From Sulfurivermis fontis (GTDB lineage: Bacteria > Pseudomonadota > Gammaproteobacteria > Thiohalomonadales > Thiohalomonadaceae): a stretch of 64,000 bases of DNA. Position numbers and translations under genes: made by a program. How positions within the stretch are numbered: position 1 is the first letter of the stretch; each line of letters opens with the position of its first letter. Positions 1-64,000 of the stretch are shown one piece after another. The notes under the pieces are model-generated. The model saw nothing but the letters and a program-made list of their open reading frames with translations. It made no database searches and was not told the origin of the DNA. The DNA lies in the NCBI RefSeq assembly GCF_004001245.1, contig NZ_AP018724.1:1046501-1110500 (forward strand), written 5' to 3'.

Positions 1-189
1 TGGTTCAAGGAAGAGCCCGCCGACATGTCCCTGCGCGAGATGCGTGTCGTCTCCGATCAGTACGAACTCGTCATCACGCTGCTCATCCTCCCCGACCGCG
101 AGCCCTGGGAGAAAAATGACGACGAAGAGGACGAACTCCTGGTCGACACCTACACAAATTTCATCCGCAACGGGCAGCATCCGTATTAG
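1..189 (+). CDS. Unknown protein, C-terminal end only
   Basis: An open frame runs in from the window edge and stops at a TAG ending at 189, giving the last 62 residues of a protein. The tail is rich in acidic residues (a DDEEDE run near the end) and finishes in a GQHPY-like terminus. I do not recognise the family. It lies just upstream of, and on the same strand as, the DUF2924 and recombinase cassette, so it probably belongs to the same mobile segment. The start and most of the protein are outside the window. Confidence 0.5.
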   Translation, partial: WFKEEPADMSLREMRVVSDQYELVITLLILPDREPWEKNDDEEDELLVDTYTNFIRNGQHPY

Positions 190-306
190 CGGGGTCGCGA
201 CCTTCCGCATCCTTTCGTACCGGCCCGAAACTCCCTGATGGCCGAGGTCACGGCCTGACCGGACAATCTCGTCATCAAGCGAGTTGGACGTTCAGGACCG
301 ATACCG

Positions 307-525
307 ATGTGCACGATCAACCACCTACCACCCGAACGGATGACGCCGGAGCAGCGCCGGCGCGAAGCCGCATCCTTGCTGGCCCACGGCCTCGTCCGAC
401 TGCGCGAGGCCGTGTTCGCCCAGTCCGCAGGCGGCCCCGCGGAGAGCGAGTTTGAGCTTGGCTTCTCCGGCCACCAGCGCCTTCATAGCCACCCCGTCAA
501 CAACACTTTGGAGGAGGCTCCATGA
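307..525 (+). CDS. Small hypothetical protein of the recombinase cassette
   Basis: A 72-residue protein rich in Arg, Ala and Glu, with an N-terminal helix reading TPEQRRREAASLLAHGL. Its stop overlaps the ATG of the DUF2924 gene by four bases, so the two are very probably translated together. Small proteins of this kind often lie in front of DUF2924 and recombinase pairs in proteobacterial mobile DNA. The function is unknown. A long frame on the opposite strand here is a shadow. Confidence 0.6.
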   Translation: MCTINHLPPERMTPEQRRREAASLLAHGLVRLREAVFAQSAGGPAESEFELGFSGHQRLHSHPVNNTLEEAP

Positions 526-1015
526 AGGCAAGCACCGTCCCACCCACCCCGCCGAGCGTCGTCGCCCGGATCGCCGGGCTCCCGGATCTCTCGATAGAGG
601 AAATGAGGGCGCTTTGGCGAGAACTCTTCGGCAGCGACAACCCGACGCCCAATCGCCAGTTCATGGAGCGGCGGATCGCGTACAAGCTGCAAGAGATCGA
701 GTTCCGCAAGGTCGATCCCAGCCTCTTGGAGCGCAACAAGCGGCGCATCAAGGCCCTGGTGGAGACCGGCAAGGCGCGCAAGCTCGATCGCGACATCCGG
801 CTGATGCCCGGCACCGTGCTCACCCGGGAGTACCAGGGGATCGAGCACCGGGTGACGGTCGCCCAGGACGGACAGTATGAGTTCGAGGGCAGGCGCTACC
901 CGAGCCTGTCCATGATCGCCCGCGAGATCACCGGCACCCGCTGGTCCGGGCCGCTCTTCTTCGGCGTGAAGGCACCGGCCAAGGCGAAGAATCCGAAGAA
1001 GCAGGGAGGTCGGCG

Positions 1016-1019
<4 letters not shown>
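522..1019 (+). CDS. DUF2924 family protein
   Basis: A 165-residue basic protein that matches the DUF2924 pattern: an N-terminal helix with MRALWRELFG, a central FMERRIAYKLQE helix, and a C-terminal beta-rich part (RVTVAQDGQYEFEGRRY followed by SMIAREITGTRWSGPLFFG). DUF2924 proteins typically sit immediately upstream of large serine recombinases and are thought to assist them or bind DNA, although no activity is established. The end overlaps the recombinase start by four bases (ATGA), which indicates translational coupling in a three- or four-gene operon. Confidence 0.8.
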
Positions 1020-2370
<1,351 letters not shown>

Positions 2371-2374
<4 letters not shown>

Positions 2375-2802
2375 ATGAAATCTTGATCGACAAGACCGGT
2401 CAGCCAGAGGTGATCACCGCGAGCGACGGCAGCCTTACCATCGCTGTGCCGATCCGGATCAAGCGCCGCGGCAGCCGCAAGGCCGTGGCCCTTCCGGACG
2501 GCAGCGCTGTCCAGCCCCGTCCCTGGGATGACACGCCGACGCCGATCCAGCTCGCGCTCGCCCGCGGCCACCGCTGGCTGGCGATGGTGGAGTCCGGCGA
2601 GGCGCGCACGCTATCCGAGGTGGCCGAGCGCGAGGGGATGGATCGGGCCTATGTGAGCCGGATGGTGAACCTCACTACCCTTGCGCCGGACATCGTGGCT
2701 GCGATCCTCGACGAAACGTTGCCGCCGGAGGTGACCCTGTTCGATCTGGCGTCGGGGACGCCACTGCTATGGGACGAGCAGCGGGCCATCATCAATCCCT
2801 GA
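2371..2802 (+). CDS. Recombinase-operon accessory protein with helix-turn-helix
   Basis: A 143-residue protein whose start overlaps the recombinase stop. The middle part (about residues 60-105: LARGHRWLAMVESGEA then LSEVAEREGMDRAYVSRMVNLTTLAPDIV) looks like a KorB- or LacI-like helix-turn-helix, so it may be a DNA-binding partner of the recombinase. Similar proteins are commonly the last gene of DUF2924/recombinase operons. No enzymatic motif is visible. It converges with the nuclease-like gene downstream with a gap of only 31 bases. Confidence 0.65.
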
Positions 2803-2833
2803 TTACCGTCGCACGTGCATCCTTCGGGTTGGA

Positions 2834-3421
2834 TTACTTGTCGAGAGACCAGCCTGACGCCTTGATCAGCTGCAGAACCCGTCCAACTTCCGATGAGGCC
2901 GGAGTCGTGTCGATGGACGGAAAGAGTTCTTTCAGCATGTCGCCGAAGGTCAGTATCTCGATGGGGTTGCCGCCGAGATTCTCGCGGAACGTCGCGTTGT
3001 CCTGCCACGCCGCTCGGCTGCCCACGACTTTCGTGACGGCCGTGATGTAGGTGAACGAGGACGAACCCGTCAGTTCGGCGACCATCGTCCTGAACGCTGC
3101 GGCCCACTTCTCCCTGGTCAGTTCGCGAAACCCGCGCCAGGCCTCACGCCCCGAGACCACCTTGTTCTTGGCGATCGCATCGACCCAGTATTCGGGACGA
3201 AAGCCACCCTGCCAGCTCTTGCAGCTCACGACCATCACCCGACGCGCGCCGTCGAGTCGCGGATGGATGCCGATCACGTCGATGTCGCTATGCACGGCAT
3301 CCTGGCGGGTGTCGTACTCCACATGATCGCCGGCAGGTCGAAACTTGATGTTGTGCCGGGTGAAGTACCCTTTGTGCTGCAGGTACTCGTCCACCATTTG
3401 TTCGAGGATGTCCTCTTTCAT
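2834..3421 (-). CDS. PD-(D/E)xK-like nuclease-fold protein
   Basis: A 195-residue protein, last gene of the AbiE operon on the minus strand. The N-terminal part resembles Mrr-type or PD-(D/E)xK nuclease folds: an LEQMVDEYLQHKGYFTRHN helix-strand, then SDIDVIGIHP (the expected metal-binding Asp), then RVMVVSCKSWQGG. In most active members the last motif is ECK; here Ser replaces Glu, so activity is uncertain. The C-terminal part has no recognised domain. The ATG overlaps the stop of the preceding GIY-YIG-like gene by four bases. The assignment rests on motif reading only. Confidence 0.6.
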   Translation of the reverse strand: MKEDILEQMVDEYLQHKGYFTRHNIKFRPAGDHVEYDTRQDAVHSDIDVIGIHPRLDGARRVMVVSCKSWQGGFRPEYWVDAIAKNKVVSGREAWRGFRELTREKWAAAFRTMVAELTGSSSFTYITAVTKVVGSRAAWQDNATFRENLGGNPIEILTFGDMLKELFPSIDTTPASSEVGRVLQLIKASGWSLDK

Positions 3422-3906
3422 GCCTGTCCGCCCTCGCGATCGATCCGTTGGCTGGCAAATCCCTCGAACTCAGGCCGGAGGCGGCACTGCAGAAATGCCT
3501 CGAGGAGGTTGAGGACGTGGACACCGAGCGACGCATCGAGGATGAAGTTCACCCGATCGGTGTGCTCCCTGATCCAGCCGGGGACGTTCGTTTCGTTCAG
3601 GCCGGCGACGCCGATGCGCTCGCCGTGTTTGATCAAGGAGGCTGCCAGAGTGCTCTTCGCGCTGCCGGCGTTGTAGTGTTGAGCCGTGTAGCGAGCAGCG
3701 CTGTTGGGGCCGACCTTCCCGACCTTCAGCACATGAGGCCCAAACGAGAAGACGTACACCGCCATGGTGCCGGGCGGTAATGTCTTGGGCGGCACGTGCG
3801 GCGCAGGGCACCGCTCGATCGCGATGGCATCAAGCGCCAACGAGACGCCAGCCATGCCGGCGACACGGTGAAAATCCTCCAAGAGCAGATCGGGATTCCA
3901 GGTCAT
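3418..3906 (-). CDS. GIY-YIG-like nuclease-fold protein
   Basis: A 162-residue protein. Residues 48-72 read MAVYVFSFGPHVLKVGKVG followed by an Arg-Tyr pair (AARYTAQHY), resembling the two beta strands and conserved Arg of GIY-YIG domains; a possible catalytic Glu lies in NLLEAFLQ (about residue 136). The start is the ATG at 3906, which overlaps the stop of the AbiEii gene; the frame continues upstream only as antisense shadow. Its position inside an AbiE operon suggests a role in defence or nucleic-acid cleavage, but this is inference. It could also be a non-catalytic member. Confidence 0.6.
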   Translation of the reverse strand: MTWNPDLLLEDFHRVAGMAGVSLALDAIAIERCPAPHVPPKTLPPGTMAVYVFSFGPHVLKVGKVGPNSAARYTAQHYNAGSAKSTLAASLIKHGERIGVAGLNETNVPGWIREHTDRVNFILDASLGVHVLNLLEAFLQCRLRPEFEGFASQRIDREGGQA

Positions 3907-4829
3907 CGGCCCGATTCCTCGCCGCTCGACATCCACCCGTTTCCGGCAAGCCATGTTTGCGGAAATGCAGCACCTTGCTGGAGCGCGTCCAGCGGGAATG
4001 ACAGGAAGGCACGCAGACCGGCAACGACCTCGGAAAGCTGAAGCTCGTCCAAGGCATTCTTCCTCAAGAATGCTTGCCACTGAGTCTGCTTCTGCCGATC
4101 CTGCGCGAATTCGTCGCTCAATCCGAAAGGGACGCCATCCGGCAGCGGTGTCCTGCGGCGCTCGAAGGTGGCGTGGATCGCCTTGCACAGGAGCGCGCCG
4201 TCGAAGTCGGTGTAGCGCGACAAGATCCAGAGATCGAAGTAATCCTTCATGCGGCTGTTGGCGATGCCGAGCGACACCAGTGCCTCCAGCTTCTCGGCGA
4301 CAACCGTGTAGCGGGGGTAGGCGCGCAGCTTCGGGGCTGGCATGTCCGGCAGCATTACCGGGTAGTCGACGGCCTCGGGGCCGGGCGTCACGGCGTCGCC
4401 GAAACCCACGTCGACCTGCACGTGGCATCGGGCACCGTCCAACAGGCCGATCAGCGTGACCCGGACACCGGAGTAGTTGGCTTCCTTGCGGATCTCCTCC
4501 GCGTGTACCGAGTCAGGCTGGAAGCGTATGCCGTCGTCCAGTTCCACCGTACAGATGTCCCGAAACGCCGCCTCGACATGCGGGATCTCGGCCGAGCCGA
4601 AGCCCAGCAGATCGGCGTCGCGTGTCGGACGATGCGGGATGTCGAACCACAAGTCGAACAGCAGCGCACCTTTCAGCAGGAACTGGTCGGCGTGGGGGGA
4701 GATGCTGAGCCGGTAAAGCAGGCGCTCAAGCGCATAGCGGGTCAAGATCAGATTGAAGTCTTGTCGGGTCTCGCGGGCGCGGTTGAGCAGGCGGGCGCGC
4801 ACCGAGGCGGCCATGTTGCGCTGGTTCAT
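3903..4829 (-). CDS. abiEii: AbiEii-type nucleotidyltransferase toxin
   Basis: A 308-residue member of the AbiEii/AbiGii family, the toxin of type IV toxin-antitoxin and abortive-infection systems. The nucleotidyltransferase core is visible as FLLKGALLFDLWFDIPHRPT followed by RDADLLG with the paired Asp residues, and the family-specific RMKDYFDLWILS motif lies in the C-terminal half. Known relatives transfer nucleotides and block growth. The start chosen is the ATG at 4829, which overlaps the AbiEi stop; a longer in-frame start exists but would run deep into abiEi. Confidence 0.85.
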   Translation of the reverse strand: MNQRNMAASVRARLLNRARETRQDFNLILTRYALERLLYRLSISPHADQFLLKGALLFDLWFDIPHRPTRDADLLGFGSAEIPHVEAAFRDICTVELDDGIRFQPDSVHAEEIRKEANYSGVRVTLIGLLDGARCHVQVDVGFGDAVTPGPEAVDYPVMLPDMPAPKLRAYPRYTVVAEKLEALVSLGIANSRMKDYFDLWILSRYTDFDGALLCKAIHATFERRRTPLPDGVPFGLSDEFAQDRQKQTQWQAFLRKNALDELQLSEVVAGLRAFLSFPLDALQQGAAFPQTWLAGNGWMSSGEESGR

Positions 4830-5425
4830 GACAGGCTTTCCATGTAGGGGCGCATCACATTGGCCACACGGCACAGCGCAGCAAAACGCCAAAGTTCATC
4901 CATGCTGACGCGCTTGGCACGCCAGGACTCCTGTAGCGCCTCCAGCGCGACATCGAGGCCGATCTTGTTGCGGAACTTGAAGCAGTCAGCCACGGTCCGG
5001 GCGACGTTGGTCACGCGCACCGGCACACCATCGATGAGGTGCTCCTCGACCCCCTCCGTCAGCGCGGCGCCAGAGAAGCGCACGATGTGCAGCGGGGGAT
5101 AGTCCATCTTTGGCGCGCGTGCCTTGTTGGGAATTGCCAGCCAGACCTCGAACGGCGACTGTGTGGTGAGTTCATGTAGGCGCAGTGCCGACAGCAGGCA
5201 GACGATGGCTTGCGGGTGCTTGCGTGCCACCTCGGAGAGTGCGCCGTGTTCCGAGACGGCCCGGTCCGGAATTGCGTACAGGCCCCGTCCCACGCGCTGG
5301 AGCAGCCCTTGCCGCACCAGCCGCGTGAGGGCGATCGTGGGCAGCCCACGCTCATTGAGATCGCGTGGGCGAATAAGGCCGCGCTGGGCGGCAAGATCCA
5401 GAATGCTCTGGTGCGAACTGTCCAT
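4826..5425 (-). CDS. abiEi: AbiEi-type antitoxin and transcriptional repressor
   Basis: A 199-residue protein with the AbiEi layout: an N-terminal winged helix-turn-helix (LAAQRGLIRPRDLNERG, then LVRQGLLQRVGRGLYAIP) and a C-terminal antitoxin domain ending in LEALQESWRAKRVSMDELW. Family members neutralise AbiEii and repress their own operon by binding inverted repeats in the promoter. The ATG at 5425 is preferred over an in-frame TTG at 5461, because that TTG lies inside a likely -35 box. It is the first gene of a four-gene, overlapping minus-strand operon. Confidence 0.85.
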   Translation of the reverse strand: MDSSHQSILDLAAQRGLIRPRDLNERGLPTIALTRLVRQGLLQRVGRGLYAIPDRAVSEHGALSEVARKHPQAIVCLLSALRLHELTTQSPFEVWLAIPNKARAPKMDYPPLHIVRFSGAALTEGVEEHLIDGVPVRVTNVARTVADCFKFRNKIGLDVALEALQESWRAKRVSMDELWRFAALCRVANVMRPYMESLS

Positions 5426-5430
5426 GTCGT

Positions 5431-5471
5431 CATAATGTTGCGAAACGTCGGTAGCTGTCAAGAACTACCGA
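5431..5471 (-). promoter_or_regulatory. abiE promoter with inverted-repeat operator
   Basis: On the minus strand a perfect TTGACA -35 box (5456-5461) lies 18 bases before CATTAT. It is centred in a perfect inverted repeat TCGGTAG / CTACCGA (5448-5454 and 5465-5471). AbiEi proteins are known to repress through promoter inverted repeats, so this is a natural operator. The resulting leader before the ATG at 5425 would be very short, and no Shine-Dalgarno sequence is evident. Confidence 0.6.
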
Positions 5472-5721
5472 CAAAACACAACGGCCATGGTTTCCTTTGC
5501 CTGCCGATGCCGCAATCCAACCGTTTGATTCGTCAGCACGTAACCCATTGATCTGTATAGGTCCACGTTGCGGCCTCTGCGGACTTCGGCCCTTAGCCGG
5601 CGAGCGAGGCTGGAGAGAAGAATGGCCAGGAGAGAGCGAAATGGGGCCGAGATGGGCGAGACGACCGGAGGAAGGAAGTCCGCAGAAATCCGCAGGAGTC
5701 CCCGCGAACACGCGGGAGCGC
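5472..5721. other. Non-coding stretch between abiE and the tRNA-Phe remnant
   Basis: About 250 bases hold no gene I can support. The right part has a short CCCGC/GCGGG hairpin (5701-5715) and a repeated TCCGCAG motif. It is probably the 3' flank of the former tRNA-Phe gene. Confidence 0.4.
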
Positions 5722-5757
5722 GCAAAGAAAAAGGCCAACCGAGAACGGTTGACCTTT
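5722..5757 (-). terminator. Rho-independent terminator of the tRNA-Phe gene
   Basis: Read on the minus strand, an 11-bp stem (AAGGTCAACCG paired with CGGTTGGCCTT, one G-U pair) with a four-base loop is followed by TTTTTCTTT. It starts seven bases after the CCA end of the tRNA-Phe remnant. This indicates that the sequence left of 5764 is the original downstream flank of a real tRNA-Phe gene. Confidence 0.75.
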
Positions 5758-5763
5758 GTGTAT

Positions 5764-5811
5764 TGGTGGCCAGGGACGGAATCGAACCGCCGACACGGGG
5801 ATTTTCAATCC
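5764..5811 (-). other. Left attachment site: 3' part of a tRNA-Phe gene
   Basis: The minus strand reads as the 3' 48 nucleotides of tRNA-Phe: anticodon-loop TTGAAAATCC with the GAA anticodon, the variable region, a T-arm with GGTTCGATTCC, and an acceptor end CCTGGCCACCA with encoded CCA. Identity to the expected tRNA breaks at 5812, where ICE sequence starts. This is the usual appearance of the remnant att site left when an element integrates into a tRNA gene: host flank and terminator lie to the left, the element to the right. A 9-bp CCGACACGG repeat brackets the anticodon part. Confidence 0.8.
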
Positions 5812-5844
5812 GACACGGCCTGACAGACCTTAGATTCCAACGAA

Positions 5845-5874
5845 ACACCCTCTCTCAACCAGGAGGAGGGTGTC
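5845..5874 (+). promoter_or_regulatory. parA leader with hidden ribosome-binding site
   Basis: The bases ACACCCTC (5845-5852) can pair perfectly with GAGGGTGT (5866-5873) just before the parA ATG. The strong GGAGGAGG ribosome-binding site is thereby largely enclosed in the stem. The arrangement resembles the start-site hairpins of the leader family further right, but no pseudoknot module is seen here. Confidence 0.5.
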
Positions 5875-6693
5875 ATGATCGTTGTAACTGTTTGTTCCAC
5901 AAAGGGTGGGGTCGGGAAAACGACCCTGACCGCCAACCTGGGCGGGATACTAGCAGACGCCGGCAACCACGTGCTGCTGGTGGATGCGGATATCCAACCC
6001 ACCCTGAGTTCGTATTACCCCATTGAGGCCCGGGCCACCGAAGGTCTGCACCGCCTCGTCACCGGCGGGTCGGTCGAGGGCACTATCAGCCGGACTGCCA
6101 TCACCAACCTGGATATCGTCATCTCCGACGACCCCGACGGGAGCCTGGAAAATTGGGTGCTCCATACCCCCGACGGCCGTGTCCGGATGAAGCATGCCCT
6201 CAAGGGGCTGACCGGCTACGACATCGTGCTGATCGATACCCAGGGCGCCGTCGGCCCCCTTCAGGACGTGGGTGTCCTGGCGGCCGATATGCTGCTCTCC
6301 CCCATTCCCCCGGAAATCCTGTCGGCCCGGGAGTTCGCCCGCGGCACGCTCGGCATGCTGGACCGGTTGCGCCCCATGCAATTCCTTGGCGCGCCGCTCG
6401 GGCATTTGTATGGGCTCATCTACCGGATGGACCACACCGTAGACGCGCGCCGGGTGGCTGACGGTCTGCGCAAAGCAACATTCGCCGATTCCCGCGGAAC
6501 AATCTCGATCCTCGACACGATGGTGCCCGGCACGGTCGCCTACCGAGAGGCTGCCACCGCCCGCGTTCCGGTTCACCGCTGGGAACGGCAGCGCCGGGGC
6601 TCGACGGCCTGCGCGCTGGAGACCATGACCAGCCTCGTGCGCGAGCTGCTCCCGCACGTCGAACTCCCTGCCGATCTCGTCCGGGAGGTGTGA
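5875..6693 (+). CDS. parA: ParA-family partition ATPase
   Basis: A 272-residue ATPase of the ParA/Soj family. The deviant Walker A box KGGVGKTT is at residues 10-17, followed by LLVDADIQPTLSSYY (switch I) and IVLIDTQGAVGP (Walker B region). ParA proteins segregate or stabilise DNA together with ParB partners; on ICEs they help maintain the excised circular form. It is the first ICE gene next to the left attachment site, as in PFGI-1/SPI-7-like and gonococcal-island-like elements. The start is fixed by a GGAGGAGG ribosome-binding site eight bases upstream. Confidence 0.92.
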   Translation: MIVVTVCSTKGGVGKTTLTANLGGILADAGNHVLLVDADIQPTLSSYYPIEARATEGLHRLVTGGSVEGTISRTAITNLDIVISDDPDGSLENWVLHTPDGRVRMKHALKGLTGYDIVLIDTQGAVGPLQDVGVLAADMLLSPIPPEILSAREFARGTLGMLDRLRPMQFLGAPLGHLYGLIYRMDHTVDARRVADGLRKATFADSRGTISILDTMVPGTVAYREAATARVPVHRWERQRRGSTACALETMTSLVRELLPHVELPADLVREV

Positions 6694-6694
6694 C

Positions 6695-7009
6695 ATGCAG
6701 CGCACCGACTTCATCCCTGGCCCGCTTCATCCGGACCTGTTCGGGGGCGAGACCCCGATCATGATCCCGTGTGATCAGCCCCCTGCATTTTTCAAAGTGG
6801 AAGTGTGCTGGCCGGAAGATGGCGAAATCGCTTGCCGCGAGTTCACTGTCATTGCCCGCGCCTACGAAGAGGCGGCGCAGATCGCGCTGGATGCGGAATC
6901 CTGCACAAAGCGGCGGGGTGCCGAAGTGGTCGACGTGCGGCGCCAGCGGCGCCGTCCTGCGGCTATCGAAATCGAGGCCTGGGCAAAGCGTATGGGGGTG
7001 CGGAAATGA
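6695..7009 (+). CDS. Hypothetical ICE protein
   Basis: A 104-residue protein of unknown function. It starts one base after the parA stop and ends overlapping the next ATG, so it belongs to the parA-parB operon. The central part (FKVEVCWPEDGEIACREFTV, then ARAYEEAAQIALDAE) looks like a small alpha/beta fold in which an amphipathic helix follows two strands. No catalytic motif or membrane segment is visible. Confidence 0.7.
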   Translation: MQRTDFIPGPLHPDLFGGETPIMIPCDQPPAFFKVEVCWPEDGEIACREFTVIARAYEEAAQIALDAESCTKRRGAEVVDVRRQRRRPAAIEIEAWAKRMGVRK

Positions 7010-7233
7010 ACGAGCACCCCATCGCGCGCCTGACTGCCTGGCGCCGTTCCGGTCACGCAGCAGTCACCGTCTACCGCGACGGACACATCCGCCGTTACCG
7101 CGTCTCCCTGCGCCGGTATGCTGCCCTTCGGGAATGGACCAACATCGCTCCCCTGCCGTGGAAACGCAGCGGCGCATGGTTGCGCCACGGCATCGATGTC
7201 TACTTCTGGAACAAGGCGGAGGTGCGGTCATGA
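7006..7233 (+). CDS. Small hypothetical ICE protein
   Basis: A 75-residue basic protein with several short beta-strand-like segments (SGHAAVTVYRDGHIRRYRVS, GAWLRHGIDVYFW). It overlaps the genes on both sides by four bases (ATGA), so translation is coupled within the partition operon. The function is unknown. The longer in-frame version that starts upstream lies inside the preceding gene and is unlikely. Confidence 0.65.
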   Translation: MNEHPIARLTAWRRSGHAAVTVYRDGHIRRYRVSLRRYAALREWTNIAPLPWKRSGAWLRHGIDVYFWNKAEVRS

Positions 7234-8888
7234 GCAAGCGACGCCCCACCGACGCCCAGCTGGCGGAAATGCTCACGCAGCCGCATTTCGGCCAGCGGCG
7301 CGAGATCGCGCCCCAGGACCCGATCACGACGACGCCGATGATCGTCGAGATTGACCGCATCGACTACTACGATCGCAATCCGCGCCGGTCGCCTAACGAC
7401 AAATACCAGGAGATCAAGGCATCGATCGCGGCCGGCGAGATGGACCAGCCGCTGACCATCACCCGGCGCCCGGGTGCGCCGCGGTACATGGTCTTCAAGG
7501 GCGGCAACACCCGCCTGCGGGCACTGAAAGAGCTCTGCGTCGAAACCGGCGAAGAGCGCTTCCAGCGTATTCACTGCCTGTTCCAGCCCTGGACCCGCGA
7601 ATCCGATGCCCTCCTCGGGCACCTCAAGGAGAACGACCTGCGGGGCGACCTGGTGTTTATCGATCGGGCGCTGGCGATCCGGGAATTGAGGGGCCTTATC
7701 GAAGATGAGATGGGGGAAAGACTCTCGTCCAGGACACTTTCTGCCGCTTTGAAAGAGCGCGGATACACTATCGGGCATGCAATCATCGACTGGTTTAACT
7801 ATGCCGTTGATGTCTTGCACCAAGCCATTCCCACCGCTCTGAAAGCCGGCATGGGCCGCCCCCAGATCGAGCGCATCAAGGCCCTTGATCGGTCCTTCGG
7901 ACAATGCTGGAAATCGCTTGATCTCGGAGCCGACGACATAGGTCAGTCGGTGTTCGTCGAAGTTCTGTCCCGCCATGACGCCGACCAGTTGGACCTGGAC
8001 TCGGTACGCCGCGACCTGGAAACCGAACTCTCGGTCACCGCAGACATCGACGTGCAGCGCGCCAGCCTGCTGATGGGGGCAGCGCTGGACGGCCGCGCGC
8101 TATCCGAAGAACCGGCGGCCGCCCACAGGAGCGGCGACGACGGGCGACCGCATGAGCAAGAGCTGGAGCCCGCCACGTCAGAGCTCCCTCGTGCAGCGGG
8201 CACCGGAGCGGGGCAGCCCGCAGCGCCCACTCAACCGTCTGGCAAACCTGCGACCAAAGCCGGAACGGAGCTTCCCCAGGAAATCTCCGCTCGAAAGGGG
8301 CGAAGCGGTGAACCTGGCGAAGAAGAGGCTCCAGCGGCCCTAACGTTGGGGCGCGCAGCCCAGGCTGCCACCGAGGCCGAAGACCTGCCAGCGTTGCGTG
8401 AGCGAGCTGTCAAACTGGCCAGGGACATCGCCGTGCTCGCACGGATGGGCGACCAAATCATCCATCCCATCCCTGACGGCGTCGGATACCTGATTGGTCC
8501 GACCTCCCTCATACCGTCCGACAACCTCATCTCTGTCTCCGACGAGCATGTCCGGCACCTGGTCTACCTGTGGTGGACGCTGGCGCAGATATCCGAGCAG
8601 TTCGCAGACGGCTCGCGCGCCGGAGACCACCTGCCCGCGGAGTGGCGCGATACCCCTATCGACGAGGCCATCCAGCACGCCGGTAACTGGGAGTTCTTCC
8701 AGTGGCACGCCTTCATCGAAGAGGAGCGCGCCCCCGTCGTTTGGGACCTGATCCCCATGGCCACCCTCCCCGGCTTCGGGCCTCTGCTGTGGCCGAAGAT
8801 GCACGACTGGGCATGGGAGATGTTCGTGGAGCTGGTGGGCGTCTATCGGTCCATCCACAAGGCCGCCAACGGCAAGGTCTGGGGGTGA
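7230..8888 (+). CDS. parB: ParB-family protein of PFGI-1-type ICEs
   Basis: A 552-residue ParB-fold protein. The N-terminal ParB/Srx domain (about residues 40-150) has the typical strand-helix pattern IDRIDYYDRNPRRSPND, ITRRPGAPRYMVFKGGNTR and GHLKENDLRGDL. A helical DNA-binding part follows, then a long Pro/Glu/Ala-rich linker (about 300-390) and a distinct C-terminal domain. Length and layout match the ICE-specific ParB family (PFGI-1 class). It probably works with ParA and binds a centromere-like site on the element. The start is the ATG at 7230, coupled to the previous gene; the much longer upstream frame is antisense and shadow sequence. Confidence 0.85.
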   Translation: MSKRRPTDAQLAEMLTQPHFGQRREIAPQDPITTTPMIVEIDRIDYYDRNPRRSPNDKYQEIKASIAAGEMDQPLTITRRPGAPRYMVFKGGNTRLRALKELCVETGEERFQRIHCLFQPWTRESDALLGHLKENDLRGDLVFIDRALAIRELRGLIEDEMGERLSSRTLSAALKERGYTIGHAIIDWFNYAVDVLHQAIPTALKAGMGRPQIERIKALDRSFGQCWKSLDLGADDIGQSVFVEVLSRHDADQLDLDSVRRDLETELSVTADIDVQRASLLMGAALDGRALSEEPAAAHRSGDDGRPHEQELEPATSELPRAAGTGAGQPAAPTQPSGKPATKAGTELPQEISARKGRSGEPGEEEAPAALTLGRAAQAATEAEDLPALRERAVKLARDIAVLARMGDQIIHPIPDGVGYLIGPTSLIPSDNLISVSDEHVRHLVYLWWTLAQISEQFADGSRAGDHLPAEWRDTPIDEAIQHAGNWEFFQWHAFIEEERAPVVWDLIPMATLPGFGPLLWPKMHDWAWEMFVELVGVYRSIHKAANGKVWG

Positions 8889-8891
8889 GCC

Positions 8892-9512
8892 ATGGCGAGA
8901 AAGGAATTCGAGCTGACGCATGCCGTACTGCGGTATGCGGCCTCCTGCCTGAGCGAAGGCGACTGGTCGGCGCTGCGCGACATGGGGATCGGACCGAAGG
9001 AAGCGGAAGCCCTGAAGGACATCACCATATCCGAGCTGACCAATCTGGAGCGCAAACTCGCCGGCCACGTCCTGCGAGTGGAGCTGGATCGTGACGCCTT
9101 CTGGACCGTAGTCGGACAAATCCGGCGTGAGGCGGAACTCCAGCAGCTGCGCATGGAGTTCGTCCAACTAGATGCGCCCTCCGACATGATGCAGGTGCTG
9201 TTTGGAATGGGTGTGAAGGAATACACCTTCGCGCGGCGGGTGCTGGGCGCGCCGCCCGGTGTCGGCCGCCCCCCGGAACCGACCGAAGATGAGGCCCGGG
9301 CGGTGTGGCTTGCCTGGGAGAAGTTGGGGCTCGAGCCCAACCTTGCGACTCCGGTGGTTTGGCGTGAACTCGCCCAAGAAACCGGCCTGCCGCTTCGGTT
9401 GATCTGGCGCGTCACCCAGCGATGGTGTGGCGCAGACGACGATGAGGCGGCGACCGCGCCATGGTCTGATGGCGCTGACGCCGGCGCCCAGGTCGTCGGC
9501 CTGCGGAACTGA
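8892..9512 (+). CDS. DUF2857 family protein
   Basis: A 206-residue protein recognised by the DUF2857 pattern: LTHAVLRYAASCLSEGDW at the N-terminus, then the LSEGDW-to-LKDITISELTNLERKL helices and the VLGAPPGVGRPPEPTEDEA loop. DUF2857 genes are regular members of the replication and regulation module of SPI-7/PFGI-1-like ICEs, located between parB and the STY4528 gene as here. The function is not established; part of the protein is probably helix-turn-helix (LATPVVWRELAQETGLPLRL). It lies four bases after the parB stop. Confidence 0.8.
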   Translation: MARKEFELTHAVLRYAASCLSEGDWSALRDMGIGPKEAEALKDITISELTNLERKLAGHVLRVELDRDAFWTVVGQIRREAELQQLRMEFVQLDAPSDMMQVLFGMGVKEYTFARRVLGAPPGVGRPPEPTEDEARAVWLAWEKLGLEPNLATPVVWRELAQETGLPLRLIWRVTQRWCGADDDEAATAPWSDGADAGAQVVGLRN

Positions 9513-9514
9513 TC

Positions 9515-11047
9515 ATGCCGGTCCAGACGCCTGACACCAACTCAATCGGCTCGCTGGTGGACATGGCCGCTCAACGGTTGTTGAGCGGCGCGGCCGGCGA
9601 GCCCCAGGACAGCGTTCTGTTTACCGGCGTATGGCACGACGCCTACCCCGCCATTCTGGTCAGGGATCCAATCCTGCCCGACAGCACCAAGGTGCACATG
9701 CTGTACCTGCTCCAGGAGGCACGCGTTCAACCCTACGGCGTCACCCCGCTCCCGAGCATCGAGACGACCGCGCGGGAGCTGGGCAAGTCCACGACCACGA
9801 TCGTGCGCGACCGCGCCATCCTGCGCATGACGCGCTGGATCAGCCAGTGCAGGCAGGTGCGTGACGCCCAGGGTCGGTTCCGAGGCGCGGTGCACGCACT
9901 GCACTCGGAGCCAGCCTCTCTGGCGCAGGTGACCCAGCTGGATGCGGGATACATGGCGTTGCTGGAGCAGGCGGCTGCCGGTCACTTTGACCGGATTGCC
10001 AGGCGTGTCGCCCACGCCGTGCTGGCCGCCATCGACGATGACATCCACCGCGGCCACGACCCGCTGGAACCCGTGGACCTCATAGCCCAGCGCATGGAGG
10101 CTATCCAGTCCGCCAAAGCGGGCGCCGGACGCTTTTTTGCCGGCGTGATAACGGAGCGCAAGAGCCGGCTTCAAGATTTGAAGTCGGGGGAACCGGTTTC
10201 AAATCTTGAAACGAGGGGTCCGGAGCCGGTTTCAAATTTTGAAACCGGTGGGCCGGAACCGACTTCAAATCTTGAAAGCGGGCCGGAAACCGATGTTGCC
10301 TACAGTGTAGGCACCTCGCGGTCCGAATCGGATCGGGACCCTACCGGGAGTGTTCACACTGTGGACACCACCGAAATTGAGCTGGATCGAGGCTCGACCG
10401 AGGGTGGTCACACTGTGACCAATAGCGAAACCCAGGATTCAGGCGCGGAATTTGGGAGAACCAAGCCAGTTTTTCGCCCCAAACACCTCCAGAAACCTGA
10501 AAACCCCTCGAAACTTGAAGCCGGTGCCCCCTGTAGTAGTAGTGGTAGTAGTGATCTTTGTGTTCAGGAAAAAGATCAAGAAAAAACCACTACTACCGCA
10601 AACCCGAGGGCTGATGATGCTGGCCCCCCGCTCCGATGGCCACCGGATTTCAGCGACAACCTCAAGCGGCTGGTCCTGCGAACGCTTAAAGACCACCTCC
10701 CGGATCGGCCTGCCGACCACCAGGACGTGGTGAATGCGCTCGCCCAGCGCCTGCGCAACAAGTCCGATCCGGTCCGCAACATCGTCGGCTACACCGCGAA
10801 GCTCTGCGGAAAGGTGAAATCCGGCGAGTTCTGCCCGGTGCTGCCGCCCCCGGTGCTGCCGCCGTTGCCCCCGGCTGGTCATTCGTCGGCAGACATGCGC
10901 ATCAACAACCTGCGTAGTGAAATCCGCGCGCTTGAGCAGCTGGTGCAGGCGGCATCCCGGACTGGCCCCGTCCGCGGCGCCCTGGAGGCGCAACTTGCGC
11001 AGCGGCGATCTCAGCTACGGGAACTGGAAGAGCCTACGAGGCATTGA
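9515..11047 (+). CDS. STY4528-family replication protein
   Basis: A 510-residue protein of the STY4528 pathogenicity-island replication family. The N-terminal part contains a winged-helix region (LPSIETTARELGKSTTTIVRDRAILRM) and the C-terminal 170 residues hold a second folded domain ending in a coiled-coil-like SEIRALEQLVQAA. The two are joined by a low-complexity linker (about residues 215-370) that translates repeated palindromes in the DNA, giving repeated PEPVSNLET-like peptides. The family is linked to replication of ICEs in the excised state by gene context. It sits two bases after the DUF2857 stop. Confidence 0.8.
   Translation: MPVQTPDTNSIGSLVDMAAQRLLSGAAGEPQDSVLFTGVWHDAYPAILVRDPILPDSTKVHMLYLLQEARVQPYGVTPLPSIETTARELGKSTTTIVRDRAILRMTRWISQCRQVRDAQGRFRGAVHALHSEPASLAQVTQLDAGYMALLEQAAAGHFDRIARRVAHAVLAAIDDDIHRGHDPLEPVDLIAQRMEAIQSAKAGAGRFFAGVITERKSRLQDLKSGEPVSNLETRGPEPVSNFETGGPEPTSNLESGPETDVAYSVGTSRSESDRDPTGSVHTVDTTEIELDRGSTEGGHTVTNSETQDSGAEFGRTKPVFRPKHLQKPENPSKLEAGAPCSSSGSSDLCVQEKDQEKTTTTANPRADDAGPPLRWPPDFSDNLKRLVLRTLKDHLPDRPADHQDVVNALAQRLRNKSDPVRNIVGYTAKLCGKVKSGEFCPVLPPPVLPPLPPAGHSSADMRINNLRSEIRALEQLVQAASRTGPVRGALEAQLAQRRSQLRELEEPTRH
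10169..10420. repeat. Two arrays of regularly spaced palindromes inside the replication gene
   Basis: Array 1 has four palindromes of the type TTTCAAATCTTGAAA, centred near 10176, 10204, 10237 and 10270 (spacing 28, 33, 33). Array 2 has three palindromes with a CACTGTG-like core: CCTACAGTGTAGG (10299), GTTCACACTGTGGAC (10352) and the perfect GGTCACACTGTGACC (10406). Their centres are exactly 54 bases apart. They resemble iterons of a replication origin. The alternative is a simple repeat of codons in a disordered linker. Confidence 0.7.
10528..10605. other. Long imperfect inverted repeat with A-rich stretch
   Basis: GGTAGTAGTGATCTTT on the left can pair with AAAGATC and CCACTACTACC on the right, enclosing an A-rich stretch unusual for this GC-rich gene. 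It lies about 110 bases after the second palindrome array and could be a helix-opening element of an origin. It is also coding, within the linker of the replication protein. Confidence 0.45.
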
Positions 11048-11063
11048 TGTGCCACGTGGCACA
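11048..11063. promoter_or_regulatory. Perfect 16-bp palindrome, candidate operator
   Basis: TGTGCCACGTGGCACA is perfectly palindromic and begins at the first base after the stop of the replication gene. It lies about 90 bases upstream of the PFL_4669 gene. Position and symmetry suggest a binding site for a dimeric regulator; no promoter is clear enough to call. Confidence 0.4.
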
Positions 11064-11155
11064 AACACCTCGCCGATACGATTCGGCCAGCCGGGACAAG
11101 CGCAGATACGTCCGCGGTCCTTGGCACCACAACTTGACCTACAGGAGAGCATGCC

Positions 11156-11923
11156 ATGACAACACCGGCAGTCAGTGAAGCACAGGCATCACGGCCCCGT
11201 TCCGATGCGCCCGGGGCCCTGCGCAGCCAGGCAACCATGGAGATACAGACGCGCCAGGCGCAGCGCCTGGTGTTCGGGCGCATGGCGGCCGAGGGCCAGC
11301 ACGAGATCGTCGGCCTGCTGCGTTTTGCGGCGATGCTGCGCCCCATCTGGGGTGGCAGCATCGCGGACGACCCCTACGCCGACTGGTGGCTGGTGAAGAT
11401 CGAGCGGGAGCTGATGCGGGCACGGAACCAATTGAAGGAGATGGAGAACACGGTGGAGCAACTGCTCGCCGGCGCGCCGGCGGTGAACGTAGTTGTGGCG
11501 CAATCTCTCGCGCCGGCGCGGCTCGACCTCAACTTCTCAAACCCCTACGCCTTCCACGGCGCCTATCTGCTGGCGGACTTCGACAAGCTGGTGCGGGCGG
11601 TGCTGACCGCACGACACGTCGGTTTGATGGATCTCCAGACCAGCGAACGATTATTGGCTCAGGGCGGCAAGCAACTGCGCTCGGCCTACGAGGCAGCGAA
11701 AGGCTACCGCTACATGGGTGCAACACGTGAAGACCTGATGCAAGGGACGGCGAAAGCCGTGAAGGCCCGTGAGGTGATGGGAGACCTGCCGCAGCCGGTA
11801 CTCGCCGGTGAACTGCGTGCCGCTTACGCGCCGAAAGTGCGCGGCCCCCAGGATGCGGACACTCATACCGATGGAGCGGATACCGACGATGAGACCGGTG
11901 CGCCAGTCGAAGGGACGGCATAG
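11156..11923 (+). CDS. PFL_4669-family ICE protein (AcaB-like)
   Basis: A 255-residue protein matching the integrating conjugative element PFL_4669 family, in which the MEIQTRQAQRLVFGR start of the folded part and the DPYADWWLVKIERELMRARNQL helix are typical. Some relatives are annotated as AcaB-type regulators. The last 40 residues are acidic and probably disordered. It follows the replication gene after a 108-base gap that contains a perfect palindrome, and precedes a DUF3158 gene, the usual order in this ICE class. The molecular function is not established. Confidence 0.8.
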   Translation: MTTPAVSEAQASRPRSDAPGALRSQATMEIQTRQAQRLVFGRMAAEGQHEIVGLLRFAAMLRPIWGGSIADDPYADWWLVKIERELMRARNQLKEMENTVEQLLAGAPAVNVVVAQSLAPARLDLNFSNPYAFHGAYLLADFDKLVRAVLTARHVGLMDLQTSERLLAQGGKQLRSAYEAAKGYRYMGATREDLMQGTAKAVKAREVMGDLPQPVLAGELRAAYAPKVRGPQDADTHTDGADTDDETGAPVEGTA

Positions 11924-11968
11924 CGCTGACGTACTGTTCATGTCGGATTGCTGACGTAGAGGTGGTGG

Positions 11969-11989
11969 CCCTAAAGGGCCCTTTAAGGG
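11969..11989. promoter_or_regulatory. Near-palindrome before the DUF3158 gene
   Basis: CCCTAAAGGGCCCTTTAAGGG is an almost perfect self-complementary stretch. It lies 15-36 bases upstream of the GTG start at 12005. It could be an operator or an RNA hairpin just ahead of the ribosome-binding site. Confidence 0.35.
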
Positions 11990-12004
11990 TAAGGGGAGGG
12001 GCGG

Positions 12005-12424
12005 GTGAGTGAGAAGTGGATCGGTCTTCTGGAGCTGCCGTTCCGGAATCTCCGGGAGGCGAAAGCCCAACTCGAAGAGCTGGAGCGACGGCGTAGGAAG
12101 CTCCAGCAACTGGGGCGCGACATGGTGCAGGAATTCCGGGAGCGGTTCCCGACGGCACCTGCCTACCCTGCACGCTACTCGGACAGAACGTTGACCGGGT
12201 ACCGGTGGCGGCGTGCCGGCCACAACGCGGTGAGCTTCGACATCACCTCGGACGCCGGGCGAGCAGTCCTGGAGCAGGTACCGGCAGATGTGAGGCGGGT
12301 ATGGCTGGCGTTCGAGAGGCGACGGATCTACCTGAACATGGCACTCGCTGTCACCGACTACGAGCGCATTCGGCTGCGCGACTTTCTCGAGCGTCTGGAT
12401 CGCCTGCGCGCAGTAGAAACATGA
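12005..12424 (+). CDS. DUF3158-family protein
   Basis: A 139-residue, strongly helical protein (LREAKAQLEELERRRRKLQQLG at the start, FERRRIYLNMALAV near the end). It resembles the DUF3158 family found next to the PFL_4669 gene in many ICEs. The GTG at 12005 is preferred because AAGGGGAGGGG precedes it at suitable spacing. The function is unknown; the charged helices allow a DNA- or protein-binding role. The family assignment rests on position and on the ERRRIYLNMAL motif. Confidence 0.6.
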   Translation: MSEKWIGLLELPFRNLREAKAQLEELERRRRKLQQLGRDMVQEFRERFPTAPAYPARYSDRTLTGYRWRRAGHNAVSFDITSDAGRAVLEQVPADVRRVWLAFERRRIYLNMALAVTDYERIRLRDFLERLDRLRAVET

Positions 12425-12447
12425 CGATGTCGAGAAGCGGCCGCGTT

Positions 12448-12475
12448 GTGTATGCGGTTCGCGTACTGCATACAC
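12448..12475. promoter_or_regulatory. Inverted repeat upstream of ssb, candidate operator
   Basis: The arms GTGTATGC and GCATACAC are perfectly complementary and separated by 12 bases. They sit in the 156-base gap between the DUF3158 gene and ssb, the largest gap in this part of the module. A weak TTGTCG-N16-ATAAAT promoter-like pair follows at about 12520-12547. Confidence 0.4.
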
Positions 12476-12580
12476 GCAGCCCACGTAATCACTTCCCGAA
12501 TCCGTCGCCATTGTCGATTGTCGCCTACTGGGTATGCCGATAAATCTGCCAGTGCATCAAATCACTCAAGGAGAGCACGC

Positions 12581-12976
12581 ATGGCAAATGACTTCAAAGG
12601 CAGAGGCAATCTGGGCACGGCGCCGACGCTCAAGCACGTGGACGTGGACGGCGAGCGGCGCGCCGTGGCGCAATTGCGCGTCTACTTCGACCGCAGCGTG
12701 CCCGATGGCAACGGCGGCTTTGCCGACCGCGGCGGGTTCTGGCTGGATGTGAACCTGTGGGGTCCGAAGGCGGAGGCCGCGGCCAAAGTGCTGGCCAAGG
12801 GTGCCCGTGTCGCGGTGACCGGAACCCTGGTCAATCACGAGTGGGCGGACAAGGACAGCGGCGAGCCGCGCGCCCGGCTCGAAGTGCAGGCCGACCATGT
12901 CGATCTGGACCTGTCGCGCGTGGAGAGTATCCGGTTACGCAAGAAGGAGTCAGCTGATGAAGCAGAAGCTGACTAA
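12581..12976 (+). CDS. ssb: Single-stranded DNA-binding protein (ICE copy)
   Basis: A 131-residue SSB-like OB-fold protein. Residues 5-110 show FKGRGNLGTAPTLKHV, the AQLRVYFDRS strand and GFWLDVNLWGPKAEAAAKVL, which are diagnostic of the family. The C-terminus lacks the classical DDDIPF tail and ends in an acidic EAEAD sequence. ICE-borne SSBs protect single-stranded DNA during transfer or replication. The start at 12581 has a good ribosome-binding site (CAAGGAGAG). It overlaps the HU-like gene by 20 bases. Confidence 0.88.
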   Translation: MANDFKGRGNLGTAPTLKHVDVDGERRAVAQLRVYFDRSVPDGNGGFADRGGFWLDVNLWGPKAEAAAKVLAKGARVAVTGTLVNHEWADKDSGEPRARLEVQADHVDLDLSRVESIRLRKKESADEAEAD

Positions 12977-13244
12977 GACCGATCTCGCCGCGGCGGTGGC
13001 GCTGGCGTGCGACTTGCCGAAGGAGCTTGCAAGTCGGGCCGTCGATACCGCGATTAATTCCATCGCCCACGCCCTCTCCCAGGGTGAAGATGTCCGTCTC
13101 ACGGGCTTCGGGACATTCAGCACGCGGACCCGGCCGCAACGATCGGCCCGTAACCCGCAAACAGGGCAACCCATCGTCGTGCCGGAATCCCGCCTTGTGC
13201 GCTTCGTGCCCGGCAGCGTGTTACGCGAGGCGGTGAAGCAGTGA
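12957..13244 (+). CDS. HU/IHF-family DNA-bending protein
   Basis: A 95-residue protein with the full HU/IHF fold: KTDLAAAVALACDLPKELA helices, GEDVRLTGFGTFSTRTRPQR and ARNPQTGQPIVVPESR, the conserved beta-arm motif including the RNPQTG turn. It bends DNA and may assist integration, oriT processing or replication of the ICE. It overlaps ssb at the start and the next small gene at the end, so the three are one transcript. Confidence 0.88.
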   Translation: MKQKLTKTDLAAAVALACDLPKELASRAVDTAINSIAHALSQGEDVRLTGFGTFSTRTRPQRSARNPQTGQPIVVPESRLVRFVPGSVLREAVKQ

Positions 13245-13468
13245 TGAACGGGCAGAGCTCCTCGCTGCGCGTCGAGCTGGTAACCGCTTTGTCGGTGGCT
13301 CGGGCATCTGTTCCCATATCGACCCTCAAGCGCCGCGTTACCGTGACCCGCCACGAGTCGCGTATAGGGTCAGAACTCAGGCGCATGGAACGCGACGGCG
13401 TCGCACGTTTCACCCGCGACGGCGGGTGGGAGCTCGTGCCGCATGAGGCAGAGGGAATGGGGTCCTGA
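13241..13468 (+). CDS. Small winged-helix-like hypothetical protein
   Basis: A 75-residue protein; the start is either GTG at 13241 or the adjacent ATG at 13244. The sequence VARASVPISTLKRRVTVTRHE followed by ELRRMERDGVARFTRDGGWEL looks like a compact winged helix (recognition helix, then a beta wing). It may be a transcriptional regulator, but no family is recognised. It overlaps the HU-like gene. Confidence 0.55.
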   Translation: MMNGQSSSLRVELVTALSVARASVPISTLKRRVTVTRHESRIGSELRRMERDGVARFTRDGGWELVPHEAEGMGS

Positions 13469-13469
13469 T

Positions 13470-13871
13470 ATGGCGGCCCCGTGTCGAAACAGGTTGAGCA
13501 TCGGTGACGTGGTTCAAACCAACTATGGCACGGGGCCGTATCGCGTAATCGACATCGAGCGCGATTGCACGTGCCCAAGCTATCTCGATGCGCTCGATGT
13601 CGGTGGCGATGAGGCGCCCCGGTCTGCTCCGCACATGCACATCACCTGTGTCGAATCATCGACGCCAGTGCGTAAGCGCTACGGGGAGCGTGAGCTTCGC
13701 TGGTTGAGCAGATTCGTCGAGACCGGTGACGGGCGCATTGTCAACGTTTGGAACGATGACGAGCTGTTCTTTGTAACGTCTCATGACGCAGCGACGATGC
13801 TCACCGTCTCGGGCAAGTTCTACGACGTGGTCGCTTGCCGGGGGCGACTGGACCGGGAGGTCTGCCCATGA
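13470..13871 (+). CDS. Hypothetical ICE protein
   Basis: A 133-residue protein of unknown function. It starts one base after the previous stop and ends overlapping the next ATG. The N-terminal part (LSIGDVVQTNYGTGPYRVIDIE) resembles a small SH3-like barrel. Two Cys lie in CTCPSY and another in HITCVE. No enzymatic motif is seen. Its place in the ssb-topB operon is the only functional hint. Confidence 0.6.
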   Translation: MAAPCRNRLSIGDVVQTNYGTGPYRVIDIERDCTCPSYLDALDVGGDEAPRSAPHMHITCVESSTPVRKRYGERELRWLSRFVETGDGRIVNVWNDDELFFVTSHDAATMLTVSGKFYDVVACRGRLDREVCP

Positions 13872-14092
13872 GCAGCTATCCCTTTACCCAGGGCGAGTCC
13901 GGAATGTCGTGCGCTGTCGCCACCTGCATCGGCTGTGGCTGCGATGATATGCATGCTTGCTGGGATGAGATCACCGAAACGCCATGCAGTTGGATTCGGC
14001 TCGATCGCAATTCAGCGCGCGGCGTATGCAGTGCCTGCCCCGAGCACGTGGAGCGCTGGGACAACGGCGACAGGGAGGCTCAGGTGCCATGA
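13868..14092 (+). CDS. Cysteine-rich small protein
   Basis: A 74-residue protein with nine Cys. The pattern CIGCGCDDMHAC, then PCSWIRLDRNSARGVCSAC, suggests a zinc-binding module; similar CxGCGC...GVCSxC proteins occur in phages and ICEs. The function is unknown. It overlaps both neighbours by four bases, which places it firmly in the operon leading to topB. Confidence 0.65.
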   Translation: MSSYPFTQGESGMSCAVATCIGCGCDDMHACWDEITETPCSWIRLDRNSARGVCSACPEHVERWDNGDREAQVP

Positions 14093-16509
14093 GCCGCCTC
14101 TTCCTTTGCGAGAAGCCTTCCCAGGCGCGGGACATTGCCCGCGTACTGGGCGCCCAGGGCAAGGCGGACGGCTGCCTCAGCGGCAGCGGGGTGACCGTTA
14201 CCTGGTGCTTCGGGCATCTGCTTGAGATGGTGCCCCCTGAGGGCTACGGCGAGCAGTACAAGCGGTGGGCACTCGATACCTTGCCGATTCTGCCGGATAG
14301 CTGGCAACTGGAGGTCAAGAGCGACGCGCGCAAGCAGTTCAAAATCATCAAGGGGCTGCTGGCGAGCGCGCGGGAGGTCGTGATCGCGACTGACGCGGAT
14401 CGGGAAGGCGAGACCATCGCGCGCGAGGTGTTACAGCTTTGCCAGTGGCGAGGGCCGGTGGCCCGGTTGTGGCTCTCGGCACTGGATGACGCGAGCATCC
14501 ATAAAGCGCTTGGCGCGTTGCGGCCCGGCGAGCAGACCCAGCCGCTCTATTGGGCGGGGTTGGGCCGCGCCCGGGCAGACTGGCTTGTCGGAATGAACCT
14601 GACCCGCGCCTATACCGTTCTTGGCCGGGAGCGGGGTCTTGACGGCGTATTGTCGGTGGGGCGCGTCCAGACGCCGACTTTGCGCTTGGTGGTGGATCGC
14701 GATCGAGCCATCGAGTCGTTCCGGCCGGTCCCGTACTGGGATGTGCTGGTCACGTTTGCTGCCGACAGCGGGCGCTTCCGCGCGAAGTGGGTACCGCCGG
14801 AGACGGTGACGGATTCCGAGGGCCGCTGTATCAACGAACAGGCGGCCCGCACGCTGGCGCAGCGGCTGGTAGGCAAGCAGGGAGTGGTGGCTGCTGCGGA
14901 GACCAAGCGGGCGCGCGAAGCACCGCCGCTGCCCTATGACCTGGGAACCCTGCAGCAGGAAGCTGACAGGCTGTACGGGATGGGGGCGCAACAGGTCCTG
15001 GATACGGTGCAGGCGCTCTACGAAACCCACAAGGCCGTCACCTACCCGCGCACCGATTGCCCCTATCTGCCGCAAAGCATGCTGGCGGAGTCCTCCGCGG
15101 TGTTGGATGCCCTGGTCCGATCGGACCAGGGACTTGCGGCAGCCGTCGCCGGCGCGGACAGGGGGCTGCGCTCCAAGGCCTGGGACGACAGCAAGATCAC
15201 CGCCCACCACGCGATCATCCCCACCAAAGCAGCGTGCGATGTTCCGCGTATGAACGATGGCGAGCGACAGGTCTATGACCTGATCCGTCGCCGTTACCTT
15301 GCACAGTTCTACCCGCACCACGAATTCGACAAGACGCTGGTCTCTTTGTCGACCGACGGAGAGCTGTTTCAGGCGACTGGCCGGCGCGTTGTCGCCGATG
15401 GATGGAAAGCGCTGTACCAGCTCTCCCGCGAGGAGCACGACAGCGATGACACTGATGACCAGGAACTGCCACAACTCACCAGGGGCGCGGCCTGTCCCGT
15501 GGCCGGAGCGGAGGCGGTGGCGAAGCAGACGAAGCCGCCGGCGCGGTTCACGGAAGGTACATTGATCGCCGCCATGAAAAACGTGGCGAAGCTGGTTACC
15601 GACGCGCGCCTGAAGCAGATCCTCAAGGAAACGTCAGGGCTGGGGACCGAGGCGACGCGGGCCGGCATCATCAAGACCCTGCTCGAACGGGGTCTCCTGC
15701 AAAAGCGGAAGAAGAACCTGATTTCCACCGAGACTGGCCGGGCGCTCATCGATGCGCTGCCTGAGCCGGTCAAGGAGCCAGGGACAACCGCGCTGTGGGA
15801 ACAGGCACTGGACGATATCGCCCAAGGGCGCGGCAGCCTGGAGGAGTTTGTGCGGCGCCAGGCCGAATGGGTTGCCACCATGGTGGAACGGGCTAAGCAG
15901 GGGGGCGAGCTTGGCGGTGTACCGGTACAGCAGCATGCGTGTCCCGAATGCGGGAAACCGCTGCGCAGGCGCAAGGGCAAGAGTGGATTTTTCTGGGGAT
16001 GCTCGGGGTATCCCGGATGTCAGGTCACCCTACCGGATGAGGGTGGCAAACCGGGGCGCCCGCGCGGGCAGGCCGCGGGCAAATGCCAGTGCGGCGGCGC
16101 CGTCGGCGAATCCCCAAAGGCGTGGCAGTGCGAGGCCTGCCGCGCAATCGTGTGGAAGGAGTCGTTTGGCAAGAAACTGTCGGAGTCTCAGGCGCTGGAG
16201 TTGCTGGCAGGCAAGACCGTACTGCTTCGCGGTTTGAAATCGCAACAGGGCAAGAAGTACGACTCGCACGCGCACATCGAAAACGGGAAGCTCGCACTCG
16301 TGTTCAGAAACGGTGACCGCGGCTCGGCGCAACCTGATGCGCCGGCGAAGAAGAGCACTGCAAAGGAGGCAGCGATCGGCGGCTCGTGTCCTGAGTGCCG
16401 CAAAGGCACACTGGTTTTGCGCGCCATGAAGGGCGGAAAGAATGACGGGCGAGCCTTTGTCGGCTGCACCAGGTTTCCGTCATGCCGGTATTTCGCCTGG
16501 AACGGATGA
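14089..16509 (+). CDS. topB: DNA topoisomerase III
   Basis: An 806-residue type IA topoisomerase. The Toprim domain at the N-terminus starts SRLFLCEKPSQARDIARVLG and includes ATDADREGE. The catalytic Tyr region is THKAVTYPRTDCPYLP, and LIAAMKNVAKL with TSGLGTEATRAGIIKTLLERG follows. The C-terminal 190 residues carry several Cys-pair zinc ribbons (ACPECGKPLRRRKG, CSGYPGC, CPECRKGTL). ICE topoisomerases III decatenate or relax DNA during replication and transfer. The ATG at 14089 overlaps the preceding gene and is fixed by the family N-terminus. Confidence 0.95.
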   Translation: MSRLFLCEKPSQARDIARVLGAQGKADGCLSGSGVTVTWCFGHLLEMVPPEGYGEQYKRWALDTLPILPDSWQLEVKSDARKQFKIIKGLLASAREVVIATDADREGETIAREVLQLCQWRGPVARLWLSALDDASIHKALGALRPGEQTQPLYWAGLGRARADWLVGMNLTRAYTVLGRERGLDGVLSVGRVQTPTLRLVVDRDRAIESFRPVPYWDVLVTFAADSGRFRAKWVPPETVTDSEGRCINEQAARTLAQRLVGKQGVVAAAETKRAREAPPLPYDLGTLQQEADRLYGMGAQQVLDTVQALYETHKAVTYPRTDCPYLPQSMLAESSAVLDALVRSDQGLAAAVAGADRGLRSKAWDDSKITAHHAIIPTKAACDVPRMNDGERQVYDLIRRRYLAQFYPHHEFDKTLVSLSTDGELFQATGRRVVADGWKALYQLSREEHDSDDTDDQELPQLTRGAACPVAGAEAVAKQTKPPARFTEGTLIAAMKNVAKLVTDARLKQILKETSGLGTEATRAGIIKTLLERGLLQKRKKNLISTETGRALIDALPEPVKEPGTTALWEQALDDIAQGRGSLEEFVRRQAEWVATMVERAKQGGELGGVPVQQHACPECGKPLRRRKGKSGFFWGCSGYPGCQVTLPDEGGKPGRPRGQAAGKCQCGGAVGESPKAWQCEACRAIVWKESFGKKLSESQALELLAGKTVLLRGLKSQQGKKYDSHAHIENGKLALVFRNGDRGSAQPDAPAKKSTAKEAAIGGSCPECRKGTLVLRAMKGGKNDGRAFVGCTRFPSCRYFAWNG

Positions 16510-17360
16510 TGGGGGCTGCCATCGACGTGCGTCGCGCCACACCAGGCCAACCGGGCGTATCAGGGCCAGGCCGTGACGGCTCCCTGGTGCAGGTCGGAAT
16601 CGAGCAGCTCCGGCGTGGACGCTTCCAGCCGCGGCACGAGTTTCCCGCCGAAACCCTCCAGGAGCTCGCTGCATCCATCCGCGCCCAGGGCGTCGTTCAG
16701 CCGATTGTCGTCCGCCCGGTACCGGATGGAGGCTATGAGATTGTCGCGGGCGAGCGCCGCTGGCGCGCGGCCCAGATTGCGGGCCTGTGGGAGGTACCTG
16801 TCGTCATTCGCATAATCGACGATACGACGGCCGCCCTGTTCGCGCTGGCCGAGAACGTTCAGCGCGAAAACCTCAATCCCATTGACGAAGCTGAAGGCAT
16901 TGCCCGCCTGGTCGACGACCTTGGTCTGACGCACCAGGATGTGGCCGACGCCCTTGGCTACAAACGTGAGCACGTCTCGCACCTGTTGCGCATCACGCGC
17001 CTGGAACCACAGGTCAAGGCGCTGGTCGCCTCGGGATTCCTCACCTTTGGCCACGCCAAGGTTCTTGTCGGGCTTGCGAGAAACGCGCAGATCGCTATGG
17101 CGCAGACGGCGGCGGAACGAGGTTGGACCGTAAGGCGACTCGAACAACAGGTAAGAGCGCCGAGCAATGCCCATTCGCAAAAAAACCGGCGCGATCCGGA
17201 CATCGCCCGCCTGGAACGTCGCGTTGGGGAGACGGTTGGCTCGCCGACCTCGCTCGATTTTGATGAGGCATCGAAGAACGGTACGATAACGTTCAGGTTC
17301 CACAGCCACGAGGAACTTGAAGGGATACTCGCGCGTCTTGGAGTGCGCGTCGACCAGTAA
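16506..17360 (+). CDS. parB: ParB/RepB/Spo0J-family partition protein
   Basis: A 284-residue classical ParB: an N-terminal CTPase/ParB domain (LVQVGIEQLRRGRFQPR, AASIRAQGVVQPIVVRP and the catalytic-fold GERRWRAAQIAGL motif), then the LFALAENVQRENLNPIDEA box and a central helix-turn-helix (LTHQDVADALGYKREHVSH). It is distinct from the longer ICE-type ParB at 7230, so the element has two. The ATG at 16506 overlaps the topB stop (ATGA); an earlier ATG at 16482 is possible. In other bacteria such proteins bind parS and clamp onto DNA. Confidence 0.92.
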   Translation: MMGAAIDVRRATPGQPGVSGPGRDGSLVQVGIEQLRRGRFQPRHEFPAETLQELAASIRAQGVVQPIVVRPVPDGGYEIVAGERRWRAAQIAGLWEVPVVIRIIDDTTAALFALAENVQRENLNPIDEAEGIARLVDDLGLTHQDVADALGYKREHVSHLLRITRLEPQVKALVASGFLTFGHAKVLVGLARNAQIAMAQTAAERGWTVRRLEQQVRAPSNAHSQKNRRDPDIARLERRVGETVGSPTSLDFDEASKNGTITFRFHSHEELEGILARLGVRVDQ

Positions 17361-17378
17361 CACGGAGGAAGAACAACG

Positions 17379-17633
17379 ATGGGCCAATTTGGCGTACAAA
17401 CAACCATGGAGCCTGGCGAAGCCGCGGCGGTAGTTCAGATATTCGAACAGGGCGCGGGTTTCACGCTCAGTTCGACGCAGCGCACGCGTGCGCAGCAAAT
17501 CGTGCTCACGCTTACCCCGCGCGCGACCGTGGAGGATTTCATTGCAGCTGCCGAACAGCAGCCGGACCTGAACGACTTCGCGGCGGCTGTTCGTGGTTAT
17601 TTCTCTGAAGGATGTGGGTCGGAAAGCTCTTGA
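17379..17633 (+). CDS. Hypothetical ICE protein
   Basis: An 84-residue protein preceded by a clear GGAGGAAGAA ribosome-binding site. It appears all-helical with a TVEDFIAAAEQQPDLNDFAAAVRGYF C-terminal half. The family is not recognised. Its stop codon lies inside the -35 box of the promoter that drives the leader-RNA region, so it closes the partition and topB operon. Confidence 0.6.
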   Translation: MGQFGVQTTMEPGEAAAVVQIFEQGAGFTLSSTQRTRAQQIVLTLTPRATVEDFIAAAEQQPDLNDFAAAVRGYFSEGCGSESS

Positions 17634-17659
17634 CGCGCGCGCAAACGCTCGTCTATAAA
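17630..17659 (+). promoter_or_regulatory. Sigma-70 promoter for the leader-RNA region
   Basis: TTGACG (17630-17635), an 18-base spacer and TATAAA (17654-17659) form a good sigma-70 promoter. Transcription would start near 17667, ten to fifteen bases before the first hairpin of leader 1. This is the clearest promoter in the ICE front half. It may serve several of the downstream genes. Confidence 0.7.
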
Positions 17660-17677
17660 TTGCAACATTCAACCGTG

Positions 17678-17883
17678 GTCACTGCGGCACCAGTGGCACC
17701 AGCCGATGTTTCATCGGCCCCTTGAAGCCTCTCCGGATCGGGAAGAGAGGCGGACCTCCGGGTCCCGATCCTTGTTCAATACCTTCATCAACCCCATCGG
17801 GGAAACACCTTCCCCATGCGGGCGCTTATACCAAGCGTGGTGTTTTCCCCTGTTTGTTCACCTACCAGCAGAGGAGACACACC
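17678..17883 (+). promoter_or_regulatory. Structured leader 1 (modules A and B), upstream of the DUF3577 gene
   Basis: Module A: hairpins CACTG/CAGTG (17680-17695), GCCGATG/CATCGGC (17702-17718) and GCCTCT/AGAGGC (17727-17751). The loop GGATCGGG of the last pairs with CCCGATCC (17764-17771), forming a pseudoknot. Module B: stem GGGGA/TCCCC with loop AACACC (17804-17809) pairing with GGTGTT (17839-17844). The GGTGT strand can instead pair with ACACC (17879-17883) directly before the ATG. A CGCTT/AAGCG hairpin sits in the connector. Confidence 0.75.
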
Positions 17884-18519
17884 ATGAGCAACATCACTTC
17901 CAAGTATTTCGATCTCCACATCGACGGCTTCGGTTACCTGAACCGTGCCCGGGTTGTCGAACCCAAGAAGGGCGCGCCGTTTCTGGCCGTCGACATCACG
18001 GCCATTCACGGTGATTCGGAAAACCCGCAGAAGACCCGCTTCGATTGCCGCGTGAGCGGCGCCGAGGCGAAGAAGGTCATCGAGCAGTTCATGTCCCAGA
18101 TCAACGATCAGGGCCGCATGGCTGCCGACGGCACCACGGTTCGCCACAAGGTGCTGGCCGGTTTCCGACTGGGCGATCTGTACACCGACGTTTTCACCTA
18201 CGACAAGGGCGAGAAGAAGGGGACTACGGGCGTCAGCCTGAAAGCCCGCCTTCTGCGCCTGGACTGGGTGAAGGTCGACGGCAACACCGTCTACCAGGCG
18301 AAAGCCGAGACCGCCCCGGTGAACCAGGTGACCGATGCACCCGCTGCTGCGGAATCGGATACCTGCATCGCGGACGAGGACGTCGATGCGCTTCTGCCGG
18401 ATGAGGTCAGTCTGTCGAAGGACGATCCCAACTTCGAGGCCCGCAAAGCGGAGCTGAAGAACAAGGGCTACCGCTTCGATGGCAAGGCCAAGGTCTGGCG
18501 GCTGCCGAAGGCCGCCTGA
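17884..18519 (+). CDS. DUF3577 / STY4534-family ICE protein
   Basis: A 211-residue protein of the STY4534 family (DUF3577), an ICE-specific group linked by context to replication. The N-terminal domain (ITSKYFDLHIDGFGYLNRAR to VSLKARLLRLDWVKV) looks like an OB fold similar to SSB. A separate C-terminal segment (LSKDDPNFEARKAELKNKGY to GKAKVWRLP) recurs, in altered form, at the end of the DUF3275 protein downstream. The start is the ATG at 17884 with AGAGGAGA upstream. Its leader is the first of the structured RNA series. Confidence 0.82.
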   Translation: MSNITSKYFDLHIDGFGYLNRARVVEPKKGAPFLAVDITAIHGDSENPQKTRFDCRVSGAEAKKVIEQFMSQINDQGRMAADGTTVRHKVLAGFRLGDLYTDVFTYDKGEKKGTTGVSLKARLLRLDWVKVDGNTVYQAKAETAPVNQVTDAPAAAESDTCIADEDVDALLPDEVSLSKDDPNFEARKAELKNKGYRFDGKAKVWRLPKAA

Positions 18520-18797
18520 TACGTCAAACCACCGCCGGGGAGGAAACTCCCCGGCTCTTTCCAAAATGTTCGCGTGAGCATTTCGGAAAGACGATTTTTC
18601 GGTGGTGGCCACAGCCCAGAATGTGGCGCCCTTGCCGGCGATTCGCCGGTCCCTTGAAGCCTCTCCGGATCGGGAAGAGAGGCGGACCTCCGGGTCCCGA
18701 TCCTTGTTCGACATCTACTTCAACCACCCTGCCGGGGACAAGCTCACCCCGACAGGGGCGTGGCTTTCTCCGGCGTTTTTAACCAGGAGAAAACGCC
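18520..18797 (+). promoter_or_regulatory. Structured leader 2 (modules A and B), upstream of a 27-codon ORF
   Basis: The stretch begins with hairpins CCGGGGA/TCCCCGG and CTTTCC/GGAAAG. Module A (from about 18601) has GCCACA/TGTGGC, CCGGCG/CGCCGG and the GCCTCT hairpin with the GGATCGGG/CCCGATCC pseudoknot. Module B has loop AAGC (18740-18743) pairing with GCTT (18763-18766). TTTCTCC (18765-18771) can pair with GGAGAAA (18786-18792), hiding the ribosome-binding site; GGCGTTTT/AAAACGCC next to the ATG is a competing stem. Confidence 0.72.
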
Positions 18798-18881
18798 ATG
18801 TCCGCTTCTATCTTCGCTCCGAAAATGTTTGTTCTGTACTTCATGGTCGCCCAAGTGATCGCTATGGCGATCGCGGGGTAA
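18798..18881 (+). CDS. Small hydrophobic peptide, 27 residues
   Basis: The ORF starts 12 bases after the start of a GGAGAAAA ribosome-binding site and directly follows a full structured leader. It encodes a 27-residue peptide beginning MSASIFAPKMF with a hydrophobic stretch VLYFMVAQVIAMAIAG that could span a membrane. Nothing else in the 300 bases after the DUF3577 gene could be the regulated gene. The function is unknown; a small membrane peptide or leader peptide are both possible. The evidence is position and ribosome-binding site only. Confidence 0.5.
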   Translation: MSASIFAPKMFVLYFMVAQVIAMAIAG

Positions 18882-18887
18882 CCGACT

Positions 18888-18949
18888 CCCCGGCCTCTGG
18901 CCGGGGTCTCCCCCGAACGTCGTGCGCCGGCGTTCGGGGGAGACCCCGG
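18888..18949 (+). promoter_or_regulatory. Competing hairpins upstream of a 26-codon ORF
   Basis: A 19-bp perfect stem, CCGGGGTCTCCCCCGAACG (18901-18919) with its complement at 18931-18949, has an 11-base loop. The first bases of its left arm can instead pair with CCCCGGCC (18888-18895), using GGCCGGGG (18899-18906). The two structures exclude each other, as in attenuators. The hairpin ends about 20 bases before the ribosome-binding site of the next small ORF; no U-run follows. Confidence 0.55.
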
Positions 18950-18981
18950 TCTTACACACGAGCCCTGAGGAGGAGACGACC

Positions 18982-19062
18982 ATGAGCACTGAAGGCATTG
19001 AGGTTATCGAGTTGGAGGTCGAGGAGATCATCCTCGCCAGCGACGATTCGAGCGAAGAGTAA
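18982..19062 (+). CDS. Small acidic peptide, 26 residues
   Basis: An ATG with a strong GAGGAGGAGACG ribosome-binding site starts a 26-residue ORF of very acidic composition (EVIELEVEEIILASDDSSEE after the first residues). Acidic mini-proteins of this size in mobile DNA are sometimes DNA mimics or precursor peptides, but this is speculation. It lies between a strong hairpin and the next structured leader. The good ribosome-binding site and the lack of any other gene in the gap support it. Confidence 0.5.
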   Translation: MSTEGIEVIELEVEEIILASDDSSEE

Positions 19063-19065
19063 ACG

Positions 19066-19377
19066 GGACGCCGCCATGCGCGGCGTCTCTCCAGAGGACC
19101 GGGCGCCGGCCCTGCGGAGAGATCAGTTTCCACCGTAGCCACTGCGGTTCAGTGGCACCCTGCCGGCTTGCGCCGGCGCCAGGCAAGCGCCTTCGGATCG
19201 GGAAGAGGCGCAGACCTTCGGGTCTCGGTCCTTGTTCAATATCGGCTTCAACATGGATATGCAGAAGCGCGGATTCATTTCTGTGTTTTTGTTTGTCCTG
19301 CCTTCCAACCCCGCCGGGGCGTTCTCGCCTCGGGCGAGGACTCCCTTGGTGCAATTTAGCCAAGAGGAGCAATAGAC
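19066..19377 (+). promoter_or_regulatory. Structured leader 3 (modules A and B), upstream of the DUF3275 gene
   Basis: Hairpins GACGCCGC/GCGGCGTC and CTCTCC/GGAGAG come first. Module A (from about 19139) has CCACTG/CAGTGG, GCCGGC/GCCGGC and the GCGCCT/AGGCGC hairpin with a GGATCG/CGGTCC pseudoknot. Module B has loop GTTCTC (19321-19326) pairing with GAGGAC (19336-19341). The following CTCC and CTTGG can pair with CCAAG and GGAG (19360-19369), which contains the ribosome-binding site. Confidence 0.72.
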
Positions 19378-19863
19378 ATGATCAAGCTATCAGGTTCTGT
19401 GCAGATCAGATCCATCACCGGTCGTAACGGCCCTTTCAATGTCGGGCGTCTCAATACCGAGATCGGCGAATTCGCCGTGAAGCGCGGCATTGAGGAGTTC
19501 GATGCCGGCGTGTATTCGGGAGAATTCACTATCTCCCGCATCTACCCGGCCTCCTTCGTCATCGGCGGGCGTTCCATCGTCGAGGTCAGGGCCGATGTCG
19601 AGGCCATCGCGCTTGTCGATGTCGATACCACGTCCGACGACGAGCCTGTAGCCGCTCCCGTCGAACCCGAGCCGGAGCCGGAAACCGCCGCGGCATTGCC
19701 TGATGAGGATGCTGAGTTGTTTGGCGAGATCTGGCCGCTCGGTGACAAGGTAAAACTCGACCCGACGGTTGACCGCTCTCTTCTTCGCAAACAGGCCACT
19801 CGCCTGAAGGAATTGGGATACCAGTTCCAGCCGGTTGGCAGGCTGTTCCAGAAGGGGGCGTAA
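19378..19863 (+). CDS. DUF3275-family protein
   Basis: A 161-residue ICE protein. The first 85 residues match DUF3275: IKLSGSVQIRSITGRNGPFN, VGRLNTEIGEFAVK, then FTISRIYPASFVIGGRSIVEVRA. A Pro/Glu linker follows, then a C-terminal piece (LFGEIWPLGDKVKLDP to LRKQATRLKELGYQFQPVGR) that resembles the tail of the DUF3577 protein, so the two may share a small protein-interaction module. The biochemical function is unknown. It has a GAGGAGC ribosome-binding site inside the leader hairpin. Confidence 0.8.
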   Translation: MIKLSGSVQIRSITGRNGPFNVGRLNTEIGEFAVKRGIEEFDAGVYSGEFTISRIYPASFVIGGRSIVEVRADVEAIALVDVDTTSDDEPVAAPVEPEPEPETAAALPDEDAELFGEIWPLGDKVKLDPTVDRSLLRKQATRLKELGYQFQPVGRLFQKGA

Positions 19864-19867
19864 GGAC

Positions 19868-20074
19868 ATGGCTGTGAAACGTGATGCACTGGCAATCGCA
19901 CGCGAGATATTCGGCCGGTCCTTCCCTGATGGCGCAACGTCATTTGCAACGGAAGGACGGATCGCGACATTCGTGGTCGGGCCCGGCCGGCTGATCGATG
20001 TGCCGTTCAACGACGATCAGGCGGATGCGCTGCGCGCTCACAACATGATCGGTCCCTGGGGCACTTTCTTCTAA
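19868..20074 (+). CDS. Small hypothetical ICE protein
   Basis: A 68-residue protein starting four bases after the DUF3275 stop, so co-translated with it. The sequence has one helix (ALAIAREIFGRSF) and several short strands (RIATFVVGPGRLIDVPF). No family is recognised. Coupling with the DUF3275 gene under one leader is the only context. Confidence 0.55.
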   Translation: MAVKRDALAIAREIFGRSFPDGATSFATEGRIATFVVGPGRLIDVPFNDDQADALRAHNMIGPWGTFF

Positions 20075-20084
20075 CCAAACGTCC

Positions 20085-20337
20085 GCCCCTCCGGGGGCGG
20101 GCCTTTCCCGAGGGCCTGCGGTGCGGGCCTTGCGAAAAAGCGGTTTTACACCGTGGCCACTGCGGTTCAGTGGCACCCTGCCGGCTCGCGCCGGCGCCAG
20201 GCAAGCGCCTTCGGATCGGGAAGAGGCGCAGACCTTCGGGTCTCGGTCCTTGTTCAACAACGTCGTCAACCCTGCCGGGGATACACCTTTCCCCGCAGGG
20301 GCGTGGTGTGCCTCCGGCGCAACTATGGAGGGCCACC
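20085..20337 (+). promoter_or_regulatory. Structured leader 4 (modules A and B), upstream of a 50-codon gene
   Basis: CCGCCCC/GGGGGCGG and GCCTTTCC-type hairpins precede module A (from about 20158), which has the CCACTG, GCCGG and GCGCCT stems with the GGATCG/CGGTCC pseudoknot. In module B, loop ACACC (20283-20287) pairs with GGTGT (20305-20309). GGTG together with CCTCC (20311-20315) can instead pair with GGAGG (20327-20331) and CACC (20334-20337), covering both the ribosome-binding site and the base before ATG. Confidence 0.77.
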
Positions 20338-20490
20338 ATGCCAATCGAGGACTTCAGACGTATTCCCTTATCTGCCTTACGTCGCGTTGGAATGACGTTG
20401 TACGTCGCCAGATTCGCGGGACACAGATATCGACTCAATATCGCACGGGACGGCTCAGTACGGCTGCTCTCGATCAAATCACTTCACTGA
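20338..20490 (+). CDS. Small basic hypothetical protein
   Basis: A 50-residue Arg-rich protein (RRIPLSALRRVGMTLYVARF and a second strand pair HRYRLNIARDGSVRLLSI). The beta-hairpin pattern and basic charge would suit nucleic-acid binding. Its ribosome-binding site (GGAGG) lies inside the leader-4 hairpin. The next gene starts 11 bases after its stop. Confidence 0.5.
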   Translation: MPIEDFRRIPLSALRRVGMTLYVARFAGHRYRLNIARDGSVRLLSIKSLH

Positions 20491-20501
20491 GGAAGCTGAT
20501 C

Positions 20502-20699
20502 ATGGCGGACACTGAACCAGTCGTCATCACGGTGGAGCTGACCGATCAGGAGGCCTGGGATTTCGCGCAATTTCTCAAGCGCGTTGGTCACAGCGACTAC
20601 CTGGTGAATGCGGAAAACAGCGAGCAGGCGTACCGCATGCTGTTTGCCGGCGAGAAGGTGCGTGCTGCTTTAGCGGACGTCGGTTACGCACCAAGGTAA
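20502..20699 (+). CDS. Small hypothetical ICE protein
   Basis: A 65-residue protein with VVITVELTDQEAWDFAQFLKR and a C-terminal helix ending DVGYAPR. Small proteins of this form are frequent in ICE accessory operons; no activity is known. It has a GAGGAAGCTG ribosome-binding site and shares a transcript with the preceding 50-codon gene. Confidence 0.6.
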   Translation: MADTEPVVITVELTDQEAWDFAQFLKRVGHSDYLVNAENSEQAYRMLFAGEKVRAALADVGYAPR

Positions 20700-20710
20700 G
20701 CATCTACGTT

Positions 20711-20785
20711 GAACCAATAACCCGCCGGGTGCACACCTGCCCCGTCGGGGCGTGGTGCGCCCCGGCTTCTAGCGGAGGCAGCACC
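20711..20785 (+). promoter_or_regulatory. Structured leader 5 (module B only)
   Basis: A stem with loop CACC (20734-20737) can pair with GGTG (20754-20757). The strand GGTGC (20754-20758) can alternatively pair with GCACC (20781-20785) directly before the ATG at 20786. Module A is absent from this copy. Confidence 0.68.
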
Positions 20786-21394
20786 ATGCTTGAACTACCA
20801 GAGGTACCCGGCATCTTTTGCGATGCCCACCTTGTCGACGAAACCGGGCTTCGGTTCCTTTCCGTCTGGGGGAGGGACACGGCGATTCAGGAGTTCCTGG
20901 CCCGCCTGTCTCTCCCGGAGCGCGACGGCGGCATTCGGTCATTCTGGATCGGAACGTCCGGCCTGGAAGGCGCGCGCTTTGTTCCGTCGGTGGACTCGGA
21001 ACGGTTGATACGTCTGACCGCACGCCGCACCGGATCGGTATTCGGCGAATTGATCCACCTGTGGCTCTACGACCGCCTCGCGGTTGACCCCGACCGTTCC
21101 AACGGACGCGCGCTGCTGTTGCATCACAGCGAAGCGAACGATCTGACTGGCGCGTTGTGGGAGCTGCTCAAGCAAACCCTATGGGTGCCCGTGCTCGATC
21201 ATTGGCGCGATCTGCTGCTGGACCATCTGGATGAGCTCGGCTGTCTGACCCGTCTGGATGGATTCCGTGTCGGTGCGTTTGCGATCGACCTGTCCAACCG
21301 TGAGCGCATCGAACAGGAGGTTTCGTTCCTGGTTAGGAGAGGGCAGCTTCAGATCGACAGTAAATGCGACGTCACGGCCCTGCAAGCGGCTTGA
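20786..21394 (+). CDS. Hypothetical ICE protein
   Basis: A 202-residue protein of unknown function beginning MLELPEVPGIFCDAH. The N-terminal half looks beta-rich (LRFLSVWGRDTAIQEFLARL, GIRSFWIGTSGLEGARFV). The C-terminal half is helical (LWELLKQTLWVPVLDHW, then LDELGCLTRLDGFRVGAFAI) and reads like a protein-protein domain. No catalytic motif is visible. It stands alone behind leader 5, so it is probably controlled individually. Confidence 0.65.
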   Translation: MLELPEVPGIFCDAHLVDETGLRFLSVWGRDTAIQEFLARLSLPERDGGIRSFWIGTSGLEGARFVPSVDSERLIRLTARRTGSVFGELIHLWLYDRLAVDPDRSNGRALLLHHSEANDLTGALWELLKQTLWVPVLDHWRDLLLDHLDELGCLTRLDGFRVGAFAIDLSNRERIEQEVSFLVRRGQLQIDSKCDVTALQAA

Positions 21395-21406
21395 ACTCGC
21401 ATACCC

Positions 21407-21660
21407 CGCCCCTCTCCGGGGGCGGGCCTTTCCCGAAGGCCTGCTGTGCGGGCCTTGTGGAAAGGCGGTTTTACACCGTGGCCACTGCGGTTCAGTGGCA
21501 CCAGCCGATGTTTCATCGGCCCCTTGAAGCCTCTCCGGATCGGGAAGAGAGGCGGACCTCCGGGTCCCGATCCCTGTTCGACGTCAACCTCAACATCCCA
21601 TCCGGGGAAGCACCTTTCCCCGGCGGGGCATGGTGTTCCCGGTTCAACCAGGAGAACACC
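21407..21660 (+). promoter_or_regulatory. Structured leader 6 (modules A and B)
   Basis: Module A (from about 21480) has CCACTG/CAGTGG, GCCGATG/CATCGGC and the GCCTCT hairpin with GGATCGGG/CCCGATCC. In module B, loop AGCACC (21609-21614) pairs with GGTGTT (21632-21637), one G-U pair. The same strand, GGTGTTC (21632-21638), is perfectly complementary to GAACACC (21654-21660), which ends at the base before the ATG. The two pairings exclude each other. Confidence 0.77.
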
Positions 21661-21864
21661 ATGGATAAAGAAACCATCAAGGCATTTATCGCCTGGCTCG
21701 AAGCCGCTACCGAGGAAGAGATTCTTCAGCGGCGCGAACAGGCCTTGAATGCACGCGTTTCCACGCGCGAGGGGAAATCCGACGTCAAGCTGGCTCTTCG
21801 TCTGATTGACGAGGAGTTGATTGCGCGCCTCGATTTGAAGCGTGTGAAGACTGGCAAAGGCTGA
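21661..21864 (+). CDS. Small helical hypothetical protein
   Basis: A 67-residue, almost entirely helical charged protein (KETIKAFIAWLEAATEEEIL, then VKLALRLIDEELIARLDLK). The function is unknown. It is the only gene behind leader 6. The following 158 bases on this strand hold nothing I can support; a minus-strand frame there is doubtful. Confidence 0.55.
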   Translation: MDKETIKAFIAWLEAATEEEILQRREQALNARVSTREGKSDVKLALRLIDEELIARLDLKRVKTGKG

Positions 21865-22022
21865 GACTGGCTTTGCCTGAGAGGCGCTTGTTGATGCGGT
21901 CGAATGTTTCAGTCTCACCTGTGAACAAGGCTCTGACGAGCTCTTGTTCCAGAAGACCCCGTTCACCGCGGATCACTTTCAGCTTTTCCATGTCGCGAGC
22001 GTAGTGCGTCAGCGGCATCGAA

Positions 22023-22089
22023 TCAACCCTGCCGGGTACGGTGTACCCCGGCAGGGGGCACTTCCGGCTTCATTCTGTGGAGGTGTCCT
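22023..22089 (+). promoter_or_regulatory. Structured leader 7 (module B), upstream of radC
   Basis: Stem CCCTGCCGGG / CCCGGCAGGG holds a loop GGTG (22040-22043) that pairs with CACT (22059-22062). CACTTCC (22059-22065) can pair with GGAGGTG (22079-22085), the ribosome-binding site of radC. Compared with the other copies the purine-rich and pyrimidine-rich strands have swapped places, yet both pairings are kept, which argues for selection on structure. Confidence 0.77.
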
Positions 22090-22569
22090 ATGACTCAGCA
22101 AATTTCGATCATCGAGCTGTCCGACGATGATGTGATCAAATATGCCTGTACTGTTCTGGAGCAACGCCTGGCGTATCGCACCGATCCGGAGAACGTAATT
22201 CTTACCTCTCCCGACGCCTCCAGGCGCTATCTGATGCTGAAGCTCGGCGATCGGGAGCAGGAGGTGTTCGCGGTGATGTTCCTCGACAACCGCCACCGGT
22301 TGATCAAATACGAGGAACTGTTCTACGGAACGATAGACGGCGCTTCGGTACACCCGCGGGAGGTGGTAAAAGCTGCGCTACGTCACAATGCAGCCGCGCT
22401 GATCATCGCGCACAACCATCCTTCGGGCGTGCCGGAACCGTCGCGGGCGGACGAATCGATAACCCGTCGCCTGAAAGAGGCCTTGGCCTTTGTCGATATC
22501 CGCGTCCTCGACCACATTGTGGTCGGCGGCACGGAGGTCACGAGCTTCGCAGAACGCGGGCTCATTTAA
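22090..22569 (+). CDS. radC: RadC-like JAB-domain protein
   Basis: A 159-residue RadC-family protein. The JAMM metal site is clear in the C-terminal half: [20 protein letters not shown] with a downstream Asp in [11 protein letters not shown], followed by [11 protein letters not shown]-type closure. ICE and phage RadC copies are short (no helix-hairpin-helix N-terminus), as here. The activity is not settled; the fold is that of metal-dependent isopeptidases, and the old link to DNA repair is doubtful. It is controlled by a module-B leader and stands before the DUF6094 gene. Confidence 0.88.
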
Positions 22570-22583
22570 CCAACGGCCGTTCA

Positions 22584-22673
22584 TACCGGCCAGTCCCGCA
22601 GGGGAGACAAGCGCTCCCCGCGGGCGCTTCGTCTTCCTTGGTTCATTTCTCAACATCAACCAAGGAGGCAAAG
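22584..22673 (+). promoter_or_regulatory. Structured leader 8 (module B), upstream of the DUF6094 gene
   Basis: Stem CCCGC/GCGGG and GGGGA/TCCCC hold loop AAGCGC (22609-22614), perfectly complementary to GCGCTT (22624-22629). Next, CTTCCTTGGTT (22633-22643) pairs over 11 bp with AACCAAGGAGG (22658-22668), which contains the ribosome-binding site. Both stems differ in sequence from the other leaders but keep the same plan. Confidence 0.77.
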
Positions 22674-23789
22674 ATGGCTCTCATGTTCCAGCGCCTTGCG
22701 CGCAATTTCATAAAGAACGGGTATTTCCCGACTGACGAGGACACCACGGCGCGCATTCTGGCCGCAGTGGCTCCCTCGGACCGGCCGATGCGGATTCTCG
22801 ACCCGTGCTGCGGCGAGGGCGTGGCGCTTGCGGAAGCGGCCCATCACCTCGAGGCGTTCGGGAAGGGGAACCTGGAAGCCTTTGGCGTGGAGTACAACGA
22901 GGAACGGGCCTACCACGCCAAGACGCTTCTTGCCCGGTGTATCCACGCCGATCTGATGGACGCGGTCATCCAGCCGCGATCCTTCGGCCTGCTCTGGCTC
23001 AATCCTCCCTATGGCGATCTGGTCGCCGATCAGGCCGCGGCTTCCGCCGCGAAGTGGAAGGGGAGGAAGCGGCTGGAAAAGCTGTTCTACGAGCGGACTA
23101 TCGGAACGCTTCAATTCGGCGGGGTACTGGTGTTGATCGTTCCGCACTACGCCCTCGATCGGGAGTTTGCCACATGGATTGCCAGGCATTGTTCATCGGT
23201 GCAGGTCTTCCGCGCATCTACCGATCAGTTCAAGCAGGTGGTGGTGTTCGGCGTGCGCAAACCTGTGTCCGATGGCATGGACCTGGAGGCGCGCGAACTG
23301 CTGGCGGCCGTCGGCGCCGGCGATCGGGAGGCTCCCGCATTACCTGATGCCTGGGACGGCCCGCTCTACGTCGTTCCGCCGGCGCCGCAAGGTGAACCGA
23401 AGTTCTTCACCATGCGGATCGACCCTCGTCAGCTGGGCGAGGAAACGCGAATCGCCGGGCCGACGCTGTGGGACCGCTTCGTCACAACATTTCAGTCGCG
23501 TGCGCGGGAACACCGCCGGCCGCTGAGGTCGTTGTCACGGTGGCACTTGGCGTTGGCCTTGTCGGCCGGGCAGATCTCCGGTGCGGTCCGTTCCAACGAC
23601 GGGAGGACTCTGCTGGTGCGTGGCGACACCCACAAGGAGAAGGACGTCAGGATAGAGCACGAGGTCAACGAGCGGACCGGGGATGTGCGGGAAACCCGCA
23701 TCCACCTTGATCGGTTCGTCCCGGTGATCCGCGCCATCGACTTCACGCCTGGCAGTGCGACGTTCGGCGATGTGCTGACGATACGGTAA
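22674..23789 (+). CDS. DUF6094 methyltransferase-fold protein
   Basis: A 371-residue protein with a class I SAM-dependent methyltransferase domain: RILDPCCGEGVALAEAA (motif I) and LLWLNPPYGD (motif IV, N6-adenine type), then ERTIGTLQFGGVLVLIVPHY. The C-terminal 170 residues belong to the DUF6094 family and are not typical of restriction methylases. In ICEs this gene regularly pairs with a large SNF2-like helicase, as here two genes downstream. It could modify ICE DNA against restriction or mark it for the helicase; no specificity domain is seen. Confidence 0.82.
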   Translation: MALMFQRLARNFIKNGYFPTDEDTTARILAAVAPSDRPMRILDPCCGEGVALAEAAHHLEAFGKGNLEAFGVEYNEERAYHAKTLLARCIHADLMDAVIQPRSFGLLWLNPPYGDLVADQAAASAAKWKGRKRLEKLFYERTIGTLQFGGVLVLIVPHYALDREFATWIARHCSSVQVFRASTDQFKQVVVFGVRKPVSDGMDLEARELLAAVGAGDREAPALPDAWDGPLYVVPPAPQGEPKFFTMRIDPRQLGEETRIAGPTLWDRFVTTFQSRAREHRRPLRSLSRWHLALALSAGQISGAVRSNDGRTLLVRGDTHKEKDVRIEHEVNERTGDVRETRIHLDRFVPVIRAIDFTPGSATFGDVLTIR

Positions 23790-23796
23790 GGAGGGC

Positions 23797-24207
23797 ATGA
23801 CGATGAAGTACGTTATTCAATACGAGCTGCCCTACGTGCACCGGGTACAGGTCGGCATTGAGGCCGGAAGCGCGGAGGATGCCATCGCCAAGGCCCAGCG
23901 GTTGTTCGACGACGGAAGTATTTGGGATGACTCGCCTGACGTTCCTTTGCTCTTCGACGACTACGAAGAAGAAGGCGATGCGGGTGTACCTCCCGGATTT
24001 TCGGTCGAACAGACCTTGAGCGACGCCGAATCCTGGCCGGAAGCCGAGGCAAGCGTGAAGGCAATCCGCCGGCGGGATGCCGCTTCTCGTGCGGCCGCGT
24101 TGCTTGTTGAGGCCTACAGGCGCGGTGAGGAGCACGGCGGTTCAGTGGCCTGGGAGGATATCGATCAGGCGCTGGAAGCCGCGCTCGAAGCCTTGCCCGA
24201 GCGTTGA
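23797..24207 (+). CDS. Hypothetical ICE protein
   Basis: A 136-residue acidic protein starting seven bases after the methyltransferase stop with a GGAGGGC ribosome-binding site. It has a beta-rich start (KYVIQYELPYVHRVQVGIEA) followed by GSAEDAIAKAQRLFDDGSIW and a helical tail. The function is unknown. Position between the methyltransferase and the helicase suggests a shared role. Confidence 0.65.
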   Translation: MTMKYVIQYELPYVHRVQVGIEAGSAEDAIAKAQRLFDDGSIWDDSPDVPLLFDDYEEEGDAGVPPGFSVEQTLSDAESWPEAEASVKAIRRRDAASRAAALLVEAYRRGEEHGGSVAWEDIDQALEAALEALPER

Positions 24208-24211
24208 ACTT

Positions 24212-24470
24212 ACCCGCCCCTCCGGGGGCGGGCCTTTCCCGAAGGCCTGCGGTGCGGGCCTTGCGGAAAGGCGGCTTTACACCGTGGCCACTGCGGTTCA
24301 GTGGCACCCTGCCGGCTCGCGCCGGCGCCAGGCAAGCGCCTTCGGATCGGGGAGAGGCGCAGACCTTCGGGTCTCGGTCCTTGTTCAACAACGTCGTCAA
24401 CCCTGCCGGGGATACACCTTTCCCCGCAGGGGCGTGGTGTGCCTCCGGCGCAACTCTTGTCGGAGGTTAC
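24212..24470 (+). promoter_or_regulatory. Structured leader 9 (modules A and B), upstream of the helicase
   Basis: This copy is almost identical to leader 4 over module A and most of module B: loop ACACC (24414-24418) pairs with GGTGT (24436-24440). Its last part differs, where CCTCCG (24442-24447) pairs with CGGAGG (24461-24466), the ribosome-binding site. The near identity with leader 4 implies recent copying or gene conversion. Confidence 0.75.
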
Positions 24471-26720
24471 ATGGAAAACGTCATTTCACTGTCGCAGTTC
24501 GTCGAAGACTTTGGCGATGGGTTGCTGGAGGCGGTCGCCCGCCAGAATCCGCCTGTCCACGACGGCACGCCGGACCCGTTCCGGGAGTTGGTCATGGACG
24601 GGCTGACGCGCAAGCCGTTCGATGCGCAGCGTGACGCGGTGCAAGCCGCGGTCAAGCTGCTCAACGACGCGGGCGAGCCGGCCGCGATCATCAATGCGGA
24701 GATGGGCACCGGCAAAACCATGATGGCCATCAGTGCCGCGGCCGTCATGCACGCAGAGGGAGCGCGGCGTTTCCTGGTGGTCTCGCCACCACACCTGGTT
24801 TACAAGTGGCGGCGCGAGATCCGGGAAACCATCGCAGGCGCGCGCGTCTGGGTGCTCAACGGCCCGGATACGCTTCGCAAGCTCATCGCCATGCGCGGGA
24901 TGATCGGATTGCCCTCGCCGGACGAGCCGGAATTCTTCGTCCTCGGCCGTGTGCGCATGCGGATGGGATTCCACTGGAAGCCGGTCGTCGCCGTAAGGAA
25001 GCGGCATGTCCGGCAGTTCACCGAGGACGGAAACGAGCGGTCGCGATCCTTGGTCAAAACGACGGAGGTTGCGGCATGCCCGGATTGCGGCCATGTGCTT
25101 GTGGACGTTGAGGGTATCCCGTTGCCGCCCGCGGCCTTCCCCGACGATATGCGTCGTAGCTGTCCCGAGTGCGGGGTGGCGTTGTGGACGCTTATCCGGC
25201 CGGGGAAACCGAAGAGTCGGCGCGATCTGGTACGCCAGGCGCTGCTTCAAATCCCGACGATCGGGCCGAAGTCCGCGGATCGGTTGTTGTCCGTGTTTGG
25301 CGAGGAGGCGCTTGAGGAGATGCTTTCCGACAACGTCTATGAGTTCGTCAACCTCATGGATGACAAAGGCGAACTGATGTTTGCGGATCGTCAGGCGGCG
25401 CGCATCGAGCGCAGACTGGCGGCCCTCGAGTTCAACTTCGGGCAGGGCGGATATCAACCCACGGAGTTCATCAAGCGGTATCTGCCGCGTGGCTTCTTCG
25501 ATCTGCTCATTGTGGACGAAGGCCACGAGTTCAAAAACGAGGGGTCGGCCCAGGGGCAGGCCATGGGCGTCCTGGCCAACCATGTGCGCAAGGTCTTGCT
25601 GTTGACCGGCACGCTCATGGGAGGCTATGCCGACGATCTCTTCTTTCTGCTGTGGCGGATCATGCCCCAACGGATGGTAGAGGACGGCTTCCGTCCCAAC
25701 GGTCGTGGCAGCCTCGGATCGGCGGCCATGGAGTTCATGCGGCAGCACGGTATCCTGAAGGACATCTACAAAGAGACTGAAGGCGAATCGCACCGCACGT
25801 CCCGCGGCAAGCAGGTCACGGTACGCACGGTGAAGGCCCCGGGCTTCGGCCCCAAGGGAATCGCCCGCTACGTGCTTCCGTTTACGGTGTTCCTCAAGCT
25901 CAAGGACATCGGCGCCGATGTGCTGCCGCCCTACGAGGAGCGTTACGTGGACGTAGCGATGGAGCCGGAACAGGCCGAGCGCTACAACCACTTGGCGTCG
26001 ACGCTCACGGCGGAGCTGAAGGAGGCCCTGCGCAAGGGGGACAACAGCCTCCTGGGGGTGGTGCTCAACACGCTGCTTGCGTGGCCCGACACCTGTTTCC
26101 GGGAGGAGGTTGTGAAACATCCGCGCACGCGGGCGCTTCTGGCCTTCGCCGGTTCGGTGTACGGCGAGGACGAGCCGACACCCAAGGAACGGGCCCTGAT
26201 CGACCTGTGCAGGAAGGAGAAGGCCCGCGGCCGCCGTGTGCTGGCTTATACGGTGTACACCGGTACGCGGGATACCTCGGGCAGGTTGAAAGCTCTGCTG
26301 GAGCAGGCTGGCTTGAAGGTTGGTGTGCTGAAGGCCTCCGTGGACACCTCCCATCGGGAGGATTGGATCATGGAGCAGGTGGAACGGGGGATTGACGTGC
26401 TTGTCACGAATCCGGAGCTGGTGAAGACAGGACTCGATCTCCTGGACTTCCCGACCATCGCCTTCATGCAGACAGGGTACAACGTGTACACCCTGCAGCA
26501 GGCGGCCAGGCGCTCATGGCGGATTGGCCAGAAGCTGCCGGTCGATGTGGTCTTTCTCGGCTATGCGGATACGGCGCAAACCACGTGTCTCAGTCTCATG
26601 GCCAAGAAGATCGCCGTCGCCCAATCCACCTCGGGCGACATGCCGGAAACCGGTCTCGACGTGCTGAACCAGGATGGGGACAGCATCGAGGTCGAGCTTG
26701 CCAGACGACTTGCCGCGTAA
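24471..26720 (+). CDS. SNF2/DEAD-like helicase of the DUF6094 pair
   Basis: A 749-residue superfamily 2 helicase. Motif I is INAEMGTGKTMMAIS, motif Ia VVSPPHLVYKWRREI, motif II LLIVDEGHEFKNEGS (DEGH), motif III LLLTGTLMGGY and motif VI QQAARRSWRIGQ, all in SNF2 order. Between motifs Ia and II there is an inserted zinc ribbon (CPDCGHVL ... CPECGVAL) and a helix-hairpin-helix-like IPTIGPKSADRLLSVFG, which points to DNA junction or nick binding. The ATG at 24471 is set by the leader hairpin. It probably cooperates with the methyltransferase upstream in ICE DNA processing. Confidence 0.85.
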   Translation: MENVISLSQFVEDFGDGLLEAVARQNPPVHDGTPDPFRELVMDGLTRKPFDAQRDAVQAAVKLLNDAGEPAAIINAEMGTGKTMMAISAAAVMHAEGARRFLVVSPPHLVYKWRREIRETIAGARVWVLNGPDTLRKLIAMRGMIGLPSPDEPEFFVLGRVRMRMGFHWKPVVAVRKRHVRQFTEDGNERSRSLVKTTEVAACPDCGHVLVDVEGIPLPPAAFPDDMRRSCPECGVALWTLIRPGKPKSRRDLVRQALLQIPTIGPKSADRLLSVFGEEALEEMLSDNVYEFVNLMDDKGELMFADRQAARIERRLAALEFNFGQGGYQPTEFIKRYLPRGFFDLLIVDEGHEFKNEGSAQGQAMGVLANHVRKVLLLTGTLMGGYADDLFFLLWRIMPQRMVEDGFRPNGRGSLGSAAMEFMRQHGILKDIYKETEGESHRTSRGKQVTVRTVKAPGFGPKGIARYVLPFTVFLKLKDIGADVLPPYEERYVDVAMEPEQAERYNHLASTLTAELKEALRKGDNSLLGVVLNTLLAWPDTCFREEVVKHPRTRALLAFAGSVYGEDEPTPKERALIDLCRKEKARGRRVLAYTVYTGTRDTSGRLKALLEQAGLKVGVLKASVDTSHREDWIMEQVERGIDVLVTNPELVKTGLDLLDFPTIAFMQTGYNVYTLQQAARRSWRIGQKLPVDVVFLGYADTAQTTCLSLMAKKIAVAQSTSGDMPETGLDVLNQDGDSIEVELARRLAA

Positions 26721-26725
26721 ACCTC

Positions 26726-26754
26726 GGGCCGCCTTCGGGCGGCCCTTCTTTTTT
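26726..26754 (+). terminator. Rho-independent terminator after the helicase gene
   Basis: GGGCCGCC (26726-26733), a TTC loop and GGGCGGCCC (26737-26745) are followed by TTCTTTTTT. This ends the leader-RNA gene region five bases after the helicase stop. Confidence 0.88.
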
Positions 26755-26784
26755 CCGGGTCTGTTAGACTCTGCCGGATATACG

Positions 26785-26910
26785 GTCTCACCCGTGGCCA
26801 CTGCGGCACCAGTGGCACCCTGCCGGCTCGCGCCGGCGCCATAGCCCCTTCGGACCGGGAAGAGGGGCAGGGCATTTCGCCCCGGTCCCGCGGCCCACAC
26901 AACAACAAGC
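26785..26910 (+). promoter_or_regulatory. Module A copy without a pseudoknot module B
   Basis: This copy has CCACTG/CAGTGG, GCCGG/CCGGC and a GCCCCT/AGGGGC hairpin. The loop GGACCGGG (26852-26859) pairs with CCCGGTCC (26881-26888). Relative to other copies one T-A pair has become C-G, a compensatory change. No module B and no clear gene follow directly. Confidence 0.68.
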
Positions 26911-27504
26911 CTCTGGACCTGGAGGCCGCTCAACCTCGCGCTGGCCGTGAACCGGCGCTTCTTCCTTCTCCTTGGCCTGTTTGACCGCTTTGCGGCGACA
27001 AGCCGCGGGGGTACTCCATGGATGGGATGCAGCTCGCCGGCGTGCTGCCGGTGGCCTTCCCCGAGACGCCAGAGGTCTCCGGGAAGGCCACCGGCCTTCG
27101 TTCAAACACGCCGGTCGCCCGCCACCGGAACCTTGGCGGAGCCCCTTTGTGCGGGAAACCGCGCCAGGTACATCCGAACCTGCCGCCCCCGGAACCAGGT
27201 TGGCAATGAGCACAGGGCCGAAACGGGAGGGCCTTGAGGCCGTTGCAAGGGGGCCAATTCGCACATGCGCGTCCGCTATTCCACAGCCGTCGGACGTCGC
27301 TTTTCCTCTACGCCGACTCCAATGCGAAGCGCCCGGCCACGCGCCGGGCGGTTCCGCTTAATTAATCCCGCCCACAACTCGGCTTAATTTCGCCTTCTAA
27401 CACCTCCCCACCTGCCGCACATTGTCAGCGCCGCGGTTCGCTGGACCACGGCGACACCCTCCACCCGCGCCCCTCGGGGCGCGGATTTAATCCGAGGCGA
27501 CAGC
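26911..27504. other. 600-bp structured non-coding region before the transfer genes
   Basis: No convincing gene is present. The stretch is unusually rich in hairpins: GCGC/GCGC (about 26930-26960), a 19-bp near-perfect stem at 27048-27094, an AT-rich island CGCTTAATTAATCC (about 27356) and GCGCCCC/GGGGCGC (about 27467-27483). It lies between a strong terminator and the first transfer gene, so it may hold the transfer-operon promoter or an origin of transfer; neither is proven. Confidence 0.5.
27048..27094. repeat. Large inverted repeat
   Basis: CCGGTGGCCTTCCC (27048-27061) and GAGAC (27063-27067) pair with GTCTC (27075-27079) and GGGAAGGCCACCGG (27081-27094). There is one C/C mismatch and a seven-base loop. 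No U-run follows, so it is not a simple terminator. Relaxase recognition sites often contain such inverted repeats. Confidence 0.65.
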
Positions 27505-27987
27505 TTGAAAGCGGTTCTCGTGGCAACAGCACTGGTGGTTTTCGTACCCGCGGCAAATGCGGCATACGACCAGTGCTTTGCCGAGGCAGCACAGCGCTAC
27601 GGCGTCGCCCAGGAACTGCTCCGCGCGATCGCGGCGCAGGAGAGCGGATTAGATACCGCAGCGGAAGGTCGCAATGCCGACGGAAGCCGCGATATCGGGG
27701 TGATGCAGATCAACACCTGGTGGCTTCCGCTGCTGGAGAGATACGGCATCCACGAGGAACACCTCTGGGAGCCGTGCCTCAATGTGCATGTGGGCGCCTG
27801 GATACTCGCCGGCAATATCGCCCGGTACGGATACACCTGGGACGCCGTCGGCGCGTACAACGCAGGCACGGCGAAATCGAAAGAAGCCAAAAGGCGACGG
27901 GAGAACTATGCGCATAAGGTCGCTGGTCAGCTTGTTCTGCATCGCGCTCGTGACGGGCTGCGCGGTACAGCACAGCAAAGTCGCTGA
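27505..27987 (+). CDS. Lytic transglycosylase of the conjugation system
   Basis: A 160-residue SLT-type murein transglycosylase with a signal peptide (KAVLVATALVVFVPAANA). The catalytic Glu is in IAAQESGLDT, followed by DIGVMQINTWW and the YNAG motif in VGAYNAGTAKS. Enzymes of this type (LtgX, VirB1-like) open peptidoglycan for the type IV secretion channel. The start is TTG at 27505, as no ATG fits the signal peptide. It overlaps the next gene by 80 bases in another frame and opens the transfer operon. Confidence 0.87.
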   Translation: MKAVLVATALVVFVPAANAAYDQCFAEAAQRYGVAQELLRAIAAQESGLDTAAEGRNADGSRDIGVMQINTWWLPLLERYGIHEEHLWEPCLNVHVGAWILAGNIARYGYTWDAVGAYNAGTAKSKEAKRRRENYAHKVAGQLVLHRARDGLRGTAQQSR

Positions 27988-28633
27988 CCCGGAAGATTGG
28001 CGGCGCGGCATTGCCCAGACCGCCCAGGGGAAATACGTGGTGTGCGAGCTGTGCCCGACGAAAACGCCCAAGACCCCTTACCGCCCCGAACGGAGCGAAG
28101 CCGCTGTTGATTCATTGCCGGCGGCGGGTGGCGAGCCAACAGCAGACAGCCCGTCAGTACCACCGGCCATCAACACCTCGAAGCATACGGAGACCGTAGA
28201 TCGGATGACTCAGCGCCCCGGCGAAGCAAACGGTGCGACAAGCAGCGCGGACGACGCCGGAAAACGCCTGCCGGCAACCTCGCAACCGCTGCTGACTCTG
28301 CGGTTCCCTTTCGACGTCGCCCGTCTCCAGGCCGAGCACAGGCAGGAACTCGCAGAATTCGCGGCCAACGTATGGCCGACGCTACAGGTCAAGTCACTGG
28401 TCGTTGTGGGTCACACCGACGATATCGGTCCCCAGGCCTACAACGATTCGCTCGCACTAAAGCGCGCTGAAAACGTTGCCTCCGTGTTGCGCGAGCTGGG
28501 TGTCCGGCCCGTGCATACCGAGGCCGAGGGCAAGTGCTGCTACGTCGCGGATAACGAGACCCCGCAAGGCCGCGCCCTCAATCGTCGCGCCGAAATCAGA
28601 CTTTTCGTTAACCCAAAGGAGTCAACGCAATGA
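27908..28633 (+). CDS. OmpA-domain lipoprotein
   Basis: A 241-residue outer-membrane lipoprotein. The signal peptide ends in the lipobox LVTGC, and the C-terminal 110 residues form an OmpA-like peptidoglycan-binding domain (LTLRFPFDVARLQAEHR, VVVGHTDDIGPQAYND, LNRRAEIRLF). An early CELCPTKTPKTPY motif resembles that of conjugation-associated OmpA-like proteins. It probably anchors the secretion channel to the cell wall. The N-terminus overlaps the transglycosylase gene; the lipoprotein signal fixes the start at 27908. Confidence 0.82.
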   Translation: MRIRSLVSLFCIALVTGCAVQHSKVADPEDWRRGIAQTAQGKYVVCELCPTKTPKTPYRPERSEAAVDSLPAAGGEPTADSPSVPPAINTSKHTETVDRMTQRPGEANGATSSADDAGKRLPATSQPLLTLRFPFDVARLQAEHRQELAEFAANVWPTLQVKSLVVVGHTDDIGPQAYNDSLALKRAENVASVLRELGVRPVHTEAEGKCCYVADNETPQGRALNRRAEIRLFVNPKESTQ

Positions 28634-28938
28634 CCGTTCGCAAGCCTGTACGTTCTTCCGTCGCCGGCATGGTGCTCGCCGCGATTGTTCTCGCCGTCGC
28701 AGCTGCGCCCGCACTGGCCGGCACGGGCGGCGCCGAACTTCAACCGATACTCGACTGGTTCACGGGGCTTGTCCAGGGCACCGGCGGCAAGCTGATCGCT
28801 GTCATCTCTCTGCTGGGTGCGATTGCGGTGACCGCGTTCACGTTTAAGGTGGCCGGCATCGGCGGTCTGCTGTTCATCGTGCTGGGCGCCGCATTCGGCG
28901 TCGCATTCATCAACTCGATCATCACGGCCGTCGTGTAA
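28630..28938 (+). CDS. traA: TraA-like conjugative pilin
   Basis: A 102-residue protein with a long signal peptide (cleavage near ALAGTGG) and two hydrophobic segments (LIAVISLLGAIAVTAFTF and IGGLLFIVLGAAFGVAF) joined by a short polar turn, the layout of TraA/VirB2 pilins. It lies directly before traL, as in F-type operons. An S26 peptidase encoded downstream may process or cyclise it, as described for gonococcal-island TraA. The start overlaps the OmpA-like gene by four bases. Confidence 0.78.
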   Translation: MTVRKPVRSSVAGMVLAAIVLAVAAAPALAGTGGAELQPILDWFTGLVQGTGGKLIAVISLLGAIAVTAFTFKVAGIGGLLFIVLGAAFGVAFINSIITAVV

Positions 28939-28943
28939 ACGCC

Positions 28944-29252
28944 ATGGGCGAAGAAGAGAGCCACGTCATCCCGAAGCATCTGGACGATCCGCCCATGTAT
29001 CTGATGTGGGACGCCGATGAGGCCTGGGCCTTTCTTGGCCCTCTGTTCGTGGTGCTGGCGTTTACGCCAAGCCTCGTCAATCTCATCCTCGGCGGCGTGC
29101 TCGGCTTCTTCTCGATGCGGACGCTTGCCCGCATCAAGGCCACAGGCGGCAAACAGCTGATCAAGCACGCGCTCTACTGGTACACGCCGACGGAGGCGTG
29201 GTTCAAGTTCCGGCGCACGCCACCGTCGGACGTGCGGGAGTTTGTGGGATGA
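28944..29252 (+). CDS. traL: TraL, F-type T4SS inner-membrane protein
   Basis: A 102-residue protein with the TraL pattern: IPKHLDDPPMYLMWDADEA near the N-terminus, two membrane helices (WAFLGPLFVVLAFTPSLVNLI and LGGVLGFFSMRT) and the YWYTPTEAW tail. TraL is a small inner-membrane component that corresponds to VirB3 and is needed for pilus assembly. It overlaps traE by four bases. Confidence 0.88.
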   Translation: MGEEESHVIPKHLDDPPMYLMWDADEAWAFLGPLFVVLAFTPSLVNLILGGVLGFFSMRTLARIKATGGKQLIKHALYWYTPTEAWFKFRRTPPSDVREFVG

Positions 29253-29857
29253 AACGCGACCACTACGAGAGCGAGAAGACCGCTGCCAAGGCGCGAGAGG
29301 CCCGGTGGCGGATGATGGCATTCGGGCTGCTCGCCGTGAACATCGTGCTGTCGGTGACCGTTGCGGGAACGGATACGACAGAAAAAACCATCGTCGTGCC
29401 ACCGACGTTGGAAAAGCCGTTCTGGGTGAAGGGTTCTGAGATGTCGCCGGAGTACCTCGAGGAAATGTCCCGGTATCTCACCGGACTGGTCCTCAACGTC
29501 ACGCCCAAAAGCGTGGACGGCAATGTCGACGTGTTTCTGCGCTACGTGGCGCCGGAAGCCTTCGGCGATATCCGCACCACGATGGCGGTGCAAGGCGAGC
29601 GGCTCAAGCGCGACAACGTCTCGACGGCGTTTTATCCCGTGGACTATCAGACCAAGGTCAAACAGCGCCAGACCGTGATCACGGGTGACTTCACCACCAT
29701 GGTGGGCAAGCAGGTGGTGTCGACCGTCCGGCGTTCGTGGCGGTTCAGCTACTCGCTTGCGGGCGGCCGGCTTTGGGTTTCGGAATTCCTGGAGGTGGAG
29801 AGTGAGCATCCGTTTGAAGCGGCTGATGAGACCGTTACTGCTCCTTCTGGCCAGTAA
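29249..29857 (+). CDS. traE: TraE, VirB5/VirB8-class component
   Basis: A 202-residue protein with one N-terminal membrane helix (MMAFGLLAVNIVLSVTVA) and a periplasmic domain typical of TraE: FWVKGSEMSPEYLEEMSRYL, VNGN-like region and TGDFTTMVGKQVVSTVRRSWRF. TraE is the VirB8-like scaffold of F-type systems. The ATG at 29249 overlaps the traL stop. The last 56 bases overlap traK. Confidence 0.88.
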   Translation: MKRDHYESEKTAAKAREARWRMMAFGLLAVNIVLSVTVAGTDTTEKTIVVPPTLEKPFWVKGSEMSPEYLEEMSRYLTGLVLNVTPKSVDGNVDVFLRYVAPEAFGDIRTTMAVQGERLKRDNVSTAFYPVDYQTKVKQRQTVITGDFTTMVGKQVVSTVRRSWRFSYSLAGGRLWVSEFLEVESEHPFEAADETVTAPSGQ

Positions 29858-30524
29858 CGCTCAGGCAGCACAGCTTGTCGAAGTGCGCGACGGCACAGTC
29901 GTGTCGGTCCGCGTTTCCGGCGGCGAGCCCAACCGGATCGTGATCCGCGACGGCCGCATCCACAAGGTGTGGGGCGCCGAGGGAAAAGCCGTACTCAAGC
30001 CCGATGCGGACACCGGGCAGGTCTATCTGCAGCCGGCGGAAGGCTGGCGTAACCGGCCGTTTTCGCTGTTCGTCAAAGACGACCAGGGTGGCGTCTACAC
30101 CCTGGTGCTCACGCCAGCGGAAATGCCGTCGGAGACCGTAACTCTGGTACGCCCGGAGCGCGCCCGGAGCGCCGATCGGCAGAAGGCCGTCGCGTGGGAA
30201 ACCGAGAAGCCCTACGAGCGCACTGTGCTCGAACTCGTCAAGCACATGGCCCTCGACACGCTGCCCGAGGGCTATTCGCTCACGGAGGTCAAGCGCGAAA
30301 TCAGGTTGTGGCAAGAGGCTAGGCTGGTGCTTCAAAGCCGCTATGTCGGCGGGCGACTGGAGGGCGAAGTCTACGAGCTCACCAACGTCGACGCCAAAAC
30401 GATGCGCCTCGACGAGCGCGAGTTCTACCGGGATGGGGTGTTGGCCGTGTCCGTCGACCGCCACGAACTCGGCCCGGGCGAACGTACCCGGATATTCCTG
30501 GTCGTGGGGGGCAGCACACAATGA
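29802..30524 (+). CDS. traK: TraK, secretin-like outer-membrane component
   Basis: A 240-residue secreted protein with signal peptide LMRPLLLLLASNAQA. Beta-rich segments NRIVIRDGRIHKVWGAEG and GQVYLQPAEGW match TraK, the VirB9-like periplasmic part of the core complex. The GTG start at 29802 is chosen for its GGAGGTGGA ribosome-binding site and because it begins the signal peptide. It overlaps traE by 56 bases. Confidence 0.85.
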   Translation: MSIRLKRLMRPLLLLLASNAQAAQLVEVRDGTVVSVRVSGGEPNRIVIRDGRIHKVWGAEGKAVLKPDADTGQVYLQPAEGWRNRPFSLFVKDDQGGVYTLVLTPAEMPSETVTLVRPERARSADRQKAVAWETEKPYERTVLELVKHMALDTLPEGYSLTEVKREIRLWQEARLVLQSRYVGGRLEGEVYELTNVDAKTMRLDEREFYRDGVLAVSVDRHELGPGERTRIFLVVGGSTQ

Positions 30525-31804
30525 CGCCGCCGAACGACACCCCCGTCGTCCCCGATCGCAAGCGCGTAAAAGTGCGGCAATACGCCGCGCTGGCCGGGAT
30601 CGTCCTGGCGACCGTCGGCTTTGCAGGTTGGGCGCTTTGGACATCGTTCCAGCCTAAGGGCGAGGTGCGCCGGCCTGAGGAGAAACCGGTTACCCGCAAG
30701 ATTCAGACGCCTGGGCCGGCCGATCCGCGGGACGTGTGGATAGCCAAGTCCGAAGAGGATCTGCTCAAGCTGAAGCAGGAGCGCAAGGAACTGGAAGATA
30801 ACATGCGCAAGCTCCGCGAGGAGCTGGATTCGGTGAAGACGCAGCAAAAGACCGAAGCCGAGGCACAGAAGAAAGCCTCGCAGCTTCCTCCGCTTCCGCC
30901 GGCGCCGGCGTCAAGCGCAAACGCCAGCGTAAACACCGGTCCCGCGGCATTGCCGCCTCCGCCAGGGAGTGTCGGCACGAGGAACGTCCCGCCTGGCGCA
31001 GGCGGCGCGCAGAAGAAAGAAGCCGCCATTACTGAACTCGTGATCCCATTGCCGGAAACGCCCAAGGCCGCGGCTTCGCGCAATATCGACAACTACATTC
31101 CAGCAGGGTCGTTCGGGCGGGCGATTCTGCTCACGGGCCTCGACGCGCCCACCGGGGGCGCATCGCAGAATAACCCGGTGCCGTTCGTGGTGAAGCTCAA
31201 GGACCACGGACGCCTCCCTAATGGTTTCCGCTCCCGCGTGAAGGCCTGCCATGTCGTGCTCGCCGGATACGGCGACATATCGAGCGAGCGCGTGTATGCG
31301 CGTACCGAGACGCTCAGCTGCGTGCTCAAGGATGGACGTGTCCTCGAAACACCGCTCAAGGGATACGTCTCCGGGGAAGACGGAAAAACAGGCATGCGCG
31401 GGCGTCTTGTCTCCAAGCAGGGCGCGCTCATCGCCCGCTCGCTGCTGGCCGGTATCTTCGGTGGGATCGGGGAAGGTATCTCGACCAGCTATCAGACGGT
31501 CACCACGAGTGCCCTGGGGACTGTATCCACCGTCGATCCGAACAAGGTCCTGCAGCAGGGCGTTGCCGAGGGCTTCGGGACCGCCCTCGATCGCATCTCC
31601 AAGTGGTACCTGGAGCGCGCCGATGAGACCTATCCGGTGATCGAGGTCGACGCCGCCCGGGTCGGCGACATCGTGCTCACCCAGGGGGCGAGCATCGGCG
31701 AGGACGCCAACGCCGGCGGCGAGGGTCCGCGCCGCCCGCTGGTCACCGACGAGGAACTCAAGAAGGCAGCAACCCTGGAGAAGTACCCATGGCACCAAAA
31801 ATGA
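30521..31804 (+). CDS. traB: TraB, VirB10-like core-complex protein
   Basis: A 427-residue protein with a cytosolic start, one membrane helix (YAALAGIVLATVGFAGWALW), a coiled coil (EDLLKLKQERKELEDNMRKL, residues about 80-120), a Pro-rich linker and a C-terminal TrbI/VirB10 domain (IPAGSFGRAILLTGLDAPTG, FRSRVKACHVVLAGYGDISS). TraB spans the periplasm and links both membranes. It overlaps both neighbours by four bases. Confidence 0.92.
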   Translation: MTPPNDTPVVPDRKRVKVRQYAALAGIVLATVGFAGWALWTSFQPKGEVRRPEEKPVTRKIQTPGPADPRDVWIAKSEEDLLKLKQERKELEDNMRKLREELDSVKTQQKTEAEAQKKASQLPPLPPAPASSANASVNTGPAALPPPPGSVGTRNVPPGAGGAQKKEAAITELVIPLPETPKAAASRNIDNYIPAGSFGRAILLTGLDAPTGGASQNNPVPFVVKLKDHGRLPNGFRSRVKACHVVLAGYGDISSERVYARTETLSCVLKDGRVLETPLKGYVSGEDGKTGMRGRLVSKQGALIARSLLAGIFGGIGEGISTSYQTVTTSALGTVSTVDPNKVLQQGVAEGFGTALDRISKWYLERADETYPVIEVDAARVGDIVLTQGASIGEDANAGGEGPRRPLVTDEELKKAATLEKYPWHQK

Positions 31805-32742
31805 ACCTCCGGGCCAGCGCACTTGCGGGCCTGCTCCTGGTGTCCGCCCACGCGGCGGCAGGCGATCAGGCAAACGACAGCGATGGCGAAGTGTGGCGCA
31901 AGGCTCTGCCCGGCACAAAGCTGGATGAGATCCGTCCGGAGCCCCGGTTTCCTGGCGTGTACGAGATCGTCATGGGCGACAAGGTTGTCTATGGCGACGC
32001 GACCGGCCGATACCTCCTGTTCGGCCATATCTATGACGTCAAGACAAACGAGGATGTCACTCAGCAGCGCCTCGATGCGGTAAACGCCTCGGCGCGCATT
32101 CCCTGGGACACGCTACCTTTGCAGCTCGCCGTGCGCGAGACCCTTGCCCCGGCCGGCGCGCCGAAACTCGCAATTTTGTTCAGCACCAGCTGCGCGTGGT
32201 GCAAGAAGCTCTATGGCGACGTCAAGAGCGCCAGAGACAAGGACCGCAACATCACAAGGCAAGGGCTCGAATTCCAGGCCGACGTGCGCTTCATGATTCT
32301 GGCGCCGGAGGAGCCGGCGCCCAACCCGGGTTACCTGGCGTCCGCCGACTACGTTCAGCACCAGTTGGCAGATCACATCCTCTGCGGGGGCTCGCCCGAA
32401 CTGAATCTCCAGACCGCGATGATGGAGGACGGGTTCCTGGAGAAGTTCCGCACTGATCTTGTCAGCCTGAAGCACGTCCCCGGCGGTCTAATCCGCAAAG
32501 TCCGCCCCGGGACGTCACAACGCACGTCCATTCCCAAGGAAAGCGAGTGCGACAGCGCGCAGGCGCTGGCGGCCGTGCGGAACTTCGCCAAGGCGCACGG
32601 CCTGGCCAGCACCCCGACCCTGATCAGCGGCGACGGCCGCGTCCACCGCGGCTACCTTCCGCCCGAGAAGCTGCTGGCGTGGCTTAGCGCGGGAACGGGC
32701 GGACCCGCGACGAAGACGGCCGGGAGAGAGAAACAGCCATGA
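31801..32742 (+). CDS. dsbC: DsbC-like thiol-disulfide isomerase of the T4SS
   Basis: A 313-residue periplasmic thioredoxin-fold protein with a signal peptide (LRASALAGLLLVSAHAAA). The active site CAWCKKLYGD is clear, preceded by a DsbC-like N-terminal region (FPGVYEIVMGDKVVYGDATG) and followed by a cis-Pro loop (STPTLISGDGR). F-type systems of this kind use DsbC to fold the Cys-rich TraU, TraN and TrbC proteins. The ATG at 31801 overlaps the traB stop. Confidence 0.88.
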   Translation: MNLRASALAGLLLVSAHAAAGDQANDSDGEVWRKALPGTKLDEIRPEPRFPGVYEIVMGDKVVYGDATGRYLLFGHIYDVKTNEDVTQQRLDAVNASARIPWDTLPLQLAVRETLAPAGAPKLAILFSTSCAWCKKLYGDVKSARDKDRNITRQGLEFQADVRFMILAPEEPAPNPGYLASADYVQHQLADHILCGGSPELNLQTAMMEDGFLEKFRTDLVSLKHVPGGLIRKVRPGTSQRTSIPKESECDSAQALAAVRNFAKAHGLASTPTLISGDGRVHRGYLPPEKLLAWLSAGTGGPATKTAGREKQP

Positions 32743-33173
32743 GAAACATGCCGCTCCAGTTCCGGTTGTCCCTTCTCGTGCTGGCCGTCATCACGACCGG
32801 TTGTTCGTTGACACCCGAATACGGGTGCCGCGCGCCCGATGGCGTCACCTGCATGAGCGCCTCAGAGATCTACGATCGCGACGGCCGCGGCGAGGTGATT
32901 CGGCCGAAGGTCGAACGCGAGGACAAGAAAGATGGCGAGGAAATCCCATTGCCGCCCGCTCCGCGACGGTTTTCCGGGCCCACCTCTGTCCAGCCGGGCG
33001 ATCCGATCTTCCGTGAGCCCCACCGGCTGAGGGTTTGGCTGGTGGATTGGGAGGATATGAGCGGCGTGTATCACCCCAACCACTATCTCTACCTGCGGGT
33101 CGATGACGGCGAATGGCTGTTGCCGGCGATGCGCGAACGCCTGCTGGAGAACCCCGATGGCGATGCCGAGTAA
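32739..33173 (+). CDS. traV: TraV, outer-membrane lipoprotein
   Basis: A 144-residue lipoprotein with a lipobox VITTGC and the TraV-specific cysteines in GCRAPDGVTCMSASEIYD. TraV is the VirB7-like lipoprotein that forms the outer ring of the core complex with TraK. The C-terminal half has a WLVDWEDMSGVYHPNHY segment. It overlaps dsbC and traC. Confidence 0.85.
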   Translation: MRNMPLQFRLSLLVLAVITTGCSLTPEYGCRAPDGVTCMSASEIYDRDGRGEVIRPKVEREDKKDGEEIPLPPAPRRFSGPTSVQPGDPIFREPHRLRVWLVDWEDMSGVYHPNHYLYLRVDDGEWLLPAMRERLLENPDGDAE

Positions 33174-35730
33174 TCCGCTCGCCAGGCTGCGGGACCTGGT
33201 GCACGCCGCCCTGAACGACGGCGCCCATCCGATCCAGGACGTCCAGGACGAGAAACTTCCGCCATCGCAGCACCGTATCCGCGAGTTCTTTGACACGCAC
33301 CGCCTCGCGGACCTGCTGCCATTCGAGTCTTACGACCCTGACTCAGGGCTGTTCTATAACGACGACTCGTTTGGCTTCGTGTACGAGCTGAATGCTGTTA
33401 CCGGCGCCGACGAAAGCGCCGCCCGCATTCTTGCAGGCATATTCACGCAGGGCCTGCCAGACAAGATCAGCTTCCAGTTCACGCTATGGGCATCGCCGAC
33501 TGTGATGCCGCGGCTCACCCACTGGGCGCGGGCCCGGCGCCCTGACGGCGATCTGGACGGAGTGGCCGCGGACGGAACAGGGCGCGACGACCAACGCAGC
33601 CACAGCATATTCCGCTCACTGGCGCGGCGCCGCGTCGGATATCTCGCCGGCGGCGCCCACACCTCCCTTCTGTCCACCCAGCCGATGCTGGTGCGCGACT
33701 ACCGGCTGATCGTATCCGTCATCCTGCCCAAGCCGCTCCCGTCACGGCAGGTCTACGTCGAGCGCCAAGCGCAGCAGCTGCGCAAAGCGCTCCTGGGCAG
33801 CTTCAGCAGCGCCGGCCTTCACGGCGATTTTCTTGACGCCGACGGATTCGTCGATCTTATCGACGACATCCTCAACCCGAGAGGCGGTACCGGAGAAGAG
33901 AAGCGCGAGCGTCACCGCTGGGATGAACTGTCGCTCATCCGCAACCAAGTGGTCCGTCAGGACACGTCCCTGCTCATCGGCCGCGACGGCATGATGCTCA
34001 ACCATACCGACGTGCGCTGTTTCAGCGTGCGGACATACCCGTCGGCATGGGCGCTGTGGGGCATGAGCGAGCTGGTGGGCGATTTCTTTCAGGACGCCCT
34101 GCGCATCCCGTGCCCATTCCTGTTCACGGTTAACATCCATATCCCCGACCAGGTGGCGGCGAAGAACGTCACCAAGATCAAAGCAGCCCGCGCAACCCAG
34201 GCGTCTGAATCGCCCATGGGACGTTTCGTGCCGGTATGGCGCGACAAGAAGAGCGAGTGGGATTTCGTCAACAAGAAGGTTGAGGAAGGGCATACCCTCT
34301 GCCGTGTGAATCACCAGTTGGTGCTGTTTGCCGCACCGGGCGAAGGCGATACCGCCGCCAACGCGGTGAAGAGCCTGTTCAAATCCAAGGGCTGGGACCT
34401 CATTCTGGATCGTTTTATCCAGGTCCACACCCTGCTCTCATCGCTGCCCTTCACTTTGTCGCCGACTCTGGTGAAGGAAATGGAGAAGCTCGGCCGCCTG
34501 CGCACCATGCTGACCTGGAGTGCAGCCAACCTGCTGCCGGTCATCGGTGAATGGAAGGGCGGCGGCTCGCCGGTGCTGATGCTGGTCGGGCGCCGCGGCC
34601 AGCTGTTCTACACCGACCCCTACGACAACGACAAAGGCAATTACAACGTCGCTGTGGCGGCGGCATCAGGTGCCGGCAAGAGCTTCTTCGTGCAGGAGAT
34701 GGCCTTGGCGATCCGCGGCATGGGCGGTCGCGCCTGGATCATTGATGTCGGCCGCTCCTATATGCGTCTGGCCAACATCATCGGCGGCATGTACCTGGAG
34801 TTTGGCCCCGACTCCAATTTGAACCTCAATCCGTTCACCCATATTGAGGACTGGGCAGACGAAGGCCTGCCGATGCTCAAACCGCTGCTGTCACAGATGG
34901 CCTCGCCTTCTGCGCCGGTCGGCGACATCCAGGCCTCGTTCATCGAACAGGCACTGAATCACGCATGGGCGCAGTACAAAAACAGCGCCACGATCACGCC
35001 CGTTGCGCAGTTCCTGCTGAATCATCCGGACCCCCGCGCCCAGGACCTGGGGGTCCAACTCTATCCCTACACGAAGGACGGCATGTACGCCAGGTTCTTC
35101 GAGGGCCCGTCAACCATCCGGTTCGACAATCCATTCGTGGTGCTCGAGCTGGGCGAGCTGAACAACAAGCCGGACCTGCAATCCGTGGTGGTGCTGATCC
35201 TGATGATGCAAATCGCCCAGGCTATGTACCTGGGAGATCGGGGCATACGCAAGATGTGCATCATCGACGAGGCATGGCGACTGATGTCCGGCGGCCACGC
35301 CGGCAAGTTTATCGAAGAAGGTTATCGCGTCGCCAGAAAACATGGTGGCAACTTCGTGACGATCACGCAGGGCATCGACGACTACTACAAGTCCGAAACC
35401 GCCAAAGCGGCTCTGCAGAACGCCGACTGGGTGTATCTGCTGCGTCAGAAACCGGAATCAATCCAGCAACTCGCGAAGAGCGATCGCCTGGTGATGAACG
35501 ACTTTATGAACCGCGCGCTCAAGTCGGTGGACACCAAGCAGGGGCAGTATTCGGAGCTGATGGTGTATGGCCCGAGCGGGTGGACCATCGGCCGCCTGGT
35601 CGTCGATCCATTCTCGGAAAAGCTCTACTCGACCAAGGCCGAGGAATACGAAGCCATTGAACGCATGCTGGCTCAGGGCCTCACGCTTGAGCAGGCCATC
35701 GAAGAACTGGTGAAAAGGAGCCGCAGGTAA
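33157..35730 (+). CDS. traC: TraC, VirB4-like ATPase
   Basis: An 857-residue F-type TraC. The N-terminal domain has LLPFESYDPDSGLFYNDD and GFVYELNAVTGADES. The ATPase domain has Walker A AAASGAGKSFFVQEMA, Walker B RKMCIIDEAWRLM and a FVTITQGIDDYY motif. It powers pilus assembly and substrate transfer from the cytosolic face of the inner membrane. The ATG at 33157 fits the ribosome-binding site TGGAGA; a second ATG at 33163 is possible. Confidence 0.95.
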   Translation: MAMPSNPLARLRDLVHAALNDGAHPIQDVQDEKLPPSQHRIREFFDTHRLADLLPFESYDPDSGLFYNDDSFGFVYELNAVTGADESAARILAGIFTQGLPDKISFQFTLWASPTVMPRLTHWARARRPDGDLDGVAADGTGRDDQRSHSIFRSLARRRVGYLAGGAHTSLLSTQPMLVRDYRLIVSVILPKPLPSRQVYVERQAQQLRKALLGSFSSAGLHGDFLDADGFVDLIDDILNPRGGTGEEKRERHRWDELSLIRNQVVRQDTSLLIGRDGMMLNHTDVRCFSVRTYPSAWALWGMSELVGDFFQDALRIPCPFLFTVNIHIPDQVAAKNVTKIKAARATQASESPMGRFVPVWRDKKSEWDFVNKKVEEGHTLCRVNHQLVLFAAPGEGDTAANAVKSLFKSKGWDLILDRFIQVHTLLSSLPFTLSPTLVKEMEKLGRLRTMLTWSAANLLPVIGEWKGGGSPVLMLVGRRGQLFYTDPYDNDKGNYNVAVAAASGAGKSFFVQEMALAIRGMGGRAWIIDVGRSYMRLANIIGGMYLEFGPDSNLNLNPFTHIEDWADEGLPMLKPLLSQMASPSAPVGDIQASFIEQALNHAWAQYKNSATITPVAQFLLNHPDPRAQDLGVQLYPYTKDGMYARFFEGPSTIRFDNPFVVLELGELNNKPDLQSVVVLILMMQIAQAMYLGDRGIRKMCIIDEAWRLMSGGHAGKFIEEGYRVARKHGGNFVTITQGIDDYYKSETAKAALQNADWVYLLRQKPESIQQLAKSDRLVMNDFMNRALKSVDTKQGQYSELMVYGPSGWTIGRLVVDPFSEKLYSTKAEEYEAIERMLAQGLTLEQAIEELVKRSRR

Positions 35731-36090
35731 ATGGCTGAGGCAATCGGGGCGGAGAGGACGATGATCAGGAATGCGCTGTTTGCCATGGGCTTCGGTGCCC
35801 TCGGCGCCGTGGCCATCCAGGGTGTGGTGTGGTGGGCCATTCCGCAGCCCCCGCGATTCGCCCAGGTGGACCTCGTGGCCATCATGGAGACTGAGATTAA
35901 GGGAATGGCCCGCGGCAAGATTGGCGGTCAGCAAATCGACCCGCAGGCCCGCGCCATTCGCATTCAGGACGCGGTGGCGGCTGTCGCCGCTGAATCCGGC
36001 CGCACCATCCTCGCACGCCAGGCGCTTATCGCAGGACCGATGGATGACGTGCCCGACCTTACTGAAGAAGTTAAGGGAAAGCTGCGCTGA
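35731..36090 (+). CDS. trbI: TrbI-like inner-membrane protein
   Basis: A 119-residue protein with one membrane helix (MGFGALGAVAIQGVVWW) and a periplasmic tail ending ALIAGPMDDVPDLTEEVKGKLR, which resembles the conserved C-terminus of F-type TrbI. In F, TrbI affects pilus extension and retraction. It begins immediately after traC and overlaps the S26 peptidase by one base. Confidence 0.72.
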   Translation: MAEAIGAERTMIRNALFAMGFGALGAVAIQGVVWWAIPQPPRFAQVDLVAIMETEIKGMARGKIGGQQIDPQARAIRIQDAVAAVAAESGRTILARQALIAGPMDDVPDLTEEVKGKLR

Positions 36091-36626
36091 TGCCCGCCGC
36101 CGGCCACACACTGCCCATCTGGCGCCGCCCGTGGCGGGAGCAGCTCCGGCTCTCCGCGCCATGGCTGGTTCCCGCTACCGTGGCAATGGCGCTGGCATTC
36201 CTGGTTGCCGATAATTACGTCGCCATAGGTCCCAACCGGACCGGCAGCTTGTCGATCAAGGATGCTCCGATCATTGTTGTCATTAAGGACCGCGCAATTC
36301 CCGGGCGCGGTGAACTGGTGGCATTCACCCCCGATCATGCGCGCTATTACCAGGGTTACCGCTACTGGGTAAAACGCGTGGTTGGTCTTCCGGGTGATGT
36401 CGTGACGTATGCGGGCGATACCTTCTACGTCAATGGCAAACCTGTAGCCACCACCAAGCCGCACGCGAAAGACGGCCGCCCCCTCACGCCTGGCCCAACC
36501 GGTGCCCTGCCGGAATGCCGGTTCTTCGTCGCAACAGATCATCCCGATGGCTACGACAGCCGCTACAGCGACATCGGCTGGGTGAGCTGTGAGCAGATAG
36601 TGGGGAGAGCCTATGCGCTCCCGTAA
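36090..36626 (+). CDS. S26-family signal peptidase (TraF/TrhF-type)
   Basis: A 178-residue protein with an N-terminal membrane helix (WLVPATVAMALAFLVADNYV) and an S26 protease domain: YWVKRVVGLPGDVVTY contains the catalytic Lys region, and ALPECRFFVATDHPDGYDSRY the conserved C-terminal loop. The serine motif is not the canonical SMxP; the candidate Ser lies in RTGSLSIKD. In related systems such peptidases process or cyclise the pilin. It overlaps traW by 14 bases. Confidence 0.78.
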   Translation: MPAAGHTLPIWRRPWREQLRLSAPWLVPATVAMALAFLVADNYVAIGPNRTGSLSIKDAPIIVVIKDRAIPGRGELVAFTPDHARYYQGYRYWVKRVVGLPGDVVTYAGDTFYVNGKPVATTKPHAKDGRPLTPGPTGALPECRFFVATDHPDGYDSRYSDIGWVSCEQIVGRAYALP

Positions 36627-37227
36627 TCTCTGCGCGCTGTTCGTCATCCTGCTTGTAAGCGGCGCCCATGCCGCGCCCGAAGTGATCGGTACTGTCCATC
36701 CTGTCACCGAGCCGGACATGGTGGCATGGTTTAAAGAACGCGCCGCGGCGGAGTTCACGCCAGAAAGGATCGCCAGGTTGCAGGCGGAACAGCGCGAGGC
36801 GACCCGCAAGTACGCAGAACACCCGCCCGGGGCCAGCGTGCCGCGCACAACCGTGCCGGCGACCCACTGGTTCGATCCCTCGATCGCCATCCCTTACGAC
36901 CTGCGCGACCACGAGGGGCGCCTCATCCATCCCGCCGGCACTGTCATCAACCCGCTGGAGTGGCGGCCGTTGACGCGCCGACTCCTCTTCTTCGACGCGG
37001 ACGACAAGGATCAGGTCCGGTGGGCGGAGGCGATCGCCACCAAAGACGAATGGCGCGTGAAACCGATCATCGTTGCGGGCGCGCCGTTGGACATCGGGCG
37101 GAAGTGGCAGCGCGAGGTGTCGTTCGATCAGCGCGGCCTGCTCGTGGAAAAGCTCGGCATCAAACAGGTCCCGGCGATTGTCCGCCAGGATGGAAACCGG
37201 CTGCGCATCGACGAGGTGCTGCCGTGA
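36613..37227 (+). CDS. traW: TraW, pilus-assembly protein
   Basis: A 204-residue secreted protein (signal peptide LCALFVILLVSGAHA) matching TraW: VIGTVHPVTEPDMVAWF at the mature N-terminus and LLFFDADDKDQVRWAEA in the second half, with KLGIKQVPAIVRQDGNRL closing the domain. TraW works with TraU and TrbC in the periplasm during pilus assembly. The gene overlaps the peptidase and traU. Confidence 0.88.
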   Translation: MRSRNLCALFVILLVSGAHAAPEVIGTVHPVTEPDMVAWFKERAAAEFTPERIARLQAEQREATRKYAEHPPGASVPRTTVPATHWFDPSIAIPYDLRDHEGRLIHPAGTVINPLEWRPLTRRLLFFDADDKDQVRWAEAIATKDEWRVKPIIVAGAPLDIGRKWQREVSFDQRGLLVEKLGIKQVPAIVRQDGNRLRIDEVLP

Positions 37228-38189
37228 TGCGCAGGATGATTCAAATATGGCTGGCGGGAGCTGCGCTCATGCTGACGTTTGCCGCGCCGGCGCGGGCAGA
37301 GCCATGCGAGGGACGTTTCCTCAACCCCATCACCGATATCTGCTGGGAGTGTGTTCTGCCGGTGATGATCGATGCGCCGGGCGTATGCATCTGCCCTGCG
37401 CCGTTTCCACAGTTCGTGCGGTTCGGCATCGTGTTCAGCTTCTGGGAGCCGGTGTGGCTGGTCGACATCACTCGCGAGCCCTTCTGCTTCACTAACCTCG
37501 ATATGGAGATTGATCCCGGGTTCGACGCGCCCACGGGACGCCCGCGGAACAGCGTGGGCAATCGTGACAAGAGTGCGTTCTACCAGGCGCACATCTACGA
37601 AAACTTCTTCTGGTCGGCATCCTTCGGTTCGATGATCGACACCGCCTGCAAGCTGCTCTACTCGGGCGGGCCTAACTACTCCGTGGAATGGATCACCGAG
37701 TTCGATCCGCTGTGGGCTGACGACGAGCTGGCCTTCATCATGGGTGCCGAGGCGGCGCTTTTCGCCAATCCCATCGCCCAGGCAGCCTGCGCGGCCGATT
37801 GCGTTGCCGCGACCGCAAGCTCGCCCCTGGATGCGCTGTTCTGGTGCGCGGGCTGTCAAGGTTCCGTGTACCCGATGGGCGGCAATACCGCCGAGCAGAC
37901 CGGTGGCGTGATGGCATCAAACCTACTTGCCGAGCGCCTGGTCGCCAAAATGCACCGTCAGCTGCTGGCCTGGGATACCACTGGCTGGGAATGCGGGAGC
38001 GCCCCGATGCCCATCATCAAGAAAAGCCAGTATCGGACCCAGATCACCTATCCGATTCCACGCACGTCGAGCTGCCCGGCCTATGGCGCCACGGAAGTGC
38101 CCACGGCAATCGGGCAGGAGTTCCCCTATGCCGGAGAGGACTTCGGCTATCTGATTTGGAGGAAGCGCCGATGCTGCGTCAGCAACTGA
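37227..38189 (+). CDS. traU: TraU, pilus-assembly protein
   Basis: A 320-residue secreted Cys-rich protein (signal peptide LAGAALMLTFAAPARA). Conserved features include CEGRFLNPITDICWECVLPV, GVCICPAPF and NYSVEWITEFDPLWADDELA. TraU is required for DNA transfer and pilus assembly and needs disulfide isomerases, which this operon supplies. The ATG at 37227 overlaps the traW stop. Confidence 0.92.
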   Translation: MRRMIQIWLAGAALMLTFAAPARAEPCEGRFLNPITDICWECVLPVMIDAPGVCICPAPFPQFVRFGIVFSFWEPVWLVDITREPFCFTNLDMEIDPGFDAPTGRPRNSVGNRDKSAFYQAHIYENFFWSASFGSMIDTACKLLYSGGPNYSVEWITEFDPLWADDELAFIMGAEAALFANPIAQAACAADCVAATASSPLDALFWCAGCQGSVYPMGGNTAEQTGGVMASNLLAERLVAKMHRQLLAWDTTGWECGSAPMPIIKKSQYRTQITYPIPRTSSCPAYGATEVPTAIGQEFPYAGEDFGYLIWRKRRCCVSN

Positions 38190-38920
38190 TCCTTGCGGTC
38201 GCACTCTACGCCGCATCCGCCGCCTTCGCGGCCGGGGAAGGTTCGCACGCCAGCGACCTGGAGAAGGCGCAGGCGGACGTCGCCGGCAGCCGGGGCGCAG
38301 CCGCTCAGGCTGTCGGCGACGCCACGGCCTTGATGAACGATGGCGAATCGGTCAGGAAGGAAATGCGTCAGGTCATAAACGTGCGGCCGGAATCCCTCGG
38401 CTCCATCGACGGGGTCAGACCGGCGGCGCCTGATATCGACCTTGATGCGCTCATGGCGCGGTACAGCAACATGGGCGCCGCACCTCCACTTTCTCGCACC
38501 GACGAGCAGCTGCTGGTGTTCATTTCGGCGTCGGTGCCCAAGGAGTCCCTGCGCCGATTGGCACGGCAGGCGGCCGACGCCGGCGCGCCGCTCGTGTTGC
38601 GTGGCGTCGTAGGTGGGGATTTTCCTGCGACCGCGGAATTCATGCGCGACATCCTCGGCGAACAGGAGCCGCGGGCCCGCGCAATGATCGATCCGACCCT
38701 GTTTGCCCGATTCGATGTGCAGCAGGTGCCCGCTGTGGTGCTGGTTCCGGCAGGCGCGTGCGTGGCGGGTGTCCGGGCCTGTCCGGAGGCCACGCCTGCC
38801 CACGTTCATGTCGCCGGCGACGTAACGCTCGATTACGCCCTCGACTACATCGCTCGCACTCACCCCGATTCAAGGCCTGTGGCCCATGCGCTGCTCGCCC
38901 GTGTGGGAGGCACTCCATGA
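38171..38920 (+). CDS. trbC: TrbC, F-type pilus-assembly protein
   Basis: A 249-residue secreted protein with a signal peptide (LILAVALYAASAAFA) and the TrbC_Ftype domain, a thioredoxin-like fold without CxxC: LLVFISASVPKESLRRLARQ, GAPLVLRGVVGGDF and VQQVPAVVLVPAGAC. It acts with TraW. The gene overlaps traU by 19 bases and traN by four. Confidence 0.88.
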   Translation: MLRQQLILAVALYAASAAFAAGEGSHASDLEKAQADVAGSRGAAAQAVGDATALMNDGESVRKEMRQVINVRPESLGSIDGVRPAAPDIDLDALMARYSNMGAAPPLSRTDEQLLVFISASVPKESLRRLARQAADAGAPLVLRGVVGGDFPATAEFMRDILGEQEPRARAMIDPTLFARFDVQQVPAVVLVPAGACVAGVRACPEATPAHVHVAGDVTLDYALDYIARTHPDSRPVAHALLARVGGTP

Positions 38921-40032
38921 CGACCCGTCAAAGACAACTGGCGCGACCCTGGGGGTCGGTTTGCTGCTTGCTGGCTGCGCTGTGCCTTTCTCCGATCGCG
39001 GCATTGGCTGAGACCTTCGGAGGCGCCATCGAGGATGGCAAGGCCTACGGCGCGGCCGTCAATTCAGACATGCCCAACGCCTCCACGCTGCCGCCAGAGT
39101 CGGTTCCCGGCTACCAGACCTCGGCGCCCCCGGAGGCGGACTATTACGGCAACCCTTCCGCCATCGGTGACGCGGCAAACCAGGCTGCCGCAGAAAACCC
39201 GGCAGCCCAGGCGGTGACGGAGGGCTTTGTCTCGCGGCCGATGTTCACCATCGACCAGTCCACCGATCCGATGTTCCAGCGCATGGGGCAGGTGGAAGCA
39301 AACGCCGCATCTATCGCCGGGGCTATGCAGGGGGAGTACTCCTCATGCCAGCCAGTCGTCCTCGAGACGCCGTACCCGCCGACGAGGGAGGCGTGCTACG
39401 AAAACCGTCTGACCGAAAACCAGACGTGTTCGCGCAAGCTGGTGGTGGCGTGCGACCCGGAAACCGATGGCTGTGACGCCGGCGGCATCGTTCCGGGAAG
39501 CTGGGCCGGCGACATGAAGGTAGCCCTCATGCCCGGAAGCAACGGCGACTTCATCCTCCAGTTCGGCACCATCGCCGACAACTACTGGGGCGGCTACGGC
39601 GCGGTTTATGACCGCACACTCAACTTCGAGATCACGGACGCCAATCTCATCAACAAGTTTATCCTCACGCGTGCCGCGTTCGACGATTGGCTGCTCATCA
39701 AAATCAACGACACCACCGTATACGTCGGCCCGTATGGCGGCGACCGGCTTGAGGTCGTGACCTCTGAGGGAGGCTGGTTCCAAATCAAGCAGGTCCGGTA
39801 CTGTGCGACCTGCTACGGCTCGCCCGAGCTCGGTACAAGCTGGAATTTCGCCCTTAATGTCGATCTCAAGCCTTTCCTGAGGGAGGGTCCTAACACCATT
39901 TTCATGCGCACGGTCGTCGCCGGCGGCGGCGAGGGCGCCATTCAGATCACGACGCGACAGAAGTGTCCTCGCAACTGCCATGACACATGGGACGACAGCC
40001 AGTGCTCGACACTGCAAGCGAGGTCCCAATAA
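38917..40032 (+). CDS. traN: TraN N-terminal-type protein (first of a split pair)
   Basis: A 371-residue secreted protein (signal ending PIAALA) that corresponds to the N-terminal and middle part of TraN, the outer-membrane adhesin that stabilises mating pairs. Conserved cysteines occur in TREACYENRLTENQTC, VACDPETDGC and RYCATCYGS. It stops after a CPRNCHDTWDDSQC tail, while F TraN continues for about 200 more residues. The rest seems to be encoded by the next gene. Confidence 0.8.
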   Translation: MTTRQRQLARPWGSVCCLLAALCLSPIAALAETFGGAIEDGKAYGAAVNSDMPNASTLPPESVPGYQTSAPPEADYYGNPSAIGDAANQAAAENPAAQAVTEGFVSRPMFTIDQSTDPMFQRMGQVEANAASIAGAMQGEYSSCQPVVLETPYPPTREACYENRLTENQTCSRKLVVACDPETDGCDAGGIVPGSWAGDMKVALMPGSNGDFILQFGTIADNYWGGYGAVYDRTLNFEITDANLINKFILTRAAFDDWLLIKINDTTVYVGPYGGDRLEVVTSEGGWFQIKQVRYCATCYGSPELGTSWNFALNVDLKPFLREGPNTIFMRTVVAGGGEGAIQITTRQKCPRNCHDTWDDSQCSTLQARSQ

Positions 40033-40973
40033 TGAGAACGACACTCTATATCCTGCTTTTGATCGCGAACACGGGTGCGTGGGCGGCAGTCGATTGCCGC
40101 AAGACCGGCGAGGAGTGCGTGGCGCCCAACGAAACACGCATGATCGACGGCATGTCTGTCTTCCGCGAGTGCTGGGAGTACAAGGACACATACGAATGCT
40201 TATCACCCGAGGTGACGGAGGATGGCTACTGCGACGAACTGCGGGCGAGGGGTTGCTCGCAAGTCGGGTCGAAGTGCATCACGTCAACTGACTTCGGCTG
40301 TATGACCTACGAGCAGACATACGAGTGCCCGTCGGACCAGCCGCCGGCCGAACAGGCGGTCCTCGATTGCGGAGGACAGTTGTTCTGCCTGGAAGGCAAC
40401 TGCTTTGATACCAGCTACCCGGCCAACAGCAACATGGGACGCGTCGGCGCCCTGCTGTCCGTACTCGAGGCAGTATCCGACGAACTCGCGATCGACACGA
40501 TGGAAGTGTTCAGGGGCGAAGACCGCCGGTGCGGCATATCCCTGACCGACGCGATCGGGGCGCAGAACTGTTGCCGGCTCTCCGGGTGGGCGGAAGGAGT
40601 GTTCGAGTGCAGCTTCAACGAGAAGCTCCTGGCCGACATGCGTCAGGCCGGCCGGTGTCATCACGTGGGCACCTACTGCTCCAACGAGACCTTCTTTGGC
40701 GTCTGCACGGTCAACACGCAAACGCACTGCTGCTTTGGCTCCAAGCTCGGCCGGATCATCGCCGAACAGGGGCGACCTCAGCTGGGCAAGGGTTGGGGAA
40801 GCGCCCAGGCACCGGATTGCAGCGGCTTCACCATGGATGAAGTCGCATCGCTGGACTTCGAGGCGATGGATCTGTCCGAATTCTATGCCGACGTGCTTGC
40901 GTCGATGCCGACCATCAACCAGGGCGATCTGCAACAGCGCATGACGGATCGCATGAACCAGTTGCTCCCATGA
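40032..40973 (+). CDS. TraN C-terminal-type protein (second of a split pair)
   Basis: A 313-residue Cys-rich secreted protein with its own signal peptide (TLYILLLIANTGAWA). It has about 30 Cys, with typical TraN C-terminal patterns such as CSQVGSKCITSTDFGCMTYE, QNCCRLSGWAEG and THCCFGSKLGRII. It starts at TAATG overlapping the previous stop. Likely an independent subunit that completes TraN; it might instead be a distinct conserved Cys-rich protein of this ICE group. Confidence 0.75.
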   Translation: MRTTLYILLLIANTGAWAAVDCRKTGEECVAPNETRMIDGMSVFRECWEYKDTYECLSPEVTEDGYCDELRARGCSQVGSKCITSTDFGCMTYEQTYECPSDQPPAEQAVLDCGGQLFCLEGNCFDTSYPANSNMGRVGALLSVLEAVSDELAIDTMEVFRGEDRRCGISLTDAIGAQNCCRLSGWAEGVFECSFNEKLLADMRQAGRCHHVGTYCSNETFFGVCTVNTQTHCCFGSKLGRIIAEQGRPQLGKGWGSAQAPDCSGFTMDEVASLDFEAMDLSEFYADVLASMPTINQGDLQQRMTDRMNQLLP

Positions 40974-41764
40974 ATAGGTCCGCCATCCTGGTGATCGTCG
41001 CGACCATGGCCGGCCATACGCCGGCTGTTGTCGCATCCGCGGAAGGCTACTGGCGGCAGAACGCCCAGGGCTGGTTCTGGTATGAAAGCCCGCCTGCGGA
41101 AGAGCCAGAACAGGAGCCCGCGAAGAGCGACGCCTCAGCCGCGGCGACGCAGACGATGGCGGCCGATCCGCTGGAGGAACTCAAGCGTGTCCAGGACATC
41201 ATCGCCCGCGCCGAGGCGAAAGCCGTTCTGTACCCGACCGTGGAGAACGTCCGGGAGTACCTCCGGCTGAATCAGTGGCAGCTCGAGCAATCCTCCCTGT
41301 TTTCCGACGTGTGGCGCCGCACGGTCTGGCAGGACCCGAGCCTGGATTACAGCCTGCGCAGGCCCACCACGAACCTGGCGGTCCATCAATATCAGGATCA
41401 GCGTAGGGAGGCGAAGGCCGAGGCCGTCGCCGGGATTGCTGATACCCATGGGCTGTTTTTCTTCTTCAAGGGCTCGTGCCCCTACTGCCACACCTTCGCA
41501 CCGATTCTGAGGCAGTTCAGCGACATGTATGGCATCGAGGTGCTTCCGGTCAGCCTCGATGGCGGCGGGCTCCCCGAATTTCCCAGCCCGCGCGTCGATG
41601 CGCGGGTGGCCGCCGAGTTGGGAGTGGAAACCGTACCCAGCGTGTTTCTCGTGGACCCCGCCGGCCGCAACGTCATTCCAGTTGGCAGTGGCGTAATGAG
41701 CGTCGACGAACTGGCCGAACGCATTTACGTGCTGACTCAGACCGACCCAGGCAAGGACTACTAG
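40970..41764 (+). CDS. traF: TraF, conjugal thioredoxin-fold protein
   Basis: A 264-residue secreted protein with YWRQNAQGWFWYESPP at the mature start and a thioredoxin domain with an intact CPYCHTFAPIL active site and cis-Pro TVPSVFLVD. F plasmid TraF lacks CxxC, so this is the catalytic version. It likely supports disulfide formation in TraN, TraU and TraH. It overlaps the TraN C-terminal gene. Confidence 0.88.
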   Translation: MNRSAILVIVATMAGHTPAVVASAEGYWRQNAQGWFWYESPPAEEPEQEPAKSDASAAATQTMAADPLEELKRVQDIIARAEAKAVLYPTVENVREYLRLNQWQLEQSSLFSDVWRRTVWQDPSLDYSLRRPTTNLAVHQYQDQRREAKAEAVAGIADTHGLFFFFKGSCPYCHTFAPILRQFSDMYGIEVLPVSLDGGGLPEFPSPRVDARVAAELGVETVPSVFLVDPAGRNVIPVGSGVMSVDELAERIYVLTQTDPGKDY

Positions 41765-41782
41765 GAGTTGAAGGAGGACACC

Positions 41783-43189
41783 ATGCGCAAACTCAAGCGT
41801 TATCTGCTCGCCGTCGCGCTGGCGGCAGCCTGCGCGCCGGCCGTCGCCGGCGTTCAGTCGGACCTGAACTCATTCTTTGACTCCATGGGCCTCAATTCCA
41901 ATGTCACGCCGCCCGGTGCCTACCAGGGCCAGACGGCTGGCTATTACACCGGTGGCAATCTCTTCGCCCGGGCCCCTGTGCGCAACTACACCCTCATGAC
42001 GGTGCAGATGCCCAGCGCGCGTGCCGGGTGCGGCGGTATCGACATGTTCGCCGGCGGCTTTTCCTTCATCAATTCCGACCAGTTGGTCGCCATGATGAAG
42101 AACATCGGCTCAAACGCTGTGGGGCTTGCCTTCCAGGTCGCTTTGTCGACGATCAGCCCGAAGCTGTCGGGCCTTTTGCAGGACATGCAGGACATGGCCA
42201 ACAAGATCAATGCCGCCAACGTGAATTCGTGCGAGGCAGCGGCCAATCTGCTTGGCAACGTGCTGCCGCGTTCAGACGCTTCCAACAAAGCCCTGTGCCA
42301 GAGCATTGGTACCGACACGGGTCTGTTTGGAGACTATGCTTATGCACGCCAGGAATGCGGTACCGGCGGGCAGCGTGGGTCGGTACTGGCATCGGCTCGC
42401 AGCAAGCCCGATTTCAAAGACGTGCTGGTCGACGGCAACATCACCTGGCGCGCCCTGAAGAAGCTTTCGCTCACGTCCAGCGACACGCAGCTGGCGGAGA
42501 TGACCATGTCCATGGTCGGCGCCATCATCTATCCATTGGCCACCAGCGATGGTGTCCCTGGCAACCCCCGCTATGAACCTCCTGCGTTACAGCTCACCGA
42601 CTCGGATCTCGCCGCATTTCTCCATGGTGGCGACGTCGAAATGCTTCGGTGTCAGGACGGCACAGGAGAATTCGAGTGTCTGACACTGACCCAACAGCAC
42701 GTCACTATTCCCGCCAGCAGTGCGTATGCCGCGCGTGTAAAGGTGTTTCTGCGGGGGATGGTGGAAGCGATGCAGAACGACACCGCGCTCAGCCAGGCAC
42801 AAATCAACCTGCTCAATGAAACCTCGCTGCCGGTTTACAAAATGTTGAACGTGGCAACAGCCTATAACGCCTCCTATGCGGAGAGCTGGTTGACCACGTA
42901 TGCCGAAGGCATCGCTATCGACCTGCTTTACCAGTACTTCAATACGATGCTGAAGGCGACCCAGAATGGCGCGACCTTGATGTTACTGCCGAAGGAGATG
43001 AGCGACGAGTTCCAGCAGCAGGTGCGCGATGCCAGGCACAATCTCGAGAAGGCCCACTCAACCAAGCTCGCCCAGGTCAATCAGACCATCCAGATGATGC
43101 AGGAGTCCATGACCATCGAGCGGATGTTGATCTCGGCGATGTCGCCTGGTCTCTCCAGTTCGGTTCAATGGTCCAAGGCAATCCGGTAG
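41783..43189 (+). CDS. traH: TraH, pilus-assembly protein
   Basis: A 468-residue secreted protein with signal peptide LLAVALAAACAPAVA and conserved TraH segments: VQSDLNSFFDSMGLNSNVTP, GGNLFARAPVRNYTLMTVQM, ARAGCGGIDMFAGGFSFIN, then C-terminal coiled-coil helices. TraH is an outer-membrane-associated periplasmic protein needed for pilus assembly. The ATG at 41783 has a GGAGGACACC ribosome-binding site. Confidence 0.93.
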   Translation: MRKLKRYLLAVALAAACAPAVAGVQSDLNSFFDSMGLNSNVTPPGAYQGQTAGYYTGGNLFARAPVRNYTLMTVQMPSARAGCGGIDMFAGGFSFINSDQLVAMMKNIGSNAVGLAFQVALSTISPKLSGLLQDMQDMANKINAANVNSCEAAANLLGNVLPRSDASNKALCQSIGTDTGLFGDYAYARQECGTGGQRGSVLASARSKPDFKDVLVDGNITWRALKKLSLTSSDTQLAEMTMSMVGAIIYPLATSDGVPGNPRYEPPALQLTDSDLAAFLHGGDVEMLRCQDGTGEFECLTLTQQHVTIPASSAYAARVKVFLRGMVEAMQNDTALSQAQINLLNETSLPVYKMLNVATAYNASYAESWLTTYAEGIAIDLLYQYFNTMLKATQNGATLMLLPKEMSDEFQQQVRDARHNLEKAHSTKLAQVNQTIQMMQESMTIERMLISAMSPGLSSSVQWSKAIR

Positions 43190-43199
43190 AGCATTGAGC

Positions 43200-43904
43200 A
43201 TGTCGCGACTTTTGAGGCTTCTTGATGCCACCCCACCCCACTGGGGCGAAAACGTCATCGCGCGGTGGGACAACGACCTCTTCAAACGCCTGGAGCCATT
43301 CGCCACAAGCTACCTATGGACTAACTCTGGCTCACTGAACGTCTTTCGCGTGATCGGTACCGACCACCCCGACTACCAGGGGCAGACGTGGGGCTGGCTG
43401 CTCCGCAATGGCAAGCGGATGATGCTCAATCTGCCACTGCACGAATCGAATCGTGGCTATTACCTGTCGGACGATAAGAAGGAGCCGACCATGTCCTTCA
43501 TCACGACCGACGGTCACGACTGGTACGTGCATTGTGATGGTAACCACCGAACCTGTATCGCCAAGTTCGACTTTCATTACAACGGTCTGTCCGAGATGCG
43601 CGGCCTGTCGCTCCACGACTGGCGTTTCGACCACGACCTGTTCGGCGCCATGTCGCGGCTGCACGAGCTGGTAACCGATCGCCGGCTACCCGTCCGCCTC
43701 GAAGTGACACGGGCTACCGTGTCGCGGGAAGACAATCCAGGCTGGATGCGGGAGGTTTACCGGCCCGCGATCGATATCCACCGCGAGGGGGGCGTTTACC
43801 GCGTTGACGCGGCTGCGGCGCGCCGCGTAATTGGCTGGTTGGAAGGGCCCTGGTTTGCGCGGTTGTTCCGCGCATGGCCGGTCGGGCATATGCAGGAGAA
43901 GTAA
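43200..43904 (+). CDS. Hypothetical protein with ParB/Srx-like motif
   Basis: A 234-residue protein between traH and traG, in the same operon. The centre reads HDWYVHCDGNHRTCIAKFDF, which resembles the nucleotide-binding GNHR/GxHR motif of ParB/sulfiredoxin folds; no helix-turn-helix is evident. No signal peptide is visible, so it should be cytosolic, unlike its neighbours. It is not a standard F-type transfer gene. It may be an ICE-specific regulator or DNA-processing protein. Confidence 0.6.
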   Translation: MSRLLRLLDATPPHWGENVIARWDNDLFKRLEPFATSYLWTNSGSLNVFRVIGTDHPDYQGQTWGWLLRNGKRMMLNLPLHESNRGYYLSDDKKEPTMSFITTDGHDWYVHCDGNHRTCIAKFDFHYNGLSEMRGLSLHDWRFDHDLFGAMSRLHELVTDRRLPVRLEVTRATVSREDNPGWMREVYRPAIDIHREGGVYRVDAAAARRVIGWLEGPWFARLFRAWPVGHMQEK

Positions 43905-43908
43905 CGAA

Positions 43909-46884
43909 ATGCCGGTCTGGGAGATATACACCTACGGAAACGGCGAGTTTCTGTCCTTTATCTTCAACGGAATTGTCGCCTTGATGGGCGATGGCAATTT
44001 CACCACGTTGATGCGCCTCGCCAGCATCTTTGGTCTGTTCTGGGTCTCGATTAAGGCCGCATTGTACCGCGGCCCGGTGGAGTGGACCTACCTGATCTGG
44101 TTTGTACTCATCTACAGCGTTTTGTTCGTGCCCAAGGTCGATGTGGTCATCGTGGATCGGTTGGACCCCAGCCAGACCCGCGTCGTCGCCAATGTGCCGT
44201 GGGGGTTGGGCACCTTCGCCGGCGCGACGGCGAGAATCGGCGATTGGTTCACCCGGGGCACTGAGGCAGTCATGAGCCAGCCTGACGATCTTAAATACCA
44301 CCGGAACGGCGTGGTGTTCGGGTCAAGCCTCGTTGAAGCGGCATCGCAGTACGCGATCACTGACGGGCGTTTCGCCGGCAACATGAGCGAATTCATGCGG
44401 CAGTGCGTGTTTTACGACATTCTTCTCCGGCGCTACACGTGGACGGATATTCTCGAGGCGGAGGACACCTGGGAGTTCGTCAAAAAAAACACGGCGTCCG
44501 CCTCGCGCGCATTTGCCTACACGGCCGCCGACGGATCACAGTCTATTCTGCCGTGTCAGACGGGCGCGGTTTCACCCAGCGCGTTGCAGGGCGACTGGGA
44601 TGCGGAGGTCGCGCGCGCGGCGAAGCTCTACGGCAAGCGGTTCAACCCCGGCCTGAATATGACGGATGCCGCGGCCAAACTCATGGCCGATCTTCCAATG
44701 AGCTACGACTACCTGGCCGGAATCTCCAAGTCCGGTGGTGACATAATCCGCCAGAACATGATGGCCAACGTGTTCCGCCGCTCGTTTACAAATGCGGCCG
44801 CGGCCGCCGATGCCGGCGCTGCCGCGCAGGACTTCGCCCTTGCCCAGGCGGAGCAACAGCAACTGGCGACATACCAGACGCTGGGAAAGCTCGCCGGCAA
44901 GCTGCTGCCCATGCTCAAGAACATTTACGAGGGGCTGCTCTACGGGATGTTCCCGTTCCTGTTCCTGGTATTCATGTTGCCGATCGGTACCAAGGTGTTC
45001 CTCACGTATCTCAAGAACATCGTCTGGTTGCAGCTCTGGGCGCCCTTGTACGCGATCCTCAATCTCCTCATGACCCTCGGTGCCAAGCACTTTTCCATGG
45101 CGGCCGCTGCGCAGCTCGGCGGGCAGGCCCTGTCCCTGGCCACGCACTCGGGACTGGCGGCCGTCAACGTCGAGACATCGGTTATTGCCGGGTACATCGG
45201 CATCTCCATCCCGCTCATCGCCTACGGGCTGGTGTCGGGCGGCCAGATGGCGCTGACGCAGCTTGCCTCGCAGGTGGCGTCCGTGGCCCAGAGCGCCGCG
45301 AGCCAGGCGGGCAGCACCGCTGCCACGGGCAACATCAACCTAGCCAATCTCGGCGCGTACAACACCGGGATGTTCAAAAGCGACACCAACGCACTGACGA
45401 ACTACGGTCAGGGCAAATACAACGATTCCTATGGAGCGAGTCATGACTGGAGCCGGGGCGGTGTCCATGGTCAGACCAACCTCAAGACCGACGTAGGCGT
45501 CTCAGCCGAGCTCGCTGAGACGCTTCAGGCCGCAAAGAAACAGTCGCTGTCCGAACTGGACCAGGCAGCGCAAACTGCCGGTCATAGGTATGCGGAGGGC
45601 TTGGCCGCCAATCTGGGCAAGGCTCTTGATCTGACCCGCACAACCGGCTGGGGCACAACAAAGACCGACGGCTGGAGTCAGCAGGACGCGACGGCGTACA
45701 AGGAAATGTCCGAGCACGTGCAGCAGTTGATTCATAAACTCGCAGATGGCGAGACTTTCTCGCAGAAACAGGCGGAAGAAATTGTACTCAAGGCGTACAC
45801 GGAGGCGTATGCCAGCGCCTCGGCGAGCGGTAAATTTGATGTCGGTGTGTTTAAGGCCGAACTCAAAACTGGACTCGAAGCTGGACTACGCGCCGAGGGC
45901 AGCCACAAAGAAGCAGACGAAATTGCACGAACGGCCAGCGCCGTCGCCGAGAGCGCCGACGCTGATGTCATCCGGCGCGGCGTAGAGGCGCTCCGGAACT
46001 ACGCATCCAGCACGACTGTCCAGAACACCGAGCGGGGCAGCAACGATCTCGGCGCCGCACTCCGCTCCGACCTGCAGGATACGGCGATGCACGAAAAGAA
46101 CTGGCAGGATGCACGCACCAGGCTCACCGCCGCGCAGGAGGAATGGTCCAAGGTGACGGCCGACAGCCAGTCGATCAGCGCCAATGTGATCCCAGAACTC
46201 ATCGATGACTTGCGACGCTCAGGTCACTCGCAGGTGGCGAGCCTGACATCGGATCCCACCCGCAGCCGCGAGCTCGCTCAGGTACTAGGCCTAGCAGCAA
46301 AGCTGAAGTTTGGCGATCGCGTCGATGGCATCGAAGCGGCACGCACGGCGATCGAATCGGTTACCAACCCGACCTATGGCCAGATAGGTTTTGCGATGGG
46401 CCAGCGGGCTGAAACGACGGCGAAGGTAGACAACCGTGATGAGGCTGTGGACCAGGCGGACCGCGAAAACCGCCACACTGTCGCCGGCGAGGGCGCCGTG
46501 CGCCGCGCCGCGGCTGGCAATGAGCATACTGTGTTGCACAAACCACTGAGTGCCCACAGCCCCTATGCCGGCGCGGCGGCACTGGGCCTCGACCCGGACA
46601 AACTCGGACAGGTGCCCCTGACCGATCGGAAGGACCTGACAGCGTTCAAGGATCGTGTCGTGGAAGAAACCGATCACGAGACAGGCAAGGGGACAACCAC
46701 CGTTTCGGCTGACGAGAAAAAGCTACAGGAGCAAACCGCGGCGGCGACGGGCGACGTGGAGGGCAGGATTGCCGACGGGAAGAGGAACACGGAGGGCTTC
46801 ACACCTGCTGCCTTGAAGCCGCCCGCGTTAGCTCCAGACTCGGAGACGGAGCCGCCTGAGAACTCTGGCGGGAAAGGTTGGTAA
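43909..46884 (+). CDS. traG: TraG, mating-pair stabilisation protein
   Basis: A 991-residue protein. The N-terminal TraG domain has several membrane helices (residues about 30-120 and 345-480, e.g. FPFLFLVFMLPIGTKVFLTY) and the start PVWEIYTYGNGEFLSFIFNG typical of the family. The C-terminal 450 residues are hydrophilic and helical. TraG is needed for pilus assembly and, through its C-terminal part, mating-pair stabilisation or exclusion. Last gene of the transfer operon. Confidence 0.92.
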   Translation: MPVWEIYTYGNGEFLSFIFNGIVALMGDGNFTTLMRLASIFGLFWVSIKAALYRGPVEWTYLIWFVLIYSVLFVPKVDVVIVDRLDPSQTRVVANVPWGLGTFAGATARIGDWFTRGTEAVMSQPDDLKYHRNGVVFGSSLVEAASQYAITDGRFAGNMSEFMRQCVFYDILLRRYTWTDILEAEDTWEFVKKNTASASRAFAYTAADGSQSILPCQTGAVSPSALQGDWDAEVARAAKLYGKRFNPGLNMTDAAAKLMADLPMSYDYLAGISKSGGDIIRQNMMANVFRRSFTNAAAAADAGAAAQDFALAQAEQQQLATYQTLGKLAGKLLPMLKNIYEGLLYGMFPFLFLVFMLPIGTKVFLTYLKNIVWLQLWAPLYAILNLLMTLGAKHFSMAAAAQLGGQALSLATHSGLAAVNVETSVIAGYIGISIPLIAYGLVSGGQMALTQLASQVASVAQSAASQAGSTAATGNINLANLGAYNTGMFKSDTNALTNYGQGKYNDSYGASHDWSRGGVHGQTNLKTDVGVSAELAETLQAAKKQSLSELDQAAQTAGHRYAEGLAANLGKALDLTRTTGWGTTKTDGWSQQDATAYKEMSEHVQQLIHKLADGETFSQKQAEEIVLKAYTEAYASASASGKFDVGVFKAELKTGLEAGLRAEGSHKEADEIARTASAVAESADADVIRRGVEALRNYASSTTVQNTERGSNDLGAALRSDLQDTAMHEKNWQDARTRLTAAQEEWSKVTADSQSISANVIPELIDDLRRSGHSQVASLTSDPTRSRELAQVLGLAAKLKFGDRVDGIEAARTAIESVTNPTYGQIGFAMGQRAETTAKVDNRDEAVDQADRENRHTVAGEGAVRRAAAGNEHTVLHKPLSAHSPYAGAAALGLDPDKLGQVPLTDRKDLTAFKDRVVEETDHETGKGTTTVSADEKKLQEQTAAATGDVEGRIADGKRNTEGFTPAALKPPALAPDSETEPPENSGGKGW

Positions 46885-46935
46885 TCCTTGCAGCCCCTCG
46901 AGGATGGGGTAACGCCCATGGCGTCGTTCAGACTT

Positions 46936-47451
46936 CTAATTGGGACGTTGTCTTCCCTCAGATAGCACCAACATATCTATGCGCGTACCCATATCCGTGG
47001 ACAAGACGTAAAAAAGTGAAACTAACCCATCGTATGAGAGGACCTGGCCTACTGTCTGTCCGTCGGTGAAGGCTTTGACTACAGGCTCACACCAGTCATG
47101 ACGCTTCAGCATGTCGCGAACGGCGTGCAGGACATCTTTCGGTGGTCTCGATCGAGAGACGTCCTGGAAAACAATATACTGAGCAGCTAAACACGCCTGA
47201 GTGTCTCCCGACTGATTCGCCAAGCGTGAAGGTGTCAAGCCAAAGAATGAAGATACTCGTGAATCCAAATACGGATCTTGCGCCATTTCGCGCAGCAAGG
47301 CCCGTTGCTGGATTGTCAAGGGCGGCGCGGCTAGAAACTGAACTACTTCCTCGCTTGCGTGGGTTTCGCCGTTCGCAGGCGCCGCGAAGACACCTATAAC
47401 AAGACCGAGAAAAAAACCAATCGCCGGGGTGCTGTACGTCTTAATCGTCAT
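46936..47451 (-). CDS. Secreted hypothetical protein
   Basis: A 171-residue protein with a signal peptide (PAIGFFLGLVIGVFAAPANG). The mature part is helical (PPLTIQQRALLREMAQDPYL, VLHAVRDMLKRHDWCEPVVK). No family is recognised. It is convergent with traG and overlaps the upstream small membrane gene by 11 bases. A location just after traG suggests an entry-exclusion or accessory role, which is a guess. Confidence 0.55.
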   Translation of the reverse strand: MTIKTYSTPAIGFFLGLVIGVFAAPANGETHASEEVVQFLAAPPLTIQQRALLREMAQDPYLDSRVSSFFGLTPSRLANQSGDTQACLAAQYIVFQDVSRSRPPKDVLHAVRDMLKRHDWCEPVVKAFTDGQTVGQVLSYDGLVSLFYVLSTDMGTRIDMLVLSEGRQRPN

Positions 47452-47716
47452 AGCCACCATAGCCGGAATGCTGCTCCCACCGGAAACCATGATGTTCCCG
47501 GATGCAGCGATCGCCGCAAGCCCAATCACCGTTCAGTTTCACCACGCCGGGCCACGCCATCGCTGCGATCGGGAGCAGCGCGATGATGGACAACACGGCC
47601 AGTACGAAGTGCGCGATCAGCCAACCGTCCGGGGTGGACAGCAACGAAATGACGCCAAACACTAGGTTGAGCAGCCCGAAGGCCAGCGTCAGAAAAAAGA
47701 CAATCCGTGCGTTCAT
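47441..47716 (-). CDS. Small membrane protein
   Basis: A 91-residue protein with two hydrophobic segments (IVFFLTLAFGLLNLVFGVI and LIAHFVLAVLSIIALLPIAA) and a polar C-terminus. It is translated first in a two-gene minus-strand operon with the secreted protein. A GAGGATTTTC ribosome-binding site precedes the ATG. The function is unknown. Confidence 0.58.
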   Translation of the reverse strand: MNARIVFFLTLAFGLLNLVFGVISLLSTPDGWLIAHFVLAVLSIIALLPIAAMAWPGVVKLNGDWACGDRCIREHHGFRWEQHSGYGGYDD

Positions 47717-47792
47717 GAGAAAATCCTCCTTTTCTTGTGTATTTAGCCCCCCGGCTACCCCCTGTCAAGGACTTCTCCACTACGCAAGTAAA

Positions 47793-47816
47793 TCTTGCGA
47801 ACTATAATTCGCAAGA
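47793..47816. promoter_or_regulatory. Operator of the XRE-ImmA gene overlapping its -10 box
   Basis: TCTTGCGAA (47793-47801) and TTCGCAAGA (47808-47816) form a perfect inverted repeat that encloses TATAAT (47803-47808). A third CGCAAG half-site lies at about 47783. A repressor bound here would block the promoter, so autoregulation by the downstream XRE protein is likely. The -35 region is weak. Confidence 0.65.
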
Positions 47817-47848
47817 CTAGAATACCGTCCCTTAGTGGGGGTACTGCC

Positions 47849-48970
47849 ATGTCTGAACGCCTGTCGCAAAAACTGATCGGCTACCGCGTCAAAGCCGCTC
47901 GTGAGGCGCTCGCCTGGACCCAGGATCGCCTGGCCGAGACCCTGGGGCTGAACGACCGCCAGAGCATCTCGGACATCGAGAACGGCAAACGCGCTCTGAA
48001 ACCCGACGAGCTGGTCCTGTTGACCGACGTCCTGGGTCGGGAAATCGAGTTCTTCCTCGATCCGTTCTCCGTCGCCGGCGAGGCCCAGTTTTCCTGGCGC
48101 GCCTCGCCGGGCCTGGACGAGGGCAATCTGGACGGCTTCGAACACCGGGCTGGGCAATGGATCGGCCTGCTTCGCTGGCTCCGCGAAAGCGAGCAAGGTC
48201 GGGCGAACCCCCTCAAGCACAGTCTGCGCCTGACTTCCCAGTCCTCGTTCGAGGACGCGATCGCACGGGCCGAGGATCTGGTCGACGCCCTGGACCTCGG
48301 CGCAATTCCGGCCGAACGCCTGATCGAGCGGGTGGAGCAGGCCCTGGATATTCCTGTGCTCTTCGTCGATACGATCGAAACCCCGGAAGGAAACTCGATT
48401 TCGGGGGCGACCTGTCACCTGCAGGACCTCGGGGTGATTCTGGTAAATCGCAACGAGTCGGAGGCCCGGCGGTTCTATGACCTGGCGCACGAGCTGTTTC
48501 ACGCGCTGACCTGGGATGCCATGAAGCCGGACCACCGCGAGTCCAATTCAGTCGAAGACCGGGCCAAGGGCAAGCGCATCGAGCAGCTCGCAAACAATTT
48601 TGCGGCCGCCCTGCTGATGCCAGGCAAGGCCCTGGAGCAACTGATCGATCGGCGGCGTATCGGTGACGTTGCGCACCTGGCGGAGGTCGCCGCGCAACTG
48701 CGCGTCGCCCCGGTATCCCTGGCATGGCGGCTGTTCAACATGAAGTGGATCGACGAGGCCGCCCGGGAAGCGCTCAAGCACGAGCACCAGCGTCCGTCCG
48801 TTGCCGGCACACCCAAGCGTTTCTCGCCAGCCTTCGTTGGTATGCTCCACAACGCGATCGACCGGGGCCGGCTCTCCGCCCGCAAGGCGGCCAAGGCCAT
48901 GGGCATGAACCTGTCGCAGCTGGTCGACCTGTTCGCCGAGCACTCGCTCGCCGCGCCATTCGAGTTGTGA
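47849..48970 (+). CDS. XRE-family regulator fused to ImmA/IrrE-type peptidase
   Basis: A 373-residue fusion: an N-terminal helix-turn-helix (KLIGYRVKAAREALAWTQDR, then TLGLNDRQSISDIENGKRAL) and a COG2856/DUF955 zinc-peptidase domain with FYDLAHELFHALTW (HExxH) and a following NNFAAALLMPG. ImmA-type peptidases cleave repressors in response to signals, and fusions like this often act as self-regulated switches for ICE, phage or toxin-antitoxin genes. It has a symmetrical operator at its promoter and a PIN-domain gene 13 bases downstream. Confidence 0.88.
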   Translation: MSERLSQKLIGYRVKAAREALAWTQDRLAETLGLNDRQSISDIENGKRALKPDELVLLTDVLGREIEFFLDPFSVAGEAQFSWRASPGLDEGNLDGFEHRAGQWIGLLRWLRESEQGRANPLKHSLRLTSQSSFEDAIARAEDLVDALDLGAIPAERLIERVEQALDIPVLFVDTIETPEGNSISGATCHLQDLGVILVNRNESEARRFYDLAHELFHALTWDAMKPDHRESNSVEDRAKGKRIEQLANNFAAALLMPGKALEQLIDRRRIGDVAHLAEVAAQLRVAPVSLAWRLFNMKWIDEAAREALKHEHQRPSVAGTPKRFSPAFVGMLHNAIDRGRLSARKAAKAMGMNLSQLVDLFAEHSLAAPFEL

Positions 48971-48983
48971 GAGCGCGGACGGC

Positions 48984-49505
48984 ATGGCGAAGCCCCGGGT
49001 CTTCATAGACACGAACATCATCATTGAAGCGTTCCGCAGGGGCTGCTGGACGGCAATCTGCAACAGCTTCGTTATCGAGACGGTCGACAAGTGCGTCGAA
49101 GAGGCATTGACCGGGAATCCGGACGATCCTGGGCGCGTTCATATAGACCGGGATCTGCTGGTCGGCGGTTTGGCTGCGCGCCACGCCGTCGGGAAGCGTG
49201 AGCTTGCGACCCTCGCCCTCTCTCATCCCGAATGCCAGGGCCTCGATGACGGCGAACTGCACCTGCTCGCCTGGCTGCACGCGAACGGTCTGCTACCCGG
49301 CGCCTTGATCCTTGTTTCGACGGCCGACAAGGCGGCTATCGTGGCCACCGGCCGGCTCGGATGGCTCGACTCGCTCACGTCTCTCGAGCATCTGGCCCAG
49401 CAATCAGGGGTGACCCGTGGACAGGTTGACAGTCTGGCCCGCCATTACCGGGCGGGCTGGCTGGATGAGATCAGAGTGAAGGTCCGCCTGGGCATCATCC
49501 CTTAG
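48984..49505 (+). CDS. PIN-domain-like protein
   Basis: A 173-residue protein beginning KPRVFIDTNIIIEAFRRG, the first conserved Asp of PIN nucleases; further acidic residues lie in CVEEAL and LDDGELHLLAW, and the last conserved position in LVSTADKAAI. PIN domains are RNA nucleases and common toxins. It follows the XRE-ImmA gene by 13 bases, so the pair could be a toxin-antitoxin or stress-response unit; no such assignment is proven here. Confidence 0.75.
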   Translation: MAKPRVFIDTNIIIEAFRRGCWTAICNSFVIETVDKCVEEALTGNPDDPGRVHIDRDLLVGGLAARHAVGKRELATLALSHPECQGLDDGELHLLAWLHANGLLPGALILVSTADKAAIVATGRLGWLDSLTSLEHLAQQSGVTRGQVDSLARHYRAGWLDEIRVKVRLGIIP

Positions 49506-49529
49506 GTAAGCTTCCAGGAGAAGCTAGCG

Positions 49530-49901
49530 ATGAGCATCCTGCAAGAGATTCATAGCTGGTCGCGGCAAGCCTGCACGAAGGCCTCACGCAAGCCTCTCTC
49601 CACCCGAATACGCATCCCAGAGTCTTTGAGTGACATAATTACAAAATACCACGTGGATACACAGATGTGTATCCATTCCACATCGGCAAGCCCGAGATAC
49701 CCACACGAATCTAAAGAGCCCAAATGGCTCCATTCCAAGGGAAGGGGTAGTAACGGGAAGGGGCTTATCCGAAAGGGCTGGCGCAACGCCACAGGGGCGC
49801 TGCTTCAAAGGGGGGGCGGGAGAAAAAGGACTCTCGCCTCTAAGCACGCCGGCCGAACAGCGCCGGGTTGTTGGTTTTCGGATAGTCCAGTCCGTCGCTA
49901 A
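49530..49901 (+). pseudogene. Truncated gene, possibly an ATPase N-terminus
   Basis: The frame starts MSILQEIHSWSRQ with a good GGAGAAGC ribosome-binding site. This start resembles the first residues of a family of large ICE or defence AAA ATPases (ILQEIxxWS). After about 15 residues the sequence turns into low-quality coding text (repeated basic and Ser-rich stretches) and runs into the Dam gene from the other side. I read it as a leftover 5' end of a gene replaced by the downstream cassette. Confidence 0.35.
49655..49674. promoter_or_regulatory. 20-bp palindrome
   Basis: GGATACACA and TGTGTATCC flank a two-base centre. It lies in an AT-rich non-coding stretch between the PIN gene and the Dam gene. 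It may be an operator of a lost gene or of the cargo; no clear promoter is seen. Confidence 0.35.
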
Positions 49902-50700
49902 AAAACATCAATTCGCCGCCATTCCGTTTCGTTTGCGCGCTGTAGCTGAGGGTGTACCGTATCTTTCGCCGCTCCTTGTACAGTTTTGCGATTTCTGGCG
50001 CATCGTCGTAAGACACGATCCAATGCGTCCGCAGTTTCTGCTGCACCAGCTGAGCAATTCTGGCGTGGTCGGCCTCTGCATAATGATTGCGGTACAGCCG
50101 TTGAGCTTTGTTGAAATACGGCGGGTCGAGGTACACCAACGACCGTTTTGGGAATTTGGCGGCTTTAATAAAATCCTCAGCATCGAGGTTCGTTAATTGG
50201 ATGTGATGCTTGTGATCTTCAATTCGCTGCAACCGTTCAGCGATGCCGTCGCGATTGAACCTGGCGTCGATTAACCATTTGCCGGTCTGATCCAGACCAC
50301 CAATAACGCCGCCCCCAAGTATTCCAGAACGGTTGGTCCGGTTCAGAAACAGCGTCGCAAACGCCAGAGCAAGTCGTTTCTTCCGGCCTGGCCCAAGGTA
50401 GATTTCACGCTGCTTTTGCCACTCCTCAATGGTGAGCGGCACGTTGTGAACCATTTCGATCAGCGCTTGCGTCTCATTCAGGGCACAGTGCCAAAACGCG
50501 TGAATCGCCGGATCAATGTCATTCAGCCACACTTCCTTGGCGTAGCCGGTCATCACCAGCTCTAGCGCGATGCCAGCACCCCCTGCGTAGGGCTCTACGT
50601 AAACTCCGTCACACAGGTCGTTATCGACAAACACCTGACGAACAAATGGGGCAAGTTTTCCTTTCCCGCCCGGGTACCGCAATGGGGTGTAATAGCGCAT
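49840..50700 (-). CDS. Dam-family DNA adenine methyltransferase
   Basis: A 286-residue D12-class N6-adenine methyltransferase. The SAM-binding start is PLRYPGGKGKLAPFV with VEPYAGGAGIALELV, and the catalytic motif is SLVYLDPPYFN. Codon use and a higher AT content than neighbouring genes suggest later acquisition. No cognate restriction enzyme is obvious; it sits downstream of, and on the same strand as, a ParB-domain protein 54 bases away, so the two probably form a unit. Confidence 0.9.
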   Translation of the reverse strand: MRYYTPLRYPGGKGKLAPFVRQVFVDNDLCDGVYVEPYAGGAGIALELVMTGYAKEVWLNDIDPAIHAFWHCALNETQALIEMVHNVPLTIEEWQKQREIYLGPGRKKRLALAFATLFLNRTNRSGILGGGVIGGLDQTGKWLIDARFNRDGIAERLQRIEDHKHHIQLTNLDAEDFIKAAKFPKRSLVYLDPPYFNKAQRLYRNHYAEADHARIAQLVQQKLRTHWIVSYDDAPEIAKLYKERRKIRYTLSYSAQTKRNGGELMFFSDGLDYPKTNNPALFGRRA

Positions 50701-50754
50701 CGGTGGCCTCCGTGCCTGCGAGGATAAGACAAATCTGATTTGACGGCCACCACT

Positions 50755-52089
50755 TCATTTCAGATGGGCATAGAGGATATCCAGGAACGACTGGACGTTG
50801 TCCCAGGCCGTCGCCAAATCGGGACCGGTTGGGTGGAAATGGCGGTTGTGCACGTAGGCATTGAAGGTATTGAACGAGAGCGGATTGTGCGGGCTGGCGA
50901 TCGCCGCCTTGATCCCTTTCAACTCGTGTTTGCTGGCCCATTTCTGCTGGTCCATGTGCGCAGCTGCTTTTTCGGCCTTCTTGGACAGGTTGTCTCCGTC
51001 GTTATATGCAACCGAATTGTGGTCCAGATAGAGCTCGATACTCAGCTCGACGAATACGCGGAAAAGTACGGACACCGCATTGCGGTAATCATTAAGTTCG
51101 AGATCCCGCAATTCGTGAAAGATTGCCCGTAGCCGCGTGTCCTTGATCGAATACTGAACGCCAGCCGGCACCAAGTACTTGCGTTGGTGCGAAGGACGGG
51201 GACCGCGCAGTTTCGATTGCACCTGGGAGGGCTGCGCAGGGGGTACCATCGGCCGGGAGTCCTTCACCTCCCGTTGTTGATTTGGCGTATGCTCCGGCGG
51301 GAAGCCATTGATGTATTCCCTTTGTTTTGCGGCATCGTAAACCTTTCCGACCGCCATCCCGTCCGCAATGTCCCGCAATACCTTGGTCAACCCCTTAAGC
51401 ACTTCGGATTCGTGAAGAAATCGCCGGGGGACACCGTCGGCACTGGCAATTCCAAGGAAATCGCGGACCTCGGGATTCTTGAGAAGGCGATCAAGCGTCG
51501 ATATCTTGAACCCCTTCCCAGTGACCTTGGCCTTCAGATCATCATCCAGCTTGTCCAGGATGGAATCGACGACTGCGTGGCTGAAAGCGTAACGCCCTTT
51601 CTTTCCGAGACGCTGCAGATGTCTGCTTTTCTGCATGGCGTCCCAGGGAAGGGTTCCGACGCCATCTTGAGGCCCCTGATGGCGCAGTTCGATCCACTGG
51701 TCTGCTTCTTCGACAGAATCCGCGACGACGAACTCTATCTTGCGAGGGATATTCACTTTAGCCTGACCGCGAATCGCCGCAAACTTGCGACGCAACTTGG
51801 GATCGGAGCAGCGATCCGGGTTGTCGAGCAACTTGAGGGCGGTGATCCGCCGATTCCCCTCCCACACGATGTAATCGCCTTTGGTGTTGGGATCAGGCAA
51901 CGCAAGCATGCCATCCAAGGGGCTCAGACCGCGCTCGGCGATATCCGTGGCGAGATTCCGAATCTCATCGCCGAGATGCTCAAGCATCCACGCAATGCAG
52001 TCGGGCTCGGAAGGCAAGGGACCGTGCCGGTCGTTTTCCTTGTTCAACCGGAGACGGGCTAGCGGGATGTCGAGTCGCTCGTAAGGCAT
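50755..52089 (-). CDS. ParB-domain protein with a separate C-terminal helical domain
   Basis: A 444-residue protein. The N-terminal ParB/Srx domain has LDIPLARLRLNKENDRHGPL and DYIVWEGNRRITALKLL, the expected GNRR nucleotide-binding motif. A helical middle part and a linker with many Pro residues follow. The C-terminal 120 residues (AVSVLFRVFVELSIELYL, then FNTFNAYVHNRHFHPTGPDL) look like a helical domain, perhaps HEPN-like. Paired with the Dam gene, it may be a defence or anti-restriction cassette; this is inference. The start is the ATG at 52089. Confidence 0.72.
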   Translation of the reverse strand: MPYERLDIPLARLRLNKENDRHGPLPSEPDCIAWMLEHLGDEIRNLATDIAERGLSPLDGMLALPDPNTKGDYIVWEGNRRITALKLLDNPDRCSDPKLRRKFAAIRGQAKVNIPRKIEFVVADSVEEADQWIELRHQGPQDGVGTLPWDAMQKSRHLQRLGKKGRYAFSHAVVDSILDKLDDDLKAKVTGKGFKISTLDRLLKNPEVRDFLGIASADGVPRRFLHESEVLKGLTKVLRDIADGMAVGKVYDAAKQREYINGFPPEHTPNQQREVKDSRPMVPPAQPSQVQSKLRGPRPSHQRKYLVPAGVQYSIKDTRLRAIFHELRDLELNDYRNAVSVLFRVFVELSIELYLDHNSVAYNDGDNLSKKAEKAAAHMDQQKWASKHELKGIKAAIASPHNPLSFNTFNAYVHNRHFHPTGPDLATAWDNVQSFLDILYAHLK

Positions 52090-52114
52090 CAGAGTTCCTT
52101 TTCGTGTGCTTGAA

Positions 52115-52152
52115 CGGACGCAATAATTCCACCCACAATTCGTCCGAATTAT
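52115..52152. promoter_or_regulatory. Interleaved inverted repeats between divergent genes
   Basis: CGGACG/CGTCCG (52115-52120 and 52141-52146) and ATAATTC/GAATTAT (52123-52129 and 52146-52152) overlap in the 103-base gap between the ParB-domain gene and traI. This AT-rich spot is a likely control point for one or both divergent genes. Confidence 0.4.
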
Positions 52153-52192
52153 CCCTAGACCGGCCCCGGTTGCCAAGGAACCATGCGGCCCC

Positions 52193-54031
52193 ATGCTTGG
52201 CCGCCTATTCCGTCGCGACAGTCCCCGTGTCGATGCTCCGTCCCCGGACGGGCGCTTTTCGATCGACCCACCGGAGGTCCTGCTGGCCCCCCACGCCCGC
52301 GTAATCGCCTCGATTCGTGGAATGACGGGCGTGCCGGATACGCATTGGGCCGCGTTGTACAGCCCCCTTTTCGGAGCGCTTGCCCGGTTCGTGCAGCAAC
52401 TGCCGGCATCCGAGGCGCATCATCACGCCGCGCCGGGGGGCCTCCTGCGCCACGCACTGGAGGTCGCGCTCGAGGCCATGAAGCTCCGCCGCGGTGCCCT
52501 GCTGCCACCCGGCGCGTCCGCCGAAGAGCTCGCCCGCCTCCAGGACGTCTGGTCGTATGCCTGCGTCACGGCGGCTCTCCTGCACGACATCGGCAAACCG
52601 CTCGCCGACCAGCGCGTAACGCTGTTCAGTCCTGACCACGCGTCGATCGGGTTTTGGAGCCCGGTTGACGGCCCGATGCCGCCCCCGGCGCGGTACTACC
52701 GCGTCGAGTTCGTGACCAAGCGCCGTTACCGGCGGCACGAGCGGCTCGCGCCCCTGCTGGCCGGCCACATCGTCCCGGCCCAGGGCCTCCGCTGGCTCGC
52801 CGACGAACCCGAGGTGATGGACGCCTGGCTCGCGGCCCTGCAGGGCGAATACGAGGCAGCAGGCCCGCTCGGCGCCATCGTGGCCAAGGCGGATGGCCTC
52901 TCGGTCGCGCGGGACCTGTCCGGCGGCGGAAAGGTGCAGCTGCCCACCGCGCGGACAAGGCCACTGTCCGAACGTCTGATTACCGCGCTGCGGTATTTAC
53001 TTGCCCGCGACGAGCTTCCCCTCAACCGCCGCGGCGCCGCCGGCTTCCTCGCCGGCGACGATTTGTGGCTGGTCTCCAAGAGGGTGCTCGACGCCCTGCG
53101 CGAGCAACTCGCGCGCGAAGGCCAGACGGGTGTTCCCTCGCGCAATGACCGCCTGATGGACGAGCTGCAACAGCACGGCCTGCTCATTCCCAACGAAGAC
53201 CACGCGATATGGACCTGCGAGGTGCGCATCGGCGACTGGACGCAACGCCTCACGCTGCTGCGCATGGAGGCCTCGGCGATATGGTCAAACCCGGAACGCC
53301 GGCCGGTTCCTCTCGACGGTACCGTGATACCGGTGGCCGGAGCCCCTGAGGACGGGGCGGATGCTGACGCCGCCGGCGAAACCGCCGCGGAGCCCTGCAC
53401 GGCCGCGCCGGAGACGAATCGGGCCACGCGGAATGCGCCGCAGGAGAGCGCCGGGCATCCGGCGGAACCTGGTAGCGCCCAAGGCTACGACGATCTCCCA
53501 CTGCCCTACGACATCGAGGCGCCCGGAGGAGGGACGGCAATTCCATCGACTGAGCCCTCCGCGGGCAACCGACATCACGCCGGTGAGGCCTCGGTCGGAA
53601 GCACGCCGCAAGACGACGAGGACGAGGATGCAGGCAGGCGCTTCGTTGCCTGGCTCAAAGACAACATCGCCAGCGGCCGGGTGGAGATCAACACGGTCAA
53701 TGCCCGCCTGCATGTCCTGCCCCAGGGCCTGGCCCTGATCTCGCCGGGCATCTTCCGCGACTTCGACTCGGTGCGCTGGGACAAGGCGCAGAAGCGCTTC
53801 CAGAAGATGAAGCTGCACCTCAAACGCCCGGACGGCACCAACATCTGGACCTGCCGCGTGGCCAAGGACCGCAAGCAGTCGCGCATCAAGGTCATGCTGA
53901 TCCCCGAACCCGAAAGTGCGCTCGGTGTGAAGCTGCCCCCGCCCAACCCCGCGGTAACCCTGCTGACAGAGAACGGCGGCGAGACCGCAAAAGACTCCGA
54001 GAAAAAGGTGGGTGATGGCCAGGTTGTTTGA
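52193..54031 (+). CDS. traI: TraI, MobH-class relaxase
   Basis: A 612-residue TraI_2/MobH relaxase. The N-terminal domain contains the histidine signature EAHHHAAPGGLLRHALEVALE and HD-like VTAALLHDIGKPLADQ, the hallmark of MobH enzymes. A disordered linker (about residues 365-475) leads to the TraI_2 C-terminal winged domain (GRRFVAWLKDNIASGRVEIN to WTCRVAKDRKQ). It nicks oriT and leads the transferred strand. The end overlaps traD by 17 bases. Confidence 0.93.
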   Translation: MLGRLFRRDSPRVDAPSPDGRFSIDPPEVLLAPHARVIASIRGMTGVPDTHWAALYSPLFGALARFVQQLPASEAHHHAAPGGLLRHALEVALEAMKLRRGALLPPGASAEELARLQDVWSYACVTAALLHDIGKPLADQRVTLFSPDHASIGFWSPVDGPMPPPARYYRVEFVTKRRYRRHERLAPLLAGHIVPAQGLRWLADEPEVMDAWLAALQGEYEAAGPLGAIVAKADGLSVARDLSGGGKVQLPTARTRPLSERLITALRYLLARDELPLNRRGAAGFLAGDDLWLVSKRVLDALREQLAREGQTGVPSRNDRLMDELQQHGLLIPNEDHAIWTCEVRIGDWTQRLTLLRMEASAIWSNPERRPVPLDGTVIPVAGAPEDGADADAAGETAAEPCTAAPETNRATRNAPQESAGHPAEPGSAQGYDDLPLPYDIEAPGGGTAIPSTEPSAGNRHHAGEASVGSTPQDDEDEDAGRRFVAWLKDNIASGRVEINTVNARLHVLPQGLALISPGIFRDFDSVRWDKAQKRFQKMKLHLKRPDGTNIWTCRVAKDRKQSRIKVMLIPEPESALGVKLPPPNPAVTLLTENGGETAKDSEKKVGDGQVV

Positions 54032-56045
54032 CAACCGGCTGCGGCCGGCCGTTGAGTTTCTGCCGGCGACGGTGCTGACGGGCTTGGCCGGCACCCTGGT
54101 CACCCAACCGGACAACATCGCTCCATTGATGCCTGGCGTAGCCACGGCGACGGCCGGGCTGTTCGCGGCTGCCGCGGCGTGGCGCACCGTACAAGGAGCG
54201 CGCGTGCTCGCCTACCGATCGCGCCTGCGGCGCCTGCCACGTTATGTACTTCGCGGTGACCAGATACCTTGGTCCTCGACCAGGCTGTTCCTGGGTCGCG
54301 GTTTCCGGTGGGACCAGCGCCACAGCCAGCGCTTGGTTGAGGCCCGTAATCCGGAAGCACGCAAGTATCTGGAACCGAGCTCCGCTTACCGGTTGGTGCG
54401 AGCCCTCGAGCTGAAGTGGGAACGACAGCGGCTCCTGCGCCGCTTGTCCCGGTACACGCAGGCCGACGCATGGTGGAACCCGGTGCGGCCACTGCCGCCC
54501 GTGGGGGGTGACTCTGCACTGCATGGCGTGGGTCTTGAAGACGAAGAGGATAGCTGGCTGCCCCTCGATGAACGCCAGGGCCACTTGCTGGTAATGGGCA
54601 CCACGGGTGTCGGCAAGACCCGCCTTGCAGAGCTGCTGGTGGCCCAGGACATCCGCCGCGGCGACGTGGTCATCGTTGTCGATCCGAAAGGCGATCTGGA
54701 TTTGCTGCGGCGGATGTTCGCCGAGGCAAAGCGAGCCGGCAAACTCGACAAGTTCCATATCTTCCACCTGGGGTTCGCGGAAATCAGCGAGCGCTACAAC
54801 CCGGTGGGCGAGTTCGCACGCATCACTGAGGTGGCAACCCGGACAACCGCACCGCTGCCGAACGAAGGTAACTCAGCCGCTTTCAAGGAATTCGCCTGGC
54901 GGTTCTCCAACGCCGTGGCCCAGGCCCTGGTCGGGCTGGGCCGCAAACCCGATCTCAAGTCTCTCGGTCGCTACGTCACTCATATCGAGCCATTGCTGGT
55001 CGACTACTTCAAGCTGTGGCTGGACGCACACGGACCTGAGGACTGGCGCCAGACGGTGGATCGCATGGTGGCGGACGAGGACTTTCCGAAGCGGCTGCCG
55101 ACAGCGCTGAAGAGCCGCGATCGCTACGCTGCGGCACTGGTGACTTTCTACAAAGAGCGCAACCTCTACGACCCGGTCTGCGACGGTCTGAAGAGCACCT
55201 TCGAATACGACAAGACCTACTTCGACAAGCTGACCGCGAGCCTGCTGCCGCTCATCGAGAAACTGACGTCGGGGCGCGTTGGCGAGCTGATCGCCCCCGA
55301 CTACGAAGACGCCAACGACCACCGCCCCATCCTCGAATGGAGCAAGGTGATCCGGGAGGGGGGCATCGTTTATGTCGGGCTCGATGCGCTCTCCGACCCA
55401 GAGGTGGCGCATGCCGTCGGCAATGCAATGTTGGCCGACCTGACCTCCATTGCCGGCCGCCTGTACAAGCACGGTCATGCCCACGGCCTGCCGGGCGATC
55501 CGGGCCGCCCCCCGGTCATCAACCTCCACCTCGACGAGTTCAATGAAATCGTCGGCGACGAGTTTATCCCGCTGGTCAACAAAGCCCGCGGCGCCGGCTT
55601 CCGGGTTACCGCGTATACGCAGACCGGTACAGACGTTGAGGCTGGAATCGGCGACCGGGCAAAAGCAGGCCAGATCTTCGGCAACTTCAATAACCGGATC
55701 ATGCTGCGCGTTGTTCATCCGGACACCGCCTGCCTGCTCACCGACCAGCTCCCCAAGGTGCGCGTCTACACCAAGGTCGCGGAAAGCCGCACTACCGACA
55801 ATAACGACCCCAACAGTCCGGTCGATTTCACCTCACAAAACGCCGATCGCCTTACCGAAACGGAAGTGGAGATGCTCACCCCGGCCGACCTGGTGAGTCT
55901 GCCCAAGGGGCAGGCCTTTGCTCTCATCGAGGGCGGTCGGCTCTACAAGCTCCGCCTGCCGCTCGCGGGCGACGATCCGCTGTTGCCCAGGGACATGATC
56001 CAGATCGCGGCCTGGGCCGATGAACGCTATCGGATGGCTGCATGA
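54015..56045 (+). CDS. traD: TraD, type IV coupling protein (SXT/TOL type)
   Basis: A 676-residue coupling ATPase. An N-terminal membrane segment (about residues 20-60, TVLTGLAGTLV and LFAAAAAWRTV) precedes Walker A VMGTTGVGKTRLAELL, then VVIVVDPKGDLDLLRRMFA, and Walker B NLHLDEFNEIVGDEFIPL. The C-terminal YTQTGTDVEAGIGDRAKAGQ stretch is typical of the SXT/TOL TraD family. It brings the relaxosome to the channel. A GTG at 54012 is an alternative start. Confidence 0.93.
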   Translation: MARLFDNRLRPAVEFLPATVLTGLAGTLVTQPDNIAPLMPGVATATAGLFAAAAAWRTVQGARVLAYRSRLRRLPRYVLRGDQIPWSSTRLFLGRGFRWDQRHSQRLVEARNPEARKYLEPSSAYRLVRALELKWERQRLLRRLSRYTQADAWWNPVRPLPPVGGDSALHGVGLEDEEDSWLPLDERQGHLLVMGTTGVGKTRLAELLVAQDIRRGDVVIVVDPKGDLDLLRRMFAEAKRAGKLDKFHIFHLGFAEISERYNPVGEFARITEVATRTTAPLPNEGNSAAFKEFAWRFSNAVAQALVGLGRKPDLKSLGRYVTHIEPLLVDYFKLWLDAHGPEDWRQTVDRMVADEDFPKRLPTALKSRDRYAAALVTFYKERNLYDPVCDGLKSTFEYDKTYFDKLTASLLPLIEKLTSGRVGELIAPDYEDANDHRPILEWSKVIREGGIVYVGLDALSDPEVAHAVGNAMLADLTSIAGRLYKHGHAHGLPGDPGRPPVINLHLDEFNEIVGDEFIPLVNKARGAGFRVTAYTQTGTDVEAGIGDRAKAGQIFGNFNNRIMLRVVHPDTACLLTDQLPKVRVYTKVAESRTTDNNDPNSPVDFTSQNADRLTETEVEMLTPADLVSLPKGQAFALIEGGRLYKLRLPLAGDDPLLPRDMIQIAAWADERYRMAA

Positions 56046-56710
56046 GAGAACGTCGCACGGGGTTGGTGGCGCTGGTTCTGTGGACGGGACTGCTCATCCT
56101 GCTCACGCTGTTTCTGCACTTCGTCTATGCCGTCTGGCCGTGGCCTGACGCACCGCGCGGTGCAGCGCCGCTACGCGAGGCGGTTGTGACGGAGCGTGCA
56201 CGTGTCGAGAAACTGGCGTCGGCATCTTCCGTCGGCATGATCAGCACGGCAATTGAATGGACCTACCGCATCGGTTTCGAGTGGACCGGCATGGATTACC
56301 TTATGCGCTCGGCAATGGAGCAGGCGCCGCGCGGGGGAACCGACGAAATCGGCCGGCGCACGGCCGCAGCCACCTGGACGCTCCTTGAACCCCTCTACTG
56401 GAGCGTGCAACTCACAGGGCTTCGCCTCGGCGTCCTCTTTGCGTCGCTCCCGCTTTTCCTGGTAGCCGCGATTGGCGGTGCCGCAGACGGCGCCGCGGCC
56501 TGGTATCTGCGGCGTGTTGGCGTGGGCCGCGAATCAGGTTTCATCTACCACCGGGCAAAACTCGCCTTTTGGACAGCGCTGTTCGCGCTCTGGGCGGTTT
56601 ACCTGCTGCCTCCTGTTGCTCTCGACCCGATGACGGTTATCCCGCCGTTCGTTGCACTGTTCGGGCTCACCGTGCGCATCGCAGTGAGCTGGTTCAAGAA
56701 GTACCTCTAA
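56042..56710 (+). CDS. DUF4400 ICE membrane protein
   Basis: A 222-residue membrane protein recognised as the DUF4400/TIGR03747-type ICE family by position after traD and by its layout: an N-terminal membrane helix (LVALVLWTGLLILLTLFLHFVY), a soluble loop with IEWTYRIGFEWTGMDYLM, and three C-terminal helices (GLRLGVLFASLPLFLVAAIG, FWTALFALWAVYLLPPVALD, VIPPFVALFGLTVRI). It overlaps the traD stop by four bases. The function is unknown, presumably in transfer. Confidence 0.82.
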   Translation: MRERRTGLVALVLWTGLLILLTLFLHFVYAVWPWPDAPRGAAPLREAVVTERARVEKLASASSVGMISTAIEWTYRIGFEWTGMDYLMRSAMEQAPRGGTDEIGRRTAAATWTLLEPLYWSVQLTGLRLGVLFASLPLFLVAAIGGAADGAAAWYLRRVGVGRESGFIYHRAKLAFWTALFALWAVYLLPPVALDPMTVIPPFVALFGLTVRIAVSWFKKYL

Positions 56711-56790
56711 GGATGTCGCCCTCCTCGCCGCCCCTAAGATCGCCCTCGTCTTATACGGAGACGGAAACAAAAGCAAAAAAGGAGAACGAC

Positions 56791-57714
56791 ATGCAAGCTG
56801 CGGAGAAACTGCAATTTACGGCTATGGAGCATTTGCTCCAATCCTACCTGCTCGAGAACCTGGTACGCCCTGCGACAGCCAGGACTTACGAGCAGGCGGT
56901 CCGACGTTGGACTGAGGAAACGGGGATGTCGTGCATCGAGGCCATTACCCGCGATGATGTCTTGAAGTGGCGCAATGACATCCTCTCCCGTGCCCGCCCT
57001 GAGACCTGGAACAAATACCGGCGCCATCTTCGGGCGCTGTTCAATTACGCGGTATCCCGCGGCTGGTTAGGCACAAACATCTTTTCCGCCGTTCCGCCCG
57101 CGCGCGCGGGAACGCGCCTGAAGAAAACGGTCGATGTCGATGTTGTGCGCAAGGCTCTCGTCTTTCTCGACGACGAGGACGAAAGTCTGCGGCCGGGATG
57201 GTTCTGGGCCATGGTCGTGCGCGCGATCTACTTCACCGGCGTCCGCCGACGGCAGATAGTCGAGCTGCGCTGGGGCGACGTGAACCTGGACGCTGGCACC
57301 TGGCGGATACGCGCAGAAACGTGCAAGACGCACCGGGAATGGTTTCTGCCATTGGTGCCCCAAGTGGTTGAAGACCTCACCGAACTCTACCGGCGCACCT
57401 GTGAACGCCTTAAGGGGAAACCAGGAAAGCACTACCAGGTGTACAACGTGTCGCTCTTCTACCCGCGCTACAAAGGGCCGGAGTTGAAGGAGGATCAGAT
57501 CGGCGGATTCTTCCACCGGCTGTCAGAGGCGCTGGAGGAACCGATCACCTCGCATCGCCTGCGTCACACCATGGCCACGATGCTTGCGGTGCACGGCGAT
57601 ATCCGCACGCTGCAGGAGATCCTGGGGCACACGAATCTGAGTACGACGATGGTGTACGTGCATCCGGACGTGGAGCGGATGCGATCGTTGATGGCACGGT
57701 TACCCAACTTGTAA
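56791..57714 (+). CDS. int: Tyrosine recombinase (ICE integrase)
   Basis: A 307-residue tyrosine recombinase of XerC/D size. A SAM-like N-terminal core-binding domain (LLENLVRPATARTYEQAVRR) precedes the catalytic domain: Arg in FTGVRRRQIVEL (about residue 152), Lys in CKTHREWF, HxxR in SHRLRHTM, His in ILGHTN and Tyr in TTMVYVHP (about residue 289). It catalyses integration and excision at att sites. The ATG at 56791 has an AAAAAAGGAGAAC ribosome-binding site. It is the last ICE gene, 200 bp from ssrA. Confidence 0.92.
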   Translation: MQAAEKLQFTAMEHLLQSYLLENLVRPATARTYEQAVRRWTEETGMSCIEAITRDDVLKWRNDILSRARPETWNKYRRHLRALFNYAVSRGWLGTNIFSAVPPARAGTRLKKTVDVDVVRKALVFLDDEDESLRPGWFWAMVVRAIYFTGVRRRQIVELRWGDVNLDAGTWRIRAETCKTHREWFLPLVPQVVEDLTELYRRTCERLKGKPGKHYQVYNVSLFYPRYKGPELKEDQIGGFFHRLSEALEEPITSHRLRHTMATMLAVHGDIRTLQEILGHTNLSTTMVYVHPDVERMRSLMARLPNL

Positions 57715-57809
57715 CCGACTAATAATTGTGGTAAATGTCGCTGACGTATTACCGGGAGTGGTGTTTCGCGGGAACGCGAAGGTCTGTCCCCGTCGATGCG
57801 GCAAGACAT

Positions 57810-57851
57810 CCGAAAAGAAACCGGGAGGTTGGTATGCGCCCAACCTCCCGG
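57810..57851 (-). terminator. Rho-independent terminator facing from ssrA
   Basis: On the minus strand CCGGGAGGTTGG pairs perfectly over 12 bp with CCAACCTCCCGG around a seven-base loop, followed by TTTCTTTT. It lies about 70 bases after the tmRNA 3' end and probably terminates ssrA. On the + strand the hairpin could also stop integrase transcription, with a weaker tail. Confidence 0.75.
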
Positions 57852-57918
57852 AATTTCACGTATTACCGAGGGTGTCTTGCCTCTGATCCCTGGTTCGGGT
57901 GGGACGTTGTCCCAAAAA

Positions 57919-58280
57919 TGGTGGAGGCGGCGGGAATCGAACCCGCGTCCGCAAGCCCTCTGCCATCGGCTCTACATGCTTATCCACGCCTATTGGTTTA
58001 ACCGGCTGCTACCCGACGGGCAGGGAAGACAGACGGCGAGTCCGGTAAGGTATTAGCGACGCGGCCCCGAACGAACCTTGTCGCGATCCTGTGAGAGTCG
58101 ACCCCCGATTACGGACGCACAGGCACGGCTCCGGTCGGAGGGCACCCTACTGGGTTTTAAGCAGCGAGTGCGTAGTTGTCGTCGTTGGCAACTATTTGGT
58201 TTGCAGCGTGTTTTACGAGGTCACCGCACCTCGGCATGCACCTCCGGTTTCGCAACCCACGTCGAAGCCAGGTCGCCCCC
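57919..58280 (-). ncRNA. ssrA: tmRNA (ssrA)
   Basis: The minus strand shows a one-piece tmRNA: the 5' end GGGGGCGACCTGGCTTCGAC pairs with the 3' CGCCTCCACCA end as tRNA-like acceptor stem, and the T-arm GGGTTCGATTCCCGC is present. The resume region encodes the tag ANDDNYALAA followed by TAA. Total length is about 362 nt with encoded CCA. With SmpB it rescues stalled ribosomes. Its 3' end is a frequent integration target, but no second copy of it is found at the left ICE end. Confidence 0.93.
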
Positions 58281-58301
58281 CTTGGTATCGGAACATTGGA
58301 G

Positions 58302-58330
58302 ATGATAGCGGCCGGGAAGTTCCCTGTCAC
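58302..58330 (-). promoter_or_regulatory. ssrA promoter
   Basis: GTGACA (58325-58330, read on the minus strand), a 17-base spacer and TATCAT (58302-58307) precede ssrA. The mature 5' end is about 22 bases after the -10 box, consistent with a precursor trimmed by RNase P. Confidence 0.55.
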
Positions 58331-58338
58331 GGTGAACT

Positions 58339-58824
58339 TCAGCGGGCGTTCTTCATCAGGCGCTGCTTCTCGCGCTGCCAGTCGCGGTCGCGCTCGGCAT
58401 CGCGCTTGTCGTGGGCCTGCTTGCCCTTGGCGAGGCCCAGCTCCACCTTGCACAGGCCGCGTTTCCAGTACAGCGACAGGGCGAGCAGGGTGTAGCCCTT
58501 GCGCTCCACCGCGCCGATGAGCTTGTCCAGTTCCTGGCGGTGCAGGAGCAGCTTGCGGGTGCGCCTGGGATCGGGCACGTAGTGGGTGGAGACGGTGGCC
58601 AGCGGGGTGATCAGGGCGCCGAGCAGCCAGGCCTCGTTGTTCTTGACGATGACGTAGCTGTCCACCAGCTGGACACGGCCGGCGCGCAGGCTTTTCACTT
58701 CCCAGCCTTCCAGGGCAATGCCGGCCTCGATACGGTCTTCGATGAAGAAGTCGTGACGGGCCTTCTTGTTGACGGCGATGGTGCTGGTGCCTTCGCCCTT
58801 GGTGGTCGCACTCTGTTTTGCCAT
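58339..58824 (-). CDS. smpB: SmpB, tmRNA-binding protein
   Basis: A 161-residue SmpB with the conserved [53 protein letters not shown] and [19 protein letters not shown] segments and a basic C-terminal tail that enters the ribosome. It binds tmRNA and is located directly upstream of ssrA on the same strand, the common arrangement. Confidence 0.96.
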
Positions 58825-58930
58825 GGGGTGGCATTATACGGGGCTGTCGGAGCGGAAGCGATCGGCATGTGTTGAGGCGCGTGGCGAATTCGCCGACAAT
58901 TGCCGGCATTTGGTGAATTCGGGGAGAGTC

Positions 58931-60319
58931 ATGAAGCCGTCGTCGCGGGAACCCATCCATGGCCAGTGGTCTTCACGCTGGGCCTTCGTGCTGGCCGCCA
59001 CCGGTTCGGCGGTCGGTCTGGGCAATATCTGGAAGTTTCCCTACATCACCGGCGAGAACGGCGGTGGCGCCTTCGTGCTGGTTTACCTGGTGTGCATCAG
59101 CCTGATCGGTATCCCCATCATGATGGCCGAGATCCTGCTCGGCCGTCGTGGCCGGCGCAGCCCCATCAACACCATGCGCCACCTGGCCCAGGAAGAGGGG
59201 CGGCACGGCGCCTGGCGTTATCTCGGTTGGCTGGGCATCCTCGCCGGCGTGCTGATTCTGTCCTATTACAGTGTCATCGCCGGCTGGGCCCTGGCCTATC
59301 TGGTGCGCACCGGCAGCGGGGTGTTCACGGGCCTGACCGCTGACGGGGTCAACAACATCTTCTACAGCCTGGTGGCGGACCCGGAACGGCTGCTGGCCTG
59401 GCACACCCTGTTTCTGACCATGACGATGGTGGTGGTGGCGCGTGGGGTGCGCAGCGGGCTGGAGCAGGCGGTGCGCTACCTGATGCCGCTGTTGCTGGTG
59501 TTGTTGCTGGTGCTGGTGGGCTACGCCATGAATACCGGCGCCTTCCAGCAGGCCCTGGGCTTCCTGTTCTATCCCGACTTCAGCAAGCTGAGCCCCAACA
59601 GCGTGCTCATCGCCATGGGCCATGCCTTCTTCACCCTAAGTCTGGGCATGGGCGCCATCATGGTGTACGGCTCCTATCTGCCGCGCCATGTCTCCATCAC
59701 CCATGCCACCTTAATTATTGCCACTGCCGACACCCTGGTGGCCCTGCTGGCCGGCATGGCCATCTTTCCCATCGTGTTTGCCAACGGTCTGGCGCCCGGG
59801 GCGGGGCCGGGCCTGATCTTCCAGACCCTGCCCATCGCCTTCGGACGCATGCCGGGCGGCGAGTTTTTCGGTGCGGTGTTTTTTGTGCTGCTGATCTTCG
59901 CGGCCTGGACTTCGGCGATCTCACTCATCGAGCCGCTGGTGGCCTACATGGTGGAAAACCTGCGCATGACCCGAGTGCGGGCCACGGCCCTGGCCGGTGG
60001 TGTTGCCTGGTTCCTGGGACTGGGCACTATCTTCTCGTTCAACATCTGGTCGGGGGATCGCTACAAGCTGTGGGGACTGACCTTCTTCGACCTGCTCGAT
60101 TATCTGACGGTGAATATCATGTTGCCGCTGGGGGGACTGCTGATTGTGATCTTTACGGTGTGGGTGATGCGGCGCGAGTCGGTCATGAGCGAATTGGGAG
60201 TGAAGGACGGACCGCTGTTTCGCATCTGGTACCTTGTCAGCCGTTATGTCACTCCGGTAGCCGTGCTGCTCATCTTCCTGCATGCCATCGGCGTGCTCCA
60301 ACCCTTGCTGAATCCTTAA
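58931..60319 (+). CDS. SLC6-family sodium-dependent transporter
   Basis: A 462-residue member of the neurotransmitter:sodium symporter family. The first helix carries WAFVLAATGSAVGLGNIWKF, the signature around the Na+ and substrate site, followed by PYITGENGGGAFVLVYL. About 12 membrane helices can be traced. The substrate, probably an amino acid, cannot be predicted. The ATG at 58931 (ribosome-binding site GGGGAGAG) fits; longer frames would overlap the smpB promoter region. Chromosomal, not part of the ICE. Confidence 0.88.
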   Translation: MKPSSREPIHGQWSSRWAFVLAATGSAVGLGNIWKFPYITGENGGGAFVLVYLVCISLIGIPIMMAEILLGRRGRRSPINTMRHLAQEEGRHGAWRYLGWLGILAGVLILSYYSVIAGWALAYLVRTGSGVFTGLTADGVNNIFYSLVADPERLLAWHTLFLTMTMVVVARGVRSGLEQAVRYLMPLLLVLLLVLVGYAMNTGAFQQALGFLFYPDFSKLSPNSVLIAMGHAFFTLSLGMGAIMVYGSYLPRHVSITHATLIIATADTLVALLAGMAIFPIVFANGLAPGAGPGLIFQTLPIAFGRMPGGEFFGAVFFVLLIFAAWTSAISLIEPLVAYMVENLRMTRVRATALAGGVAWFLGLGTIFSFNIWSGDRYKLWGLTFFDLLDYLTVNIMLPLGGLLIVIFTVWVMRRESVMSELGVKDGPLFRIWYLVSRYVTPVAVLLIFLHAIGVLQPLLNP

Positions 60320-60320
60320 C

Positions 60321-60758
60321 GTGACGACGATCCACAAAAGCGCCTTGGTGCCGTACAGCAGCGGCCAGATGTTTGCCCTGGTCAACGATATCGATTCCTA
60401 TGCCAGTTTTTTGCCCTGGTGCCGTTCCAGTCAGGTGTTGTCGCGTACGCCGGATGAAGTGCGCGCGACCATCGAAATCGCCCACGGCGGGCTGCACAAG
60501 TCCTTCACTACCCTGAACCGCTTGCAGCAGGACAAGATGATGGAGATGCGTCTGGTGGAGGGGCCGTTCCGCCACCTCGAGGGGTTCTGGCGTTTCGATA
60601 TCCTGGGCGACAAGGCCTGCAAGGTGTCGCTGGATCTCGATTTCGAATTTTCCAATCGGCTGGTGGGGATGGCGCTGGGACCGATCTTCACCCAAATCGC
60701 CAATGCCCTGGTGGATTCCTTTTGCAAGCGCGCGCGGGAAGTGTATGGAAAAGAGTGA
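60321..60758 (+). CDS. ratA: RatA/Coq10-family START-domain protein
   Basis: A 145-residue protein with the RatA pattern: KSALVPYSSGQMFALVNDID, YASFLPWCRSSQVL, then MRLVEGPFRHLEGFWRF and the LDLDFEFSNRLVGMALG end. Relatives bind hydrophobic ligands such as ubiquinone; E. coli RatA was reported to affect 70S ribosome assembly. It starts with GTG at 60321 and overlaps rnfH (ratB), the usual pair. Confidence 0.9.
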   Translation: MTTIHKSALVPYSSGQMFALVNDIDSYASFLPWCRSSQVLSRTPDEVRATIEIAHGGLHKSFTTLNRLQQDKMMEMRLVEGPFRHLEGFWRFDILGDKACKVSLDLDFEFSNRLVGMALGPIFTQIANALVDSFCKRAREVYGKE

Positions 60759-61074
60759 ACATTTTCAGGTGGAAGTGGCTTATGCCCGGCCGGATGTGCA
60801 AGTGGTACTGCCGGTAGAGGTGGAGGAGGGCACGACGCTGCGCCAGGCCATCGAGCGTTCCGGGGTGCTGAACCGCTTTCCGGAGATCGATCTGACGGTC
60901 AACAAGGTGGGTGTGTTCGGCCGCTTGGCCAAACTGGAGGAGCCGCTGCGCGCGCGTGACCGGGTGGAGATCTACCGTCCGCTCATCGCCGATCCCAAGG
61001 AGGTGCGCAAGCAGCGCGCCGCCGAGGGCAAGCGCATGAAGAAGGGCGGCGGTGACGTGGAAGAGGCGGGCTGA
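60745..61074 (+). CDS. rnfH: RnfH/RatB ubiquitin-fold protein
   Basis: A 109-residue beta-grasp protein: FQVEVAYARPDVQVVLPVEV, AIERSGVLNRFPEIDL and VGVFGRLAKLEEPLRARDRV, followed by RVEIYRPLIADPKEVRKQRA, all typical of RnfH. The ATG at 60745 lies inside the end of ratA with a GGGAAGTG ribosome-binding site. The function is unclear; despite the name it is often not near rnf genes. Confidence 0.9.
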   Translation: MEKSEHFQVEVAYARPDVQVVLPVEVEEGTTLRQAIERSGVLNRFPEIDLTVNKVGVFGRLAKLEEPLRARDRVEIYRPLIADPKEVRKQRAAEGKRMKKGGGDVEEAG

Positions 61075-61119
61075 ACGAAGCCCGGCCTTTCAGCCAGTAG
61101 CCACTGAGACGCGGAGGCC

Positions 61120-61455
61120 TTACTGCGCCGTTTTTTCCGGGTATTCCGCCGGGGGGATATCGCCACGGGTCTCGATGCGGCTGAGGCGGTCGTTCTCGAA
61201 GTACAGCGTGGCACCGTAACGCACGGTGGCGTCACGGCCCGGGGTCAGGCTGTAGTAGTAGTCCCAGCGGTTTTGGTGGAACGGGTCGGTGAGCATGGGC
61301 GAGCCCATGATGAACAGCACCTGACGTTTGTCCATGCCGGTCTTGAGCTGCGCCAGCTTGTCCTGCGTCACCATATTGCCTTGCTGGATATCGGGCTTAT
61401 AGGCGCAGGCGGCGAGTGTGACGCACAACATCAAACAAATGGTAATCTTTTGCAT
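61120..61455 (-). CDS. bamE: BamE (SmpA/OmlA) outer-membrane lipoprotein
   Basis: A 111-residue lipoprotein with lipobox TLAAC and BamE motifs: DIQQGNMVTQDKLAQLKTGM, VLFIMGSPMLTDPFHQNRWD and YYYSLTPGRD. It is a small subunit of the beta-barrel assembly machine. It is divergent from fur, the usual gammaproteobacterial arrangement; the 56-base gap must hold both promoters. Confidence 0.93.
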   Translation of the reverse strand: MQKITICLMLCVTLAACAYKPDIQQGNMVTQDKLAQLKTGMDKRQVLFIMGSPMLTDPFHQNRWDYYYSLTPGRDATVRYGATLYFENDRLSRIETRGDIPPAEYPEKTAQ

Positions 61456-61511
61456 TGTCTTTCAGGGCTGCGTTATCGTGGCGCCATGATACCCCAACTG
61501 AGTCTGCCCAA

Positions 61512-61952
61512 GTGAGTGCCAAGGACAGTCAATATCTGAAAAAGGTCGGCCTCAAGGCCACGTTGCCGCGCCTGAAAATCCTGGAGATTCTGGAGTCGGC
61601 CGGCACCGCGCGTCATATGAGCGCCGAGGATGTATACAAGGCCCTGCTGGAGCATGGCGAGGATGTGGGACTTGCCACGGTGTACCGTGTGCTGACCCAG
61701 TTCGAGCAGGCCGGCATCCTGACCCGCCATCACTTCGAGGGCGGCCAGTCGGTGTTCGAGATGGACGAGGGCAAGCACCACGACCATATCCTGTGCACCC
61801 GCTGCGGCCGCGTCGACGAGTTCGTCGATCCCACCATCGAGGAGCGGCAGAAGGCCATCGCCGACAGGTTCGGCTACACCATGACCGATCACAGCCTCTA
61901 CATCTACGGCATTTGCAAGGAGTGCCGGGAAAAGGAAAAGAAGAGGGGCTAG
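61512..61952 (+). CDS. fur: Fur, ferric uptake regulator
   Basis: A 146-residue Fur with a winged-helix start (LKKVGLKATLPRLKILEILE, then VGLATVYRVLTQFEQAGIL) and the dimerisation domain with metal ligands: DEGKHHDHILCTRCGRVDEF and the final GICKECREKEK. It represses iron-uptake genes when loaded with iron. The GTG at 61512 is taken as the start, as it gives the normal length; the only longer start is a TTG. It converges with recN. Confidence 0.93.
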   Translation: MSAKDSQYLKKVGLKATLPRLKILEILESAGTARHMSAEDVYKALLEHGEDVGLATVYRVLTQFEQAGILTRHHFEGGQSVFEMDEGKHHDHILCTRCGRVDEFVDPTIEERQKAIADRFGYTMTDHSLYIYGICKECREKEKKRG

Positions 61953-62003
61953 GGGCGAGATACGAGGCACGAGGGGAGGACCGGCCCCGGACGCGGCTGT
62001 CAG

Positions 62004-62011
62004 GAGGTTTT
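62004..62011. repeat. Target-site duplication of the IS, left copy
   Basis: GAGGTTTT is repeated exactly at 63321-63328, on the other side of the insertion sequence. Eight bases is the normal duplication length for ISL3-family elements. Confidence 0.9.
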
Positions 62012-63320
62012 GGGTCATCACCTAATCGAGTGGGTTGAATCACCGATTTCTCATCTGAGCGGGGTATAGGTCAAGGCCGCCGAGATGGAAGTAGATGGCA
62101 GTACGGAAACGCTCCCGATTGCGGAACCCCCGCGCCCGGTTCTTCATGTGCTGGATGCGGCTGTTGATGCTTTCGGCATGGCCATTGTGTACCTTCAACA
62201 CCACGGCATTGATGATGCCCCACAGGTGCTTCTTGATCGTTGCGGCGGTTTTCTTCACCGGCTCCAGTCGGCTGCGTACAGCCCAAGACAGCCAGCGCGT
62301 CCAGCCCTTGGCCGCCCAGGTGCGGCTGTCGTAGTGCCACAGGCCCATGGCGAATTCCTTGATGGCCCAGGCCCGCGCCGTTTTCAGGCTGCCATCGCGC
62401 AGTGCACGAAAGCGGTTCTGCTGCGCACGCGTCATGTTGGCCGGGTTGGTGAGCCAGTCATATTTGCTGCCCTTGAGGCAGTCCTCGCCCACGGCCAACA
62501 GGGAGCGATGCTCCTGTCGCCGTACCTTGTCCACCGCATCATTCAGGTACTTGGCGACATGAAACTTGTCGAAGGCGATTTTCTCCCGCGCCTGTGGGAT
62601 GTGCGCCTCCGTGGCGCTGATATAGGCCGGCCACATGTCCATCGCCACCGCCTTGATGTTGGCCTTCTGCTCATCACTCAGCCCGGCATAGTAGGCCGAC
62701 AGGCTCTCCGTCTTGCGGTCGTCCGCCACGTGCAGCACGACGCCACGTTCCTGGTCAGTCACCACGGTCACGTACTCGTGGCGCCGGGCGAAGGCGGTCT
62801 CGTCCACGCTCAAGTATTCCGGCGCTTGGCTCTCACGGCGGGACAGCCCGCGCTTCACCGCGCGCTGCATCACTCTGTCGATGGCGCCCCAACTCAGCTT
62901 CAATTGTCGCGCCACCGCCTGCGTGCTCGCCTCCTTCAGCCAGTCAATGAGCAGCGCCTCGAACAGCGCCGTGAAACCCGAACCCGGTTCTGCCCACGGG
63001 ACCGCCACCGTGACCACCCCGTGCTCTGCACATTGCACCCGCGGCACGTCCGCTTCCAGCACCGTCTTGTACTGGCAGGTGTCCAGATGGCGCCATTGCC
63101 GACGCCTGCTGTCGTAGCCGGGGCTGGGGCGTCCACAGTGCGGACAGCTCCACGTCACTCCCGGCTCCGGGACCACGTGAATCCGAACCTCCTCGGCATC
63201 ACGCAGCAACTGCACATCGGCCACCTTCCACGGCGACCGTAAGCCAAGAATCTGGGCGTATAGGTCTATGTCTCTCATGACTCAACAGGGTAAGCTACCC
63301 ACTCGATACGGGGAAGAGCC
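62012..63320 (-). mobile_element. ISL3-family insertion sequence, 1309 bp
   Basis: The ends are imperfect inverted repeats: GGGTCATCACCTAATCGAG from the left and GGCTCTTCCCCGTATCGAG read inward from the right, both continuing with TGGGT. A perfect 8-bp duplication GAGGTTTT flanks the element (62004-62011 and 63321-63328). One transposase gene fills it. The intact ends and ORF suggest a recent, possibly active insertion, located in the last codons of recN. Confidence 0.93.
62040..63278 (-). CDS. ISL3-family transposase
   Basis: A 412-residue transposase. The N-terminal zinc finger is SCPHCGRPSPGYDSR with later Cys in VQCAEHG, then a helix-turn-helix (TQAVARQLKLSWGAIDRVMQ). The DDE domain has LSVDETAFARRHEYVTVV, VAMDMWPAYISATEAHIPQA and IAFDKFHVAKYLND, and the closing Glu is in VHNGHAESINSRIQHMKNRA. 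All are characteristic of ISL3 (DUF4277-free, zf-ISL3) enzymes. Full length and uninterrupted. Confidence 0.95.
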   Translation of the reverse strand: MRDIDLYAQILGLRSPWKVADVQLLRDAEEVRIHVVPEPGVTWSCPHCGRPSPGYDSRRRQWRHLDTCQYKTVLEADVPRVQCAEHGVVTVAVPWAEPGSGFTALFEALLIDWLKEASTQAVARQLKLSWGAIDRVMQRAVKRGLSRRESQAPEYLSVDETAFARRHEYVTVVTDQERGVVLHVADDRKTESLSAYYAGLSDEQKANIKAVAMDMWPAYISATEAHIPQAREKIAFDKFHVAKYLNDAVDKVRRQEHRSLLAVGEDCLKGSKYDWLTNPANMTRAQQNRFRALRDGSLKTARAWAIKEFAMGLWHYDSRTWAAKGWTRWLSWAVRSRLEPVKKTAATIKKHLWGIINAVVLKVHNGHAESINSRIQHMKNRARGFRNRERFRTAIYFHLGGLDLYPAQMRNR

Positions 63321-64000
63321 GAGGTTTTTTTCTTGCGTCCCCCGTTCCTCGCCCCGCGTCCCTGTGTTCTTGCCAAAGCCAGCATCTCGCGGGCGTGGGA
63401 CAGGGTTTGCTCGGTGATGGTCATGCCGCCCAGCATGCGGGCGATCTCTTCCACCCGTGCCTCTCCGTCCAATATCTTCACCGCGCTGCGCGTGGTCTCG
63501 CCCTGGGTCTGTTTGCTCACTTGCAAATGCTGATGGCCCTGGGCCGCCACCTGCGGCTGGTGGGTGACGCACAGCACCTGGCGTTCGTTGCCCAGGGTGT
63601 GCAACTGGCGCCCCACCATCTCGGCCACGCCGCCGCCGACGCCCACATCCACCTCATCGAAGATCAGTGTGGGGATGCTGCCCTTGCCGGCGCTGATTAC
63701 CTGGATGGCCAGACTGATGCGTGACAGTTCGCCGCCGGAGGCGACCTTGGCCAGGGGCTTGAGCGGTTGACCGGGATTGGCGCTCACCAGCAGTTCCACC
63801 CGCTCCAGGCCGTGCGGTGCCGGTTCGCCGCCTTCCACCGTTTCCAGCGCCACCTCGAACCGGCCGCCCTTCATGCCCAGTTCGGCCATGTTGGCGCTGA
63901 CCTGGGTTGCCAGGGCCTGCGCCGCCTTGCGGCGGCCGGCGGAGAGTTGTTCGGCCAGCTTCAGATAGTCATCGCGGCAGCGCCGGATCTCCGCCTCCAG
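63275..64000 (-). CDS. recN: RecN, DNA repair SMC-like ATPase (C-terminal part)
   Basis: The C-terminal 241 residues of RecN; the gene continues beyond the window. Visible are the ABC signature region ASGGELSRISLAIQVI, Walker B TLIFDEVDVGVGGGVAEMVG and the switch VTHQPQVAAQGH. RecN helps repair double-strand breaks. An ISL3 element entered at the final codons: the original frame would have ended KKKTS followed by TGA (62000-62002), but now reads through 15 IS-encoded residues ending in PVES. The functional domains are untouched. Confidence 0.93.
   Translation of the reverse strand: MEAEIRRCRDDYLKLAEQLSAGRRKAAQALATQVSANMAELGMKGGRFEVALETVEGGEPAPHGLERVELLVSANPGQPLKPLAKVASGGELSRISLAIQVISAGKGSIPTLIFDEVDVGVGGGVAEMVGRQLHTLGNERQVLCVTHQPQVAAQGHQHLQVSKQTQGETTRSAVKILDGEARVEEIARMLGGMTITEQTLSHAREMLALARTQGRGARNGGRKKKTSALPRIEWVAYPVES

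Follow-up and report, generated by a model that had tools for sequence, protein, structure and literature searches.

A gene pair matching the phage-defence system PD-lambda-5, with a predicted ParB-HEPN protein and a D12-class methylase, in the cargo slot of a conjugative element

Within a stretch of 64,000 nucleotides from Sulfurivermis fontis (NZ_AP018724.1; hereafter the window), two minus-strand genes, here called A and B, lie among plus-strand transfer genes and encode a protein with a ParB-like N-terminus and a DNA methylase (Table 1). A first-pass annotation had considered it conceivable that the ParB-domain protein is the effector of a modification-sensing nuclease system. Which system the pair represents, and which of its products would act as effector, are the questions raised by this locus.

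Table 1. Coordinates, within the window, of the A/B pair and of the features that delimit its slot
Feature	Position	Strand	Evidence
Gene A, PD-Lambda-5_A, 444 aa	50755..52089	-	ATG at 52089, stop at 50755; open, complete
HEPN-encoding part of A (residues 311-444), predicted effector domain	50758..51159	-	Domain model, fold matches
Gene B, PD-Lambda-5_B, 286 aa	49840..50700	-	ATG at 50700, stop at 49840; open, complete
28-codon stub, small regulator-like gene	49550..49636	-	ORF; DNA match to P. aeruginosa plasmid gene
TraG, left-hand border of cargo slot	43831..46884	+	PF07916 (E value 3e-100)
MobH relaxase (TraI_2), right-hand border of cargo slot	52193..54031	+	NF041494 (E value 1.3e-107), PF07514

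The pair is carried as cargo by an F-type (MobH) integrative conjugative element, in a slot bounded by traG on one side and traI on the other. Nine transfer genes (traC, traU, trbC, traN, traF, traH, traG, traI and traD) are all located on the plus strand, opposite to A and B, which are separated by 54 bases. The GC content of the pair is 55.6%, compared with 62.6% for the window, and none of 1145 windows clear of the pair (2250 bases, step 50) was as low, so that the pair is the lowest-GC stretch of the whole; both the reversed orientation and the lower GC noted earlier were thus confirmed. The immediate neighbours of the pair are traI and a toxin-antitoxin-like pair. In a genome of the same genus (G016) the same pair again adjoins traI, with the toxin-antitoxin-like region about 52 kb away, which supports the description of the site as a cargo slot. 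The truncated gene reported beside the pair corresponds to the 28-codon stub, which is covered by a DNA match (77.9%) to the gene encoding a 62-residue "plasmid-related protein" from a P. aeruginosa plasmid (stub and protein were compared by eye). The stub is situated between B and the toxin-antitoxin-like pair and is therefore a marker of their junction, not one peculiar to A and B; it is a landmark of the cargo slot and is outside the defence system.

Both components match PADLOC models nearly end to end. The A protein matches PD-Lambda-5_A (PDLC03998; E value 1.8e-124) over residues 6-440 of 444, and B matches PD-Lambda-5_B (PDLC04018; E value 4.7e-117) over residues 1-278 of 286. On these profile matches the pair is almost certainly PD-lambda-5, an already-known phage-defence system; the copy in the window differs in being carried by a conjugative element. 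According to Vassallo et al. (PMC9519451), PD-lambda-5 was discovered experimentally in 2022, phage protection was demonstrated for the E. coli system, and the host employed was without the mrr region. The system is annotated in many genomes, and the identity of A to 51 relatives from viral contigs is 20-33%. A pair of this family is present in 22 of 5426 E. coli genomes, although it may not be the exact pair tested in that study; in the two records examined it has a replication-endonuclease gene on one side and a portal gene on the other. In the accessible portions of the literature that names the system, we found no worked-out mechanism.

The neighbourhood search proposed by the first-pass annotation was carried out on 160 loci, collected with a GNRR-containing pattern and comprising the best 80 of 192 relatives from viral contigs and the best 80 of at least 295 from genomes, some of them near-identical copies. 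A scan of the viral contigs with the single A protein found no relative, and the genome relatives were found with a closer set of six A sequences. B adjoins A in 153 of these 160 best-scoring loci (77/80 viral-contig, 76/80 genome), and rare co-occurrence, which had been named as a result that would speak against the earlier proposal, was not seen. In six of the seven other loci the A gene reaches the contig end, and in the seventh a short A frame ends 105 bases short of it. Among relatives with less than 70% identity in A, B is present in 117 of 119. The order A then B holds in all 153 pairs, nine of which are convergent, so the linkage outlasts a change of transcription unit. The median spacing among the relatives, from the A frame to the stop-to-stop frame of B, is 6 nt; in one locus (L173) the distance between B and the first A frame is 1.9 kb. 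Divergence in B tracks divergence in A (r 0.40-0.54; 117 loci), the permutation maximum being 0.12 (200 permutations each). Eighteen genomes had matches to A, and B is present in all 12 of those with an E value below 1e-20; it was not found within the short loci around four weak matches (G126, G154, G182 and G259; E values 9e-4 to 3e-13). No third gene family, with flanking families named by eye, recurs in more than seven of 108 non-redundant loci. A separate restriction enzyme is therefore not a regular part of the system, as the first annotation had held for the pair itself.

The A protein gave an AlphaFold2 model (pLDDT 92.2) consisting of a ParB-CTPase fold at about residues 1-160, a mostly helical middle, a low-confidence linker at 286-297 and a HEPN domain at 311-444, the pTM of 0.63 leaving the mutual arrangement of the predicted domains open. 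The name ParB-domain protein is upheld by this model, in which residues 3-145 align with ParB-CDP/CTP structures at Z of about 10 (7bm8_A: Z 10.1, rmsd 2.1, 98 aligned residues). A shares with the ParB-family CTPases (Noc, ParB, KorB) not only this fold but also the phosphate-binding arginine box, GNRR in A (residues G78, N79, R80 and R81). The box is invariant in 12 of 12 members found independently of the pattern, while its conservation in the 160-locus set is partly by construction. Sequence methods gave little: there was no match of A to Pfam (E values up to 1) or NCBIfam (up to 0.1), and searches of PDB sequences gave nothing significant (best E values 0.31 and 0.085). Among 52 members of the A family, weak matches were obtained to ParB_N in seven (best E value 0.0024) and to GmrSD_N (PF03235) in two (best E value 0.089), and one relative gave a weak match to a Csm6 HEPN model (E value 0.061).

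The C-terminal domain had been described as perhaps HEPN-like, and structure prediction for the isolated domain (pLDDT 94.8, pTM 0.88) supports a HEPN fold. Of the top 25 VIA-align rows, which span Z 9.8 to 6.6, 19 are HEPN proteins by title or associated papers, although even a Z of 9-10 is under the tool's own safe level for helical bundles (about 13). The other six (2q00, 2jpu, 1wty, 1ufb, 1jog and 3mfn) have uninformative titles, and the next row, 26, holds a de novo design (Z 5.5). Foldseek alone, run with the isolated domain, gave no E value below 0.76, and a profile-profile comparison of A against HepT-like HEPN domains fell short of significance (probability 0.2%), its sole local match aligning N410-A-Y-V-H414 with the N-x3-H of HepT. 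In 120 sequences with less than 70% identity, H414 is kept in 116 of the 117 that are ungapped at this position, R344 in 114 of 120 (the other six having W) and an acidic residue, E or D, at 348 in all 120. Both R344 and H414 have equivalents in the E. coli A protein. The canonical Rx4-6H motif is absent from A, with no conserved Arg 5-7 residues before H414 in the 120 sequences; the conserved Arg, R344, is located in the second helix instead. RNase activity consequently cannot be assumed for A. However, HEPN families which retain the His without the motif Arg are on record (PMC3710099), so that the missing Arg weakens the RNase claim and not the fold claim. H414 and R344 are near-invariant although the rest of the domain is poorly conserved, a pattern typical of catalytic sites, and the lack of any nuclease-like site, the second result that would have spoken against the earlier proposal, was thus not seen.

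The product of B belongs to the D12 class of N6-adenine DNA methyltransferases (PF02086; E value 8.3e-19), with the motifs EPYAGG and an intact DPPY. Its match to TIGR00571 "dam" (E value 4.7e-16) is under the cut-off of that model, and the label Dam-like therefore holds as to class. We propose that B would place N6-methyladenine at its target sites and so mark the resident genome as self; the class of B is shown by its sequence, and that the marking is constitutive is suggested by the mrr-less host of the published work. A would use its ParB fold, predicted to bind nucleotide, together with the middle region to survey DNA, and would change state on incoming DNA which lacks the mark or on which the mark is disturbed. 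This change may join the two C-terminal HEPN domains of an A dimer into an active RNase, employing H414 together with R344 and E348 in the modelled fold; translation would then be halted and the infection aborted. The result would be a self-marking of the restriction-modification type coupled to a suicide RNase in place of a restriction enzyme. We regard this combination of restriction-modification and abortive infection as the best explanation of the locus, with a probability of roughly one half. A is the likeliest effector, as had been conceived, but as a predicted RNase of the HEPN type and not as a DNA nuclease. The ParB fold, the HEPN domain with its shifted Arg, the methylase and an apparent exchange of effectors among relatives (see below) render the model open to single-residue tests.

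Several other readings need to be weighed. The pair might be a toxin-antitoxin system operating by contact, in which binding of B keeps A inactive, methylation is secondary, and the shut-off of the host by a phage releases A. HepT/MntA is described as a HEPN toxin restrained by its partner (PMC7641770), and the close spacing and co-divergence of A and B would suit such an arrangement. However, at least 90% of 118 B sequences retain the EP.AGG and DPPY motifs, indicating that catalysis by B is under selection, and the convergent pairs (9/153) uncouple the expression of the two genes; we consider this reading rather unlikely.

A somewhat smaller chance is given to the ParB-fold domain itself being the effector, through nucleotide depletion or DNA nicking, with HEPN reduced to a dimerisation or RNA-binding module. 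Nuclease or NTPase proteins of the ParB/Srx type are discussed as effectors in two reports (PMC12839542, PMC10853773), the GNRR box is invariant, and the HEPN motif is without its Arg. Against this, nearly all the A sequences compared keep H414 and R344, as is typical of a catalytic site, and HEPN-less relatives of the ParB region of A adjoin separate candidate nucleases, as if they needed an effector.

The term modification-sensing, if taken in the type IV sense, would imply that A attacks DNA or aborts infection on meeting B-type methylation on foreign DNA. ParB/Srx-fold sensors are present in SspE and, according to PMC10952713, in GmrSD, and SspE is among the weak fold matches of A (Z 4.9). 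With B beside A in nearly all best-scoring loci and with the published host lacking mrr, the resident genome is probably marked and A would fire on self, so this reading is improbable. On the side of self-marking by B, there is no match to Mrr_cat in the window's own genome; such absence is weak evidence, since few E. coli genomes (941 of 5426) have a close mrr. Least probable is a role outside defence, with the pair serving the element in partition or gene regulation (a ParB-like protein with an orphan Dam), which the ParB fold and the conjugative setting would allow but which accords poorly with the occurrence of the pair in viral contigs, E. coli prophage-like regions and genomes of many phyla, and with the reported protection of E. 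coli against phages by a system of this family (PMC9519451).

Returning to self-marking by B and sensing by A, the likeness to type II restriction-modification consists in a methylase able to mark self DNA, whereas the PD-lambda-5 pair has no restriction enzyme within it or regularly near it. The HEPN-less relatives of A extend the comparison. Protein gp98 of phage Wphi, a relative of the A protein's ParB region (PDLC04013; E value 3.2e-24; gp98 residues 45-195), has the candidate PDC-M38A as its best PADLOC match (E value 9.2e-25), and a DNA methylase accompanies it in 28 of 29 loci. The Wphi gp98-gp96-Mth system differs from PD-lambda-5 in having no HEPN domain, a cytosine-type methylase and an extra protein, gp96. 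This last protein bears a DGGLD...QC signature and is a candidate effector. An assignment of gp96 to Mrr was tried and abandoned: its profile touched the Mrr_cat gene of another locus (L261) at 3.9e-4, but the E value became 0.047 after two members were added, and the view of gp96 as a nuclease therefore rests on the motif seen by eye; Pfam gave a single, unrelated match (E value 0.25). In L261 itself the Mrr_cat gene (PF04471; E value 5e-13) adjoins an A-like ParB gene. The presence of different candidate nucleases beside relatives of the same ParB region suggests one sensor with exchangeable effectors. It is possible, and we put it forward tentatively, that a ParB-type NTP clamp is the reader of self and non-self in a family of immune systems resembling restriction-modification. 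The clamp would load on DNA without the mark of the partner methylase, adenine- or cytosine-specific, and its nucleotide-driven dimer closure would engage either a fused HEPN RNase, as in PD-lambda-5, or a separate nuclease of the gp96 or Mrr type. If true, this would be sliding-clamp sensing of unmethylated DNA, coupled in PD-lambda-5 to RNA cleavage.

The terms "HEPN", "PD-lambda" and "GNRR" are absent from the main text of a survey of ParB fusions (Kaljevic et al. 2025; PMC12704722). The same three ingredients, i.e., ParB fold, methylase and HEPN, do occur together in a table of Anantharaman et al. 2013 (PMC3710099), where HEPN is linked to ParB and a DNA methylase in an operon type represented by MAE_28990 and in the ParB-HEPN fusion Saro_3948. 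The likeness is one of descriptions, by which HEPN shares an operon with ParB and methylase genes in the MAE_28990 type and is fused to ParB in A of the window. The anatomy predicted for PD-lambda-5 connects it with gene neighbourhoods catalogued in that paper, which predates the system.

The product of gene A, a ParB-fold protein with a predicted C-terminal HEPN domain, and that of gene B, a D12-class adenine methylase, match the PADLOC profiles PD-Lambda-5_A (E value 1.8e-124) and PD-Lambda-5_B (E value 4.7e-117), respectively. PD-lambda-5 was discovered by functional selection in E. coli, where it is reported to protect against phage, altering plating or plaque size for all but one of ten phages, with a stronger effect on T-even phages than on lambda-vir (PMC9519451). 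Its enrichment in one of the hotspots on PAPI-1 islands has also been described (PMC12629846). The pair is a fresh instance, on a conjugative element, of this already known defence system, and its mechanism is testable. The possible defence role raised in the first-pass annotation was therefore well founded, although the system is not new; the observation of the pair was confirmed and its interpretation partly supported. Two complete minus-strand genes were found where that annotation had placed them, oriented opposite to the transfer genes of the F-type element, and its remark that no restriction enzyme is encoded was right. The low GC content that it noted was also borne out (55.6%, versus 62.6% for the window), the pair being the lowest-GC stretch, as none of 1145 segments of 2250 bases lying outside it was as low.

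Features of the conjugative element and its cargo region (positions in the window)
Feature	Position	Strand	Remark
TraC	33103-35730	plus	
TraU	36960-38189	plus	
TrbC, TraN, TraF, TraH	between TraU and TraG, in that order	plus	
TraG	43831-46884	plus	cargo region comes next
HTH and M78/IrrE-type peptidase gene	47795-48970	plus	first of toxin-antitoxin-like pair
Gene with PIN-like product start (by eye)	48984-49505	plus	second of toxin-antitoxin-like pair
Stub of truncated gene	49550-49636	minus	28 codons; between B and toxin-antitoxin-like pair
Gene B	49840-50700	minus	complete, 286 aa
Gene A	50755-52089	minus	complete, 444 aa
MobH relaxase TraI	52193-54031	plus	
TraD	54012-56045	plus	
Tyrosine recombinase	56569-57714		next to tmRNA gene
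tmRNA gene	57919-58280		

The results of the neighbourhood search indicate that A and B belong together. Among the best 80 of 192 relatives on viral contigs, B adjoins A in 77, and in the three exceptions (L063, L086 and L103) A reaches the contig end. The corresponding number is 76 for the best 80 of at least 295 relatives in genomes, where no more than 2 bases separate A from the contig end in L166, L181 and L187, and a short A frame in L189 stops 105 bases before it. By record titles, the genome matches listed come from Bacteroidota, Chloroflexota, Acidobacteriota, Actinomycetota, Bacillota and Pseudomonadota, as well as archaea. B is present in 117 of 119 non-redundant relatives (A below 70% identity), and the order A then B holds in all 153 pairs (144 tandem, 9 convergent), with a largest gap of 1.9 kb (L173). 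Across 117 loci, divergence of B tracks that of the three regions of A (r 0.40, 0.46 and 0.54, against a maximum of 0.12 in permutations). As a control, the B profile was run on 29 loci of Wphi gp98, a related phage protein, and found no match. No flanking family occurs in more than 7 of 108 non-redundant loci (2777 flanking frames). The A model matches 18 of 369 genomes of the same class, and all 12 with an E value below 1e-20 have B. In L146 (5083-6657) the next gene after the pair is AAA ATPase-like (by eye); its family, found in 7 of the 108 loci, has the highest flanking count, tied with three others. A is split into two frames 0.75 kb apart in L173 (4986-8974), and in L260 (4394-7345) a transposase-like frame (by eye) lies between two ParB pieces of an A-like gene.

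The AlphaFold2 model of A (52 sequences) has a pLDDT of 92.2 and a pTM of 0.63. Residues 1-160 match CDP- or CTP-bound ParB (7bm8_A; Z 10.1, rmsd 2.1 over 98 residues), with weaker matches to sulfiredoxin and SspE. Residues 311-444, modelled alone (pLDDT 94.8, pTM 0.88), are predicted to adopt a HEPN fold, with matches to 4nqf (Z 9.8), 2hsb (9.5), AbiA (9.2), HepT (8.9), sacsin HEPN (8.7) and Csm6 (6.7). Nineteen of the first 25 fold matches are HEPN by title or papers, the other six titles being silent, with a de novo design following in row 26 (Z 5.5). This assignment rests on structure, since Foldseek alone gave no significant match (best E value 0.76) and profile comparison with HepT-like domains gave no support. 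The earlier suggestion of a perhaps HEPN-like C-terminus thus holds for the modelled fold, but the HEPN motif Arg is absent from the domain. An alignment of 120 sequences (identity below 70%) shows H414 in 116 of the 117 that have no gap there, R344 in 114 of the 120, and Glu or Asp at position 348 in all 120; the conserved Arg and acidic residue are located in the second helix. H414 lies at the end of the penultimate helix, the position given for the HEPN motif by Anantharaman et al. (2013; PMC3710099). The same paper records HEPN families that keep the His and lose the Arg; in one of these, different conserved basic residues are possible stand-ins (PMC3710099). In a sub-group of A (L087, L089, L091, L092, L093 and L108) R344 is replaced with Trp and the C-terminus aligns differently, being KHH-type in some; it possibly carries another effector domain.

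The analysis shows the two-gene unit, the methylase class, the folds (by model) and the conserved residues. The system probably works through self-marking by B, sensing by A and HEPN attack on RNA. B would mark self DNA, and A would detect that the mark is missing or has been lost and then switch on its HEPN pair against RNA. Such a scheme fits the published "RM+Abi" description of PD-lambda-5 (PMC9519451). Contact-type control of A by B, as in a toxin-antitoxin pair, is a less likely alternative, and a ParB domain of A acting as the effector is less likely still. Concerning the mark made by B, the published host was without the region containing mrr (PMC9519451), which suggests that the product of B may be recognised by Mrr. 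Mrr_cat had no match in the window's own genome; this is weak evidence, given that a close mrr is present in just 941 of 5426 E. coli genomes.

A 2013 paper already lists fusions of ParB with HEPN, as well as a HEPN family that shares an operon with genes for ParB and a methylase (PMC3710099). The domain table of Mariano and Blower assigns HEPN to PD-T4-2, PD-T4-5, PD-T7-3 and ApeA, PD-lambda-5 not being among them (PMC10952713), and the words HEPN and PD-lambda are absent from the main text of a 2025 ParB-CTPase survey (PMC12704722). Vassallo et al. reported HEPN-like motifs in 6 of 21 systems (PMC9519451), PD-lambda-5 possibly among them, and the HEPN call for PD-lambda-5 is therefore not claimed here as new.

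The ParB region of A is shared by Wphi gp98, which lacks the HEPN domain. The loci of gp98 examined were L004 (96-3266; phage Wphi) and L115-L142; it is found with gp96 and the cytosine methylase Mth at 28 of these 29, and the remaining locus is cut. The three genes are a candidate defence system with a relationship to PD-lambda-5. The conserved DGGLD...QC signature of gp96 resembles a PD-(D/E)XK site (by eye), and the protein is named by no model in Pfam or PADLOC. In L258 (3903-6839) a gp96 relative (E value 2.4e-12) and an adenine methylase of the B type accompany an A-like ParB-only protein, while L259 has the Wphi arrangement, with its methylase named by eye. The A-like ParB-only gene of L261 (3115-4983) adjoins an Mrr_cat gene, and the B profile found no methylase in the examined stretch. 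These combinations suggest one ParB sensor with exchangeable effectors, which is our boldest reading.

The recombinase adjoins the 3' end of the tmRNA gene (56569-58280), which is probably the attachment site of the element; the final 20 bases of that gene did not recur within the window, allowing up to 4 mismatches. For TraN (38758-40973, plus strand) the matches fall in two ORFs that overlap but differ in frame, the N-terminal part in the first and the C-terminal part in the second. TraN may be frame-disrupted, in which case the element may be unable to transfer. The toxin-antitoxin-like pair (47795-49505, plus strand) lies beside the defence pair; its second gene has no match in Pfam, NCBIfam or PADLOC. 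The truncated gene noted in the first-pass annotation exists, but from its position belongs to the junction of B with this pair. A genome of the same genus (G016) carries a copy of A that is 99% identical, and DNA similarity extends from window position 49713 to 57894. Its match to the toxin-antitoxin-like region, adjacent to A/B in the window, lies ~52 kb from them on the same contig in the same orientation; the traG-traI space is thus variable. The ~52 kb of extra DNA inside the slot (contig C1, ~135821-187751; part in L113) has frames near A/B that resemble what we take to be phosphonate-use genes. Downstream of the element is an ISL3-family transposase (62040-63278, minus strand; NF033550, E value 1.9e-99).
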